From Bryoerythrophyllum caledonicum (taxonomy: Eukaryota; Streptophyta; Bryopsida; Pottiales; Pottiaceae): a DNA stretch of 64,000 nucleotides. Shown one piece after another: positions 1-64,000 of this stretch. Numbering within the stretch: position 1 is the first letter of the stretch; the number at the start of each line of letters is the position of its first letter. The notes under the pieces are model-generated. The model was not told the origin of the DNA. It was given only the letters and a program-made list of their open reading frames with translations, and ran no database searches. Made by a program: the position numbers and the translations under genes. The stretch is from positions 62,001 through 126,000 of the forward strand of contig OZ020524.1 in NCBI GenBank assembly GCA_963971425.1. Reading direction: 5' to 3'.

Positions 1-2195
1 TTTAGTTTTAGTGGGAGTGTTAGAAGGTGAAAACTTGAAGTTAAACAGTCATCCAAATGGTTGAACTTCCTGTCTGTTGGACTTCAGTTGGTTGAGCTTC
101 AAGTTAGCTACAGTACATATTGATCGTTGATGTGTCTTATGAAGTATCTTTTTGTATCAACGATCGTCAGCGTAGCTAAGATGTAAGCAAGCATGCTTAG
201 TGAAGACGTAGGAAGTTGATAACTAGATCAGAGAGTACATGATGTACAGTTGCAACTTTGCTGCATATGAATAAAGCTTCGTTCATAGATCATAGAATTT
301 AATAGTAACCTCAGTGAGGTTAGAGACATGACTGCCTCGTGAGTAGCATACAAAATTTAGTTGCTGATTGACGCAAAGGTGTTTTTGTGTGTGGCGAGCG
401 AGCAGGGTGTCTCGTCGCAATGAAGCGGAAGATAGACTCTGAGACAAGCCTCACCAAACTCATGGGCCGGAGCTATCAGGGCGTGATCGTGCTGCGCCGA
501 CGCATGAGTTTCTCCCCAATAAAAAGGAGGAGGTGTTGTGTACGTAGGCATCAACGTTGAGAGAGCAGGTTCACCATGTCACTGCGTTGGTACCACCTGT
601 CCTAGTCGCATCTCATCAAGATGTCGTTTCTGGAACTTTCAAGTCGACAATCGTACAACAACACTCCATACACAATTTGCCTTGAATTTCTCGCCGGAAT
701 CTAACCTGGAGCTCAACTTGTACCTCTCATCATGAACCGTTTTGTATAAAGGATACGTGAGTACATTGGTTGCCATTTCGATCCATCAGAGCTGGATGCT
801 GTTTGTAATATTGTTTGTGTTTAACTTGTTCCAGGGTGCTAATGATCGAAGCAATCTGTGCAGGTGCTAATGCTTTTTAGTGATGATCCACAGTGTTGAT
901 GTGACCAAGAACAATTCGGTTCTTAGTAAGAATGCTTGAGGAATATCCAAAATGGATTTTCTTATTCATCATCTTGTGTACATTGTAACGTTGTATTTCT
1001 AGGTGTGTATATATCTTGGTGTTGCTTAGTTGATATTTATGAAGTTCTATTTGTTGGAGGAAATATGCTTAGGTGAAGTTATGTCGGTGGGGCATGCTTG
1101 AAAGATTTATGTAGCGAGTATATATTATCATGCGTTCCGTGGCGGCATGCCAAAAACCTAAATGCGCACCATGAAGAAGTCCCTTCTTTTGACAAGGCAT
1201 CATGCCCGTGATGCAAATACAGTGTTTTTAGAGTCAACCCCTTCCGTCTTCCAACACACGGTCTATCCAAAAAAAGTGCTGCCCAATATGAAATATTTCT
1301 TTGGGCATTTAGCTTGCAAAGCCGTGGTACCCGTTTTTATCATCCTCTTTATTACGGGAAAAAACTACACCCTCCCACATAATTTTTAAAGTGCATATGG
1401 TGCAGACACTCCTTAACAACATCTACACAAAAAATTATTTTCAATGATGATTTTTCATCCTTGGAGGGCGATTTCCATTTGTACATCAACCAGATTTTGG
1501 TCGTCTCGACGCTTAAGGGTTAAACATGTGCACGTGAGTATCTTGATAGCTGTATTTTGACATACAACATGTAAACATTTATGCATGGTTTTTGATAAAT
1601 TTTCATCTTTTGTCTACTTATTGTATACAAAGGTGTTCTGAAGCTTATTTGAATTCTAATAAGAGTTTATTCTGTGATTAGGTAGATCAACATTTTAAAA
1701 AACATTAGAGAGCCTCTTAAGAACAAATTTCAATTCAAGTTTAAGATCAAAATCATTTTGTACGTGTATGAAATATAGCATAGAATGTGCCATTGTATTT
1801 GTAGGTATTTATTGTATTTGACATTTTATACTAAAGTATTCCAAGAGTTCTATAATCCCAATTTACTTATAGTGATGCCAAAGTGATTTGGCCTTATATA
1901 TCCGTTATATATGTAGAATAACAAGGTACGTTTTGGGACTATGATACAATAGAATGTTTCAATATGTTTTCATAGAGTATTCCCTTTTCTTACAAGAACA
2001 CATTGAATACAATTCTTTCTTGTTTATAAATGCATTCTTGATGGTGAAATAAGGTTACAGTAGGATAAAAATATGTCATTCTTAACTCTAAAAGAATAAA
2101 ACAAACCATATTTCATCTTTTGTTGTTTGCCAATTTTTAATACAGGACTTCTTTAGGATTGTGATCAACTTTGGATGGATGGCGATCTACTATTA
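1..2195. other. AT-rich intergenic DNA, no gene seen
   Basis: I see no supported gene. Open frames in this stretch are short, overlap on both strands and lack recognisable motifs. Near 1513-1522 there is a TTAAGGGTTAA segment resembling the ends of the TTAA-flanked elements found elsewhere in the window, but no partner end was found. Confidence 0.5.
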
Positions 2196-2767
2196 CACTC
2201 ATCCCTCCCATATGTAATACCTCTGCTAAGTTATAATGCCACTAACTTATAGCCTTAGCTTACTATAACCTCAACTAAGTTCTAACTACAACTGCCATGT
2301 GACTAATGGTGACATGTCTGAGAATTAAAACATAAAATTGGTAGATGATGTTGTTTTATGTTTTTGAGACCAATCAATTACTATATCACTCAAGAGTGGT
2401 GACTATTCCTTCACATGTCACTATTCAATTACAATAGTGCCACAATCCTCACATGCATTGCCATCTTCCTTTCAAGATTGTTTTGAATGGTTTTTAAACA
2501 TTTTTTGAGCTTTTCAACCATCCAACTTGTATATGAATAGGGTACAAGAAGGCCAACTCAAGTCGGCATGGTTACATGACATTTTCACATGCCATTTGAC
2601 GTGGCGCTTGATGCTAGACAAATTTTAGGAAATGACAGTAGGTGGATGGAGATGAAATTGTGCTATAGTAACCAAGTCGCCACCACTAACTTTTGACGTC
2701 TACTAAGTTCTGACAACCTCCATCCACCGGCGCTAGATTTGGCTATAACTTATGGGAGGGATGAGTG
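2196..2767. mobile_element. Stowaway-like MITE (about 570 bp)
   Basis: The left end reads CACTCATCCCTCCCATA and the right end is its inverted match (TATGGGAGGGATGAGTG with small differences). Both ends are directly flanked by TA (2194-2195 and 2768-2769). The ends resemble the CTCCCTCCGTCCC termini of plant Stowaway (Tc1/mariner) MITEs, which duplicate TA on insertion. There is no internal coding capacity, so it would be non-autonomous. Confidence 0.7.
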
Positions 2768-3339
2768 TACTAATGTGTGGGTCATTTATTGTCACATAGA
2801 CGTGATCCATTCAGCATGATTTGTTGAAATCTGAAGGTCAAAGCTTTGTTAAGTTGTTGAAATCTCAATGTTGAAGCTTGTTAGTGTCTTGATGATTATA
2901 TGTTGTCACTACAAGAGATGATACAAACTTGAAACATGCAGGAATTTCTCTTTCACATGATTTTTCTTTTCTACCTATAGGTAGGTACTTATCTCTTTTG
3001 GCACATGCTGCAAAGAAGTTTACATCAAGCAAGATTTTGAATGAAGTGAAAAATACTCATGTTACAATGTCTTTGTTGAAAGTGATGCATATTGTCATCA
3101 ATATAACAGGCATTCATGAAAAATTGTGGGTGAAGAGAAGAGTACTTATGCTATTGCTTGATGGAACATACGTTGCCATTATTATAAACATGTGTTTAAG
3201 TAATTTTTCCGTAGAACAACTATTTTGAAGGTTTGAATGGAAAACGTATATTCCCACGTAGCTACTACTATGTTACATTTTCATATATTTTTAAAGATAT
3301 TCCTCATCAATTTGAGACCATAGGAACTCGCCCAAAATG

Positions 3340-4403
3340 AAAATCGTACCCTAGGGGAAGAGGTCCTGTAGAGGTTAAAATGTGGAACAATAGATAGTTT
3401 TATTTGATAAGCTACTATAGAGCACACTTCATGCTTTGAACATTGTGCAATCTAATTAAAAATGCTCATGATTGTATGATATGTTAGTATATTTAATATA
3501 TACTACAACTTAATCATTAAAGGGCTATTTGCCCCTTCATAGGCTTTTGACATCTTAGACAAGTTGTTATGATGTGGATTTTGAATGTATGAGAAAAATA
3601 CACCTCCACTAAAATTTATTTTTACTCTCTTGTATACAAATAATATGCAAAATAACAAGGTATGTTTTGGAGCTAATAATGATACAAAAGAAGGGTTCAA
3701 GTATGTTCTTATTTTAAGAAACTATATCATGATTGTCTATTTACAATTGCCAAAAGGACAAATCTTGTCTTTACTTGACAAAAGTATTTACTCAAAAGTC
3801 AAACATTTACTTACAGTGTTGTGCAAGGTACCACAATAACTTCTTCTCTTACACATAAAATTTAGAGATCTTAAAAACTTTTTTTTACTTTATATTGATC
3901 CAACTCCAAGATGTGATAGTACCCTTCCAATTGTTGATTGTTTGGATTCTAATCCTAGTACATATTTAATTCACAAAATACAATAAAATTGTAATGGCAA
4001 TTTTTGAACCTCCAATCGCTGCACAGTTGTTTTGAATATGCTACACCCCTTTCCTACCATTAAGAATTCGTGTCCAAGGAGGTAATATGATGCTCAGGAT
4101 GATGGTATAAGAAAAAAGACCTTGCGTAGTGCAAAAATTGGACACCATTTGAAGCCAAAATGTGCTGATCCTCTCACCGCAGGATAGAAAACGACCCTTT
4201 TTCTCTACTTCAAACACTACATGGCTTTCAAACAGTGTGGTCGAAGATTCTGATGATTTTGTAATCATCTTATAAAAGGAGTCTCAATTGAGATCCTACT
4301 GTTCGAATTAGATGTAAAATCTTCAGGTTTCTTTCGCCACTCTAGACACTAAGCAGTTTTGAAGTGTTTTTATGGTTAAATCGTCGATCTGGAACTTCAG
4401 GGG
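3340..4403. mobile_element. piggyBac-like non-autonomous element, copy A (left end uncertain)
   Basis: The right end is CTTCAGGGG followed by TTAA (4404-4407). It resembles the CTTTAGGGG|TTAA ends at 36.15 kb and 40.27 kb. Internal sequence around 4.05-4.2 kb is recognisably similar to 35.8-35.95 kb, for example the 'ctacacccctttcctacc' segment and the block around 'gaccttg'. The left end could not be fixed. The element is cut at 4287 by the start of inverted-duplication arm 1, so its last 120 bp also occur at 12311-12431. Confidence 0.55.
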
Positions 4404-4766
4404 TTAACACATCAAGGCTCATCAAGTACGTTTTTTACAACACTACAAGTATGTTCTCTATAATGTTGGTGGATTTGGAATCATGTGGATTCACCAATGT
4501 TTGATGTGACACCACTTACAAGATTCCTTATGACATATTATCTCTGAAACTTGGAAGCAGCTGGCCCAATACGCTCTCTTTAAATGTTGCAACGTCGCCC
4601 ATTAATGGTCCCGACATCACAAGTTGGTGCGAACTCTCCAAGTCCTGCTCATGCACCGAGTTCTGCCCATGTCCAAGGAACTACGACGCAATCTGCCTGA
4701 GTCTCGGCACACAAAATAACCAGCACCAAGATCAATGACAATACTAGTAGCAGCTGATCAGCAAAC

Positions 4767-4772
4767 TTTATT
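4767..4772 (-). terminator. Poly(A) signal AATAAA of BURP copy 1
   Basis: TTTATT on the plus strand reads AATAAA on the coding strand, about 520 bp after the BURP stop codon. It mirrors 11946-11951 in the other arm. It is a plausible 3'-end signal for a long 3' UTR. Confidence 0.4.
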
Positions 4773-5291
4773 ATAAAAACGTAAACATGTACAAAGGTGA
4801 TCAATATGCCACCAATATTCCGGCCAGATGACGTAGAATCGCATCAAGCTGGGCTTGTCAAGGTTCGGCTGCTAAATTAGCCTGCCACAGTAGCAACCAT
4901 CGTTGCACATCTACTCTGGACGTCACATTAATCCAGCTAGTTCGCGCTGCCTAGACGTCATAAGCCTCTTATTCTGTAGAATCGGACAGTCTGCATTGAG
5001 AACTCTAACCAGCAGGTCAAGCTCTCAAGTTACCAGCCGTGCCAAGATTCAGATCACGCAAAACACAAGATTACCAAACATTGCCACACACACTGGCTAA
5101 TTCGCATGATCAGCTAGTTGTTATACAGGGCTGCTTTTATCAACAACTGCAGCGCTCACACAAATCCACAAACAGAACCAGTAGCTGCAGTGACAAGCCT
5201 CATGCAGACCGACCGCCACATAACAGTTAGTCCGGCCAGGGACCAGCTGTACGACGTCTGCATGGTTTCGGGGACCTCCATCCCTACCAAG

Positions 5292-6331
5292 TTACCCTCT
5301 CTCCGGCGCAGCCGGAGTGAACACCAGGTCATTCTCAACCAGGAAATGACAGGCGGCGTCACCGTGGGCGATCTTGAGCGCCTTGAACGCCGGGTGCCGA
5401 GCCAGCCACATGGACGTATCCATATGGCAAACTCCGACAGCGTTGATTGTGCGCACCAACCCCAGCCCCGCCTCTGGCTTTAGAGCAGCCTGGATGACCT
5501 TGATGCCCGTCACCCGATGGCACTAGTACATCATTGCTGGAAATGCTATGTGGTGACATACCGCAATCTTCTTGCCCTCGGCAACAGAGCGCTTGACGAC
5601 TTGCATGATCTTGACAGGGGCCTTCACAGCGGGGGCGGAGGAGGGCGCGCCGGTGGTCTTGTTTGTAAACTTTCACGCTGCGGCCCAGCTCTGCGGCCAC
5701 GAAGGCGCCCACTGCGTCCACGGACGCCGCGCACCGGAAAGCTTCCCCGGGCAGCGCGGGGTTGCCGCACAGGTATGCGGTTGTGGCGACGTCCTTGGCT
5801 ACAGTGGAGCCGCGCGCAAGGCCGAAGTAGCGGATAATGTCGCGCGCGGTGGTAGGCATGGCGGCGGAGTCAACGGAGGTCAGGAAGGGGCGTCGAGGGG
5901 CGGGGTCGCGCAGGTTCTCGTCCAGCGTCAGGGATCCGCCCTCCACCAGTGCGGCCTCCAGAAAGAAGTCACGCTGAAGATCATTGATAGTCCCAATGAA
6001 CGCATCACGCAGAATCTCATCGACATCATCCGAGCTCGTCTTCAGGGGTAGAGTGAGGTCATCGTTGTTGACGCAGTGTAGTGTGCTCCCGGAGCACACG
6101 GCTGAGAGCAACTCCTTCGATGAGCTCGCCGGAGCAGAAACAGCCTCGACGTCCTGCTTGCACCAACGTCAGAGCACAAAGAAATTTGAGTGGCATGATA
6201 TAGTATACATGGAGCACGAATAAAACAATTTCAGAGAAGAAACCATTGTATGTAAGAAATGGACTTTCAGGACTTACCAGAACCGTCGAAGCCATGAGGA
6301 TCAGGACCATGTTGAGCATGTGACGCACCAT
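5292..6331 (-). pseudogene. BURP-domain protein gene, copy 1 (frameshift plus in-frame stop)
   Basis: This is the mirror image of the gene at 10387-11426. Exon 1 (6331-6278) encodes MVRHMLNMVLILMASTVL, a likely signal peptide. An intron with GT...AG ends spans 6277-6154. Exon 2 (6153-5292) carries a BURP domain: an FFLE start segment, a C..P..GE...C motif, then CH-x10-CH-x29-CH-x24-CH. BURP proteins are plant-specific, usually secreted or wall-associated. Two lesions break the frame: a one-base shift just after the LGRSVKV stretch (around 5657-5673) and TAG at 5523-5525, exactly the tenth residue between the first two CH pairs. Both are also in the other copy. The domain call is firm; whether any product is made is doubtful. 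Confidence 0.85.
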
Positions 6332-6357
6332 CGTGAAACGAGCTGGACCACAGTACT

Positions 6358-7085
6358 GAAGCGAGCAAGATGGAGGCGGAGGCAACTGAGACTAGACGGA
6401 TGTGATGAGAGAAAGCTGAGGCTCATGAGCTGGGGACTGCGAACTAGAGAGCGGATAAGGGAAGCTGGGGAAGGGGCGTCTTCTTATACGCTTCAAAGTT
6501 CAAGTTTGTGCTGCATGGGCAGCTTTGGGGCTGCCCACTGAGCAGCCCTGCCCATGTGGGGCATCTGGGGAGGAGGAGTGTCACAGCTGGGCTGAGTCTC
6601 TTCGCTTTAGTTTGGTTCATGACCATGACCTCTGGGGCGGGGGACGGGCCCTTTGATTGATTCCAGCTGCAGGCGATGGCGATGCATACCTGCACCTTTG
6701 ACCACAATGAATGTCTCCTTTGGCTCATCTGCTGGATCGGACTCCGAGTCAGCATAGTAATCGAATTTGTTTTTGCTTCTTATCTGTGGCAATGTTTTCT
6801 TCAGAAGTCTTGCTGCATGAATAAAATTAGCTGAGCTTAAATAGCACTTGAAATCTTGTAATTCTCAGAACTTGATTCGTACGGTTTCGGATGAAGATCG
6901 AGCATGCGAATCTCTTCATTGGTGATAATGATCCAAGTGCACTGAACTACTAGCTAACTAGTAACTCACTGAATTGTGACTGTATATACATCTCGCAGCA
7001 ATCAGTAGCGTGCATGAGCTTTAGTTCAGATTAACTAATTTGCATCGAGAAGACTAGTAGGCCAATGAGTGGTAGGAGCCATCTT
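6358..7085 (-). promoter_or_regulatory. Upstream region of BURP copy 1 (diverged from copy 2)
   Basis: This sequence lies outside the identical tract but is still alignable to 9667-10360. It holds a TATAAGAA box (6481-6488, coding strand) where copy 2 has TATAAAAG, and a shared block CATGGGCAGGGCTGC. Substitutions and small indels are frequent, so the two genes would have different promoters. Confidence 0.55.
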
Positions 7086-9666
7086 TTTCATAACACCGTT
7101 AAATAAGCTTAGATTTTGTTTCGGAGATTTGAAATGTCTCATCCTCAAGGATACATCATTGTTAACCTTCGAATTTCGTCACTATTCGTTTTGACATCAT
7201 TATCAAGTACAATCAGTTTGTTATTTCAGTGTACTCGATCTCTCAAACAATGTATTTCTAAGTTCCTTAGAAAATATATTAATCCAAACTATCATCTCAT
7301 TTTATCAAAGTGTATGTATATGTATGTGCAAATCTAAACTCCATGATAAATGATCTCTAATTTTTTCATGGATCTCATGCAAATTGAGATTTAGATATTA
7401 GGAAAGTGTTCGTTTGGGCACCAAAATGTTTATCATTAAGAAATTGAAAATGGTGATGGACATGTCGGATATATTGACTTTTTTTGGTTAGTGAAGGAAC
7501 TACACCAACTAGCTAGTTTGCAGTACACACAGAGGACGTCAAAGCGCAAGATGTATCAAAACTCTTGTACTACCTTGGTCAATGCTATATTCCAGGTCCC
7601 CATTAGGTGAAAGGCACATTTTTGCCTCAAGGAACCGACACTCTTTATTTATAAATGCCATGCATACGGACCAACTAGGATATTCTACATGGCTCGTGTT
7701 GTATCTTCCTTGCAAAAGTAGCAAGTTTTCACCCTCCCAAGAATGAAATTTGAAAACCCAACATTAATTTTGTTAAATGAAAGACTCATTACTAGGGTTT
7801 GACGGAGAGATATGTACCTTCTTCAAACTCCATGGCCATAGAGGTTGGAGTAGGCTCAAGGTTATGAAACAGTAAAGGCCGCAATGGATGGCGTGTGGCC
7901 GTGGCTTGACATTGTACAACCACACAAGGTCATGTACAAACTAACAGTTTAAAGCGTACTTGTACGGACTTATGTGTAACCACATTTGTTTGGATAAAAC
8001 TCCTAAAAACCCACAATTTCGGCACTTAATAAGTGCACATTAACCACCATTGTAGACAAGCGCATCATTATATGGCAAAAAGAAAAATTGCATAATTGTG
8101 TCTTTATAGTAATGACAACATATGTCCCATCTATCACTAGCATATGTACTCTTCTCTTCACTTAAAATTATGCCATAGGGGCCTCTTATATTGATGACAA
8201 CATGTAAATTCACTTCAATCGCCATACTCATTAAATTGAGACATTTCAGAGTCCCAGATGAGTGACTTTGAACTCGACAATACTAGGGATGTAAGTCTCA
8301 AACTTCGTAAAATGTCATAATTTAACGAATGTGGCCATTTCAAATAGTAAGATTGTAACATGAGTACTTTCCACATCATTCAAGATCTTGCTTTATGAAA
8401 ACTTCTTCATAGCATGCACCAAAAGAAAAAAAATACCTACCTGGAAATAAAAAAGGAAATTCATTTAAACCACAAAATTTAAGCACGTTTCAAATCTGCA
8501 TTCTCACTTCTACAAACAACATATAACTATCAAAAGTCTAACATGCTTTGAACTTATGGGATGGTCATCTATAGTTCACCATCAATATATCACCATTTGA
8601 CCTCAAGAATCACCATCAGTAGTTTACAATCCACCATCACCAAATCAACATAAAAACATCAACATTGGTTATCATAATTGAAGCAGGTATTAGATTCACA
8701 AGAAATATAGTTTGTTTCTAAATTCTGGAGGTTCGCAGTCCCAATTTTTTTGATTGGAAATGTGCGGGTAAAGTAAGCAATATGACACCATCCATCAAAT
8801 GTTCATCGCATCTTCATCCAAGTTTGAAACCCCCTTCCAATTCTTGAAGTCATGATTCAATTTGCCATTCGACTATGAATTTGCCTATGCTCTCATCATC
8901 CACGATTGATTGTAATTTGGCTCCACTCCAGGTTGCAATTGCAGATTAGCAAGGGGCTCTGGTGCACTGGACAATCACAATTTCAGGTGAAGCGGGTTAA
9001 TCAGATAAGCTTGAGATGCTGGCCCTGCCTCATGAGTGAGTGGTCAAACAAGGGCCAGCAGGCAGAGTGGGTGGAGTGGGTGGAGCAGCGGGCGCTGCGT
9101 CGCCATCGCAGTGTTGCTCTCGCATTGGCACCTGCGCCTTCCACGCACGCAACGTAGACGGCCAAACCACGAACAGGCCCACGCAGCCGCAGCAGTCGAT
9201 GTCCATGGCGACCAGCTGCGAACCTTTCTGCAGCCCATGCTCTTCATGCTGCCTGCTCCCGCGACCTGGTGGGGACATACGGCGGCGATGCATCCACAGA
9301 TCCATCCACCCGAATTATCTCATGTCTCGTCCTCACCTCTTCTCCCTGCCATCCCGGTGTTGCAATCGGACACGGAATCCGTAGCAGCCAAAATGTGACT
9401 GATATCCATGCAATAGTATGGTCATACTTATCTAATTACCGGATGATACAACGGCGGTCATACAAGAACATAGCGTCGTAAGCCTGTGCCCAGTGTGTTG
9501 GACCTCTGTAATTAGCCTCGCACAATACTCCAGGTAGGTGGAATGCTGGTAATCTTCGCAAGTGAAGACACCGGATCAGGCTGACTGACTTCAGTCTCTA
9601 GGTAGTCTTGCTGAGTAGTGGTACGTTACACAATTCTCCGTAACACCTCCCACTCATGAGATTGAT
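7086..9666. other. Spacer between inverted arms, no gene seen
   Basis: The spacer is mostly AT-rich unique DNA. A GC-richer patch at about 9030-9400 gives overlapping open frames on both strands with low-complexity proteins and no recognisable domain, so no gene is called. Confidence 0.5.
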
Positions 9667-10249
9667 GGCTCCTCCCACTCATTAGCCTAGTCTCCTCGAC
9701 GCAAATTAGTTAATCTGAACTAAGGCTCATGCAAGCTACTGATTGCTGCGAGATATATATACAGTGAGTCACTAGTTAACTAGTAGTTCAGTGCACTTGG
9801 ATCATTATCACCAATGAAGAGATTCGCGTGCTCGATCTTCATCCGAAACCGTACGAATCAAGTTCTGAGAATTACAAGATTTCAAGTGCTACTCAGAAAC
9901 CAGCTATTTGCATTCATGCAGCGAAACCTATGAAGAAAATAAATTGCCACAGAAAAGAAGAAAATACAATATCGATCATTACCCTGACTCGGAGTCCGAT
10001 CCAGCAGATGAGCCAAGGAGACATTCATTGTTGTCAAAGGTGCAGGTATGCATCGCCATCGCCTGCAGCTGGAACCAAGCAAAGGGTCCCTCGCCCGCCC
10101 CAGCGGTCATGCTCATGGACCAACTAAAGCGAAGGTGGGGGCGACGAGACTCAGCCCAGCTGTGACACTCCTCCTCCCCAGATGCCCCACATGGGCAGGG
10201 CTGCTCAGTGGGCAGCCCCAAAGCTGCTCAAGCAGCACAAACGTAAGCG

Positions 10250-10256
10250 TATAAAA
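10250..10256 (+). promoter_or_regulatory. TATA box of BURP copy 2
   Basis: TATAAAA lies 137 bp upstream of the ATG at 10387, next to a pyrimidine-rich stretch. The corresponding site in copy 1 reads TATAAGA. Confidence 0.6.
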
Positions 10257-10386
10257 GACACCCCCTCCCCAGATTCTCTTATCCGCTCTCTCGTTCGCAG
10301 TGTCCAGCTAGCTCATGAGCCTCAGCTGTCTCTCTGAAGTTGCCTCCGACTCCTCGTTTGAGTACTGTGGTCCAGCTCGTTTCACG

Positions 10387-11426
10387 ATGGTGCGTCACAT
10401 GCTCAACATGGTCCTGATCCTCATGGCTTCGACGGTTCTGGTAAGTCCTGAAAGTCCATTTCTTACATACAATGGTTTCTTCTCTGAAATTGTTTTATTC
10501 GTGCTCCATGTATACTATATCATGCCACTCAAATTTCTTTGTGCTCTGACGTTGGTGCAAGCAGGACGTCGAGGCTGTTTCTGCTCCGGCGAGCTCATCG
10601 AAGGAGTTGCTCTCAGCCGTGTGCTCCGGGAGCACACTACACTGCGTCAACAACGATGACCTCACTCTACCCCTGAAGACGAGCTCGGATGATGTCGATG
10701 AGATTCTGCGTGATGCGTTCATTGGGACTATCAATGATCTTCAGCGTGACTTCTTTCTGGAGGCCGCACTGGTGGAGGGCGGATCCCTGACGCTGGACGA
10801 GAACCTGCGCGACCCCGCCCCTCGACGCCCCTTCCTGACCTCCGTTGACTCCGCCGCCATGCCTACCACCGCGCGCGACATTATCCGCTACTTCGGCCTT
10901 GCGCGCGGCTCCACTGTAGCCAAGGACGTCGCCACAACCGCATACCTGTGCGGCAACCCCGCGCTGCCCGGGGAAGCTTTCCGGTGCGCGGCGTCCGTGG
11001 ACGCAGTGGGCGCCTTCGTGGCCGCAGAGCTGGGCCGCAGCGTGAAAGTTTACAAACAAGACCACCGGCGCGCCCTCCTCCGCCCCCGCTGTGAAGGCCC
11101 CTGTCAAGATCATGCAAGTCGTCAAGCGCTCTGTTGCCGAGGGCAAGAAGATTGCGGTATGTCACCACATAGCATTTCCAGCAATGATGTACTAGTGCCA
11201 TCGGGTGACGGGCATCAAGGTCATCCAGGCTGCTCTAAAGCCAGAGGCGGGGCTGGGGTTGGTGCGCACAATCAACGCTGTCGGAGTTTGCCATATGGAT
11301 ACGTCCATGTGGCTGGCTCGGCACCCGGCGTTCAAGGCGCTCAAGATCGCCCACGGTGACGCCGCCTGTCATTTCCTGGTTGAGAATGACCTGGTGTTCA
11401 CTCCGGCTGCGCCGGAGAGAGGGTAA
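10387..11426 (+). pseudogene. BURP-domain protein gene, copy 2 (frameshift plus in-frame stop)
   Basis: Exon 1 (10387-10440) encodes an 18-residue hydrophobic signal peptide and ends at a GTAAGT donor. The intron is 10441-10564 (124 nt, ends GCAG). Exon 2 starts DVEAVSAPASSS and runs into a BURP domain: FFLEAALVEGG, a C..P..GE...C..S motif, then CH-x10-CH-x29-CH-x24-CH ending CHFLVENDLVF, which matches the family hallmark. A one-base frameshift lies at about 11045-11061, and TAG at 11193-11195 replaces the residue before the second CH, normally an aromatic. Removing 11157-11195 as a 39-nt GTATGT...TAG intron would keep frame but delete the first CH pair, so I favour a lesion. TAA at 11424 ends the frame. 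Confidence 0.85.
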
Positions 11427-11945
11427 CTTGGTAGGGATGGAGGTCCCCGAAACCATGCAGACGTCGTACAGCTGGTCCCTGGCCGGACTAACTGTTATGT
11501 GGCGGTCGGTCTGCATGAGGCTTGTCACTGCAGCTACTGGTTCTGTTTGTGGATTTGTGTGAGCGCTGCAGTTGTTGATAAAAGCAGCCCTGTATAACAA
11601 CTAGCTGATCATGCGAATTAGCCAGTGTGTGTGGCAATGTTTGGTAATCTTGTGTTTTGCGTGATCTGAATCTTGGCACGGCTGGTAACTTGAGAGCTTG
11701 ACCTGCTGGTTAGAGTTCTCAATGCAGACTGTCCGATTCTACAGAATAAGAGGCTTATGACGTCTAGGCAGCGCGAACTAGCTGGATTAATGTGACGTCC
11801 AGAGTAGATGTGCAACGATGGTTGCTACTGTGGCAGGCTAATTTAGCAGCCGAACCTTGACAAGCCCAGCTTGATGCGATTCTACGTCATCTGGCCGGAA
11901 TATTGGTGGCATATTGATCACCTTTGTACATGTTTACGTTTTTAT

Positions 11946-11951
11946 AATAAA
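11946..11951 (+). terminator. Poly(A) signal AATAAA of BURP copy 2
   Basis: AATAAA about 520 bp after the stop codon, the mirror of 4767-4772. Confidence 0.4.
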
Positions 11952-12310
11952 GTTTGCTGATCAGCTGCTACTAGTATTGTCATTGATCTTGGTGCTGGTT
12001 ATTTTGTGTGCCGAGACTCAGGCAGATTGCGTCGTAGTTCCTTGGACATGGGCAGAACTCGGTGCATGAGCAGGACTTGGAGAGTTCGCACCAACTTGTG
12101 ATGTCGGGACCATTAATGGGCGACGTTGCAACATTTAAAGAGAGCGTATTGGGCCAGCTGCTTCCAAGTTTCAGAGATAATATGTCATAAGGAATCTTGT
12201 AAGTGGTGTCACATCAAACATTGGTGAATCCACATGATTCCAAATCCACCAACATTATAGAGAACATACTTGTAGTGTTGTAAAAAACGTACTTGATGAG
12301 CCTTGATGTG

Positions 12311-12431
12311 TTAACCCCTGAAGTTCCAGATCGACGATTTAACCATAAAAACACTTCAAAACTGCTTAGTGTCTAGAGTGGCGAAAGAAACCTGAAGATT
12401 TTACATCTAATTCGAACAGTAGGATCTCAAT
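12311..12431. mobile_element. Truncated end of a piggyBac-like element
   Basis: TTAACCCCTGAAGTTCCAG begins this stretch and is the reverse complement of 4287-4407. Only the terminal 117 bp of the element plus its TTAA are present. Beyond 12431 the sequence no longer resembles element copy A. Confidence 0.6.
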
Positions 12432-12982
12432 CTAGTTCCCAGGCACTTTAGGGTTTGGGAAGCCACACATGGGTTGCAACATGATGTTTTCTGTGTATTT
12501 GACATCATGTTATAAGAATTGATGTATTCATTAGTTACAAGAGTTTGTAGTTGTGTTGAGCCTCATCCAATGACACATACAATTCTAATTTAGATCATTT
12601 TTTCACCTGCTAGGTGCTTGAGAAGTTGAGAAGGTGCAAAATGGTCATCTTTTGTATAGGTATGATGTTGTATTTGAGCATGAATGTGGTCATGTTAATT
12701 ACATGTATGGTGACGTATTTGATAAGGTTCAAATAATCAAATAACCTCAAAATGAATGATGTTAGTTGATGAATCTTGAATAGAAAGGTGTATGTCTTGC
12801 TAAATCTTATTACATTTTTTGTATGTTAAGAGTAAAATACGTGACCGTATATATGGTCCTGCATTGACCTTTTACCCTTAAACATGAGAAGGTGCCACCA
12901 GTGGCCACAGTATTCTACATGTATAATGTCATATTTGATCATGCTAAGATTAAGGTATTGAATGACCTTCAAATTAAAGTTA
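12432..12982. other. AT-rich intergenic DNA, no gene seen
   Basis: No supported feature. A segment around 12836-12895 resembles 13556-13612 (both contain 'aaatacgtg' followed by 'tatatggt'), suggesting two copies of an old repeat. Confidence 0.45.
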
Positions 12983-13484
12983 GGGTTGCTTCACACCGGG
13001 CCGAGTTGAGAGTCCATTTGCCAAAACTTTTGCCAAAACTATGGCAAGAGTCCATACTTTTGGATTGAACAAAAACATTTAAATATGTATATTAAAGCCT
13101 TTCGGCGGCTGTGGTGTGAAGCTCCAAAGCCCAAGTCCAAAGTCCAAACCCCATATCATTATGCCCAAAAAAATCACCCAAAAAATTCTGCCTCTTTCAT
13201 CTAATGGTCCATATCTTGTCAAATTTTGATTATATTATTGAAAAAATTGACGGACGCTCAGAGGAAGTTTGGGTCGAATAAAAACGGCGACCCAAGTTTT
13301 GCTCGAGAGTCCGTTGCCTTGGCGCCAAACTCTCCAAAAGTACTACCATGAAGGCACATTGGAAGACGACGGCCTTTGGACTTTGGCCTTTGGTGTGAAG
13401 GCTGAGAGGCCAAACTTTGGCCATTCAAGCAATCTCATTGGTGGAAACCGTTGGACTCTCAACCTCGGATTTGGTGTGAAGCCC
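12983..13484. mobile_element. TIR element of about 500 bp, class unassigned
   Basis: The left end GGGTTGCTTCACACC... and the right end ...GGTGTGAAGCCC form imperfect inverted repeats that continue inward (CGAGTTGAGAGTCCA versus TGGACTCTCAACCTCG). Flanks read TTA on the left and TAA on the right, so no clean direct target-site duplication is evident. It has no coding capacity. It could be a hAT or Harbinger-type MITE. Confidence 0.6.
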
Positions 13485-14074
13485 TAAGTAGTTGAAAATC
13501 TACAACCTTAAGGTATAATTCTTGATTAACTTGAATTCATCTTGTGTATCTACGGAGTAAAATACGTGCCTGTGTATATGGTTCCTTACTGACGCTTAAG
13601 GCTAAAGGGTTAAACTTCCAGCGGCATTTGTAAGATACAAGCTATAATTGAGAGAGTAACGTGGGTGAAGGTGAGACATTCAATTGCCAACATGGGAGCA
13701 TGTATTCCTGTACTACTTCTCCGCAAATATACAGACTAAATGAAGAACAGCAGAACACCGCCAATTCGAACAGTTGATAGCAGGTGCCCAGGATGAGGCT
13801 TTTCAAGGTGACCTAAGCACAAGCATAAAAAGATGAAAGAGAGCGTTTCTTAGTCCCATGGAAGTCCGGAGTAGTAGGCGACGCCACGAAATGAATCGCG
13901 AAGCCACGTGTCTTCCCATGACCACACCAAAACTTTGCACTGCAAGTATCCTTCATTTTAACCTGCGGCCTATTGTCTCGGCAGGAATTACTACTACTAC
14001 AGCATTACTACTGCATCCACAAAACCAGAACTGAATCAAAGTAACCCCACATACAAGACTTGACATTGAATCTA
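13485..14074. other. Intergenic / 3' flank of the SINA-like gene
   Basis: Unique DNA without a recognisable gene. 14074 downward should contain the 3' UTR of the minus-strand SINA-like gene, but no canonical AATAAA was picked out. Confidence 0.4.
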
Positions 14075-15281
14075 TCACTGACTAGCGATTATCGACAGGG
14101 TCACGTCGAACGAATTATCCTGTCCCGGAACAAACAGGTACTTTTCAACGTCTCCTGGCAACAAAGCGGTCGCCATGCTATACTCTGTCATCTGCGTCTG
14201 TGGAAAAGCCTTCACGGTGAGTTTGAATATGGCCTCCTTGGAAGCCCAGACAGACTCACAGGTGAACCTATGCCCCTTCCGAGAAGCAAGCAAAGAGACA
14301 AACAACCACGCATCCTTGGCTTTCACCAACACAGCCATATCTTCGGAGTCCATATCAAAGCTTGCAGCCTGCGTATCTTCACACCACTCCGTTGTTGGCA
14401 TGTTGTGCTCCTCCATCAAGTGCTCGGAGATGGTGCACATGGGGCCTCTGTGTGTGCAGCTGCGCATCGGGCACTTGATGGGCCTATACTCGCACAGGCT
14501 CCTCTCATGCTCCTCTCGGTCGCGGAATCTGAGCGGGGTCGCGCAGCCGTGCTCGCACTCCACCCAGAGCGCCTCGATCACCTTCTCAACGCCAAGGCAC
14601 CGGATGCGTCCTATGGGAAGCGAGCAGGAGTGGCACCCAATGTCGTTCAACTTCTGACAACAAGTTGAACACACAGTGTGGCCATTGTCGCACTGATTCG
14701 CAGACCCACCCAAGTTAGCGTCACTACCTTGAACCCTAAACCCTGACCTTAATCAAGATCACCACCCGAAAGCCCAAAGCTTTCTAAAGTGCCAAAAATT
14801 TACATTTTTAAATAAGAAACACCGTAAAAGGCTATGTTCATTACAATTGGCTCTACTCATGTGAAAACTCTAACATGCCCTGTAACTGCATCTACACAAC
14901 AGGGCCTATTGTTAACATACAAACATGCCTCTTTCCATTTCATGCATCGACAACGTTGAGCAACAAAGCGTCAGCGGTACTGAGAATTGGCAAAATATAC
15001 AATGTTGCCATGTAAACCCTAAGAGAACAGAGATAGACAAGCTTCAGTCAAAACCACACGAAGTTTGCGCCTAGAAACTGTGTGCATCATGTGACCCATG
15101 TAACCTGAAATGAGAAGCAAGGTGCTACAGAGAGAACCTGGAAGACAGGCGGCGAGAAGGGCTCGGTGCAAATCGGACACTCCAGACTGTCGAGGTCCAG
15201 GCCGTACTTCTTCCAAGGAGTAGACGAGCCAGCCTCCTCCTCCGCCTTGAGCCTAAGCCTCTTCCGCTTCGAGCTTGACAT
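14075..15281 (-). CDS. SINA-like (SIAH-type) RING E3 ubiquitin ligase
   Basis: Two exons: 15281-15138 and 14692-14075, joined by a GT...AG intron, giving 253 residues. An N-terminal basic stretch (SSSKRKRLRLK) is followed by a RING finger with all ligands in place: C35, C38, C49, H53, C56, C59, C68, C71. The intron falls inside the ring, between VFQ and C49. A SIAH-type zinc-binding region follows: C94, C98, H110, C115, then C122, C127, H139, H144. The C-terminal half resembles the SINA substrate-binding fold and shows no internal stops. Such proteins bind E2 enzymes and target partners for ubiquitination. Length and layout fit plant SINA-like proteins. This is the one gene in the window with no visible damage. 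Confidence 0.93.
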
Positions 15282-15540
15282 GATGTTGTGCTTCTCCGAG
15301 CTCTCACCGGGGAGTCACTTCAACAGCTTCTCGGCGATGGAGTACCTGATTTCCTTCAACCTCTGCACTGGTGCTTCACTGGAAAAATCAGCTACGGAGC
15401 TCGGAGCAAATGCATGATCATTCACCCATTTCAAACCACTCAAGATTCAGCACAACACCATCTACAATCGTAGTACATTTGTAAGCAGCACAACAGCATC
15501 TACAGAAGCGGTACAATTGTCAGCTCACCGTCATTACAGT

Positions 15541-15556
15541 TAGGGTTTAGGGTTTA
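15541..15556 (-). promoter_or_regulatory. Telo-box-like motif upstream of the SINA-like gene
   Basis: The coding strand reads TAAACCCTAAACCCTA about 260 bp upstream of the start codon. Telo-boxes (AAACCCTAA) are known plant promoter elements. A shorter version lies in the intron near 14733. Confidence 0.45.
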
Positions 15557-16039
15557 AGAAAATGCACGAGGTTCTCTGGCCTATAGTTGTCAGTGATCCC
15601 GAGGCTTCAGATCTAGTTATTCACCCTGGTTGAGCGTTGTTCCGAACGTGAGGCTTGGGGCATCGCTTGCCTCGTCGCCCGACCTTGAACCCCCGACATG
15701 TTCCCGGGCCGCCACGTTGCTGCCCGCCACGCAAAACCCCCCTCCCAAGGAAAGCCCACACGTGTACGTGACACCCTTTGCCCAAGGTTGTCTCTTGCGT
15801 CGTGATGGGGACTTTTTTTGTCACAATGTCACGATGACACGATACAATGATGACACAACATTATGTCAAATACTATCTATCATGTGACAAACCCGTTTTT
15901 ACGTCAAAATTTTAAATATCTACATTTACTTTTCTAGTGACATGTAGGATTCACAACACACGCCACATGTCACATGTGTAGACGAGTCATCAGATAGAAA
16001 TAATTATGTTATCTGTAAATTTCTTTTTGGTGAAGTGGT

Positions 16040-16800
16040 CTTTCAGCCCGTCCACTGTGGTGCGCTCTAGTCCGCTCCCATCCTCCCTCCGCCATTGTCC
16101 GCTTTCATCCCCTCCTATCCACTCATATCCGCCCTTTCCACCCGTCCGCTCTAGTCCGCTCCCATCCTCCCTCCGCCATTGTCCGCTTTCATCCCCTCCT
16201 ATCCACTCATATCCGCCCTTTCCACCCGTCCGCTCTAGTCCACTCTAATCCACTCTCGTCTACTCCCGTCCGCCCCTCCACCATTGTCCTCTCCCATCTA
16301 AATCCCTCCGCTCTATTCCACTCATGTCTACTCCTATCCGCCCCTTCCAACTGTGCGCTCTCGTTTGCCATTGTCCGCTCACGTCCGGAACCATCCATAG
16401 TTGTCCGCTGCCGTCCGCCCATCCGCAACCGCCTGCCCTCGTCTGTTGCCGTCCGCTAATCCGCCCATCCGCGTCTTTGCCCGTTCGCTGATATACCCAT
16501 CCGCACGTCCGCCCATTTGCTAAGCGGCCCATCTATGCGTCTGCAATCGTCCGCCCTTGTCCGCTTCAGTCCGCCTTTTCATTCCAGCCCACCCTTCCGC
16601 TCTAGTCCGCCCTTCCGCTTCCGATCCTGTCCGCCCCTCCATAAGTCCCATCACGTCCGCAAGCATTTGCCCTCGTCTACCCGTGTACTTATTCGGTTGT
16701 ACGCTTCTGTCAGCTCCCATGCGCCTGACCGCTTGTCCGCCTATCCGCCCTCATCCGCTCTTGTCCGCTCTCGTCCGTTGCCCGCCGTCTGCCAGTGCGC
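16040..16800. repeat. Degenerate TCCGC-rich pyrimidine tandem array
   Basis: About 750 bp of short repeats around GTCCGC with C/T-rich spacers. One 87-bp unit is nearly duplicated (about 16060-16146 and 16147-16233). It is open in several frames on both strands, which is expected from the composition and not evidence of coding. Confidence 0.8.
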
Positions 16801-17133
16801 TTGTGTCTACTAGTTCCTCCAACTATATCTCCGGATATGATTACTATTAAAATGTTGGTGCACAAATCCATCGGATGGTTTGTACAGCATAGTATATTAT
16901 TATGAGAACGGATTTGTCAAAATCCGTACATGTTTTTTTCCTTACCCCATCTAAATCTCGTTTCATCTTCTCATACTACATTGGCCATACTTCTATTAAT
17001 TCGTCGACATACGAATTATAATGCGACGTAGGTTTAAGTTTATATCCTTGGCAACATGGTGTTCCTAAGCCATGAGGTCCTATTGGCTTGGCAACGACTG
17101 GGTGATGACCCTTCTTTGTTCGTAGAATAGATC

Positions 17134-17400
17134 TTACAAGTTCCTAGCTTGGTTTCTTGTTAGCCTTTGTCCATCTTGGTCCACAAAATTCATGACGATC
17201 ACCTTCGTGCTTTCTTCTAAGAACATCCTCACATCCTCCACTCTTGCTTTGACTCCATCATTGAGCTTCTCTTGCGTTCCTTTCATTGCCTCTGTGGGGA
17301 CTTCGTCACCTTCCTTATCCTCGTAAGTATCAGTATCAGACCAAGTGAGTAAGAACTCAAGAACCTCATCCTCCAAACTTATGATTCTATCACTCGCCAT
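17134..17400 (-). CDS. Small acidic hypothetical protein between TCCGC arrays
   Basis: I do not recognise this protein. From the ATG at 17400 (another in-frame ATG lies at 17406) it encodes 88 residues: an acidic region with LLTWSDTDTYEDKEGDE, then an amphipathic stretch and a polar C-terminus. It is unlike the surrounding low-complexity sequence. Arrays of GTCCGC-type repeats lie on both sides (16.0-16.8 and 17.5-17.86 kb), the layout also seen around the hAT gene in this window, so it may be a transposon-borne accessory gene. Introns or a longer N-terminus are possible. Confidence 0.4.
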   Translation of the reverse strand: MASDRIISLEDEVLEFLLTWSDTDTYEDKEGDEVPTEAMKGTQEKLNDGVKARVEDVRMFLEESTKVIVMNFVDQDGQRLTRNQARNL

Positions 17401-17489
17401 CAACATACACCAACTCCAAAAGAAAACTATAAAAGAAGTTCCAATGCAAGGTTTAGGGTTTAAATAGCTTTCAATACGTGACGTACTAC

Positions 17490-17860
17490 TCCTTACATTT
17501 CCTGCTTGCTCCCTTCCGCACCCTCTAGGCCCCGTCCGCACAGCCTTCGCACTCTCTTTGCCCCCATTTGCACCTTCTGCGCCCCATTCGCACCTTGTCC
17601 ACATCTTCTTTGTCGCGTCAGCAAGTCGTCTGCCCCGTCTGTAGTCTTCCGCCCCGTCTGTAGTCTTCCGCCGCATCCGCACCTTGACCGTCCCGTCCCC
17701 GCCGACATACACCTCATGTTCGCCCGGTTAGCTCCCGTCCTCCCAACTCCACCTCTGTCGCGCCTCCATTCGCTCATTCTCAGCAGTCTTCCGCACCGTC
17801 CAAATTGTCCCAATCTACGTACTAAGTCTGTCTGCTCCTCGTCCGCAATGTGCGCATTGT
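17490..17860. repeat. Second TCCGC/TTCGC-rich array
   Basis: Short repeats of CCGCACCTT/GTCCGC type in pyrimidine-rich DNA, similar in motif to 16.04-16.80 kb. Together the two arrays bracket the small gene at 17.1-17.4 kb. Confidence 0.65.
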
Positions 17861-18177
17861 CATCCACTGTGAAAATCCGTTTCCACAAGGTTCCGGATAT
17901 AGCCTTGAAATCCGGTAAAAAACGAATTTTTAAAAAAAAATTAGTGAACAAAGTAGTGCAGAATAGTAGAGTTAGGTAGAAATAAGAAACAAAGACTATA
18001 GGCCTACCCGGAATTGTTAAACAGTGTTATCTAATCACTTTTCCGGAAATCAGACGTCTAGAGCATCCAGAGAAGTTCGGAATATTTTGGATGACATCCG
18101 ACTCCGGAACTGACATCCGGATCTAGAACTAACATCATGAGCCCGACATCATTGATGGATGCCCGTACGTCGTGTCA

Positions 18178-18186
18178 TATATAAAA
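18178..18186 (+). promoter_or_regulatory. TATA box TATATAAAA
   Basis: A canonical TATATAAAA about 190 bp upstream of the ATG at 18365, followed by a CT-rich leader. It fits the promoter of the gag-like element. Confidence 0.55.
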
Positions 18187-18364
18187 GGGGTCAGAAAAAG
18201 GAAGGTGTCACTATTCTTCTTTGTCGTCTTTTGCTCTCTCTCTCTTCTTCCCAGCTTTCCGTCTTCTGCTTTATTTAGTTCGGAAGTATTCCCGTAGCAA
18301 AGAGCTTTTGTAAAGACATAGCGTATAGGTGCAAGAAGAGATTGTAAGCACCTAGTCCGGCACC

Positions 18365-18955
18365 ATGGCTGGAGTAGGAGACCGGGCCGCCAAGAAACTC
18401 AAGACCACTAGTGCCACCGCCAGAGCTCCAACCATCCAGAAGGTGATGCCGGCCTACCCAACGGACGTGGAGGATATCAAGATCCTGGAAAACTACCTAG
18501 AAATCATAGGATCCGTCGGCCTTGTGGAGGTGCCTTGGGGAATCATGGACTAGCACCTGGTCACAAAGTTAATGGGAACTCCGGACAGCCAGTTTGACGG
18601 CAGCCTCATAGCACATCCGAAGCACTGGGCAATACCGGTGTGGAAGTGGACCTACAACTTCCGGGATGGGGAGGTGAAAATAGTGGAGAGGAGGGACGAG
18701 TTGCTAGAAGGAGAATTCTCCCGGAACGCCGACCCCAAGGACGGCTACAGTCCCAACGATCTCAGAGATCCCCATGCTCGGTTGGTTATCGGGTTTCTAA
18801 ACCCCATCGTCCATCCGGAGAAGCCGAAACGTGTAGTGTGCAAATAGGCATGCACATTTCTGAGAGTAATGAAGGAGAAGCTCTCCGTAGATTGGGCCTC
18901 TCTAATGAGTGACTTGGTCGACTAGATGGTTAAGAACCTCCGGAAGGCGAAGAAG
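18365..18955 (+). pseudogene. Gag-like element protein, copy A (stops; cut by CACTA)
   Basis: Start ATG at 18365 in a good context (CACCATGG). The protein shares an extended pattern with the minus-strand protein starting at 51022: PTD.ED..ILE.YL, then W G, LMGTPDSQFDG, AHP..W, GEFSRNADPKDGYS.ND, FLNPI.HP and EKLSVDWASLM. In-frame stops include TAG at 18551-18553 and TAG at 18845-18847. At 18956 the frame runs into CACTA, the transposon end, directly after AAG. I do not recognise a catalytic domain. It is a repeat-family protein, possibly gag-like or a plant-mobile-domain relative. Confidence 0.55.
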
Positions 18956-21900
18956 CACTACTAGGAAAACAGTGGAAATATGACTACGGCCATATGACTA
19001 CAAGCTCCTTTTGGTTGGAATGCAATCATCAGTAACCACTTTGATGACTAAAATGGCTGTAGTCATCACATGACTAAAATGGCTGTAGTCATCACATGAC
19101 TATGATTCTAGTCATATTTTCTCGGGACCTCAATGGGAACTCCGTAGGGAATGTATTTTTCCTGTTATTATTTCCGTAGGCAGCCATAGGACTAGATTTA
19201 GTCGTTATGTGACTGGTTTCGGGCAGCAATATGACTATATATAGTCGTTATTTGACTATGCTTTTGGACAGCCAATTGTGAGAGGGTTTTAGAGTAGGGC
19301 CTTTATGATATTAATTCAAATTTATATACTTTTGTTTATGTTTGATCTATTCTTTCAATTAGACTTTTCTTTCTTCAGTTTACACTCTTTTTTGGAATTT
19401 ATTTCGTTCCTTTAAGGTTTTAATCTTTTCTATATTGTATTTTATAAACTTCTTTTCAAAAACAAACTAGCCTGTGCTTTTTTTTAATATTTATTCATTC
19501 CATAATTATTTTTCTTCCTACGTTTTCATATCATTTTATCAATTCAGATGTCGTGGATATTTTTTCTAGTTACCCCTTTCACTGTCTACAATCACTGCAG
19601 TTCTCTTTGCACCTTGTTCAAGTACTTGTCATTTATATACTTTGCGGTGATGTTTTGTTTTTCTCTTTTTTAAAATAATAATTTTATTTTGACTACAACG
19701 CTTCTTCCCCTCATGTATTCTTTGCACTTTCGTTTACTCTACCTCCCTATTTTTTACCAGTTTTTTTTTTTCAATTTGTGCCCATTTCACGTCCATGCTG
19801 AATTTTTTCTCAATAATTGTTTTAGATTTGCTTTGATGACTAATCTTGAATTTTAATTTGAGGTAGGTCACGCACATGCGTTTTAATCAATCAGTGACGT
19901 TGAAGATAATTATAAGGCAACTCCAATTGTATACGTTGACAATGGAGAATTAACAACGTGGATTGAGCTTGTTATTGCACTTCAAAAACTACTCTTAGAC
20001 ACTATGGACACTAATGTCGTACGAGTGACTTTTATTAGTCGTGCATGTAGAATCACTGACTAAGTATAGTCAATGGGATTATTGAGACCAATGCTACTGC
20101 ATATCATAGTATGTTTCCTACTTGGGCTACTAATATGATGGGTTATGCCATGCATGCTACCTCATTTTCTATTGTGATAGCACATCATGTCCCTATTCTA
20201 CATCCTCCTTTGCAACAGCCAAAGCTTGGTTTAGACCTTCTATGGTTAGTCTCCTACCAGATCTCAAATCAGGAGTGTCCATTTCCCTTTCCATAATAGT
20301 CTGTGCAGGCCGTAGGCCTACATACTCCTTGTCTCTACCTAACCGCACACTCTGCAGTTCATGTCTTCCACCATCACTTGACTCGACTCTTGCACCGCGC
20401 GGCTGTCGTCGCAAAACGATCTTCCATCCATTGTTCTCCTCGTCGTCTACAAAAAATACTTGCTGTATGTGAAGGGGAAATGCAAAGGAGTCCGCTGAAT
20501 ATGGAATCAACCGATCAAATCTGAACAATGTGAATCCATATTCGTCACAATTCATTGTAGCCCAAGCTCCCCTCTTGTTTGCTTGTGCCCATGTACAATA
20601 CTACACCACCACTTCAAATTTCCCGTAGTCTACGCTGATAATTTCGTCCACCCACCCCACATACTCCAGATTTGTTGTCGTCAAGTTCCTGTCACTAGAA
20701 CTAGCGCGACAAGATTGGAGAAATGTAGCCGCTACTCCACTGTCACATATGAACATATCTGCTTCTGCTCCTCGTACTCGTATATGAGTGTCGTATGCAT
20801 ACATCGCCTTGTATCCCTTTGCTTCTCGTATAGGAGGCAGTAACAAACCTACCATGGTATAGTGGTAGCATTAACCCTCAGAGGACTAAGACTATATTAA
20901 TGCAATACTACATTTGGTAGTGCTGATATAAGACATTTACAAGTAATGTTTTTATTTGAATTCTAACCATAGGTTATCCCCAGAGACATCATTCCCCATC
21001 GCAAGGTCTTCAGATACAACAATAGTGAACCACGTATTGAAGGTCTCCTGCCGTATTTCTATGGGATAATCAATGCGTCTTCTCCTGCTTCGTCTTCGGA
21101 ATTCTGATCTGGCCTCTTTGCGTCGACTCATTTCACTCGCATACCGCCTGGAGTATACACATCACCTCGAATACGTTATTTTTCCTAAACTGATAGAATA
21201 GAACCTCATTACCTCTGTTAGTCATCTGTTAGTTGACTATACTTAGTTGCTTCCTTCACTTTCTTGACTGTTAGTCTACTGCTAATAGCTAGTCCTTAAA
21301 TCTAAAATGATGACCACACGTAGTGCTTTTTTAATCTTATATTACTATGTAAGAATTACATTGCTTGGGTGCATACTCTCTGTAATCTTGAAGGATTTTG
21401 GCGTTGTTAAGCACGAATTCATGAATCCATTGTTGCAGTTCCATCGGCAATATGCGTCGTCTCCCCTTCCCTTGCAACACTTCGTCATTTATACTGGGCT
21501 CCTCTTTGTCGTCCCATAGACGACGTGATGTCATAGAACAATTTTGCATGTACTCAGTACAGAATCCAAGCGCCTCCTCCATGACGTACCCTCTTGCCAT
21601 CGACCCCTCCAGTTGTGCTCATTGCCGTATGTAGCCCTTCAACGTTTTCAGATACCGTTCCACAGGGTACATCCAACGCGTGTGGACCGGACCACAAATG
21701 TCTAACTGTTGCACTAAGTGAATCGGCAAATGTGACATGACATCAAAAAATGACGGTGGGAAGACCTTCTCCATCATACACATAGTGATTGTTGTTTCTT
21801 CCATCAAGTCTTCCATTAATGAAGGATCCACAGACTTCGCACATAAACGCTGGAACACTCTACTTATCCGAATTATTGCTGCCCAAACTTCCTTTGGTAG

Positions 21901-24300
21901 AAGTGTTCGCACACATACAGGAAGAATCTGCTGCATCATTATGTGGTAGTCATGTGACTTAAGGCCACGAAGGTCTCCGTCAACGGTTATCCTCTTGGAC
22001 AACTGCCCCACGTAATTGTTGGGAGTCTTTAGGTTGCGGATAGTTTTAATGAATTTCGCCTTCTCCACCTTTGACAGCACGTAAGGAGCAACTGGTAGTA
22101 TGATGGTATCGTTTCCAGCATGTTGAGGGTGGAGTTCGGGACGTATCTTAGCCTCCTGAAGGTCGAGTCGTACTTTTAATGTATCTTTCAATCCCCATAT
22201 TGTCTTCATGATGTTTTCGCACAGATTTTTTTCGCAGTGCATTGGATCTAGCACATGGCGGATCATGAGACACTGCCGAATGTGCGAAACATGAGTGTTA
22301 GATCATTTACAAACACTCTGACTACGGCATGTAGTCGTACATTCGGATTGCATGACTAAAAATAGTCATACCAGCCTTGCTCAGTCACTACCTAGTCGTA
22401 CATTTGGTTTGCATTACTAAAACTAGTCATGTTATCCTTCCTCAGTCACTACCTAGTCATGTGCTGAGTGCAGAATCAGAAACGTATACTCAAATACGTT
22501 ACTTCTGTAGTCACATAATAACACAAGAGCAGGGGAACAAATAGTAAGGTCTTCATTTCATATGGTAGACTAACCTGCCAATACGGAAGACTGTACAAGG
22601 CTGACAACCTCTTCACTCCAGTTTCATGCACTGGATCATTCTCCCCCCCTTCTCTGATCTCATTAGGTGTATTCAGCCATTTTTCCCTTGCTTTAGTATG
22701 GCGCACAATATCTCGACCAGTTAGAGATCGCGGAGGAGCTCTAATTTCCTCCGTGCCATCAAATGCTCTTCAGAGTCGTCGATACGGGTGATTCCTTTCT
22801 AGGTATCTCCGATGTCCCAAATATACATTTTTCCCCAATGCGGCTGATCTACGAGTACTAATATTTGGGCCACATTCAATACATCCTCTATAACCCTTTG
22901 TCACGTGCCCAGAGACAAGACCATACGCAGGATAATCGTGAATGCACCACATCAATATCGCTTTGAGGATGAAATTCTTGTTTTGACTGTCATCAGAGAC
23001 ATCAACAGCATTCACACCATGCCAGAGTTGCTGCAACTCTTCAATAAGTGGGGCCAAGTACACATCTATATTTTCCGATGTGACGCTTTCTTTTCCAGGG
23101 ATGAGGAGGACCAGCATTAGAAAGAAACGTTTCGTGATTAGCCAGGGAGGAATGTTGTAGTTCAACAATATTACTGGCCATGTTGGGTGGCTTAATGATT
23201 GGTTTGAGAAAGGGTTTACACCATCTAGAGCCATCCCCAATCGTATGTTCCTCTTCTCAGCCGCAAATTCCGGATAGCACGCATTGATGTGTTTCCAAGC
23301 TTTTGAGTCTGGAACACTCTCCATATTTCCGCTCATGTCTTTTCTTGATGTGTGCGACTTGTTTAACTCTGCGAGCTTGGTACATCGATACATTCGCAAT
23401 AGCCGGGGGATAAGTGGAAAGTGCCTTAGTATCTTCACTACCCTTGTACTACTGTTTGATGTGTACCGCAGCTCGCCACATTTTGGGCAGGTCAACGCAT
23501 GAGCTAACTCTCCTCGAAATAAACAACACCCGTTTCTGCAGGCATGGATTGAGTTGTAATTCAGCCCCAAATGGCGTAGGAATTACTTCCCTTCCCAGTG
23601 AGATTTGGGCAGTTTATTACCCGTGGGGAGAAGTTCGCTGATCACATTCAAGATTTCATCTGCACAAGTGTTTGAGACTCCAAATACCGTGAAGCAATTG
23701 AATAGGAGAAGCACTGCAACTAGAAGCTTTGTCTGACATCCTTCGTAGAGTGGAATATTTGATTCCTCAATGAATTTCGCGAGGCCTCCGTCAGGGATGT
23801 CGTCGTCCTTGAAACCAAAGTCATCTTCATCCTCATCGGTTCTGTCATTAGTAGCGGGAGGGATATTGTCGTATCTTTCAAGGCACTCTGTGATCATTCG
23901 GCCCACATCAAATTCTGTTGATTCGTTTGCGTTATCGGGTTTTCCTCATGCCTTTCGTTTGATTCGTGAAGGTTCTCTCTATCTTGCTCTATTTCGTACA
24001 CAAAACCAGTCTACACAGAAGAAACTTACAACCGCCCAATTATGTGTTAGTATGTGACGTTTCTTGCATAGCTTACGAGTATGTACACAAAGTATCCTCA
24101 TTGTAGTTATTCATCCATATGTACAATAGTCATGTATCTCATAAATATGACTACATATAGTCATCCCAGTAAAAATAGTGACTATGGTATAGTCATCTCT
24201 GCAAACACGGTGACTTCTATATAGTCATATCTGCATAATTAGTAACTACGGCTAATCATCTCTGCAGAAACCATGACTACATTTAGTGATTGACATTATT
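18956..24300 (-). mobile_element. CACTA (En/Spm) transposon, decayed
   Basis: The left terminus is CACTACTAGGAAAACAGTGG, inserted right after AAG in the gag-like gene. Subterminal motifs (TGACTA...TAGTCAT in both orientations) cluster at 18.98-19.26 kb and at 24.1-24.3 kb, as expected for both ends of a CACTA element; another cluster at 22.3-22.46 kb lies in an intron. The transposase is on the minus strand between them. The matching right terminus could not be located, so the right boundary is approximate and that end may be lost. Confidence 0.8.
20193..23906 (-). pseudogene. TNP2-type CACTA transposase with in-frame stops
   Basis: Read from 23906 down. The Transposase_21 region includes NYNSIHACRNGCCLFRGE, C..CGE.RY, GMALDGVNPF, the PGKES..NIDVYLAPLIEEL block, MWCIHDYPAYG, and HRRYLERNHPYRRL. 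A GT...AG intron (about 22574-22285) then leads to HVLDPMHCEKNLCENI. The DUF4218-like HDYHIMMQQILP block and a GY..EEAL.F segment follow. The C-terminal DUF4216-like part (20.2-20.86 kb) includes DEYGFTLFRFDRL and IQQVFFVDDEE. In-frame stops: TAA 23583, TGA 22770, TGA 21619, TAG 20601, with the frame otherwise kept. CACTA transposases excise and insert the element. This copy is dead unless read through. Confidence 0.9.
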
Positions 24301-24382
24301 TAGCAGACAAAGCAATCACTGAAGTATTACAACGATTTCTTGTCGCGTTTTTCCAATTCCTTACTGCAATCTATACGACCTA

Positions 24383-25006
24383 TTAATTAAGAGGATAATA
24401 TGTGAAAAGTTCCTCTCCCACTTCAATGTCACGTGTTGCCATAGTCATGATATACCCCCAAGTTTTCGGATCCCATGGGGAAGGCAATGACACGTATTCC
24501 CAAAGAACATTCCCTATATGCTCTCTTCCAATAGAACTGTTAATAAACCCTGCGACATTTCCATTCAACACATCTCCATCTTGGTAAACATTTTTCTTCA
24601 CACGTATTGCATACTTTTAAAACCGTTGGTCTGCCTGACGCTTACGGTGGAACTCTGCCTCTGATAAGAATTTCCCAACGAATGGCAATAACTCATCACC
24701 AGATTTGGCTGCTTCCATGGCATATAGGCCCCATCCCATGTGTGGATGTGTTGACACTCTAACCTCCCACTTTCGATTCCAAAATGTGAAGGGTTTGAGC
24801 TTTGGGATGGGGCCTATGCGCCAGTGCCCATTGGAGCTCTCTGTCTGAACAATATCCACAGACGCTTGCTGGTTGGGATATAAACTACTCTCTCCGCTCC
24901 AATGAAGTGGTAGAGGGGCTAAAATTACAAATTTTAATGCAGCAGCTGCTGCGGCCAGTAGAAAAAACACCATATTCATTATATTGGGAGATTGGGAGCC
25001 TCCCAA
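24383..25006 (-). pseudogene. SET-domain protein gene with one in-frame stop
   Basis: From an ATG at 25006 (an upstream exon is possible) the frame has a hydrophobic alanine-rich N-terminus. It then has the SET opening motif VRVSTHPHMGWGLYA with the GxG-type GWG, and later GDVLNGNVAGFINSS (the N-G-N / FIN region) and RDIEVGEELFTYYPLN (GEEL..Y). TAA at 24617-24619 splits the frame; the downstream part KYAIRVKKNV continues in the same frame. SET domains methylate lysines, mostly on histones. The gene lies just outside the subterminal repeats at 24.1-24.3 kb, so it could be cargo of the CACTA element or a separate fragment. The post-SET cysteines are not seen. Confidence 0.7.
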
Positions 25007-25157
25007 AATAATATGAAAAGCTTGAGCAAACCTAAATATGCAAATGTTTAGTGATTTGCATAGTAACCTTTGAATACTATCTTTCCAGTTTGGTGTCCAC
25101 TAAAATGGGAGGTGCGGAATTATTTTCAATGTAAAATCAGGCTTGAAAGAAATTGAA

Positions 25158-25560
25158 GTACATTTTTAGCTCCAGTCAAGCTGAAAGCAAGCAACACTTA
25201 CATTTCCAAATATCATTCAAAGACAAAAGATCAAATGTCAAGGTACGAAAATGCATTTCTCAAATCGAAACACACTATCAGCTCGAGTCGAGCTGAATGT
25301 GCCCCAACAATTCCTATGCGATAAAACATTCAGAATAGCAAAGATCAAAGGGCAAATCATCAAGCCCAGAATTCACTTCTCTCCAAGAAGAAAGCCATAC
25401 ACATTCAGCTCGAGTTGAGCTGAATGTGCCCAAGCAATTCCTATGCAATAAACCATTCAGCATAGCAAATAATAAAATATCAAAACTCTGAAATGTATTA
25501 AACTCCACAAGAAATGGGTGTACACTTTCAGCTCGATTTGAGCTAAAATCACGCCAACAA
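25158..25560. repeat. Palindromic-repeat cluster I (3' of the transposase-like gene)
   Basis: Four degenerate copies of a short palindrome (core CAGCTCGAGTYGAGCTGAA) spaced about 120 bp apart and embedded in a roughly 125-bp tandem unit containing CAATTCCTATGC. They lie just beyond the end of the minus-strand gene at 25624-28479. Confidence 0.85.
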
Positions 25561-25623
25561 ATTTCGATCTTATGCACACATTCTTAGATACTAGTATAAG
25601 AGTAACATCTTTGTACTAAAAAA

Positions 25624-28479
25624 TCATTGCGAAGAAGACGGCTCGGCATCCCTGATCAAACTATCTTGGATGATTTGAACTTGATTTCTAGGTATCTTCA
25701 CAACAGGAAATTCACTTCTACTTCTAGACTTCAATGCAGTCAACAAAGATCCGGTGTCCTCCCATTGCGGAAGTTGCTCGTCATCAATTGTCCATTGTAG
25801 ACCGTTGGAAGAGGCCCATCCATCATAGCATCTTTGGACATTTGCATTGCGCGAAGTGGGGCGGAAGTACTGTATTTTGATAGAGTTAGGCCTTTCCAGA
25901 TCCGAATTAGGGTCCGAGAGCGCTTGTGCAATCCAAACAGGACGTTCATCTCCATCATACGGTCTTAATGCAATAAAATAGCCTGAGTAAACGTCTCGAT
26001 TAATCCGAAAAGAAGGGGCTGGCCTATCGCGACTCTGCCCAACAAAATGGTCATCATCATCATGATCCTCACGAACAACGCCCACGCTAGTGAATTGGTC
26101 CTCGATTGTCTGACCAATACGACTAGAAGGCCAAAAACCATCCTATAGAGAGGTGGGCAAGTCCATTGGTTGACTAAGTGACTCTCTAACTGCCCGCCAA
26201 TAGTAGCTCAAAGGCTCATATCGCCTTCGATATTCACCTGTACGATCCTCACGTGCTTGATGCTCCCAATATGAAATGAATCCAGAAAGACCTTTAATCA
26301 CTTCAAGAAGATTGCGCATTGCATGTGGCTGCAATGAAGGTGGTTCTCCACGTGGCCACAAAGACCTCCCATTTGAATCCTCCTTCCACAATTTGATCCC
26401 ACCCCCTTCTCTTGGAAGCCAATCATCTTGATGACAAAGAATCTTGTATTTCATCATGGGACATCCGTTGGAGTCAACAAAGAATTTGAATTGGTGAGCC
26501 TTTGTGTGGCCCTGCAATGCTTCGTCTCCACCTGCAATACCTTCACTAATAAAGGACTTGAAGTCCGGGACTTCTTCAATCAAGTGGGGGATTGTTGGCA
26601 CACTTTCGTTCTCCATAAATGATCTCATAAGCAAAGGGATCGTGGGGAAACTCTCCTTCTTCAAAGCCATACTCCATCGACCAAATAATGCATCAATGTC
26701 ATCATGTGTGTGGCCAACAAGCATGAAATTAACATAAACCTCTCGGAAGATACCCTTTGCAACAAGAAGAGACCAAAAGCAAAACACATATCTATTTTTG
26801 TTGTCACTGACCGCCTTGTCCATTTGCACATGCAAAATAGGCGGCAAAGGTTTTGCTGTAGCTAGAGACTCAGGTGCGGCATGGATGAATGGGACACAAG
26901 TATCTGAAGCTCCTTGCAAAACAGCTCGAAACAATGCAGTTCTCCCCGAACCCGGAAATAATTGTCGGGACGATGTCTTCGAAGGTTGTTCTAAGTCTCG
27001 TAACAATCTAGCAAAAGATCCCACTGTATAGTTGACATCATGTGGGTAAATGTCCAAGCCAAAATGAGCATAACGAACATCACCATGACCATGTGCAAGC
27101 ATTCCAGTAACAGAGATGGGCAACTTCATCAGACCATCCAAATGTTTCGTCTTGTGAGAGAGGACAGGAGATGCAGTCTTCGAGTGATCCATCTTGTCGT
27201 GCATAATCATAACACATTCATCCGGCAACTCTTGAGAGCGGTAACGGTTGGAATAATACAACTCTCGATGAGCCCATGCTGAATCCAAATGGAGATTCAA
27301 CCTCTGCTGCCACAATAGCGCAGCTTCTGTTCCAGGCTGCTGCAACCTCCGATGGGAATGGTACTTATCACACGTTGAACAACGTGCAAAGTTATCCCCA
27401 GGTCGTTTTGCATTGTAATCAGAAAAATGGACCCGTCTAATCTTACTCAGCCCTGAAGTGGAAATTTGGGAAAGCCCGCAATTAACTAAATGGGCATCAA
27501 TTGCAGGAATTTGATCTTTCCACTTGAAATTTGCCGGAAGAACTTTGGCCACGGATGTCTCACCCGAAGGCAAGATGCGGGACTTGTGGGGCATGTGGTC
27601 AGCATTTCTATTAAGGATGACACGTAATGCTGCGGTAGCGACTACTGTGTGATTTTTAGGTTTCCGTTTCCCAGAATTACCATGGGGTTGCGCGACTACA
27701 CCAGCCGCTGCAATTTTGGCATATTCATAGAACGAGGTTTCACTGACGCCCATGATGTGCTGCCAAGCAGCTGCGCACACATCAACGCCCTCAATGGTCA
27801 CCACATTTCTACCATTATTGTCCACATGAAATTGTCCGTGAACATCTAGCTTCATATGCCTTCGAAATTGAACGGAGGTTCCAAAATACATCCTCATCCG
27901 CAATACCTTAATCTTCAATCGTGGGAAGCGTTGAACACAACTCCTGGAGCAACAACGTTTTCCAGCAACAGAGTTGATAGATTCGTCAGAGAGGAGAATT
28001 GATGATTTTGTTGAAACCATGGTTGAAGGGATCCTAGATGAACTTTCATAAGAGCGAGTCCTCTCTCCAAGAGACCGGCTTCTCATTGCCATTACTGAAT
28101 TGTAAGTATCACGCTGCTGGTGATGCAAGAGACTGACACTATTAAAGAAAACTTGACCAACAGGCCAAATCTTAACACAATAACGCCATTCGTCCGGTGC
28201 TTCATCTTCAACTAATGTCCTGGAGACCTGAATGGCAATGTGCGTATCACCTAATGGAGCATCAGTCCCAGAAATAGCCGTGGTGTGAAGGTTTCGAAGT
28301 ATTCCAGTGGCAATTGTAACTCCGGACAAGTTTTTCATTTCGACTATCTTACCAACCCAATATTGCCTTGGGAGAACTTCGAATTCCATCAAATAAGCAT
28401 CTACTGGATCGTGGAAAGACGAGTTGTCACTTGATAAATCAAAATCATCGTCGATTGAGGCACCGGTTGAAGTGTCCAT
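25624..28479 (-). pseudogene. DUF7869-type transposase-like protein (one in-frame stop)
   Basis: One frame of about 950 codons from the ATG at 28479, interrupted only by TAG at 26143-26145. The N-terminal third has a basic cysteine-containing segment (KRCCSRSCVQRFP) and VCAAAWQHIMGVSE. The middle has CSTCDKYHSHR, a possible zinc site, then IMHDKMDHSK, LHVQMDKAVSDNKNRYV and VGHTHDDIDALFGRW. The NKNR...FR.V...LVGHTHDDID pattern is typical of the DUF7869 proteins found in plant and other eukaryotic transposon-like genes. The acidic residues could be DD(E/D)-type catalytic residues, but this is inference. The C-terminal part (ALRPYDGDERPVWIAQAL...YFRP) resembles a small SH3/BAH-like module. Palindromic repeats flank the gene on both sides. 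Confidence 0.7.
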
Positions 28480-28614
28480 CTCGGCACTGCAAAATTAAGG
28501 CAAAAGTGTAAATAGTTGTCGTAGTATAATAGTACTTCAAGGTCCATCCCACATCAATCAAAGTAAACAAAATAATAGCATAATTGTTCATCTCCACGAT
28601 TAGGTGAAAACAAA

Positions 28615-28817
28615 GCACATTCAGCTCGAGTAGAGCTGAATGTGCACTGCATATTCAGCTCGGGTCGAGCTAAATGTGCAGTGCATATTCAGCTTGAGTC
28701 GAGCTGAATGTGCACTGCATATTCAGCTCGGGTCGAACTGAATGTGCACAGCATATTCAGCTCGACTGCAACTGAATATGTAGTGCACATTCAACTCGAC
28801 CCGAGCTGAATATGCAC
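28615..28817. repeat. Palindromic-repeat array II (upstream of the transposase-like gene)
   Basis: Six head-to-tail copies of a 33-bp palindrome family at about 35-bp spacing. Each half-site is close to TGCATATTCAGCTCGA, joined by a single C or G to its reverse complement. The array starts 136 bp upstream of the ATG at 28479. Confidence 0.92.
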
Positions 28818-29729
28818 TGCTTCAAGCTAGAGTACTGAATCAAAACCTGAAGCATTCATTCCAAGAAAAACTACGCATTTTGACAGTTGCAAGAACATAT
28901 ATGTCATATTGACGTACAAATAATAATATGAATCCCTAAACCAGTACTAAGGAGGCGATTATGTTGATGCCGAATTATCACCTCCTTCCTACAACTTTTT
29001 CATTACATTGAAAATGATAGTATGAAATGTGCAAACCAAATGCCAAGTAAATCACCATAAAGTTTAGATAGAAGTCACTTACAAATGGTCCGATTGCGTG
29101 CACCAAAACGTCTTGAATGAAGAAGGAAGAGAAAACCCTACTCTTTGTCACGGCCGCAGCAACCATTCACGACCACACACCTCCGCATCTCTAGAAATTC
29201 CAAACACAACTAAGTTGACCTAGAATAATGTATCCACTTCTTGCACAGAAATTCGACTTCGAATGCAATAGGTCTTTCAAATGTCAAGGCATACTTCGAG
29301 ACAGTATAGATTCACGAAGGCTTGCCGACTATTAGAAAGGTGCAAAAAGAGAGAGAAAGAGAGAGAGAGAGAGAAGAGGTTGGGGTGTATTGACCACGTC
29401 GAACAAGTTGCCGTTAAGAAAAGAGCGGGAATGACATCACGTTTGGTGGGCAGGAGCTATTCTAAATAAAGCATCTTTTAAACTTGACCAAAAAATTAAC
29501 AAGCACATAAGTTTCTCCTCATATCTTGATGCAATGGAAGTTTCTATTTACATGATCAATTTAAGGTTATCAATTGGGGTTGTGGGTATCAATTTAAATA
29601 TGCAAGAATCAATTTAAATTTAAGGTATAGAATTATGTATCAATTTAAGGTTATCAATTGGGGTTATGGGTATTTGATTACGGTCATTTATTTCCATATT
29701 AAGGATATTGATTATGACTAGATTATAAA
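28818..29729. other. Intergenic; contains a GA microsatellite
   Basis: No gene recognised. A GA-rich microsatellite lies at about 29347-29376. Short AT-rich direct repeats (TCAATTTAAGGTTATCAATTG type) occur near 29560-29660. Confidence 0.5.
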
Positions 29730-30010
29730 AGTAAAGATTTAGGTTTAGGGTTCAAATTACATTTTGACATTTAGGGTTTAGAGTTTAAGGTTTAGGATTG
29801 CAAGTCCATGGTATGAAGTGTAAATTATAGGGTTTAGGGTTTTGGACTAGACAATTCTAGAATTAGATTTATGGATTTGGGTTTAGGGTTTAGGTTCAAG
29901 GGTTTAGTTTTTAGGGTTTAAGGTCTTACAGTTTATTGTTTAGGTTTAATGATTTAAAGATTAGGATTCAGGGTTTTAGAGTTTAGTGTTTGGGGTTTAG
30001 GATTAGCGTT
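29730..30010. repeat. Degenerate interstitial telomere-like repeat (TTTAGGG type)
   Basis: Many GGTTTAGGGTTT variants in one orientation over about 280 bp, diverged and mixed with other sequence. TTTAGGG is the usual plant telomere unit, so this is an interstitial relic or a low-complexity derivative. Confidence 0.7.
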
Positions 30011-30149
30011 TAGATTAGCATCGAGATTACCACTGAATCAAAATGTCCTTTCTACAAGATTGTTTATCGTATCAAAATTGAATTGTGCCTTGGTATTGAT
30101 TTAAGAAAATTCATTACATATCACCTAAAGATAAGATTTAAGAAGTCAC

Positions 30150-32590
30150 TACACCAATAGTTTTTTACTGTAATGGCACGAATAGTGTACTTACCGTAGT
30201 ACACTAATTGCAAACAAGTTGACAAATAGTGTACTAATAGTATACTAACAAGTGTACTTTCTCAAAAGATTATTTGATCAAAATTTACTTTATCAAAGAT
30301 TACTTTATCGGAGCACACTTTATGGAAATTTAATTTGTTTAAAACTTACTTTTTCAAGAGATTTATTTTTCAAGTTTTACTTCTTAAAAAGTTTACTTTT
30401 TCAAATTTGACTTTTTCAAACATTTACTTTTTCAAAAGTATACTTTTTCAAAACCTCACTTTTTCAAAACTTTACTTTTTTCCAAGATTTCTTTTCAAAA
30501 GTTCACTTTTTCAAAAGTGAACTTTTTCAAATCTTTACTTTTTCAAATGTTTACATTTGGAATAGCTTATTTTCAAAAAAGTTTACCTTTGCAAAAGGTA
30601 AGTTGTCTTTTTTCCCCGAATTGATGTTTTTTCCTAGTTCTTGTTTTTTTCAAAAATGTTGTTTTTTCCTATTTGTTTTTTCCTAATTGTTGTTTTTGCA
30701 AAAATGTTGTTTTTTCCTATTTGTTGTTTTCCCAAATTGTTGTTTTTTCCTAATTGTTGTTTTTTCCCAATTGTTGTTTTCTCCAATTTTTTCTTTGGGG
30801 GTTTTAGTTTTTCTCTTCTTCACCTTTTTGTACACATAATTCTCTTCTACTTTCAATACACTAAACGTGCACGAGTAAAAAAGTTAATATTCCAATATTT
30901 ACAAAAGTTCACAAATAGTGTAGTAGTTGGCATTTAGTGTTATGATTTGTCACTACACTAATTGCGTAGTTGACAGGTAGTGTATGGGTTCGTATTTAGT
31001 GTCCACTACACTAAATGAAACTTCTCTGTACTTCATCTCATTTGTTATGAATCAATATTTATCCCTTGAGTTGACTTTGCAAGATGATCTTGTCTCGTGC
31101 GATATTGATTCACTTGCTATTATTAATTTATGTGTTTTATAATTCAAATCATCTTTGACCCTAAAGGCCCAAGAGTTCCCTCAAAGGATTCTAAGAATTT
31201 TTGGAAGTTCCTATAGAGTTAATTTATAAGTTTTTTGGTGTCGGCTCTAATAGGGCATCCGTATCCTTTGATCGCAACATTATACAATTGTTGCCATTAT
31301 GGACATAAGTTTGAGTGCCTTCAAAAAGTTATGATCGCAATGTTTTTTAATGTCATTCAAACATATTGCAAGTTGATGTGTAACTTTGCGCACTTGCAAA
31401 AGTTTGGTTCCATCACTCTTCCCTTTATTGCAAACGGTACTACCTTACATATGCATTCTTTCACACAAAATTCATGCGTTACATATTATACATAAGTATT
31501 TTCTACTATCTTTTCTCCCACATGAATAAGGGTCAAAGATCACATGCATATGTAAATACATTTGTTTAAAAAACTAAAGTTCATTATCTTGTACAACTAT
31601 ACTCGTATCAATATTTTCCATTGAAAACCACTACACTAAATATCACTTTTAGTATAGTGGACACTAAAAGCGAACCCGTACACTAATTGTGAACTGGGCA
31701 ATTAGTGTAGTGACAAATCATAACACTAAATGCCAACTACTACACTATTTGTGAATTCCACTTAAGATTGCAGTACAAATTTTTTCACTAGTGCACATTT
31801 AGTGTATCAAGATAGAAGAAGATTATGTGTACATTTTGAGTATAAGAAGCGACAAAGATTTAAATACATTTAGAAAAAAAACAACATTTGGATGAAATAG
31901 AATTTAGAATGGAATGAACACCAAAAATTGATTTGGAAAATAATAGATTGAGAGAAGAACCTAGATATGGAAGAAAAGTGGAATTGCAAAAATAGGAAAC
32001 ATCTGAAAATAGAAGATTGGAAAATATTGAAAATGGAAATAATTAAAGAAATAAACATTTGAATAAATATACATTTGAAAAGGAGACATTTGAAATATGT
32101 TCATTTCAAAAAATAAACAATAGAAACACAAAACTTTTTAGAAGTATATGATTGAAAAATGGAGCTTTTGAAATATGACCACATTGAAAAAGTAAACTTT
32201 TTCAAAAGTACTCTTTTAAAAAAGTGCTTAAAAAATAAAGTACTACAAAAGTAAAAGAATTAGAAAGAAAACATTTGAGATGGAAGATAGTTGAAAAAAA
32301 AAATATTTGAAAAAAATAAGGATTTGAAAAAGTAAGGGATTAAAAAATAAGGGTTAGGAAAAGTAAGGGGTTGAAAAAATAAGGGTTCGAAAAAGTAAAG
32401 GTTACAAAAAGGAAGAAGTACAAAAGTAAGGGATTGATAAAGTAAGAATTTGAAAAAGTAAGGATTTGAAAAAGCAAGGGATTGAAAAAGTAAGTGTTAG
32501 AAAAAGTAAGTGGGTGAAAAAGTAAGGGGTTGAAAAAGTAAGGGTTAGAATAAGTAAGTGGATGAAAAAGTAAGGGGTTCAAAAACAAAC
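30150..32590. mobile_element. Foldback-type element with nested inverted repeats
   Basis: The outer left arm (about 30330-30600) is a tandem of TTTACTTTTTCAAA units. The outer right arm (about 32180-32590) is the complement, GAAAAAGTAAGG units. Inner arms 30908-31017 and 31629-31755 are clear reverse complements (TTAGTGTTATGATTTGTCAC versus GTGACAAATCATAACACTAA). A unique spacer lies between. Another tandem, TTGTTTTTTCCCAA, fills 30630-30790. There is no coding capacity beyond low-complexity frames. Confidence 0.65.
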
Positions 32591-32693
32591 GACCAGAAAT
32601 AATTTTGTTGCTAAGAAATCCCCCACTGGAAATTTAATCAAGGTGTAATTTCTCAAAAACTCCAAAAAGTAGGGTCTCCCCGACTAATTTCAA

Positions 32694-32905
32694 CCCCTAA
32701 ACGTAGCAATTTTTGGAATGGATGGAGGCCCAAATCATGTCCAAAGTACACAAGAATTGGCTCACTTATTATTTGGCTATGTTTGAAGAGGATCTTACGG
32801 TTACTTTTTGAATATTTTTCTCCCATTGAGCTCTACATGGAATTTAATTTTGAGGGATTTCTGACTGTATTTCAGCGTTTCGACCCCCCCAAGGACGTTT
32901 AGGGG
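32694..32905. mobile_element. Short piggyBac-like MITE (212 bp)
   Basis: Terminal inverted repeats CCCCTAAACGT and ACGTTTAGGGG, flanked by TCAA on the left and TTAA on the right (one mismatch from the TTAA target). Non-coding. Confidence 0.6.
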
Positions 32906-34679
32906 TTAAGACAATTAAAAGAATAAAAAACTATCAAATTCTTCAATAATTATCGACATGTTCTTTGTATCAATATTGTTCCCCATTGTAATATCTTGTC
33001 TTAGCGAGGGACCCTATGTGGGTATCATCTAGGTTTTGGCTTCATTAAGTATATAGTGAAAATTGTTATATATAGAGATAAATAATGATATGATATAAGT
33101 TTATAAATATTGGTAGAGTCAATTGATAGAAATTAAATACTTGGAGGTTCATCAGGCTAATATCATTCATTCAAAGATATTCAATGTTAAGTTTATTTTC
33201 TTAAGCGAATTTATACTTAGTGATCAAGCTTCTATCATATTTTTTAAATATTTTAATGTATTTTCAAAATTATATTTTTAGATATTCAATGATTAATTTA
33301 GAAAAAATATTCAACTAACAAAATGGAAATTATTAATGACTCTTTGGATTTAAAAGATGACCTTTAAAAAGAAGTGTACAACAAGTTTAACTTTATTTAT
33401 ATTTTCATTTATCAATAGTACAATCAAATGTGTTGAAATAAAATAAAAATCATGATATAGATAATTCAAATAATGGAAATGATTTGTTGAATTTGACCAA
33501 AACAATGTAGTGTGGTTGCTTTTGTACATAATTCAATTAAAATGGATGAAAGTATAAACTTTTTGTCTAGGTGATTATCCATGTAATGTTAAGGTGCTAC
33601 CCCTATAATGCATAGGTGATACCCATGTAATACTTAGGTGAAATCCACTATGTCCAAATCATTGGGACAAAGGAAAATAATTCTTTTGACTTAGAGGTGT
33701 TGAAGCGACCACTAGGTACGGTAATGATAATCAATGATTATAAATTCTTGATCAATTGCACATTTTTTCCTTTTAGAAATCTATAGTTAAATTTCAAATA
33801 AATTTGGAGTCCTATTGTCCAACCGTAGGAATTTGATATATCGTAGGAATAAACAATGATCATTTGAGGTAGCTTTGATATGATTGAAGAACCTTCAATA
33901 TCAAAATCAATGACTTATTGCATCATACTACTAAAATCATAATCCTCGCAGTGAACCACGCAGCGATCAATCGCGCAGTCAACCGTGCAGTGAACTATAG
34001 GAGCGATATAGTCAACCGCGCAGCTAATTGCGCACCCAACCGCATAGTGAATCATGTTACTTTTTTTAAAATATAGTTTGTAATATATAAAAATACATTA
34101 AAATAATTGGACTCATGGCTTGCAAAGCATTAGCTTGAGTTTTTGGGTGTGACAAATTTGCATTTGTGTGTTGCAATTTGTGCTCTTGATTTCAAATTTG
34201 ACGTTCAAATTTTTTTTTTGGTTAAGCACTAAAAGATTGAATTGTAAATGATGAGTTGTAAACTTGGAGTAAAAAAGTTGTGAAGATGGAGTTGTGATCT
34301 TGGAGGTTGGCATACAAAGTTGGAGTTGCAAAATTGCATATTCGAGTTGTAGAGATTGAAATTACAAATTTTTTATTTGTAATTGCAAGATTTGAGATTG
34401 TAATTGCAAATTGAGTTTGTGGATGTGTGAAATTGAGATTGTAATTAAAAGTTGAATTTGTGGGTGTGTGAAATTTGCATTCGTGTGTTGCAATTTGTGC
34501 TTATCCAAAATAAATTTGAAACTCTTGATTACAAATTTGACGTTCATAACATTTTTGAAATTCCATGTTAAAATGCAAAAAATCTAAAACCTAATTTATT
34601 TTTTTCTATTCTATTCTATTACATTATTAAAACTCGTGCATAGGTTTCAAAGACATATTTATATTTTACGTAGATTGTT
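32906..34679. other. AT-rich DNA with short repeats, no gene seen
   Basis: No supported gene. Short units around AACCGCGCAG repeat at about 33950-34050. Segments near 34068-34210 recur near 34460-34760 in the same orientation, indicating an old tandem duplication with Helitron-end-like sequence. Confidence 0.5.
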
Positions 34680-34768
34680 GTTACCTTTTTTTAAAATATA
34701 TTTTGTGATATAAAAACTACATTAAAATGGTTGAACTAACGCGTTGCAAAGCAAGCGCCAACTGCTAG
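34680..34768 (+). mobile_element. Helitron-like 3' terminus (tentative)
   Basis: The sequence AACGCGTTGCAAAGCAAGCGC contains a short stem (GTTGC/GCAA) and is followed after about 6 nt by CTAG|T, matching the hairpin plus CTRR end of Helitrons. No RepHel gene or 5' TC end was found. A degenerate version lies near 34120. Confidence 0.35.
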
Positions 34769-35225
34769 TATGTATTTGAAAATACAATCTCATTAATGAA
34801 GTTTCGTTTCACAACAGATTAGGATTCTCAATCCATGAAAGATATTTGATAGTTTTCAAAATTAGATTTTTAATTTGAAGCCCCCTCATCCAATCACTAG
34901 ATTCCAATCTACTTAGATATTTATTTAAACTCACTATTTTATCCATGATATTGCCATTAGGCCAAAATCTATGCATGTCTTTTAAATAATATTAATTGTT
35001 TTGAACATATAAAAACTTTGGAATTATATTTTTGGTTTTTATATATGTGCTATCACAAAAAGAAGAAGATTAAATATTGCAACTCAATTGTTTAATCATA
35101 AATCTTCCAAAAACAAGAAATTAAAAAAAAAATATTGTATAATCCCAGTGTCTTTGATTTGCGTTCACTATAGGAAGTTTTTGAGTATGATATATACAAG
35201 CCTATAGAGTAGGTGCAAAATGTAT

Positions 35226-36154
35226 ATAACACTAAAGGACCAGAGTCTCCTTCAGGGGGATTTCTGATTTTGGGCAGGTTCCTAAAACTCGAAAAAAAAT
35301 CTTTCTTCTCTAAATTTTTTATTCTAGATTGCCTCTCATAAGAGCTTCGTAGACATATTTTTATTTTATTTTTTGGATTTGTGGTTTGAAAGTTAGTACC
35401 ACTTAAAGCCAAAAGTGGGAACACCGGGCACCTCCAAATTTTTTGACAAAAGTTTCTATTGACATTGAGATTTTTCACACATATAAATAATATTTCCTTT
35501 TTCGGAGATTTTCAATAAAAAATCTTGTCTTTAGTGTAAAAAGGCATTTTATTCCAAGTCAAACATTTTCACACATTGTCGGGCAACGGAGGAAAAAAAC
35601 TTCATCTTTTCTACATAAGACCTAGAGATCTTCAAATTTTTCACTTTTTATTTTTTCAACAACAATATGTGGTGAAAACCTTCTTATTGACCGTTTGGAT
35701 TATCATTTGAATACATACGTAGTTCACAAAAAAATAAAACGTGAAATGGCAATCATTGAACCTCCACTCCTTGCACACTTGTTTTGAATATGCTACACCC
35801 CTTTTCTACCTCTAAAAATTGGTGTGTTGGGAAATAACATCATGCTTAAGACAATGGTAAAAGATTTAGACCTTGTACAATGCAAAAATATGATACAAAG
35901 TGAAGTCAAAGTCTGCTGATCTACTCAACGCAAGGAAGAAAATGAACCATCGTTTTGACTTTAAACACTAAAATCTATCAATCTGTACGGTGGATTGCAA
36001 CCAAAAGTTTAAGGCATGTTTATATGGAAGTCTATTTTAAAATCTTACGGTTGAAAATCCAAAATTCACTTTAAAATGTGATTTTCATGTCTCTTTTTGG
36101 CAGTGGCAGTTTTGGACCGGTTTTAGAGCGAAAGTGGTCGTGGTCCTTTAGGGG
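35226..36154. mobile_element. piggyBac-like non-autonomous element, copy B
   Basis: The right end is TGGTCCTTTAGGGG followed by TTAA (36155-36158). The left end is ATAACACTAAAGGACCA, a degraded inverted match. Internal sequence is similar to copy A at 3.9-4.2 kb. Non-coding. Confidence 0.6.
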
Positions 36155-36158
36155 TTAA

Positions 36159-39128
36159 TACATATATTCATTTAAAACGTAGAGGTTGGAGACCCTCTCT
36201 ATTGATACAGTTGAAAATCAATTAAATGATTGTTGTTTAGCTTTTCATGAGGTTCTACAAAGACTTGACTTGTAGTGGAAATAGGCATGAAAGAATCGAA
36301 CTAAGTTGGGATGGAGTGAAAGGAAGTGGTCCTTAATTCTATTTCCTATGGGTGTGGTCTTATTTCCATTGACCTCACTCAACCCCAACGCCGTCGATCA
36401 TACAATGCCCGTCGTTGTACTGAAAAGGTAGATACTACTCGTTCTAGGCGTGGTGACGGCTTTGAATAGTCATTGACTCTGAGAGCCAGTCGCCGAGGTG
36501 TGGCCAAAACCCAAAACCGCAGGGCTAGACACATAAGAATTCATTAGAAAAAGAACCTTGAAGACATGCACATTCGATTTTGGTTCCTTTGGAGGAAAAA
36601 CATCCCAAAATCCCATAAACCAAACGGAAAATTCTAAATGAATGGAATAAGCGGGCCCCACTTTTTCATTTGTAGACTACCTAGACTTGAAAAGCTATGG
36701 TTTTGGGTGCATGATGGGTTTAGGTGTCGACCACAGAAAGTCTACCAGCTGGCTCATCTCCACAACATGGATGAAAATAAAATTGGGTAGAATTGTTTCC
36801 TCCCTCCATATATGCACATTGCTTAACCCTATAAGGCCGATGAGCTTTTTTAGCCTCGAAGAATCTACGAGTGTTCTAAATCATGCAGAATAACATCAAC
36901 ACCACAAGGTACATAACATCAGAACCCCCACTCATGGAAATCATTGTCGCTAGTCTACGCTTGCACCAATATTCGCGGAGATTGTCGGAATAGATGCCCA
37001 TCTTCTTCCACCTCATTTTCATAGTTCAAGTCTTTAGAAGTTGCTAATGAGATTATGGAAAGAGGACCCGAAATAGGCCATAACTTGTCGGTTATGAACG
37101 GGTGAGGGAACAATGGGAATCATGAGAACAGAGAAGGAAGCGATGCGAATAGCGAAGTAGACTGCCTCCATATCAACCGGGTATCAACCGGGTATTATAA
37201 TATCAGAATAGTATCTTGTCTAAAATAAGAAGAGGACAACGGATGTGTACACTAGTCTTGTACATATCAGCCGAGAAGTGTGCATTGTAAACCACCAAAG
37301 ATTCTTTGTGCTCTCAAACGCAAGGAAATCATTGCACTATATAGTGTCCTCTTCATGACTAACACCTAATCGGGAGATACCCGTTTAATACCCTGATCAC
37401 ACCCAGGATGCGCTTATGATACTCGGTTGATACTAGGGAGGTGTTAGTGACAAGAAAACAATGTTGTAAACCTGGGAAGGCTGGCTGTACAAACATGGAC
37501 ATGTTGTGTCTATCGAGATTCGATCACATGCAGCTTTCACTGGTTCTGTAAGTGTCGGTGACTGCACGAGTATCACCCAGGTATCTCAAGGTCTCAGACT
37601 AGTATCAATTGTGTAGACCTAGATATCAGCCGAGAGGACTCATTTTGGCAACAAATAATCATCGCTACTCTGGTGTTGATACTTGATAATTACCTCTGCC
37701 ACCTTTTGCTGGAAAATGAAAGGAACAAATTTGGGAATAGGCGAGGGAACAGTGCAAACGGCGTAGGACAAGAGGCCGGAGGGAGACGAAGGGAGTCCCT
37801 TTTCATCTTCTTGCGTGCGACGCCAAAGCGCAGGCGCACCACCACATAGCCACAGATCCATCGCCGCACGCCATCAGGAGGTAAGCCTGCGCCGAGAGGC
37901 CTGTGAGTTTGAAGTTTGAGGTTTCGTGGGATCGCTGGTTTTGTGGTTTAGGTTGATCGCTGGTTTAGGGTTGATCGCTGGTTTCGTGGAATCGCTGGTT
38001 TAGGCTGCTCTAGGTTAAGTGTGTTTCGGTTGTTGGAAGCAATATGGCAAAAGGAGGCCGTGTTGGATTGAACAGAGAAGAAAGGAAGGGTGCCTTAACC
38101 AGGAAGTCTTAGTCTCGAAAAGTGCCCTACGTCACGGTTTGAAAGCGCGGTCACTTCTTGTCGGCAAACGCGTCTGTGGCGTGAGCGCTAGCATATTGAG
38201 CATCCATGAACTTTCTATTTATCTCCTGCGCCTCGCACTCTCTTGCTCACGGACGTGAAATCTCTCTCTCGATGTGCTTAATTATTCCAGGGAACGCTCT
38301 TGACACTAATTAACACTTAATTAAACTAGTTGCGAACAACTGTCGAGGTGCGGTTGCTGATCGTTTCTTTGCGGGGCGCAATCGTAGGATTGCAAGCACT
38401 TCGGGAAAGCTGAATTCCGACCTCCTTGGTAGCACCGTCGCAGTTTCCCCTCTCGGCTACCGCAACACGGAGTGAGAATGTGGACTTTCATGTCATGATT
38501 TGTTGTCGAGAGTCATGTGCGTGACTGTGACTTACGAAGTGGGGTACAAATGATTCACAGATTCAAACTGAGCGCAGGAGCAAGGAAAGAAACGTGGCCG
38601 GTACGTGTCGAGAGGCGCGAGGATTGCTTGCAGCTTCTCTCGAGATCGACGACATCGACCAGTCTACATTTCGACAGACCGACAACAATCGCCACCGGAT
38701 GTTATAACACCGATTGTGCAGACACCGATACCAGGTAAGCATTTGCCTACATACAGACAACAAATTTTTCTGTCATGCCGGAGGTGCACACCTTGTACTC
38801 ATGTGTTGATGCTACATGAAAGTCAATTTTATTGTGGAAAACTAAAATTCACAAGAGAAATTCTCAGCAGCTCAGCTGATGTGTACTAGCTTGCTGTGTA
38901 ACGTTGCATTCTTTTAGATTACCAAACAGTTTGACAGTGCACAATGAATACTTCATGTCCTATGTTATTCAACTTCTCAAACTTGTTTGAGCTACGGAAG
39001 AAAACACTTGTGATCATTTGCATGCGTTTCTTACTACAGCCATCAATTTGTACTAGGCCTGCCTTTTATTGTCACCATGTTTGTCTCATGAAACTACTTC
39101 AACTCATGTTGTTAGTCAAGATTCTGCG
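36159..39128. other. Intergenic region without a supported gene
   Basis: Imperfect copies of a GTATCAACCGGGTAT-like motif occur at 37.18-37.63 kb. A GC-richer stretch at 37.75-38.7 kb contains possible splice sites (AG|GTAAGC at about 37880 and 38736) and could be leader or upstream exons of an SR45a-like gene, but the expected first half of the RRM was not found. Confidence 0.4.
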
Positions 39129-39132
39129 TTAA

Positions 39133-40272
39133 CCCCTAAAGTCGAAATCGACCAGAATGTGGTCGCACTGTTTTCGTATTATCGTCAATATGTTTTATTT
39201 TTCAGGTGGTCGAATGCCGACTGGTGGTTGACCCACGCACACACGAGTCACGAGGTTTTGGCTTTGTGACTATGGACAATGCTGATGATGCTGATCGCTG
39301 TGTGAAGTACCTCAACCGGTCCACTCTTGAGGGACGCATTATAACTGTTGAGAAGGTCCGTTTCTGTGTCGTGAATGCCCTGAACTCAGTGTCGTCCCAC
39401 CCTTTTGAAACTTGTCGAGTCAAAGCGTCAGCTATTGAATGCTTCTGAGATATGGGGTTAGCCACTCTTGTCACGGATGGCTGGCTCTCAGTTACTAAAT
39501 TTAGATCGTACAAAGTTACAATTTTAGAAGATTGTAGAGTTTTCCCATACCTTTAAAATGACACCATTCATGCTTCAAAATTCCTCATACTTTAGGAGAT
39601 ATTCACGGTCAAAGTTTGAAAACACTGTTAGGGCATGCTGAAATCTGCCCAAAACTGCGGTATATGCTCATTTATTCTCAAAATCTGCCCAAAATCAATT
39701 AGATCGCAGTAACTCCAAAAATTCACCAAAAATTGAGATTTTACTTTTTTTCGAATTTTGTTTTTCGTACATGTAAAAGAGGTAGTAAAGCATGATCTCA
39801 CCGTCTGGATTTTCAATCCGATAATTTTTTACATGCCTTTTTAATTGTTGAAAATGGGCATTTGTATTTGTATTTCAGCATACCTCCATGTGAAAAATTA
39901 AGCATTTCTTTAGGTTTTACAGGTCCTATGAGGGTAAAAATTATACGGAAATATTCCTTACTCACATAGGAACAAGAATTTGAAGAGCCTCATGTCAAAT
40001 TTCCTTTCAAAATTGGTTTTTTTGGCCCCCCAAACATTAGTTTTCCATTCTACAAGGAAAAAATCTTTTTTTTCAACTTTGAACATTACGATCTCACAAA
40101 TGGAGAGGAATTTGAATCTAAGATTCGGTATGCATGTACATGTACAAGTTAGGTACTAGATCTTACGGTTACATACTCGAAAATTTGTCAAAAGTTAAAA
40201 ATATTCACCTTGCATTGAAAGAGGGCAGTTTTGAGGGTCTTTGGCAGTTTTGAGGGCTTTCGACTTTAGGGG
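39133..40272. mobile_element. piggyBac-like element, copy C (1140 bp, intact ends)
   Basis: Perfect 15-bp terminal inverted repeats CCCCTAAAGTCGAAA and TTTCGACTTTAGGGG, directly flanked by TTAA on both sides (39129-39132 and 40273-40276). TTAA target duplication and CCC-starting ends are hallmarks of piggyBac elements. There is no transposase. The element encloses an RRM exon near its left end. A stretch AGTCAAGATTCTGCGTT just left of the element recurs about 45 bp right of it (about 40321-40337). Confidence 0.75.
39206..39355 (+). pseudogene. SR45a/Tra2-like RRM exon (isolated)
   Basis: A 150-nt open exon of 50 codons preceded by TTTTTCAG and followed by GTCCGT. It encodes VVECRLVVDPRTHESRGF and on through RGFGFVTM (RNP1), DADRCVKYLNRS and LEGRIITVEK, the second half of the RRM of plant SR45a / transformer-2-like splicing factors. 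The first half with RNP2 is not found in the 2 kb upstream, nor are RS repeats downstream. The exon lies 73 bp inside a TTAA-flanked element, so it may be a captured gene fragment. The alternative is that it belongs to a gene running across the region. Confidence 0.8.
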
Positions 40273-40276
40273 TTAA

Positions 40277-41106
40277 GTGTACGAAAGTCTCTGCAGTACT
40301 CAGCAGTACGAAAGTTGTGTCAGTCAAGATTCTGCGTTGGTTTCACCTTCATTATTTTCAGCTCTTCATGTCCAGTTTTGAACCCTGTTGTTATGTAAAT
40401 GACGAGTTGTATTGCCTGGTATTTGCTTGATCTGGCATGCTCCCACTGTTTGTGAATGTTAACTGTAGAGACTTAATGTTAACTGTAGAGACTTAGGGTA
40501 CACTAATTTTAGGTTTTCATATGGTCTTTGTTCTCATGCTAACAGAGATGGATGCCAGTTTGCACTGGGATTAACAGATGGATGCCAGTTTGCACTGGCG
40601 TATGGAAAGGGGTGAACGAATGGGCACTCGTATAATCCTGAAGGTCCATATCTGTTAATTCCTCCATCTACTGCTTTTATTCGAGATAGTACTGATTAGG
40701 GTATCTTCCGTAGAGTTGCTGGAGAAAGTTCAGTATTGAAGCCTTGGAGGGGAGGATGAAGGCTTCTTTCTTTGGTTGCAAGACAACGCTCATCCGCGCG
40801 CAGGCAGTATACGAGTTCACCTTGGGATGAAATCCTTGTGATGTTGTAATTTTTTGTAAGTTGGGAGTTGGTAGGTTTTCAAGTTGTAGAGTTTTGGCGA
40901 CTCATCTTAGTTTTGAGTTTCAAATAGTGATTGGATTACGATTCAAAGAGGGGACATTTTGTCACTGAAGCAGCTCCTTTGTGTGACATACCTCAAGCCA
41001 TTTGTTTGAAGATTCAAGAGGCTCTAAAGAATGGAAACCAGGTAGGTAGACTCCTACGGAACTTGCAATTTGAATGAATTTTGTAATTTCTCATTCATAT
41101 AATTAG
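40277..41106. other. Intergenic; short tandem duplications
   Basis: No gene recognised. Two small tandem duplications: a 21-bp unit TGTTAACTGTAGAGACTTA.. near 40457-40498 and a unit containing GATGCCAGTTTGCACTGG near 40550-40600. Confidence 0.5.
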
Positions 41107-41826
41107 TGCATATTCAGCTCGAGTTGAGCTGAATATGCACAATTGGTTGATCACGAGGTGCATATTCAGCTCGGGTAGAGCTGAATGTGCACGTGTAGTT
41201 TTGAATGATGTGCATATTCAGCTCGGGTAGAGCTGAATGTGTACGTTTAGTTTTGAATGATGTGCATATTCAGCTCGATTCGAGCTGAATGTGCAACATA
41301 TGATGAGCTTTGTGTGCACATTCAGCTCGGGTAGAGCTGAATGTGCAGTGTATGATGAGCTTTGAGTGCACATTCAGCTCGACTCGAGCTGAATATGCAC
41401 CTCCGGCTCATTAGTATGTACGCAAATGATTTATCATAATGTGCACATTCAGCTAGAGTTGAGCTGAATGTGCATCTTAATTTCAGCTATGTGTGCATAT
41501 TCAGCTCGACTCGAGCTAAATATACAGTCTCATGAGCTTTCTGTGCTCATTCAGCTCGACTCGAGCTGAATATGCACGTTCATTTCATTAGTTCCTGGGC
41601 GTTATATTAATATTGATCAGCACATTCAACTCGACTAGAGCTGAATGTGCACGGTAAAATAGGCTTTGTGTGCATATTTAGCTCAAGTCAGGCTAAATAG
41701 GCAATAGAAATGGTAAAATACTTCACACATGCAAGTGGTAATACAATGCTTAAAACTTTTTGACGAAACCACACCTGTGCAATTAAACGTTGTATTGCAT
41801 ATTCAGCTCGACTCGAGCTGAATATG
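41107..41826. repeat. Palindromic-repeat array III (upstream of the ParB/methyltransferase-like gene)
   Basis: About twelve copies of the same palindrome family as at 28.6 kb, separated by 20-70 bp of unrelated spacer. Some are near perfect (41107-41139). The centre alternates C or G, and the outer ends vary (CATATTC versus CACATTC). The last copy ends about 80 bp before the ATG at 41908. Confidence 0.93.
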
Positions 41827-43348
41827 CATACTTGAGAAAAAACTATAATGCATTAAGTACGCATAGTCAAATCTGACTTCACTTATGGACTCCACTGCAG
41901 AAATCCAATGAACGACGAAGAGGTCTTGGAGCAATACTATAAACCCACAAGTATTGTGATCGAGTCCGACGACGGAGAGGAGCACGAGTTACTCAACTGT
42001 TACGAGCTTCGAGATCCAGAGAGGCATGAGGCGTGGGGGTTCGAACATATCGGTCACTCTAATAGCATGGTGTTGACTCACAAATTTCAAGGCATGGATA
42101 TGTTCTTGCACGTTTCACCGAATGAGAAGATAATCGAGTTTGACCACCACAAGAAGTTCCTCGTAGTTAAAAGTGAGACGACAACTGAAAGCAGACTTCA
42201 ATACACGGTTCTCATCGACTGCATGACTCAAGTCTTCAGCCTTGATCCATTTCTCGACAGTATTGAGAACTCAATGTTTGAGTCGATAAAGAAGGACATC
42301 CTCAAACAACAGGACGAAGATTACTGGAAGAGCAACACTGGTGGGCCTCTTCGCGCTAAAGCTTTGTCATCAAAGTTGACAAGTCTCCTCCATGCAATGG
42401 CGATGAAGGTTCTTCGAAACTCGCAGACCTCATCCGAGATGACTCCGGTGAAGGTCTCTCGTAGGACCGAGAGTGGCAACGTTAGCCAAGGCGGTAACAC
42501 TGGACAGAGGACTGCAGCGGCTCGAATTGGCAAGGTTAATCCGAGGAAGTCGTTGTCTACAGACCCAACGCCACCGAAGAGGCAACGTCGATCACTTGCT
42601 CCGGAGGCTCCAACTCGAAGAGCACTAAAATCTAGTGCAAGAAACCAAGAAGTTGGTAAGCCAGACGTTGAGGCCAGCATCGTCTCTGCGATCACCGATC
42701 TGCCCCACGAGTTGCGTCCTGGAGAAGCCATTGATTACGGGAATGCATCCGAGGTGTACAAAAAGTTTTGGACAGATTGATAGGACTGCTTCCTCTACGA
42801 CCCCGACATGAAGAAGGAGCTGGACGTGCGGCAGTTATCACCAGCTCCAGAGGACTGGACAATTTGGGCCTTTGAGAAGAAGGGCATGGATGTGATAATG
42901 AATTACCTCATCCACATGCCCGATAAGTCCATCAAGCAGACGCTTTGCGTAATGCCGATAACAAACGAGAAGCCTGATGGAGACTGGGAAGACATTCGAA
43001 AGGGGAAGTTCTACATCATAAATGGCCAACATAGCGTGGCGGCAAGCTTAGCGATGATGGCGGATGAATCTATTGACGAGACCACAGTGAGGCACTTTCG
43101 AGTGTGGAAGTGCTTTGTCGTATGGTCCGATGACAAAGAGAAGCTGCGTAAGATCTCGGCATTCTACAACCGAGTCAATCACTTGTCCATCTTCAAGCCA
43201 ACGTGGTCGACCAACATCCTATCTGCACGGTCGACATGGACCAATCTAGGTCGCCCAACACCACCATAGAAGAAGAATACGCCGGGTGGCCGTGGAGCTC
43301 CAAGAGCCAACAACAAGGCATATAAGGTTAGCAATCCTGATTGAGATT

Positions 43349-43424
43349 GCATATTCAGCTCGACTCGAGCTGAATATGCAAACCTTTGCGAATGCATATT
43401 CAGCTCGAGTCAAGCTGAATATGC
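43349..43424. repeat. Two palindromic repeats inside intron 1
   Basis: Two copies (43349-43380 and 43393-43424) inside the 154-nt GT...AG intron 43327-43480 of the methyltransferase-like gene. They make up about 40 percent of the intron. Confidence 0.9.
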
Positions 43425-44869
43425 ACACCTATGTCAACAATTGTTCACTTTTACTAACACTATCGTTTTGCCTCTTGTAGGAGTTCATTGAGGCCATTCA
43501 ACGTCGGTTTGCCTACATTGACGTTGCAAAGAACCAGCAGTACGCTAGCAAATCTAGTCAGGTTCCTCATCTGGCTCTCTCAAATGAGGTCAAGATTATC
43601 ACGTCGCCTGATTCTACTTTCAATCTCTGGCGAGATGTGATGGCCGCAAGTGCTCAAGGCGACTTGATTGACGTTGACACCAACCCCCTTTGTAAATTCA
43701 AAGACAACCTGAAGTCGACGACAACGAAGGATGGTGGTCTGAATCGAGAGTTCTTTAAGTGGCTCAATGGCCTCACTGATGCAGATCATGTGAAGTTGTT
43801 GAACCACATTTTGAACCGCAGCGGACCAAAACGTTGACTCCAGTACCCAAAGGTGGTCATCAAGACACCAACCAACGTATTGGATAGTAACTACACGGCT
43901 TTGGAATGGATCGAGCGGCGCAAGAGGAAGAACGTCGTCCGTAGGGAGTTGCAGAAACTAAAGCCTAGTCTTGCATTTTTTTGATCCAAACAAAAATTTT
44001 GTTTCCGGAAACTGGAAGCGTTTTAAGCGTGAATATCACGTCTCATCCGCAACCATGAGGGTGCTTGTCGATCCACCTGGTGAGGCATTCTTCACTGAGG
44101 CGCGACAGCTTTGGAGCAAGAACAAGTCTGCGGAGGAGCTATCGCCGTACGCGAAAGCTTGGTTTAAGTTGTTCTTGGACAAACGCCAACACTTTGAAGA
44201 AGCGTCCGGGTCCGCATACATCCGGAAGTACAACATCATCAATGATGCGTTGGGTGTGTGGCCCGAAAACACATGGGATCCCCGCGGCGAAAAGCCTCGG
44301 CTTGGATTGATCGATTTCAGATCAGCTCCCGGGCAAGATTTGAAGCCATCATCAACGGTGGCTAACCCATTCTTCAAGGACTTCATGGAGGCATTGCGGG
44401 CTGGAGGCAGCCCTGGACTGACAGACCCAGATGTCTGGCTATGGATTTGTGGGACCAAGACAGAGGAGAGGCAAGTCTTCTCCATAACCGAGAAGTCCCC
44501 ATTTGTGGACGAATACGTGTCATATAGTTCCGCATACATTCCTGGTAAGTATGAGCGGCTCGATGATCTGCCGTTAGGCAACAGGTTGTCGAAAGATTCT
44601 GTGGAACTTCTTTGGCTAGTCCGTAAGCCATTATCTCGCCCTAACTTAGTTACAAAGGAGTATGTCTATCCGCTTCATGTTGCAAACACCAAGGCCCGCA
44701 AGTACAACGAGTTGGAGTATCGTGTAAACACTACTGAGTTCACGATGGAGTTCTACTTTCAAGTACTCAAAGAATGGTGCAAACCCGGGGACTTAGTCTT
44801 CTCTGCCTTTGGAGGCTCAAAGTTTCTTATTGCATCTATGGTAAGAATTTCTGCCGAGCTCTCCTGTTT

Positions 44870-44961
44870 GCATATTCAGCTTGACTCGAGCTGAATATAC
44901 AAGTGCTTCTCGATCATCAGTTCTGAGTTGCATATTCAGCTCGAGTCGAGCTGAATATGCA
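44870..44961. repeat. Two palindromic repeats inside intron 2
   Basis: Two copies (44870-44901 and 44930-44961) inside the 203-nt GT...AG intron 44841-45043, which interrupts the motif I region of the methyltransferase-like gene. Confidence 0.9.
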
Positions 44962-46293
44962 AGTAGTATAGTTTCATGGAATGCAATTATATGTCGCTTG
45001 AGTTAGTTTGATTGATTGCCAATGTCTCTGGTGTGCCTTGCAGATCGAATCTCTAGGGTGTGCCTGCATCTGCGAGACTTCTGAGAGTGATCGGTACGAA
45101 AGCAAGGCCAAGTTGGCTTTGTCTCTATGCAAAGCGGATTTCGTTGCCGATGGTTATCCAGTTGACGAGACAAAATATCCTGTTAAGCCCCCTCGTGGTA
45201 AGGGTAAGGGAAAGAGACGAGTTGATGACGATGATGATAATGAGGAAGATGATGATGAGCAACCTACTGTGGATGTTACGAGGTCAGATGTTGCGGTAGC
45301 TGAGCCATCGGACCCCGCTTCTGTTCGCGTTAATGAAGGCGCAGATACTGGTGCATTTTGTGCGAATGATTATGAGGATCTTGCTCTTCGTCGGTCCAGT
45401 GTGATTGCAGGTGGTGCTGGTCCATCCAACAATCGGTCGCAAAGTAGGGCTGATTCCTCAGATGGAAATACTGAGGATGACGTTGAAGTGATGGCTTCTG
45501 CACCATCGCCCCCGCACAAGCGCCAACGAACTCCTGTGACGGTTAACTCGCCCGTGCTATCGACGTCCCCTCCCACTACACAAGCCGATATGGCATTGAA
45601 GGTCAAGATGCTCTTAAAGAAGGTCGAGGAGCAAGAGAGGCTCAACCAAGAGTTGTCAAGACGGCAGGAAGAGCGCCAAGATGAGCTCCTTGCAGCGCAG
45701 AGAGCCGACATGGAGCGGACACACAAGCGATGATCACTTCTATGTTTGCAAGGTTTGAACAGATGTTGCCACCGCAGTCCAAGCCGATAGAGCACATTTT
45801 AGATGCAACTCCTGAGACGGCTGAAGGACCATCGTCTCAAGGCCCTCTTGTTATAGAGACGGTCCCCTCGTTTGGAGTGGCGTCTGTCCAACAGTCTTTG
45901 CTGACATCGGATCCAAAGACGTCTTCTCCTCTTTCACCGCCACAAGCGATAGCCTATGTTGGAGGCGAGCGCATGGTTTCCGCCGATCCCAGTGTTTAGT
46001 CAATCAATGTCTTTCCCGTGGAAGAGACAGAAGTTGCTAATGAAGTCAGCACGCCGAGCAACAATCAAGCATCTCCAAAACACTCTTCAGGTGGAATTCT
46101 CGATGAGAACTAGTATATCGAGTATTCTTGTTGTTGTTAATTTTGTTTCTCCAGTAATTTTCGTACATTAACTTCTGTTGTCCTCTTTTAAGACTACACT
46201 TAAGTTGAATTAAATGTACTGCAGATAAGTAGTAGTATATTTCTCTCTGTTTTGTTACGTTCAGTCCTTCTCCTAAAGTCATTGTTACTTCTA

Positions 46294-46326
46294 TTGCATA
46301 TTCAGCTCGACTCGAGCTGAATATGC
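46294..46326. repeat. Perfect 33-bp palindrome
   Basis: The best example of the family: half-site TGCATATTCAGCTCGA, a central C, then the exact reverse complement. It lies between the methyltransferase-like gene and the FCP1-like gene. A degenerate relative sits near 46433-46456. Confidence 0.95.
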
Positions 46327-46539
46327 ATTACTTTCTGTATATCTTGTTGTTCTCCCTCTGTGTGCATCATGTTGAAATTCAAGTTGTCTTCTCCCTTGTG
46401 TGCATCCAATTGTTGCGTACTCATACACTTGCACAATCAGTTAGAGTCGAGCTGAATGGTGATCATGTTTAGTATCAAGTGTCGTTGCATTTTTGGGGCA
46501 TGTTTTTCATAACCTATAATCAAATTTGCTGAATTTCAG

Positions 46540-48435
46540 ATGCCCTAAGCCTCGAAGTCGATTTCATAAAAGATGATGCTGGCTCTTCTCAAAATCCTCC
46601 TATGGTTGGTGCAAAGCCCATTGATGCTACTATGGCCATCAACTCACAGGTATAACTTTAATCTCACCACTTCATGGCCAAAAAGATTGTGCTGTCTTTT
46701 GCAGTGCTTCCTTCTTCGTATTTTATTATGTGCTCTATTGTTATATGATGTTTAATGTTTAGTAACATGTACCTCCACTCTTTCCCATCTGAATTCCAGG
46801 TGGTCGATCCTCTGGAGAGCGTTCATAGCGTCGTAGTCCGTGTTCCTCGTTCAACCCCTAGAGTGGTCAAATCATGGTTAAACATTGTGTTTGACTTGAA
46901 CGGTATATTGTGTGTGTGCGAGGAATTCCGCTTGAGGTCTGCTACGCAAGCCTTCAATGCATGTTCTCTACCACACTCGGTAAAAGTTCCAGCCAAGGTT
47001 GGCCCAAAGCTAGTGTATGTTCGTCCAGGCTGCAAGGCATTTTTGGACGCTGTTTCCAAGTTTGCATCGATATCGGTCTGGAGTTCAATGAAATTTGGTC
47101 GTTCGACAATTTGCTCGGATCCATATAGCTTAGAGTACATGGAATTAACGCACGCGATTATGATATCTGACGGGCTCGCAAATTAGAAGTTCTCTGGTAT
47201 CAATTATAAATGTGTTGATGTGTTATACTATACATATCTTGTAAGTCAAGTGGCAGTTGCCAGTTCTTTGATATTTAATTGTAATTTTTCGTTTGTTATT
47301 GTTGGATTTGTAAGTATTTGTTTTCTCTTTGCTTCCATGTTTGAAAAAGAGCCGTTAATCATTTTCTCATGTAAACTGTTGTATTGCCACCGTGGATTCT
47401 GTTTTGAAGTCAGAAGATTGTGGATATCGAATTCCACGTAAACATAATGATTTGTACTCCCGTGGAGTAGTTGATTATTCGATGGACTCTTCGATGGCTC
47501 TAGTTGAAGAAGATGAAGTCAACAGCCCCCCACCTAAATTTTGCATTCGAAAGGTTGCCTCCCGTTCTATTCTTCAACCTCATCAAATTTTGGGGTCCTC
47601 CGGTGTTGATGGGATTTGTAGGAAAGGTGACCAAGTGCTTGTTCGCGGACGTGAGGAATCATTGTCTCTTTCCCCGCGTAGCATGGTATTCCCCCCCTCC
47701 CCTTCTCTGTATTTGTCCGAGTTCTTTTTTGGCAATGTGCACATTCAGCTCGAATAGAGCTAAATATGCACAAGTTGCATTTTAACTCTCTTTGTCCCTA
47801 CGTCATTGGATCACGCACTTCAAACACTTGCTGGTGTAATTCAACCACCTACGACGGTGCCATCAGAGAAAATGCCCACAATTCCTACTACGTGTCGGCC
47901 TCTTGCAACAGTCGGAAATGATGAGAACAAGCTCCAATCTCTAAGTGGGAAAACGCAGTCTAATATTGAGGTTGGTCTTATTTTTTGTTATTGTTTAGTA
48001 TGTGTTGTATCTTCTCCTCTTAATCATCACTGTTTTGATTTTGCATGTTTTACAAACATCTAAATTGGACATAATTATTTGAATGGATTCCACGTCATGG
48101 TGTTTGTGTTTTTTTGACATGTATGGCTACATATTTAGCTTGGTTTTAGCTGATTTTGTGGTCTCTTTTGCTAGGTGCTTCAACCAACTATAGAGCGTCA
48201 AAGTGCTTCCCCAAAGCATGGTTTAAACCAAAACTCAAAGCGTCACTCTCGCCGTCGCCACTCACTTCCTGTGCCTATTGTTACTTGGAATCAACGAATG
48301 CAACGCCCACGACTGCAAGAACATATACGTGCTAGTCAAATGCCATATACCGGTTACAGCCGCAAAGATGAACTTCAAAGGGGTCGAGATGAGCTGAGGA
48401 AATCTAATTCGGGTGACGTGGAGAAAAACAAGTAG
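46540..48435 (+). pseudogene. FCP1/CTD-phosphatase-like multi-exon gene (probably truncated)
   Basis: Proposed exons: about 46540-46649, 46800 to about 47126 or beyond, about 47400-47695, about 47810-47970 and 48175-48435 (ends TAG), with GT...AG junctions at most borders. Exon 2 reads IVFDLNGILCVCEE, then LVYVRPGCKAFLDAVSKFASISVWSS, the front half of an FCP1 homology (HAD phosphatase) domain. The catalytic DxDxT is DLNGI here, so the second aspartate is absent. The rest of the phosphatase fold (the K and late DD motifs) was not found. Later exons are Ser/Pro-rich, then basic (RHSRRRHSLP). The intron after about 47695 holds a palindromic repeat (47737-47770), and another lies just after the gene (48460-48492). 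Exon structure is tentative. Confidence 0.5.
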
Positions 48436-49044
48436 ATTTATGATCTGAGTGGTACAAGTGCACATTCAGCTTGGCTATACCAGAATGTGCATTGACTAGG
48501 AATTAATGTGTATGTTTTTAGTCGTAGTAGAAGCCTTTTTCTACATGGAAAGGATGATGCATGTTTTGAATATGGATTACTTCTATCATATTATAAATAT
48601 AGTCTGCAATTAAAGATATTATTTCATTTGATTCTCCAATTTGGGTACTGTTTGCCGATACATCTTCACATTATCTTACAAAAATGATGTTGTACTTCTA
48701 TTCTACGGTAAAATATTTGGATTATTCAAGAGCGTGTACCTCCTAAATCCCTGGAAATCTCCCAATGTAATGAATATGGTGTTTACAACTATTCCTAATC
48801 TTAGGCTAATTTGATCTACAAGAAATCCGGAGGATCTTATCCCTAAAAATCCGGAAAAAGAGAATCTCAGATCCTATTTTCCCGGGTCCGGATTCCGGAC
48901 ATCCGAAAAATACGCAGAAGTCCGGAAATTTCCAAAAAGGTCTTAGCTTCTGGATTAAGTAGCCGGGTGCAACTCTAAGCACCATTGTTAATTGCTATCT
49001 TATCTCGATCACAAAGCTATTCCTACTTCTAAATCTAAGCCTAT
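48436..49044. other. Spacer with CCGGA-rich 3' flank of gag-like copy B
   Basis: From about 48830 to 48960 the sequence is rich in TCCGG/CCGGA, as in both gag-like elements. It is probably the 3' flank of the minus-strand element. No gene seen. Confidence 0.45.
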
Positions 49045-51022
49045 CTAAGGGGGTGAATCAACGCTCTTGAATTGGGGACTGGTATGCCTCGTGGAAGCCT
49101 CTGCCTTGGACTTGCCGGCCCTCCTCCACTGGGGTGTAGTAGCTGCCGGAATCTCTTGTGATCCGGCTCCGGAAGTTGGCACCGGTGGTGCTGCCGGTGG
49201 AGTTGGATCCGTGGTGGTATCCACCACAATGGTCTCCGGAGCTTCAGAGAAGCCCTGGAACTGGGGTCCGGGACTGGGAGGATCCGTCGCTAACCGCCTA
49301 GCAAGCGGGGGAGTTGATTTCTGGCGGCTTGACGAAGGAGGAGTAGGTGCAGGCTGGATGGGAGAAGGGGTTTCGTCCGGACTCACCTCCGGTAGTAAAT
49401 CCGTCCAGTGCTTTCCGGTACCAGCGTTCGGATTACCGGGAGGGCTGTAGCTCATGCGTGCAGTAGGCTTCGGCTCAGTCATGATCCCCTTCTGCTTTTC
49501 GGTAGCCTCCGGATGCACGCTCAATAGTACGACTTCATCCGGGGATGTACGAATTTGGACCGGAAGTATGAGATCCTCCGGTGCTTAAGTGCTCCGGTTC
49601 TCCGGTCCTTCCGTGGTCATGTTGGCCACCAGTTCCTGTATTCCGCTCCATGTCTTCTCCATCTTCTTGCCGTGGTCGTGCAGAAATCGTATAATCTGGA
49701 CCCTATTCAGCTTGTCCTCCTTCTCGAGCTGACCTGTGAAGAGAAGACTCTAGTTGATAGTGTCAATCGGAAATGCAAGTGTTGCACGTACCTCTGTCAA
49801 GGCGTGGGCGGAAGCGTTTGCTCGATCTTCGGCTTCCTTCAACTTCTTCCGGGATTCTGTCAACGCCGTAAATGTCTCGTGGCACTTGGCAGCGAACTGA
49901 TCTCGACACCGGATGATAGCAGCCTGCTGATCCTCCAAGGCTCGAAGTCGGAGCGTGTTCTTCTGCAGCTCATGGATTGTTGTCGGTATTTCTACGAACT
50001 TCTCCACCTCCAGCTCCTGCCCAATGCCGTCAAGAATCTGACTGTATCGTGCCTCGGATTGGCACTCGATGGCCGCACGCCAACCCACATGTTGGATGAG
50101 TTCTAGCAGGTCGGGCCCGTCGAGTCCGACGAGTTTCGGTGGCTCTGCCGGAGGAATGTAACCTTCACGTGGAGCTTGTCTAGGGTCTCCCTGAGGTTGA
50201 CCACCTATGGGCTGAATTGACGAAGAGGGCCCCGGCGTTGACTCCCTCTGTACGGATCGGCTCCTCTTCCGGTGTTGGGGAACAGCCTTGGGTACTGAAA
50301 CTTCAACGTCCTCGATACCTTCGTTGTCGGACACTGGCTCCGGAACGCCATAGTTTTGGATGTTCAACAGCAACTCGTACGCGTCTTGCTTGTCCAGGGT
50401 AAGCACGTCGTGTTGTGCGTAGAGATGGGTGAGGTACAAGGAAAGTGGGGTGCCGGACCTCTTCGACTTCTGGAGCCCTCTCACCATCCGATTTATCATC
50501 TCGTTCATAGGCGAGGCCCAATCTACACTGAACTTTTCCCTCATCGACCCTAGAATGGTGGTGGCCCATTTAGACACCACACCGAAGGTGGAAGATGGGA
50601 TTCAGGAACCTTACCACAATCTGCGCGTCTTGATGCTGGAAGTCATCGGTGTTGTAGCCTTCCTTGGGGTCGGCTTGCTTTGTGAACTCGTCTCCGAGGA
50701 TGTCGTCGTTCCGCTTTGCCGTCTTCGCGGTTCCGCTGCCGAAGGAGTAGGTACGTTGCCATTCTGATACACCCCAAGTTTCGGGGTGAGCTTGAATGGG
50801 GCCGTCGTACTGGTTGTCCGGTGCACCGAGTAGCTCCACCACAAGTTTCGCTTCCTTCGCGCCCCACGCAACGTCAAGCAGCCCACGGCAGCCCATGTTG
50901 GTGAGGTAATGTTCGAGGACGGCCTTCTCCTCCGGGTCTGTCGGTATGATCGAAACCATCCGTTGTACCGCCGGCTGGGTCGTCGTACCTCGAGTAGCCC
51001 GGGCAGTTTCTCTTTCCGCCAT
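49045..51022 (-). pseudogene. Gag-like element protein, copy B (frameshifted)
   Basis: The ATG at 51022 opens PTDPEEKAVLEHYL, then DVAWG, LLGAPDNQYDG, AHPETWG, DEFTKQADPKEGYN and FLNPIFHL. A one-base shift near 50580-50590 then leads to SMREKFSVDWASPMNEMINRMV, collinear with copy A at 18.4-18.95 kb. The middle is basic/proline-rich (HRKRSRSVQRE). A coiled coil (KKLKEAEDRANASAHALTEV) ends at a stop at 49750. A separate minus-strand open frame at 49524-49045 (proline-rich) may be a further exon. No protease, reverse transcriptase or integrase motif is visible, so this is either an isolated gag-like gene or a plant-mobile family member. The function is unknown. Confidence 0.5.
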
Positions 51023-51590
51023 TTCTACAAAAATCCCTCACAATCTCTCTGGTACCACCTGCACGCACTGACCTCACCAAACATCCTCACTATCGGAAAC
51101 ACTTCCGTTCTAACGAAATCATGAAGGTAAGAAGCAAGGGAGAAAGAAAGAGAGCGAGCCAAGAAGTGTGTAAAGCCAAAATTAGCTTCTTGCTCTTATA
51201 CTTTCGGCGGTGTACGGATGGCCGTTACGGTCATGATGGCGGTTTCCGATTCCGATTCCGGGTGTCTTCCGGCTCCAGACCGTTTCCGATTCCGGGTGTC
51301 TTCCGGCTCCGGTTTCTTCCGGTTCCGGAGACTTCCGGAAGGTTCCTTCTGGTTTCAGATATTTCCGGAAGGTTCCGGTGGTGAGGACTTCTTCCGGGCC
51401 CGGTCCTCTTGGATTTGTAGCATTCCATAAGAGCTTTTAAGAATCTTGTGTACCCCTTATTTGTCTTATTTGCTATTTCCCTTTGCTATGGTTTAAACCT
51501 ACCTTTCTAACATCCTAATATTTATTTTTTAATTTTTTTTGCCGGATTTTTAGGTTAACTTCCGGAACCTTGTGGGAACGGATTTCCACA
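51023..51590 (-). other. 5' flank of gag-like copy B
   Basis: Rich in TTCCGG repeats (51241-51400), with a TGTGGAAATCCGTTCCCACA-like edge near 51570-51590 on the minus strand that matches the 5' edge of copy A at 17870. This defines a shared element start. Confidence 0.5.
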
Positions 51591-51926
51591 AATGCCTGGT
51601 CCTCTTTCCTGATTCTCATTCTGAAATCATTCTCACGTGGAATCTAGGCACACCGAGGGCAGGTTAGATTTGGGAAAGGCTCTAGTGACACAGAAATCCG
51701 ACTACACTATCTATGCCGAAATGCCCCACTCACCTCAACTACATTATTATCAACTTGAATTACAGCAGATAGGTGTGGCTCAGGGTACCATTTCAAACCG
51801 GAATGAGGGTCATGAAGTAAAGAGGTTATGGCATATAAGTTGCCCCCAAAGTTACACTTGGACCATCGAAACCATAGCACATAATCTCAAATATAATTTT
51901 TTTGTCTTGGGTTTGGTGCATACCTT

Positions 51927-53109
51927 CTACATAACTGAAGTACCCCGCATCAACCAAGTGTGGAGATCACCTTGATTTGAGTGAGAGCTGGTGGTGCTGG
52001 ACTTGCTCGACCGCCCTGGTCGTCCACTTCTGGCTGGCTGCTTCATGAGCATCTTTGCGTCCTCTACGGACTTCTCATGTTTTGGACCAGGTACATGGTT
52101 TTGTAAGTTCACTTTGAGGTTCATCTTGAATGGGCACAAGAGCATCAGATCTCTACAGTATTGTCACTTTACCTTGAACTAGCAGCATCTGGTATCTTCT
52201 GCTTCTAGATTTCCGAGGACTGTGAAGTGCTTGTGCCCATCTGGAAGGGAGACATTCACTGATTGGACAATCTCAACTCCCTCGGCAATCAGCCTCTTGT
52301 GATCCTCTGGCGTTAAGGTAATTGCTCTACCATTTTTGGACTCAGATTACGGATGGTCCTCAAAGTTGACATTTGTAGCTGCACAAAAATTCCTCACGTG
52401 GGCTGCACTCACAATGTGCGAATGGCGGAAATTGTTGAACAAGTTATCGATCTGTGCCTTTGTGTGATCCTTGCTACTACCTCCGCAGTCTTTCTTGCAC
52501 TCCCCGCACCACAACTTGACAACTCTGTTTCCATTTAGATCGAAGGTCTTCAACTACCAATCATGGTCGGACATGGCCACCTTCTTCAGCTCTAATCGAA
52601 GTTATTTGGCTCGCTCCAAGTACCTATCCATCACCTCGTTCGGTAGGAGAACTGATTTGCAAGGCATGTCGTCCACATCGTTGGAGCTTGCACCGCCGCT
52701 CACCATTGTAGATCCAAGCACTGGAATTGTTGGATCCACTATTGGCACTTCAGTGTGCACAACGTCGTCTACAATAGACAAAACCTCCACGGTGGCTGGA
52801 AAGGGAGATTCTTTTTGCACTCGACGTCGCTTGCATGAATTGCTATCATCTTCAACAAACCAAATGACATACACCTCGGGGCATATACCGTTCACTCCAA
52901 TTTCGCTCCAATTTCTTTTTGATGCACCGCTTGTCTTCACCATCCCATAATTGGAATGGCCACTCCAAAATGTTGTTGCTTTCCAATGTAATCCGAAGTG
53001 CCTCCAACATCAAAGCACCTGCAATGTCGACTTTGCCAAAATACTCCGGATCAGTGCCCTCTTCTTCCAACGTCCACAACGTAATCCTATTCGCAATAGT
53101 ACCAGCCAT
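51927..53109 (-). pseudogene. Unrecognised protein gene with frameshift and stops
   Basis: The ATG at 53109 opens MAGTIANRITLWTLEEEG, with ALMLEALRITLE and WPFQLWDGEDKR. A frameshift near 52900-52920 coincides with an 11-bp tandem duplication (CTCCAATTTCG repeated). The frame then continues with ICPEVYVIWFVEDD and a basic patch KRRRVQKE. In-frame stops at 52602 (TAA) and 52554-52556 (TAG) precede a cysteine segment, KLWCGECKKDCGG, and RHSHIVSAAHVRNFCAA, which might bind zinc. Further coding-like sequence (LTPEDHKRLIAEGV) lies around 52190-52320. I do not recognise the family. The dispersed damage suggests a transposon-encoded protein. Confidence 0.4.
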
Positions 53110-54164
53110 GTCTAAACCCTAACAGAAGAACCGTGAACGCTCTTATAATATGGGAGGAACAATTGCACCAAATTTTTTAAGGTTACAGAGTTGATAAATA
53201 GTGTTCACCCTAAGCAATGTGCACAAGAGTGGAAGCCTGTAGAGCCTAAATCCTAAAAACAATTTTTTTCAGAAAATTAAGTGTAAAAAGGGTTGTAGTC
53301 TTGTAGATATATGAAAAATTAAATAATTAATGATTAAGTTTACATTAAGTACATAATTAATTGAAAAGTACCTCTTCATATCTAAGATAGAAGGATTAAT
53401 GGGAAAAGGGTTGAACTCGCACCCTTTGGGAAGGATGTACCTTTTCATATCTAGATATGAATAGATGTGAGGATTTAGTGGAATTAATCTCAATGGTTAA
53501 TTATAGGCAGAACCATTTTTCCAAGAGATGTGCCTCTTGGATTTGAGTAGAATGACTAGCTTGAATTTTTAGCATTCTTGGCCATTACCATAGACATTCC
53601 TTGGAGGAAGATTGGAGTGAGCCCTAGCTTAGGTGAAAAAGCTAGTAATTGAAGAAATCTCTTATGTTGTAAGAGTATTATGTTATGTGTGGAATTATTA
53701 ATATATAAATATTATTGAATTTGCATGTGTAGAGTCTTATGTGTGACTTGAGTCATATGTATAATTACAATAATATTTGAACTTCTTTGAATAAATTTGA
53801 TATTGTGTTTTGTGAATGCAAATATATGCATGAGGTATTAATTGTGAATAAATTCCTATGCATAAATGCATTAATTATTTTATTTAGATCTTCATTGTAA
53901 AAATTAGGATACTATCCTAATTAATTATGTGACATGAAATTGTGTGTGTTGATGAATTAAATTTAATGTATTGCATATGAGTGAAATATGAATACTTAAT
54001 ATTAAAACTTCAAGAGATAAAGTTAGGGAAGATCCTAACTATGTCAAAGTGACATTGTGAATATTAATGTAATAATTCTAAGTGTATGTAAGGCATTTAG
54101 AAATTAATTTGGAGTAAGAAACTTAATGCATTAATGTGAGGAATGCATAAGTAATTGATGTAAG
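53110..54164. other. AT-rich DNA, no gene seen
   Basis: Only short AT-rich frames. No motifs recognised. Confidence 0.5.
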
Positions 54165-54580
54165 ACTTAAGTTCAAGTATGGAAACTTAAGTATTAAGAC
54201 ATAAGACGGGAGTCTTGTGCATGTGTAAATAAGAAAACTTAAGTCTAGAGTGAGAAAGGACTTAAGTATTAATGACAGGACTTAAGTCTGAGTGAAAGAA
54301 CTTAAGTCTACAGTGGAACAGGATTTAAGTTTAAGTGATAAAATTTAAGTCTAGAGTGATAGGACTTAAGTCCAGAGTGAAAAAGAACTTAAGTATAAAT
54401 GTTAAGACTTAAGTCTGAGTGTTAGGACTTAAGTCTACAGTGAGGGAAGACTTAAGTCTGAATGATAAAACTTAAGTCTGAGTTACAGAACTTAAGTCAT
54501 GCAAGTGTAAGAATGAAGATACTTTTTTTGCATTTAAGTGTTAAGGACTAATAGACAGGTTAGACTTAAGTCCGGACTTA
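54165..54580. repeat. Minisatellite built on the palindrome GACTTAAGTC
   Basis: About 15 diverged units of roughly 22-26 bp, of the form GACTTAAGTCTRGAGTGAAAG, over 400 bp. The core GACTTAAGTC is itself a perfect 10-bp palindrome and is the best-conserved part. Spacers vary in length. Confidence 0.85.
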
Positions 54581-55955
54581 GAATATAAATATTTAAAGGC
54601 TTAATCTAACTTGTATGTTGTTCGAGTCTAACACTTGTGATAAGTACGTGAGTACGTGAACCGTGGAATGTACGTGAAAAGTGGAGCGAATTGCACGAGG
54701 TAAGTTCGTGAATTCTAAATGAAATTAATTAAGGAATCAACCATGAGTGCAATGGATAGTATCCAAGAGCCGAAGATGGCAAAAGTATAGGAAACTAACA
54801 AACGTGCATATTCATAGTTAACTCAAGAGCAAGGCTCTTTAGAGGAGCAAGGCTCTACCTAAGCACTTAAATCCTTGGGATTAATACCTTAAGAGTGGAA
54901 TATTAAGTTTGATGTGTTTTAAGGCTTAATTCCCTAAAAACGAGTGCATAAACTTAAGTAATTCAATAGAAAGATAACTTTTTGACCTACAATTAAAGAC
55001 AAACTACTTAACGGTTGACGCTAGACCATCCAGGGAAGAATTTAGAATCAAGGGTAGACTTGTGTGAGTCTTGGGTGTTTTGCGAAGGTGAATTTTCACG
55101 ATTACAAAGCTAATAACACTTATCCCATCCAACTATTCTCTAATGTGGAAGGAACCAGTTGCCAAGCAAAACTAAGAATATCCCCCACAACCCCTGCCAC
55201 AACCACAACTTCAACAAATCCTAACTCAAAACGCTCAACCGATGATATGCACCACTCTATCAAACAATCAGACATGAAGTTGCATTCTTTCTCCTTGGAT
55301 AATATCAAAGCATTCACAACATCACTAAAGCGCCCTCAATTGCAGCTGCAGTAGCTTGTGGATTGCATTCGTTGAAGCCAAGAACAATTATCCTAAACCG
55401 CAAAGAAGAAAACAACATGGTAAACTGAAGGAAAAAGTGCGCGCCGCCCGAGGTGTAACCCTAGGCTCACTGAGAAAGAAAGCCCTGACGGACGCAATCC
55501 ACAAGCTCAAACTTCATCCATTGCAGCCATTCATCCATAACCACCATTCATCCATAACCAGGACACCAAATACTAGGAGAATTTAATAGCTTTGGATGCT
55601 TGTCACAAGTCCAGTTGGTGCCATTTAATGCATGGTCTTTTTTTCCTTTTTATCCATGCTATTGTAGAAAAAAATATTAGCAAAATCTGAAAAATTTCTT
55701 CTATCCTTCATTTTTTATCAAACTAAAAATCCATTCTATTGATGCAATTTTTTTCTAAAACTTTTCTAAAAGTTAGATGCAAGGAAATTATAATACCCCT
55801 TCATTTGATTGCACGTTGCCAATAAAAAGAAATGGAGTGCTCCCCCTGGGGATTTTGCCTAGGAATTAAGGATTCTACTTAGGAATTATCAGGTTTCAGG
55901 ATAAGATTTCCAAGACTTTAGGATTGAATTTTCCGGATTTCTTGCGGATAAGGTC
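54581..55955. other. Intergenic, weak coding-like segment only
   Basis: Open frames at 55064-55354 and 55356-55586 (plus strand) encode polar proteins, the second with a basic stretch KEKVRAARGVTLGSLRKKA. They are in different frames and match no family I know, so I do not call a gene. A short tandem GGAGCAAGGCTCT lies near 54825-54860. Confidence 0.4.
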
Positions 55956-55959
55956 AGGG

Positions 55960-56500
55960 TTGTCTACATGGACGGACAGGGGCCTAAAGACAGCGGACAG
56001 ACGGACAAGACGGACAACACTTTTTGGCAGACAGTTGCGTGTAAAAAAAAATTACAAACCCTAAATCAAATTTTCAACTTACCCCCTAGTAAAATACGTG
56101 TGCACGATACGTCAGACGGCTTTCCACGTCACATCAAGGGGCGGGCGCGTACCTTCGGACCGCGCGCAGCATTTGAGGTCGGCCGCGTACCAATCTGGAC
56201 CAGGCGCGTTCATGTAGGGCCGGACGCGTACGATTTAAGGTCGGGCGCGTGCATAAAGGGCCGGGCGCGTACCCTAAAGGCCTCGCGCGTGCATTTCAGA
56301 GCCGGAAGCGTACGCGTCAGGGCCGGACGCATTGCACTTAGGGCTGGACGTGTACCGTCAAGGTCGGGCGCGTACCGTTAGGAGCCGGACGCGCAGCGTC
56401 ACGGGCCTGGCGCGTACCATTGTGGGTCGCGCGTGCACCTGCCTATCGGGCGCGCGCGGTTAGGGGCCGGGCGCGTGCGATCAGACACTGCGTCTGCCCC
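55960..56500. repeat. GGACGGACA and GCGCGTACC arrays at the 3' side of the hAT gene
   Basis: A short GGACGGACA / GCGGACAGACGGACA cluster (55968-56020) is followed by about 18 degenerate units of GGGCCGGGCGCGTACC type (about 56135-56490). The latter match the arrays upstream of the hAT and accessory genes. Confidence 0.85.
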
Positions 56501-56709
56501 TCAAAAGGGCTGAGGTTTAGAGAATTTGAAAGAATTCAATTGTATCAGGGTGCTCTAACATTAAAATTATTTATTTCAATGTGGTGCTTTCATGAATGGG
56601 CACTCTCAATACCAAGTACATATTTTAAAACCGCGGTACTATTGTACCATGCTATCACCACACCACTAAAGTCACTCTTTACTTGTAGTACCCTCGTGTC
56701 CGTCATCTT

Positions 56710-59700
56710 TTAATCATCTGAGTTTGAGGATTTTTCATTGTGTCTCCGCTTCCGTTTTGATCGGCGAACATTTTGGGGAAGAGAAAACCCGCAAAGCACC
56801 ACCGTATTGTCGCTAGGTACCTCATCGCAATCCTCATCGTCTGCATCATTGCCCGATGATGAGAAGTTCTCTGCTGCATTTTCCAAGACTGGTGCCACGT
56901 ACTCCTCAATTTCCGAAGCCAAGTTTCGTAGTTGTAGCTCGGCTCTAGTAGTTGATGCGGCGTTCACAAGTCGTTTTACTCGGATATTCTTCCTTTTGTC
57001 TGTTACTCCATCCATGTTTTTGGAGCGGTTGCCTTTGGCCCCAATGACTCTCTCTGAGGTTCTACTTCGCCAAGGTCCCGTGAAGAAAGGGAGAGTACCA
57101 TTGTTCTCGCCCCTCCGTGTCCCTAAATGGCTGCTCATAGTAGAGGACCCAACCCTCGCGGAGGGAAGTTGTGGGGTTAGTATCGCACGCTCTACACCAC
57201 CATTTGGGCCGAGTGCGCTACGGTGGACGGGTGGCCGAACTATTGTTGAAGAGTTCTTTTTCTTTACACGTAATAGAGTTCTTCCGATCGATGCGGTACT
57301 TTGAGCACGTGGCCGCCAAAACAAATCTTGGAGTGGAATGTCTTCCTCTGAGTCCGGTTCTATTGCTTGAGGCAAAACCGCATTGCTTCTCACAACTTCA
57401 ATGGACCCCGTGGTGGCCATTGGCTCATGGGATTCATTATCGTTTCCACCACTGCTCACTTCGTTTCCATCGTGAAGAAATGTATCGTTTGCTGCAATGC
57501 CAATGCCATGACCGTCGAGTTCAGGGCCATCGCCACTAGAAGGGCCTGAGGCGCTAGAGCCGTTTGAGTTGGAAGACTGATTCTCCGAGATGTTGTCATC
57601 TCCACCAAGATTGCCCCCCAATGCCGACCCATCGTCCTCTGCCCTAGCTTCTTGGGCACGGTCTTCACCCGATAATTCTACTACAATATGGACTGCCGCT
57701 ACGTCGACATCATCAACCACAAAAGGATCCACTGGGTCATCGTGGACGTTGTGAAAATGGTCATGTAGTGCATCTCCACCGTGCTCGTTGTTTGCAGAGT
57801 TGTCCCTAGGTAGGCTATGATCAGACATGGGATTGTTGTCATCGGCAAGGTCTTCCCAATCACCGCCCATCCAGTTGTAACCCTCATCATCCGACTCCAA
57901 GCCCTCGTCCTCTGTGTTTGAAGGAAGTCCCCCATCTGGATCAGACTCCTCCGAATGCACATTCTCCTCATACCATCGAATCGGGTCTGGTCGAGCACGT
58001 TCTCGGAGCAATCGACTATTCGTGTAGATGTAAACCAAATCTTCCGCTTTCTGCACTCCCAAGCGATTTCGGCTCTTACTATGCACGAACGAATACATGC
58101 TCCAATTACGCTCACATGACGAGGCCGAGCAGGTTTGTGCTAGTATACGCTTCGCAATGATAGGCAATGATTGCCCGCCCACGCCGTTCCACCATTGATG
58201 AGGCAACAGGTTGTTGTTTTCAATTTCCCCAGCTTCCTCCGGTGAATATGGGCCTCACAATTCTTCATACTCCGTGATTTCCAGCATTACTGCCGAAAAA
58301 GACACTCCGAGTGGACCACAAAGCGTCATAACAACCTTGTTTAGGGCCCTTTTGGCCTCACCATTGTTTTGAATTTGCAAGTTATTTGCTAGATAAGGAT
58401 TCAATAAAGCCCCTGCAGAATGGAGATCTGTTGTCATCATCTCCCAACGCCGTAGGAATGATCCTTCAAGGCGAGTTGCAATTCCGTCAAGCATGTTGAA
58501 TGGCGCATTGCGCAGCTTGAACACGTGCTCTTTTAGCTTGTTCATGGTCACCCAAGCAATTCCCATTGCCGGAGTGTCACCATCAAAAGTCCACAGTGCC
58601 TTTAGTACTGGTGCCACTACAAATTCAAAGTTACTGCACCGATGCCAGAAAGTCTCGTCTAGAACGGTGGCTCGCACCTGCGATGCCTTTGCATGGGCAC
58701 GGTGCCCGTTTTGCCTATCGAAAAGAGAGGATACGTAGGATATTTATGTTGGGTCTATCACAACCATCTCCAGGGCATTCTTCACTTCCAACAGACGATG
58801 GATCATTATGTAATTGCATGCAAACCTTGTTGCTGTTGGCCACAACAGAGACAATTTTGACGAAAATTGACGAAAAAGGGCCATGGGCACATGGTGGTTC
58901 CGGGTATACAATGCAATCTGTTTCGCCTTCTGGACGAGGTCTGCAAACATGCCTTCCTTCCCCCAGTCCTCGAGGAGGAGGTCCAAAATATGTACACAAC
59001 ACCCTTGAGTATATATGTGTGGGTACTCATCGTTGACCTTCTTCATTGCCCCCAACATGTTTGAAGCATTATCGGTGCACACTTGGACCACATTCAATGG
59101 TCCAACCCTACGGATAAAACTTTTCAATTGGTCCCCTATAAATGCCGTAGATTTATTCATACCCGTGGTGTCTATAGATCCCAAGAAGATATCACCCATT
59201 GGACATACAAGCATGATATTTATGAGAGGGCGACGTGTAACATTGTCCTACCCGTCTAAGCATATTGTTGCCCCATACTTGGCAATATCTACGCCGGTCT
59301 TCTTGTCCACAAGGTCTTTCACCTTTTTTTTTAGAGGCTCAATGTATGTCGTCCTCATGGCATTGTACGATGGCGGTGTATAATCGAAACCCGCCTTTGA
59401 CGTTGCGAGGGTGGCCTTAATGAAGACCGGATGTCTAACCACGTTGAATGCAACGTTTGCTTCATAAAAAAAATGTGCCCATAATTCGTCCAACTCTTTT
59501 CGTTTTTCTATTTGGTAAGCCTCTAGAAAGCTCCGTTGTCGTACAAATCTTGGTGTTGATGATGCTGCTTGGCTTAGAGGATTTGTGGACTGCGTGTTCT
59601 CCTTATTTCGAGTTTCCAAGAAACTGCCTTGTTGGATGGATTGGCTAGAACAAGGTTGAGTGGAACATGTTGCTGATGCGCTAGGAAGGCCAACAATCTC

Positions 59701-59937
59701 CGCCTTAGTCATCCTAGTAGGAATAATATTCCCGCATCTTTTAAATCGGGCCTTAACAACTGTTGGGGCCTTAGTGCACGAAGTCTTTGTCCATTGTGGA
59801 TACCCATAGTGTGACATGCACCTCCCACGTTTGTATGCGAACGTGTAATTGCACCAAACACATGTCACTTGATCCTTCTTGTTAAATGTGTACCATGGGG
59901 ACCATTCCTTCGTTTGAGCCCTTTGTTGAGACGACAT
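56710..59937 (-). pseudogene. hAT-family transposase with three in-frame stops
   Basis: The frame runs without frameshift from the likely ATG at 59937 (MSSQQRAQTKEWSPW) to the stop at 56710. It starts with a BED-type zinc finger (VTCVWCNYTF...MSHYGYPQW). The DUF659-like core includes YGATICLDG|DNVTRRPLINIMLV and VQVCTDNASNMLGA. The later region includes DETFWHRCSNF and DGDTPAMGIAWVTM. The hAT C-terminal dimerisation region is SSCERNWSMYSFVHSKSRN. A long acidic tail follows, ending in a basic RRSKRKRRHNEK. In-frame stops: TAG 59248 (where the family has Trp), TAA 58744 and TGA 58255. hAT transposases cut and paste elements with 8-bp target duplications. The element ends were not found. Confidence 0.92.
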
Positions 59938-60149
59938 CACAATAAAATTGGCGCGCAATGTTGTGCCAAAGAGAATCCGCCAAGAGTAATAGGAAATTGT
60001 GTGTGCATAGAAAATGTTGACCCAAAGGTCACTCACAAACTTGTAGATTCATGCAAGGAGCCCAATAAGGAGTTCCAGGACACAAAGCCAAGGATGTGAG
60101 GTGAGTCAAGCACATCGCATATGGTTCTTATATAGTGCTGGAGTAGGAG

Positions 60150-60255
60150 CATCTAGGGCCGGGCGCGCACAAGGGGGCCCGGGCGCATACTCTATGTGGC
60201 ATGGCGCGCACGCTGTGGGCCGGGCTTGCACAATGTTGGGGCGTGCGCACTAATT
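60150..60255. repeat. GCGCGCAC/GCGCGTAC array upstream of the hAT gene
   Basis: About six degenerate units (GGGCCGGGCGCGCAC and relatives) starting 213 bp upstream of the hAT ATG. Same motif as at 56.1-56.5, 61.57 and 63.6-63.8 kb. Confidence 0.75.
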
Positions 60256-60480
60256 CGACGGTATATTGAAACATTGCAACACTTAACATTTTGATATGTA
60301 AAACATCTCATAAAAATCCACTAAATATACATGATGCCACTCAATTTACAAGGTTTTATTAAATATACAAAATATCGCTAAATATTAAATGGCAGTTACA
60401 AAATTGTAGAAAGCTCTTGTTCCAAAACAATTCGACATTGCTCTATGTACATTTCTCGCACTGTTGTAGTTCTAGAATCC

Positions 60481-61393
60481 CTAAAAGCCAGTAAAAATTG
60501 AAAGAAGAGTGTCTTTCTCCAGAACTCGTGCCTTCAAGTCTTGAATTTCTTCAAGATATTTCGCAACTTAATTATCCTTCTCATCCAGTTCTTCTCCTAG
60601 ATCCTCAATTACGTTCAAGCTTTCACATAGTCGCTTCTTTACTCAAAGATAATCGTCACGACTCACCCAGTCACCTCCCGTAGACTTTTTTTAATTATCC
60701 ACGCCCTCTTCATGTACCGCATCCATCTTCGTGGCATCTCCGTCTTGTTATGAAACCGACGGTTTAGGGTTCGACGCTGATATGATGGACAATTCTTGTT
60801 GCCTACACATAGACTGATGACATCCAGTATCCGAGTCGGATGATGAAGATGCGGACCACTCGATTGTTTGATTCGAAGGTTCAACTTCCATGGTTTTTCC
60901 GAGACCTTCTCCTGGAAACTTCCGCACAAACGGTATTGTTAATCCAATGACTGGCGCCAGCTTGGAGTGTGTTTGGATTTCCATTGTCCTCCAATCAACC
61001 GGTACGCCAAGTACCACCTCCGCGTAAACCATCCGTAAAATTTAAATATTTACCGAGTTGCGGCTCAATTTCGCCTCGTCGTAAATGTACTGGTACGCTT
61101 GGATACAATGCTCCTTGAAGAACTCATTGGTGCAGTACCCCAAGTTGGCCTTGTTTGTACGTCGCATTAGAGAATATGGCGAGTATGGCCAGAGGTGCCC
61201 CAAATGACACCATCCAATGTATTTTGCACATTGTGCAAATGTCCATGGAGTTGGAACTGACTCTCAACCATGCCTACATCTTCTCATCCATCAACACGTG
61301 AAGGCGTTTCTTCTGCTTTGATCGTGCGTGACAAAAATCACGTTGTCGCTTTCCGTGGGGATTGCTAGTGGTAGATGGTTGTCCAGAATCCAT
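60481..61393 (-). pseudogene. Accessory protein of the hAT neighbourhood, copy 1 (decayed)
   Basis: Start ATG at 61393 (MDSGQPSTTSNPHGKRQRD). A basic region KKRLHVLMDE follows, then TAG at 61274 and a frameshift. In the shifted frame the sequence reads VPTPWTFAQCAKYIGWCHLG and ends RNS. The original frame continues as MVYAEVVLGVPVDWRTMEI, KFPGEGLGK and SASSSSDSDTG. After several stops, a coiled-coil tail (VAKYLEEIQDLKARVLEKD) ends at 60481. It is homologous throughout to the gene at 62498-63451. The conserved CAKYI.WCHLG and DWRTMEI blocks are not known to me. Same strand and same upstream arrays as the hAT gene. Confidence 0.55.
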
Positions 61394-61484
61394 GGTGACG
61401 AGGTGGAGGAATACGAAGGTGGCGAAATACAAAGGTGTCAATAGACACCGAAAAAAACTTTCCAAAAGTGCCATGCAAGCAGCC

Positions 61485-61494
61485 GCCACGTGGC
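61485..61494. promoter_or_regulatory. G-box palindrome GCCACGTGGC upstream of accessory copy 1
   Basis: A perfect GCCACGTGGC about 92 bp upstream of the ATG, within a 22-bp block (GCAGCCGCCACGTGGCAGTT..) that is repeated upstream of copy 2. CACGTG is the plant G-box bound by bZIP and bHLH factors. Confidence 0.6.
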
Positions 61495-61564
61495 AGTTGC
61501 AGGCCGAAGCGCTAGGAAGTGGGGTCCGTAACTTTGAAATCTCATATTTATAGTAAATTAGTGA

Positions 61565-61635
61565 CCTATGGCGGGCGCATACGACCAAGAGGCGCGCGTA
61601 CGCTGGAGGGTTGCGCGCGTACGCGAGAGGGGTGT
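61565..61635. repeat. GCGCGTACG array upstream of accessory copy 1
   Basis: Four or five degenerate units (GCGCGCGTACGC type), about 170 bp upstream of the ATG. Confidence 0.7.
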
Positions 61636-61639
61636 GCCT

Positions 61640-62497
61640 TGAATTTGTGCCTTGAACTTGACATACAATACTTCTACTTACTTATAACCTAGTGCTTTGA
61701 ATTTATACTTACTTATACAATACTTATACTTTCACATACAATACTTAATACTTATACTTACTTATACAATAATGATACTTACTTAGGCACACAATACTTA
61801 TGCTTACTTAATGATTTTTTGGGGAGAGTTAGTACCTTCAATTAGCATGCTCAATGATTTGTTCCGCAAACTTATACTCATATTAAGATATAATATGGAT
61901 AATTTGTATGGTAGAATGCCATCTCTTATCAATTGGAAGGCCGTTGCAATTAGTTACATATAATTCAACCAAGAATAATAATGTTGCATTAATATTGGGG
62001 ATTTTGTTACCTCCCAAATCATTTATTATGCAAGAAAGTAACATGATTTTTATTGTTTAGTCTTATGATTGACATGTTCCAGACAAAAATTTAAGTTTTA
62101 TTCTTCAACACATGATATAAATTCCACTACAAAAAAATTCTCGATGATAATATAGACTATTGTAGTCGGTTATCAAATACTAGACAAAAGTGAATTTAAT
62201 TTATTGACTGGGGTGCATGAAGTTGTCTTCTCATGGAAGATCATAACACATTCATCAAATATATAATTTAAACGTATACAAGACTGTATAGAACATTCAC
62301 TTTATTACATCTAGCCAAATTATAAAACATGCTGATCCATACAAACTTGATCAACTTCAGAGATAAACAATATTGTTTTGAACTAAAGCCATTTACAAAT
62401 GAAGTGCAATTTACAAAATTCACAAGGTCTATGATTTCAAAATGCTACAAAATTGCCCGTTTATCATTCATGGCACTACTTCCATTGCTCTCAAATT
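61640..62497. other. AT-rich spacer with TACTTATAC microsatellite-like repeats
   Basis: ACTTATACTTACTTATACAA-type repeats at about 61660-61800, then unique AT-rich DNA. No gene seen. Confidence 0.55.
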
Positions 62498-63451
62498 CTA
62501 CGACTTTAAAGTAAACACCAACTTCACGTATTCCTGGATTTGATTGTCTTTTTCATGGAGTACAGCGTGTAATTTTAGAAGTTCTTCTTTGTTGCGGTTG
62601 GCTTCTTCTACCAGATTCTTGTTTTCTTGTAAACTCTGCTGATATTTAGCAAGAAGTTGAAGATGAGCCTCTCATCCAATTGGAACATCATCAGAAGACT
62701 CTAGGTTTTCATTGATGTTCTCATATGCAACCGCGTCCATCTCAGTTTGATCTTCTTCCTTGCGGAAATCTTCTCCAATTGTCGGTGTTTCTTGGAGGGC
62801 AGAATCTAGTCAATGGCATTTAATAAAGCCCTCAATCTCCTTGCGAATAGATGGGTCGCATCCAGTGTCCGAGTCATCACTGGAAGTGTCTGACCACACG
62901 ACTTCCTCGTTTGGAACTTCAACCTCCTTCGCCTTTTTTCCTAGAGCTTCGCCCGGAAACTTGCGCTCTATTAGTAGTAACGCCGTGGATACTGGTGTCA
63001 TCTTGGAGTTTGGTTGTATTTCCATCGTCCTCCAATCGACTACTACTCCGAGTATAATCTCAGCATACACCATACGTAAAATGGATAGATTCACCTCGTT
63101 CCGGTGAACCTTTGCCGTGTTGTAGATGTGCTGGTATGCTTGGATGCACCGTTCTTTAAATACTTCATTGGTGCAGTAATTTAAATTATCCTTGTCGTAT
63201 TTCCGAAGTTGCGAATACCGCGAATGCGGCCACATTCGTCCCAAATGACACCAGGCAATGTACTTTGCACACTGTGTAATTGTCTACGGACTTGGAACAT
63301 CTCCCCAGCCTCGAAATGCCTTCAACTCACCATCGATGAATATGTGAATGCGTTTCTTCTGCTTGTGGTTGCGTATTCGTCCCGCATCACGTTGTCGTTT
63401 CTTCATTTTCTTCTCGGAAGCCCGAATCTCAGAAGGCCCACTTGAGTCCAT
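62498..63451 (-). pseudogene. Accessory protein of the hAT neighbourhood, copy 2 (three in-frame stops)
   Basis: One frame of 318 codons from the ATG at 63451 (MDSSGPSEIRAS), basic N-terminus (KKMKKRQRD, KQKKRIHIFIDGE). Then VPSP|stop|TITQCAKYIAWCHLG, YCTNEVFKERCIQAYQHIYN, MVYAEIILGVVVDWRTMEI, KFPGEALGKK and an acidic Ser/Asp patch. A coiled coil (LLAKYQQSLQENKNLVEEA) ends at 62498. Stops are TAG 63284, TGA 62810 and TGA near 62673. Copy 1 keeps Trp (TGG) at the first stop position. There are no frameshifts, unlike copy 1. The family is unknown to me; it could be a DNA-binding partner of the transposase (inference only). Confidence 0.6.
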
Positions 63452-63539
63452 GCTTGAAACTAGTGTAAAGGGGCACCGGGAGTAAAAGAGTGTCAATAGA
63501 ATTCGGGACTCACTTCTCAATAGTGTTTAGCAAGCAGCC

Positions 63540-63549
63540 GCCACGTGGC
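63540..63549. promoter_or_regulatory. G-box palindrome GCCACGTGGC upstream of accessory copy 2
   Basis: The same G-box and flanking block as upstream of copy 1, about 90 bp before the ATG, so position is conserved between the two copies. Confidence 0.6.
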
Positions 63550-63612
63550 AGTTGCACGCCAAAGTGCCTGGGAAGTGGGCCCATCGTGCCACGATTCCCA
63601 AACTTATAGCAA

Positions 63613-63810
63613 GGCGCGCATGCCCCCTGTAGGCCGCGCGCGTACGAGATGGAACGGTCTCGCGCGTACCAATCCTGGTCTCGGGAGGAGGAACAGAATG
63701 GCCGGGCGCGTACGCTTCACGGTTGGGCGCGTGCGCTGTAAGGCCCGGCGCGCGCGAATGGGGGCCGGGCGCGTGCCTTTTGAGGCCGGGCGCGAGCGCG
63801 AATGGGGGCC
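63613..63810. repeat. GGCCGGGCGCGTAC array upstream of accessory copy 2
   Basis: About nine degenerate units over 200 bp. Best units read GGGGCCGGGCGCGTGC. Same family as the other GC-rich arrays in 56-64 kb. Confidence 0.85.
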
Positions 63811-63813
63811 GGT

Positions 63814-63866
63814 GTGAGCCGCAAAAACGGCTCACGGTGATGAATGGACCTCACGTCGGGTCCATT
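63814..63866. repeat. Two adjacent perfect hairpins
   Basis: GTGAGCCG-caaaaa-CGGCTCAC (63814-63835), then AATGGACC-tcacgtcg-GGTCCATT (63843-63866). They lie at the outer edge of the GC-rich array and may mark a transposon end. Confidence 0.75.
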
Positions 63867-64000
63867 AAGGCTAATGAGTGGTGAAAATGGGTTATCCCAT
63901 GGACTAGCTCGTGGTTTTTTGATCAAAATGACCAAGTGGCCTTTCCCCTCACTAAAAGAGGAGCCATTTATGGGCAATCGCGGAATTTATGTAGTTAGCC
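63867..64000. other. Window end, nothing recognised
   Basis: Short unique stretch with no recognisable feature. Confidence 0.4.

Follow-up and report, generated by a model that had tools for sequence, protein, structure and literature searches.

A ParB-methyltransferase-like protein of a giant moss transposon and a palindrome that is its candidate docking site

A gene combining a ParB-like region with a methyltransferase (MTase)-like domain is carried by a large transposon of the moss Bryoerythrophyllum caledonicum. A palindromic core with subfamily-specific arms sits in the non-coding parts of this element and in its minimal derivatives, and is probably a docking site of the encoded protein, as judged from sequence. 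The reading that we lean towards is that the protein is a pseudo-enzyme which binds DNA and thereby licenses the transposon encoding it, in a VANC-like mode. A fuller version is held more tentatively, i.e., that a bacterial-type ParB-methyltransferase has turned into a double pseudo-enzyme, which would bind parS-like palindromes spread by the element through its promoters, introns and MITEs, and license expression or transposition without modifying DNA, subfamilies and arms co-diversifying.

The features of the window, i.e., the whole stretch of 64,000 nucleotides that was analysed, are collected in Table 1.

Table 1. Features of the transposon copy in the window (positions are those of the window).
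Feature	Position	Strand	Remark
Whole transposon copy, ~23.8 kb	24966..48783	.	Block alignment with A_C14 and B_C2, same ends
Left terminal inverted repeat (TIR), 28 nt	24966..24993	+	27/28 match to right TIR
Two palindromes 3' of DUF7869 gene	25272..25430	.	
DUF7869 gene (transposase-like), one in-frame TAG	25627..28479	-	Pfam DUF7869, E 1.2e-41
Six palindromes, 34-nt tandem array, 5' of DUF7869 gene	28615..28815	.	
Palindrome array, 12 sites, 5' of ParB-MTase gene	41106..41828	.	
ParB-MTase exon 1	41908..43326	+	Three in-frame stops
GQHSVAAS, putative P-motif position	43024..43047	+	GxxR in ParB; R replaced; assignment putative
Two palindromes in intron 1	43345..43425	.	
ParB-MTase exon 2	43481..44840	+	One stop and one frame change
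IDFRSAPG, conserved strand, putative motif IV position	44310..44333	+	Without (D/N/S)PP(Y/F/W); assignment putative
KPGDLVFSAFGGSKFLIASM, motif X-I end	44781..44840	+	Alignment with beta-class methyltransferases
Two palindromes in intron 2	44870..44964	.	
ParB-MTase exon 3: remaining MTase-like part and a tail of acidic and coiled-coil-like character	45044..46113	+	Broken
One palindrome between ParB-MTase and NIF genes	46292..46330	.	
NIF/FCP1-like phosphatase gene fragment, internally deleted	46541..47186	+	Pfam NIF, E 7e-7; upstream exon 46541-46650 assigned by eye
Two degenerate palindromes near right end	47739..48490	.	
Right TIR	48756..48783	-	

The ParB-MTase gene is part of a multicopy TIR transposon of ~24 kb with 4-bp target duplications. 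Beyond the window copy, ten copies were read full-length or in long stretches in the host genome (437 Mb). The target duplication is ATGG in A_C14 and CATA in B_C2, and no matching one was found at the ends of the window copy; it is perfect in 11 of 12 small elements among those read. Sola1 DNA transposons also have a 4-bp target duplication, and the moss copies agree with them in this respect. A stand-alone gene was considered and rejected, the ParB-MTase gene belonging to a TIR DNA transposon with a divergently oriented DUF7869 gene. In 44 of the 57 scored DUF7869 places (from 4827 candidates) a ParB or MTase exon lies within 40 kb (median 15 kb), and the arrangement is divergent in 43 of these 44; this count took in all 129 MTase rows and 69 of 150 ParB rows. 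The DUF7869 frame is open (956 aa) in B_C2 and others, and the NIF/FCP1-like frame is open (281 aa) in B_C2. The NIF-like gene lies downstream of the ParB-MTase gene in subfamilies B, C, D and E. The window element itself is a decayed copy of a large plant transposon that has apparently multiplied recently.

The ORFs and the strings KFYIINGQHSVAAS, VLVDPPGEAF, WLWICGT, LLWLVRKP and KPGDLVFSAFGGS, on which the original prediction was built, are all present in the window; that prediction took in neither the remainder of the element nor its palindromes. Its splice junctions (43326/43481 and 44840/45044) offer usable GT/AG sites. In the stretches scanned, the junction of intron 1 has one GT donor and two AG acceptors three bases apart, and that of intron 2 has one donor and one acceptor. 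Splicing in silico at these junctions gives an uninterrupted frame of 1282 aa in B_C2 and of 1255 aa in C_C10. The window copy is interrupted in all three exons: exon 1 has an in-frame TGA TAG at 42778-42783 and a TAG at 43267, exon 2 a TGA at 43835 and a frame change near 43985, and exon 3 a second frame change near 45.7 kb followed by a TAG at 45997. Stop-bearing copies are common, yet other copies in the host genome keep open frames. The MTase exon has 129 matches in this genome, which is strongly non-chance, and many of them are stop-free; of 1321 first-look candidates, 128 were scored. Compared with B_C2, the proteins are 37-43% identical in exon 1 and 44-56% identical in exon 2, one 26-aa piece at 69% being left aside.

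The coding sequence is under purifying selection. Between C_C10 and C_C15, dN/dS is 0.14 for the ParB region, 0.08 for the linker and 0.13 for the MTase exon; across B-A and C-C pairs it ranges from 0.04 to 0.37, the window copy entering through the B_C2-window ParB region, and dS being saturated in B-C pairs. That the gene is a captured passenger useless to the element, with palindromes spreading as ordinary tandem repeats, would fit the frequency of stop-bearing copies and the partly tandem arrangement of the palindromes, but it is very improbable given these dN/dS values, the NIF-like gene kept downstream in four subfamilies and a palindrome core conserved where introns otherwise differ.

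The core, AGCTCGANTCGAGCT (15 nt), lies upstream of both the DUF7869 and the ParB-MTase gene and in both introns of the latter, and is absent from the coding exons. With up to two mismatches, the number of core sites in coding sequence is 0 of 27 in the window, 0 of 24 in B_C2, 0 of 32 in C_C10 and 0 of 14 in E_C6; in D_C7 it is 1 of 15, and this site falls into the intron when 10836 is taken as the donor position. Three distant subfamilies also carry the palindrome, with different arms: the commonest 3-nt arms are TTC in the window, A_C14 and B_C2, TTT in E as well as in three C copies, and ATC in D. Exact TTYAGCTCGASTCGAGCTRAA sites number 4,583 genome-wide, and the reversed control gives 0. 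Twelve MITEs were fetched, seven chosen as known palindrome holders and five (L050-L052, L057 and L058) picked by the TIR pair alone; all five of the latter contain a core site, one exact and four with one or two mismatches. Moreover, among the 50 palindrome places listed, 11 are isolated (no other listed within 20 kb), and each of these has an element TIR at a distance of 52-134 bp, a comparison made by eye.

The same sites might be those of the DUF7869 transposase, comparable to the subterminal repeats of En/Spm, and the ParB-MTase protein would then have another role. We consider this unlikely, although it accounts for several observations: (i) one MITE type shares only the TIRs and one palindrome with its parent, as expected of a transposase site; (ii) palindromes in MITEs are equally expected of such sites; (iii) DUF7869 co-varies too, its N-terminal piece being 52% identical in C_C10; (iv) sites are also present close to the termini, some of them no more than 0.5 kb from the left end and 1.1 kb from the right. 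On the other hand, the ParB-MTase gene has 17 of the 27 window sites on its 5' side, inside its two introns or shortly beyond its 3' end, which places them at 2.5-7.7 kb from the element's right end and at 16-21 kb from its left end. Intron sites also recur in B_C2, C_C10, D_C7 and E_C6, whose introns are otherwise unlike.

We now return to the ParB-MTase protein as the candidate ligand. Its GQH and IDFR..PG motifs are kept across the subfamilies, and the usual residues are replaced at the positions aligned with ParB GxxR, MTase motif IV and the motif I start in all subfamilies read. The ParB-like motif is GQHS in A/B, C_C10, C_C3 and E and GQHN in D; it was not found by pattern search in C_C15. 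GxxR, the ParB P motif, is not seen in the copies read of subfamilies A-E; lineage F of the same genome has GNHR. Searched across the entire genome at E<=1, the Pfam family ParB_N (PF02195) gives no match, while it does match in 11 of 14 control genomes, and a single-sequence AlphaFold2 check of the ParB fold gave a pLDDT of 32. To connect the family with ParB by way of lineage F alone was rejected, the hhalign score being borderline (27.5, against at most 25.2 in 40 shuffles); a strong link (P 3.4e-9) does exist to a second ParB-like ORF in E_C6. In PDB, the ParB profile had its best match in a Csm4 chain (E 0.021), which was taken as chance.

For the MTase-like domain, the homology to beta-class methyltransferases rests on, and is confined to, the X-I segment. 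This segment (KPGDLVFSAFGGS, X-I end) crosses the exon 2/3 junction and aligns with beta-class enzymes: against five plant MTase-like sequences and four phage MTases, hhalign gives P 1.7e-4 in the motif X-I register, a score that none of 60 column shuffles reached. The global alignment has P 0.5 for the plant set, 0.89 for the phage set and 0.0018 when merged. The MTase profile finds PRMT7 as its best PDB match, in the X-I register (E 1.2). AlphaFold2 without alignment, run on two single window ORFs including the ParB check above, reached pLDDT 34 and 32, and a phage search with the window MTase ORF gave two matches at E 2. PF01555 (N6_N4_Mtase) has no match at E<=10 among window ORFs or A-E members; none of its 84 genomic places coincides with the 129 MTase places, one lying 13.6 kb from one of them. 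Neither ParB_N nor N6_N4_Mtase recognises the family.

Motif IV is defined as (D/N/S)PP(Y/F/W) and motif I as DPFxGSG-like. VLVDPPGEAF had been proposed as motif IV. This assignment is dropped because DPPG is private to the window copy: DQPG stands at this place in the other nine of the ten best loci (A/B), EQPG in subfamily D, and DWGP in C and E. The motif IV pattern is not seen in the subfamilies, IDFR..PG standing instead in A/B, C, D and E (it is missing from the pattern matches of the decayed loci L004 and L008 and has a stop inside in L005). In place of motif I are found SAFGGSK, SAFVSSK, QLFCGTK/QLFGGTK and QLFAGTK; the altered motif I suspected from SAFGGS is seen across the subfamilies read. 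Catalysis looks lost, though motif loss is not proof of lost activity. The general picture of a transposon gene with a ParB-like GQH and a permuted MTase-like domain holds, as does its X-I alignment, without the motif IV first assigned.

It is improbable that the protein is an active amino-methyltransferase, placing 4mC or 6mA on the transposon that encodes it, either at the palindromes or close to them. The gene architecture equals that of a reported Ectocarpus gene, the X-I segment is homologous, the MTase exon is under purifying selection, and the L034 lineage of the same genome keeps a more canonical DQPF and VVDLNAST; against this, the residues at the motif IV and motif I positions are replaced in A-E.

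Among the window element ORFs, Pfam recognises DUF7869 and NIF and neither a ParB nor an MTase domain; it has no match to a MuDR-type transposase, DUF1985 or DUF287 among the element's ORFs. A Perilipin_2 match (E 0.0013-0.0029, below its cut-off) is without meaning. No useful match came from PHROGs (window ORFs), from PDB (by sequence and profile), from viral contigs (by protein and by palindrome), from phages (lineage F ParB-like ORF) or from plasmids (C-type ParB region).

In the preferred reading of a licensing pseudo-enzyme, the protein of ~1,280 aa would be a double pseudo-enzyme, probably dimeric, binding the palindromes of its transposon. Binding at both promoters, at its own introns and at MITEs would keep the element expressed and transposable despite host silencing; alternatively, it may help the assembly of a transposition complex.

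A ParB-DNA methyltransferase gene is described in the Ectocarpus transposon Sola1-1_Ec32 (PMC12477816). The likeness concerns (i) a giant DNA transposon (21.5 kb in Ectocarpus); (ii) ParB-like and DNA MTase parts in one protein (1104 aa in Ectocarpus); (iii) transcription opposite to the transposase. The moss element differs by its streptophyte host, by replaced residues at catalytic positions, and by palindromes in promoters, introns and MITEs; 'palindrom' has no occurrence in the main text of PMC12477816. That text cites green and red algal cases (Iyer 2011, Petroll 2025) and raises the idea of self-marking (4mC/6mA on the own transposon) for algal relatives. The combination, first thought unusual for a plant nuclear gene, has eukaryotic precedent in algae. 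The palindromes are the new finding. None of the titles and abstract openings read, from a literature set with few subscription papers, announced a ParB-MTase transposon with palindromic sites, or a ParB-MTase case from a land plant or streptophyte. Phage ParB-N6_N4 methyltransferase fusions (PMC12704722) share the domain combination and the association with mobile elements; NTP binding depends there on the Arg of GxxR, whereas the moss family has GQHS or GQHN and lacks a Pfam-recognised domain.

The VANDAL/VANC system of Arabidopsis (PMC5735166) is similar by a TE-encoded protein with short repeated motifs in its own introns, by the presence of these motifs also ahead of the transposase gene and in further non-coding stretches, by motif variants that track subgroups, and by tandem-repeat growth. 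On the contrary, VANC is an unrelated protein (DUF1985/DUF287) with the motif YAGTATTAY, and its binding and hypomethylation are shown, whereas the moss protein is a candidate binder predicted from sequence.

ParB-methyltransferase proteins are suspected to form a class of transposon accessory proteins, and this class gains here a concrete candidate target sequence, with many natural variants of protein and site; action on the own transposon is therefore testable by simple binding assays. The moss element may represent a second anti-silencing system that arose independently of VANC and parallels it, and possibly an example of catalytic domains put to new use as modules for DNA binding.

The transposon-like copies on contigs C14 and C2 of the host assembly (A_C14 and B_C2; letters A to E denote subfamilies, C plus number the contig) align blockwise with the window from 24965/24966 to 48783 and end there; the sole further stretch matched by them in the same search is listed in the table. 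The two ends are inverted repeats of each other over 28 nt, with 27 positions matching; 4-bp target duplications are present in A_C14 and B_C2 and absent from the window copy. On these grounds this stretch of the window is one transposon. Its second gene, of type DUF7869, is accompanied in the host genome by a ParB or methyltransferase (MTase) exon within 40 kb at 44 of the 57 scored DUF7869 places (a count drawn from 69 of the 150 ParB-exon matches), divergently in 43 of these 44. The NIF/FCP1-like gene also follows the ParB-MTase gene in B_C2, C_C10, C_C15, D_C7 and E_C6. It reads DLNGI where DxDxT is the motif expected for such a phosphatase; the window copy is internally deleted.

Features of the window and of one related host stretch
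Location	Strand	Feature	Remarks
3760-4219		Stretch matched by the C14 and C2 copies	~72%
5362-6168 and 10550-11356	opposite to each other	Matching 269-aa ORFs	point to a long inverted repeat
14078-14752	minus	SINA/SIAH-like zinc-finger ORF	by eye
19044-24287		En/Spm-type element directly left of the transposon	Transposase_21 (E 1.3e-65), DUF4218; own TGACTA..TAGTCA-like repeats
24620-25099	minus	ORF spanning the left end of the transposon	SET-like by eye; no Pfam match
24966-48783		Transposon
25.6-28.5 kb	minus	DUF7869 gene	Pfam, E 1.2e-41
41908-46113	plus	ParB-MTase-like gene	three exons
46541-47186		NIF/FCP1-like phosphatase gene
G000:C6:12378000-12397999 (host assembly), ~14.6-17.2 kb	minus	Second, divergent ParB-like gene (IIGGQHT)	adjoins the E-type element E_C6

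The ORFs, motif strings and splice sites of the original prediction are all present in the window, where the ParB-MTase copy is disrupted by in-frame stops and frame changes. For its six pieces neither Pfam (E<=10) nor PHROG gave a match; among seven window ORFs scanned, just the downstream NIF/FCP1-like one has a Pfam match (E 7e-7), and its PHROG match (E 0.28) was judged meaningless. The host assembly (437 Mb, with the window at C12:62001-126000) holds at least 129 MTase-exon matches (128 of 1321 candidates scored) and at least 150 ParB-exon matches (150 of 1526), lower bounds since few candidates were scored. Ten stop-free MTase-exon matches have equal score and are 94% identical to the window, which suggests that the family spread recently. 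In B_C2 and C_C10, three exons can be read as one intact protein, of 1282 and 1255 aa, respectively. Identity to B_C2 in subfamilies C, D and E is 37-43% over exon 1 and 44-56% over exon 2, not counting a 26-aa piece at 69%; dN/dS is 0.04-0.37 for B_C2 vs. A_C14 and 0.08-0.21 among C copies.

Two observations concern the assembly itself: (i) contig C1 (65 Mb) carries 54 of the 129 MTase-exon matches where its length predicts 19; many of them, judged by eye, contain stops, and C1 could be a sex chromosome or one that does not recombine; (ii) contigs C821, C894 and C590 contain two distinct rbcL sequences of green type, with 457 aligned identities between C821 and C894, taken as a second plastid source or a transferred copy. 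For one of the two rbcL types the best PDB matches are land-plant Rubiscos, ranking above Chlamydomonas; the placement of the host among streptophytes derives from this type.

VLVDPPGEAF had been proposed as motif IV; its DPP occurs in no A/B locus examined other than the window copy, the nine others having DQPG, and this assignment is abandoned. The same position reads EQPG in D and DWGP in C and E. The strand IDFR..PG, which precedes the conserved helix and the WLWI/WLFI strand, probably occupies the motif IV position. Motif I varies within the family (SAFGGSK, SAFVSSK, QLFCGTK, QLFAGTK). PF01555 is matched by other, more distant repeat lineages of the host genome (84 of 150 scored, 8 above cut-off), all 8 at profile positions 163-219, i.e., the X-I end; lineage G (L036) matches PF01555 at E 3.9e-7 and DpnA at E 2.5e-5. 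Five such plant sequences align with four phage MTases (P 5.5e-16). The A-E profile aligns with the plant and phage sets merged in the X-I register (P 1.7e-4, reached by 0 of 60 column shuffles); the full-length (global) alignment is weak (P 0.0018 merged; 0.5 and 0.89 with the sets apart). Repeat families L034-L040 have PF01555-like MTase ends, L034 combining a WDGNHR ParB-like ORF with the more canonical motifs DQPF and VVDLNAST.

The N-terminal GQH segment aligns with the second, divergent ORF of the E_C6 stretch (P 3.4e-9) and, as a borderline match, with lineage F (L034), where an MTase again lies downstream of the ParB-like segment. The P-motif position reads GQHS in A/B, C_C10, C_C3 and E, and GQHN in D; PMC12704722 reports that changing the Arg of GxxR to Ala abolished NTP binding by the ParB fold. 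The putative ParB assignment is based on motif, order and published parallels, without a profile match. Since catalytic residues are replaced at the ParB and MTase motif positions, both active sites look lost while the protein stays conserved.

A palindrome, TGCATATTCAGCTCGACTCGAGCTGAATATGCA, and its variants lie 5' of the ParB-MTase gene, in both introns and on the 3' side. With arms >=11 and one mismatch allowed, the palindromes (core-bearing ones in brackets) number 16 (14) in the window element, 22 (20) in A_C14, 19 (19) in B_C2 and, in copies covered in part, 22 (20) in C_C10, 5 (5) in D_C7 and 4 (4) in E_C6; three Markov shuffles per copy gave 0-2 each. The core, AGCTCGANTCGAGCT, is common to introns that are otherwise dissimilar, and the three bases adjoining it vary with the subfamily. 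Coding exons contain none of the 27 core sites of the window, nor of the 24, 32 and 14 of B_C2, C_C10 and E_C6; one of 15 in D_C7, nominally exonic, is intronic once the exon end is corrected. The same palindrome also flanks the DUF7869 gene. The main rival explanation is that the palindromes are bound by DUF7869.

Genome-wide, exact TTYAGCTCGASTCGAGCTRAA sites number 4,583 (control 0) and the element TIRs, at <=2 mismatches, 1135 + 1120 (control 0), many TIR pairs among the matches listed being spaced by 163 or 237 bp. Twelve small elements were examined, seven picked for a known internal palindrome and five by TIR pair alone: the core site occurs in 7/7 and 5/5, respectively (8 exact, 4 with 1-2 mismatches), and perfect 4-bp duplications flank 11 of the 12. 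The MITE type L048 has only the TIRs and the palindrome in common with its parent (short-word BLAST).

Regular sites in both promoters, in the introns of the gene itself and in minimal mobile derivatives suggest a protein recognising its own transposon: the bacterial-type ParB-MTase-like protein would do so via the palindromes as putative sites. Binding itself is its likely function, because the catalytic residues are gone, and might keep chromatin open or aid transposition. This would resemble the working of VANC of VANDAL elements (PMC5735166), although the ParB-MTase-like protein falls outside that family. PMC12477816 reports that Ectocarpus Sola1-1_Ec32 carries a ParB-MTase gene in opposite orientation to its transposase, mentions further cases from green and red algae, and suggests self-modification. 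The family described here belongs to this kind but has a streptophyte host; within the literature searched, its altered catalytic motifs and its palindrome system are without precedent.
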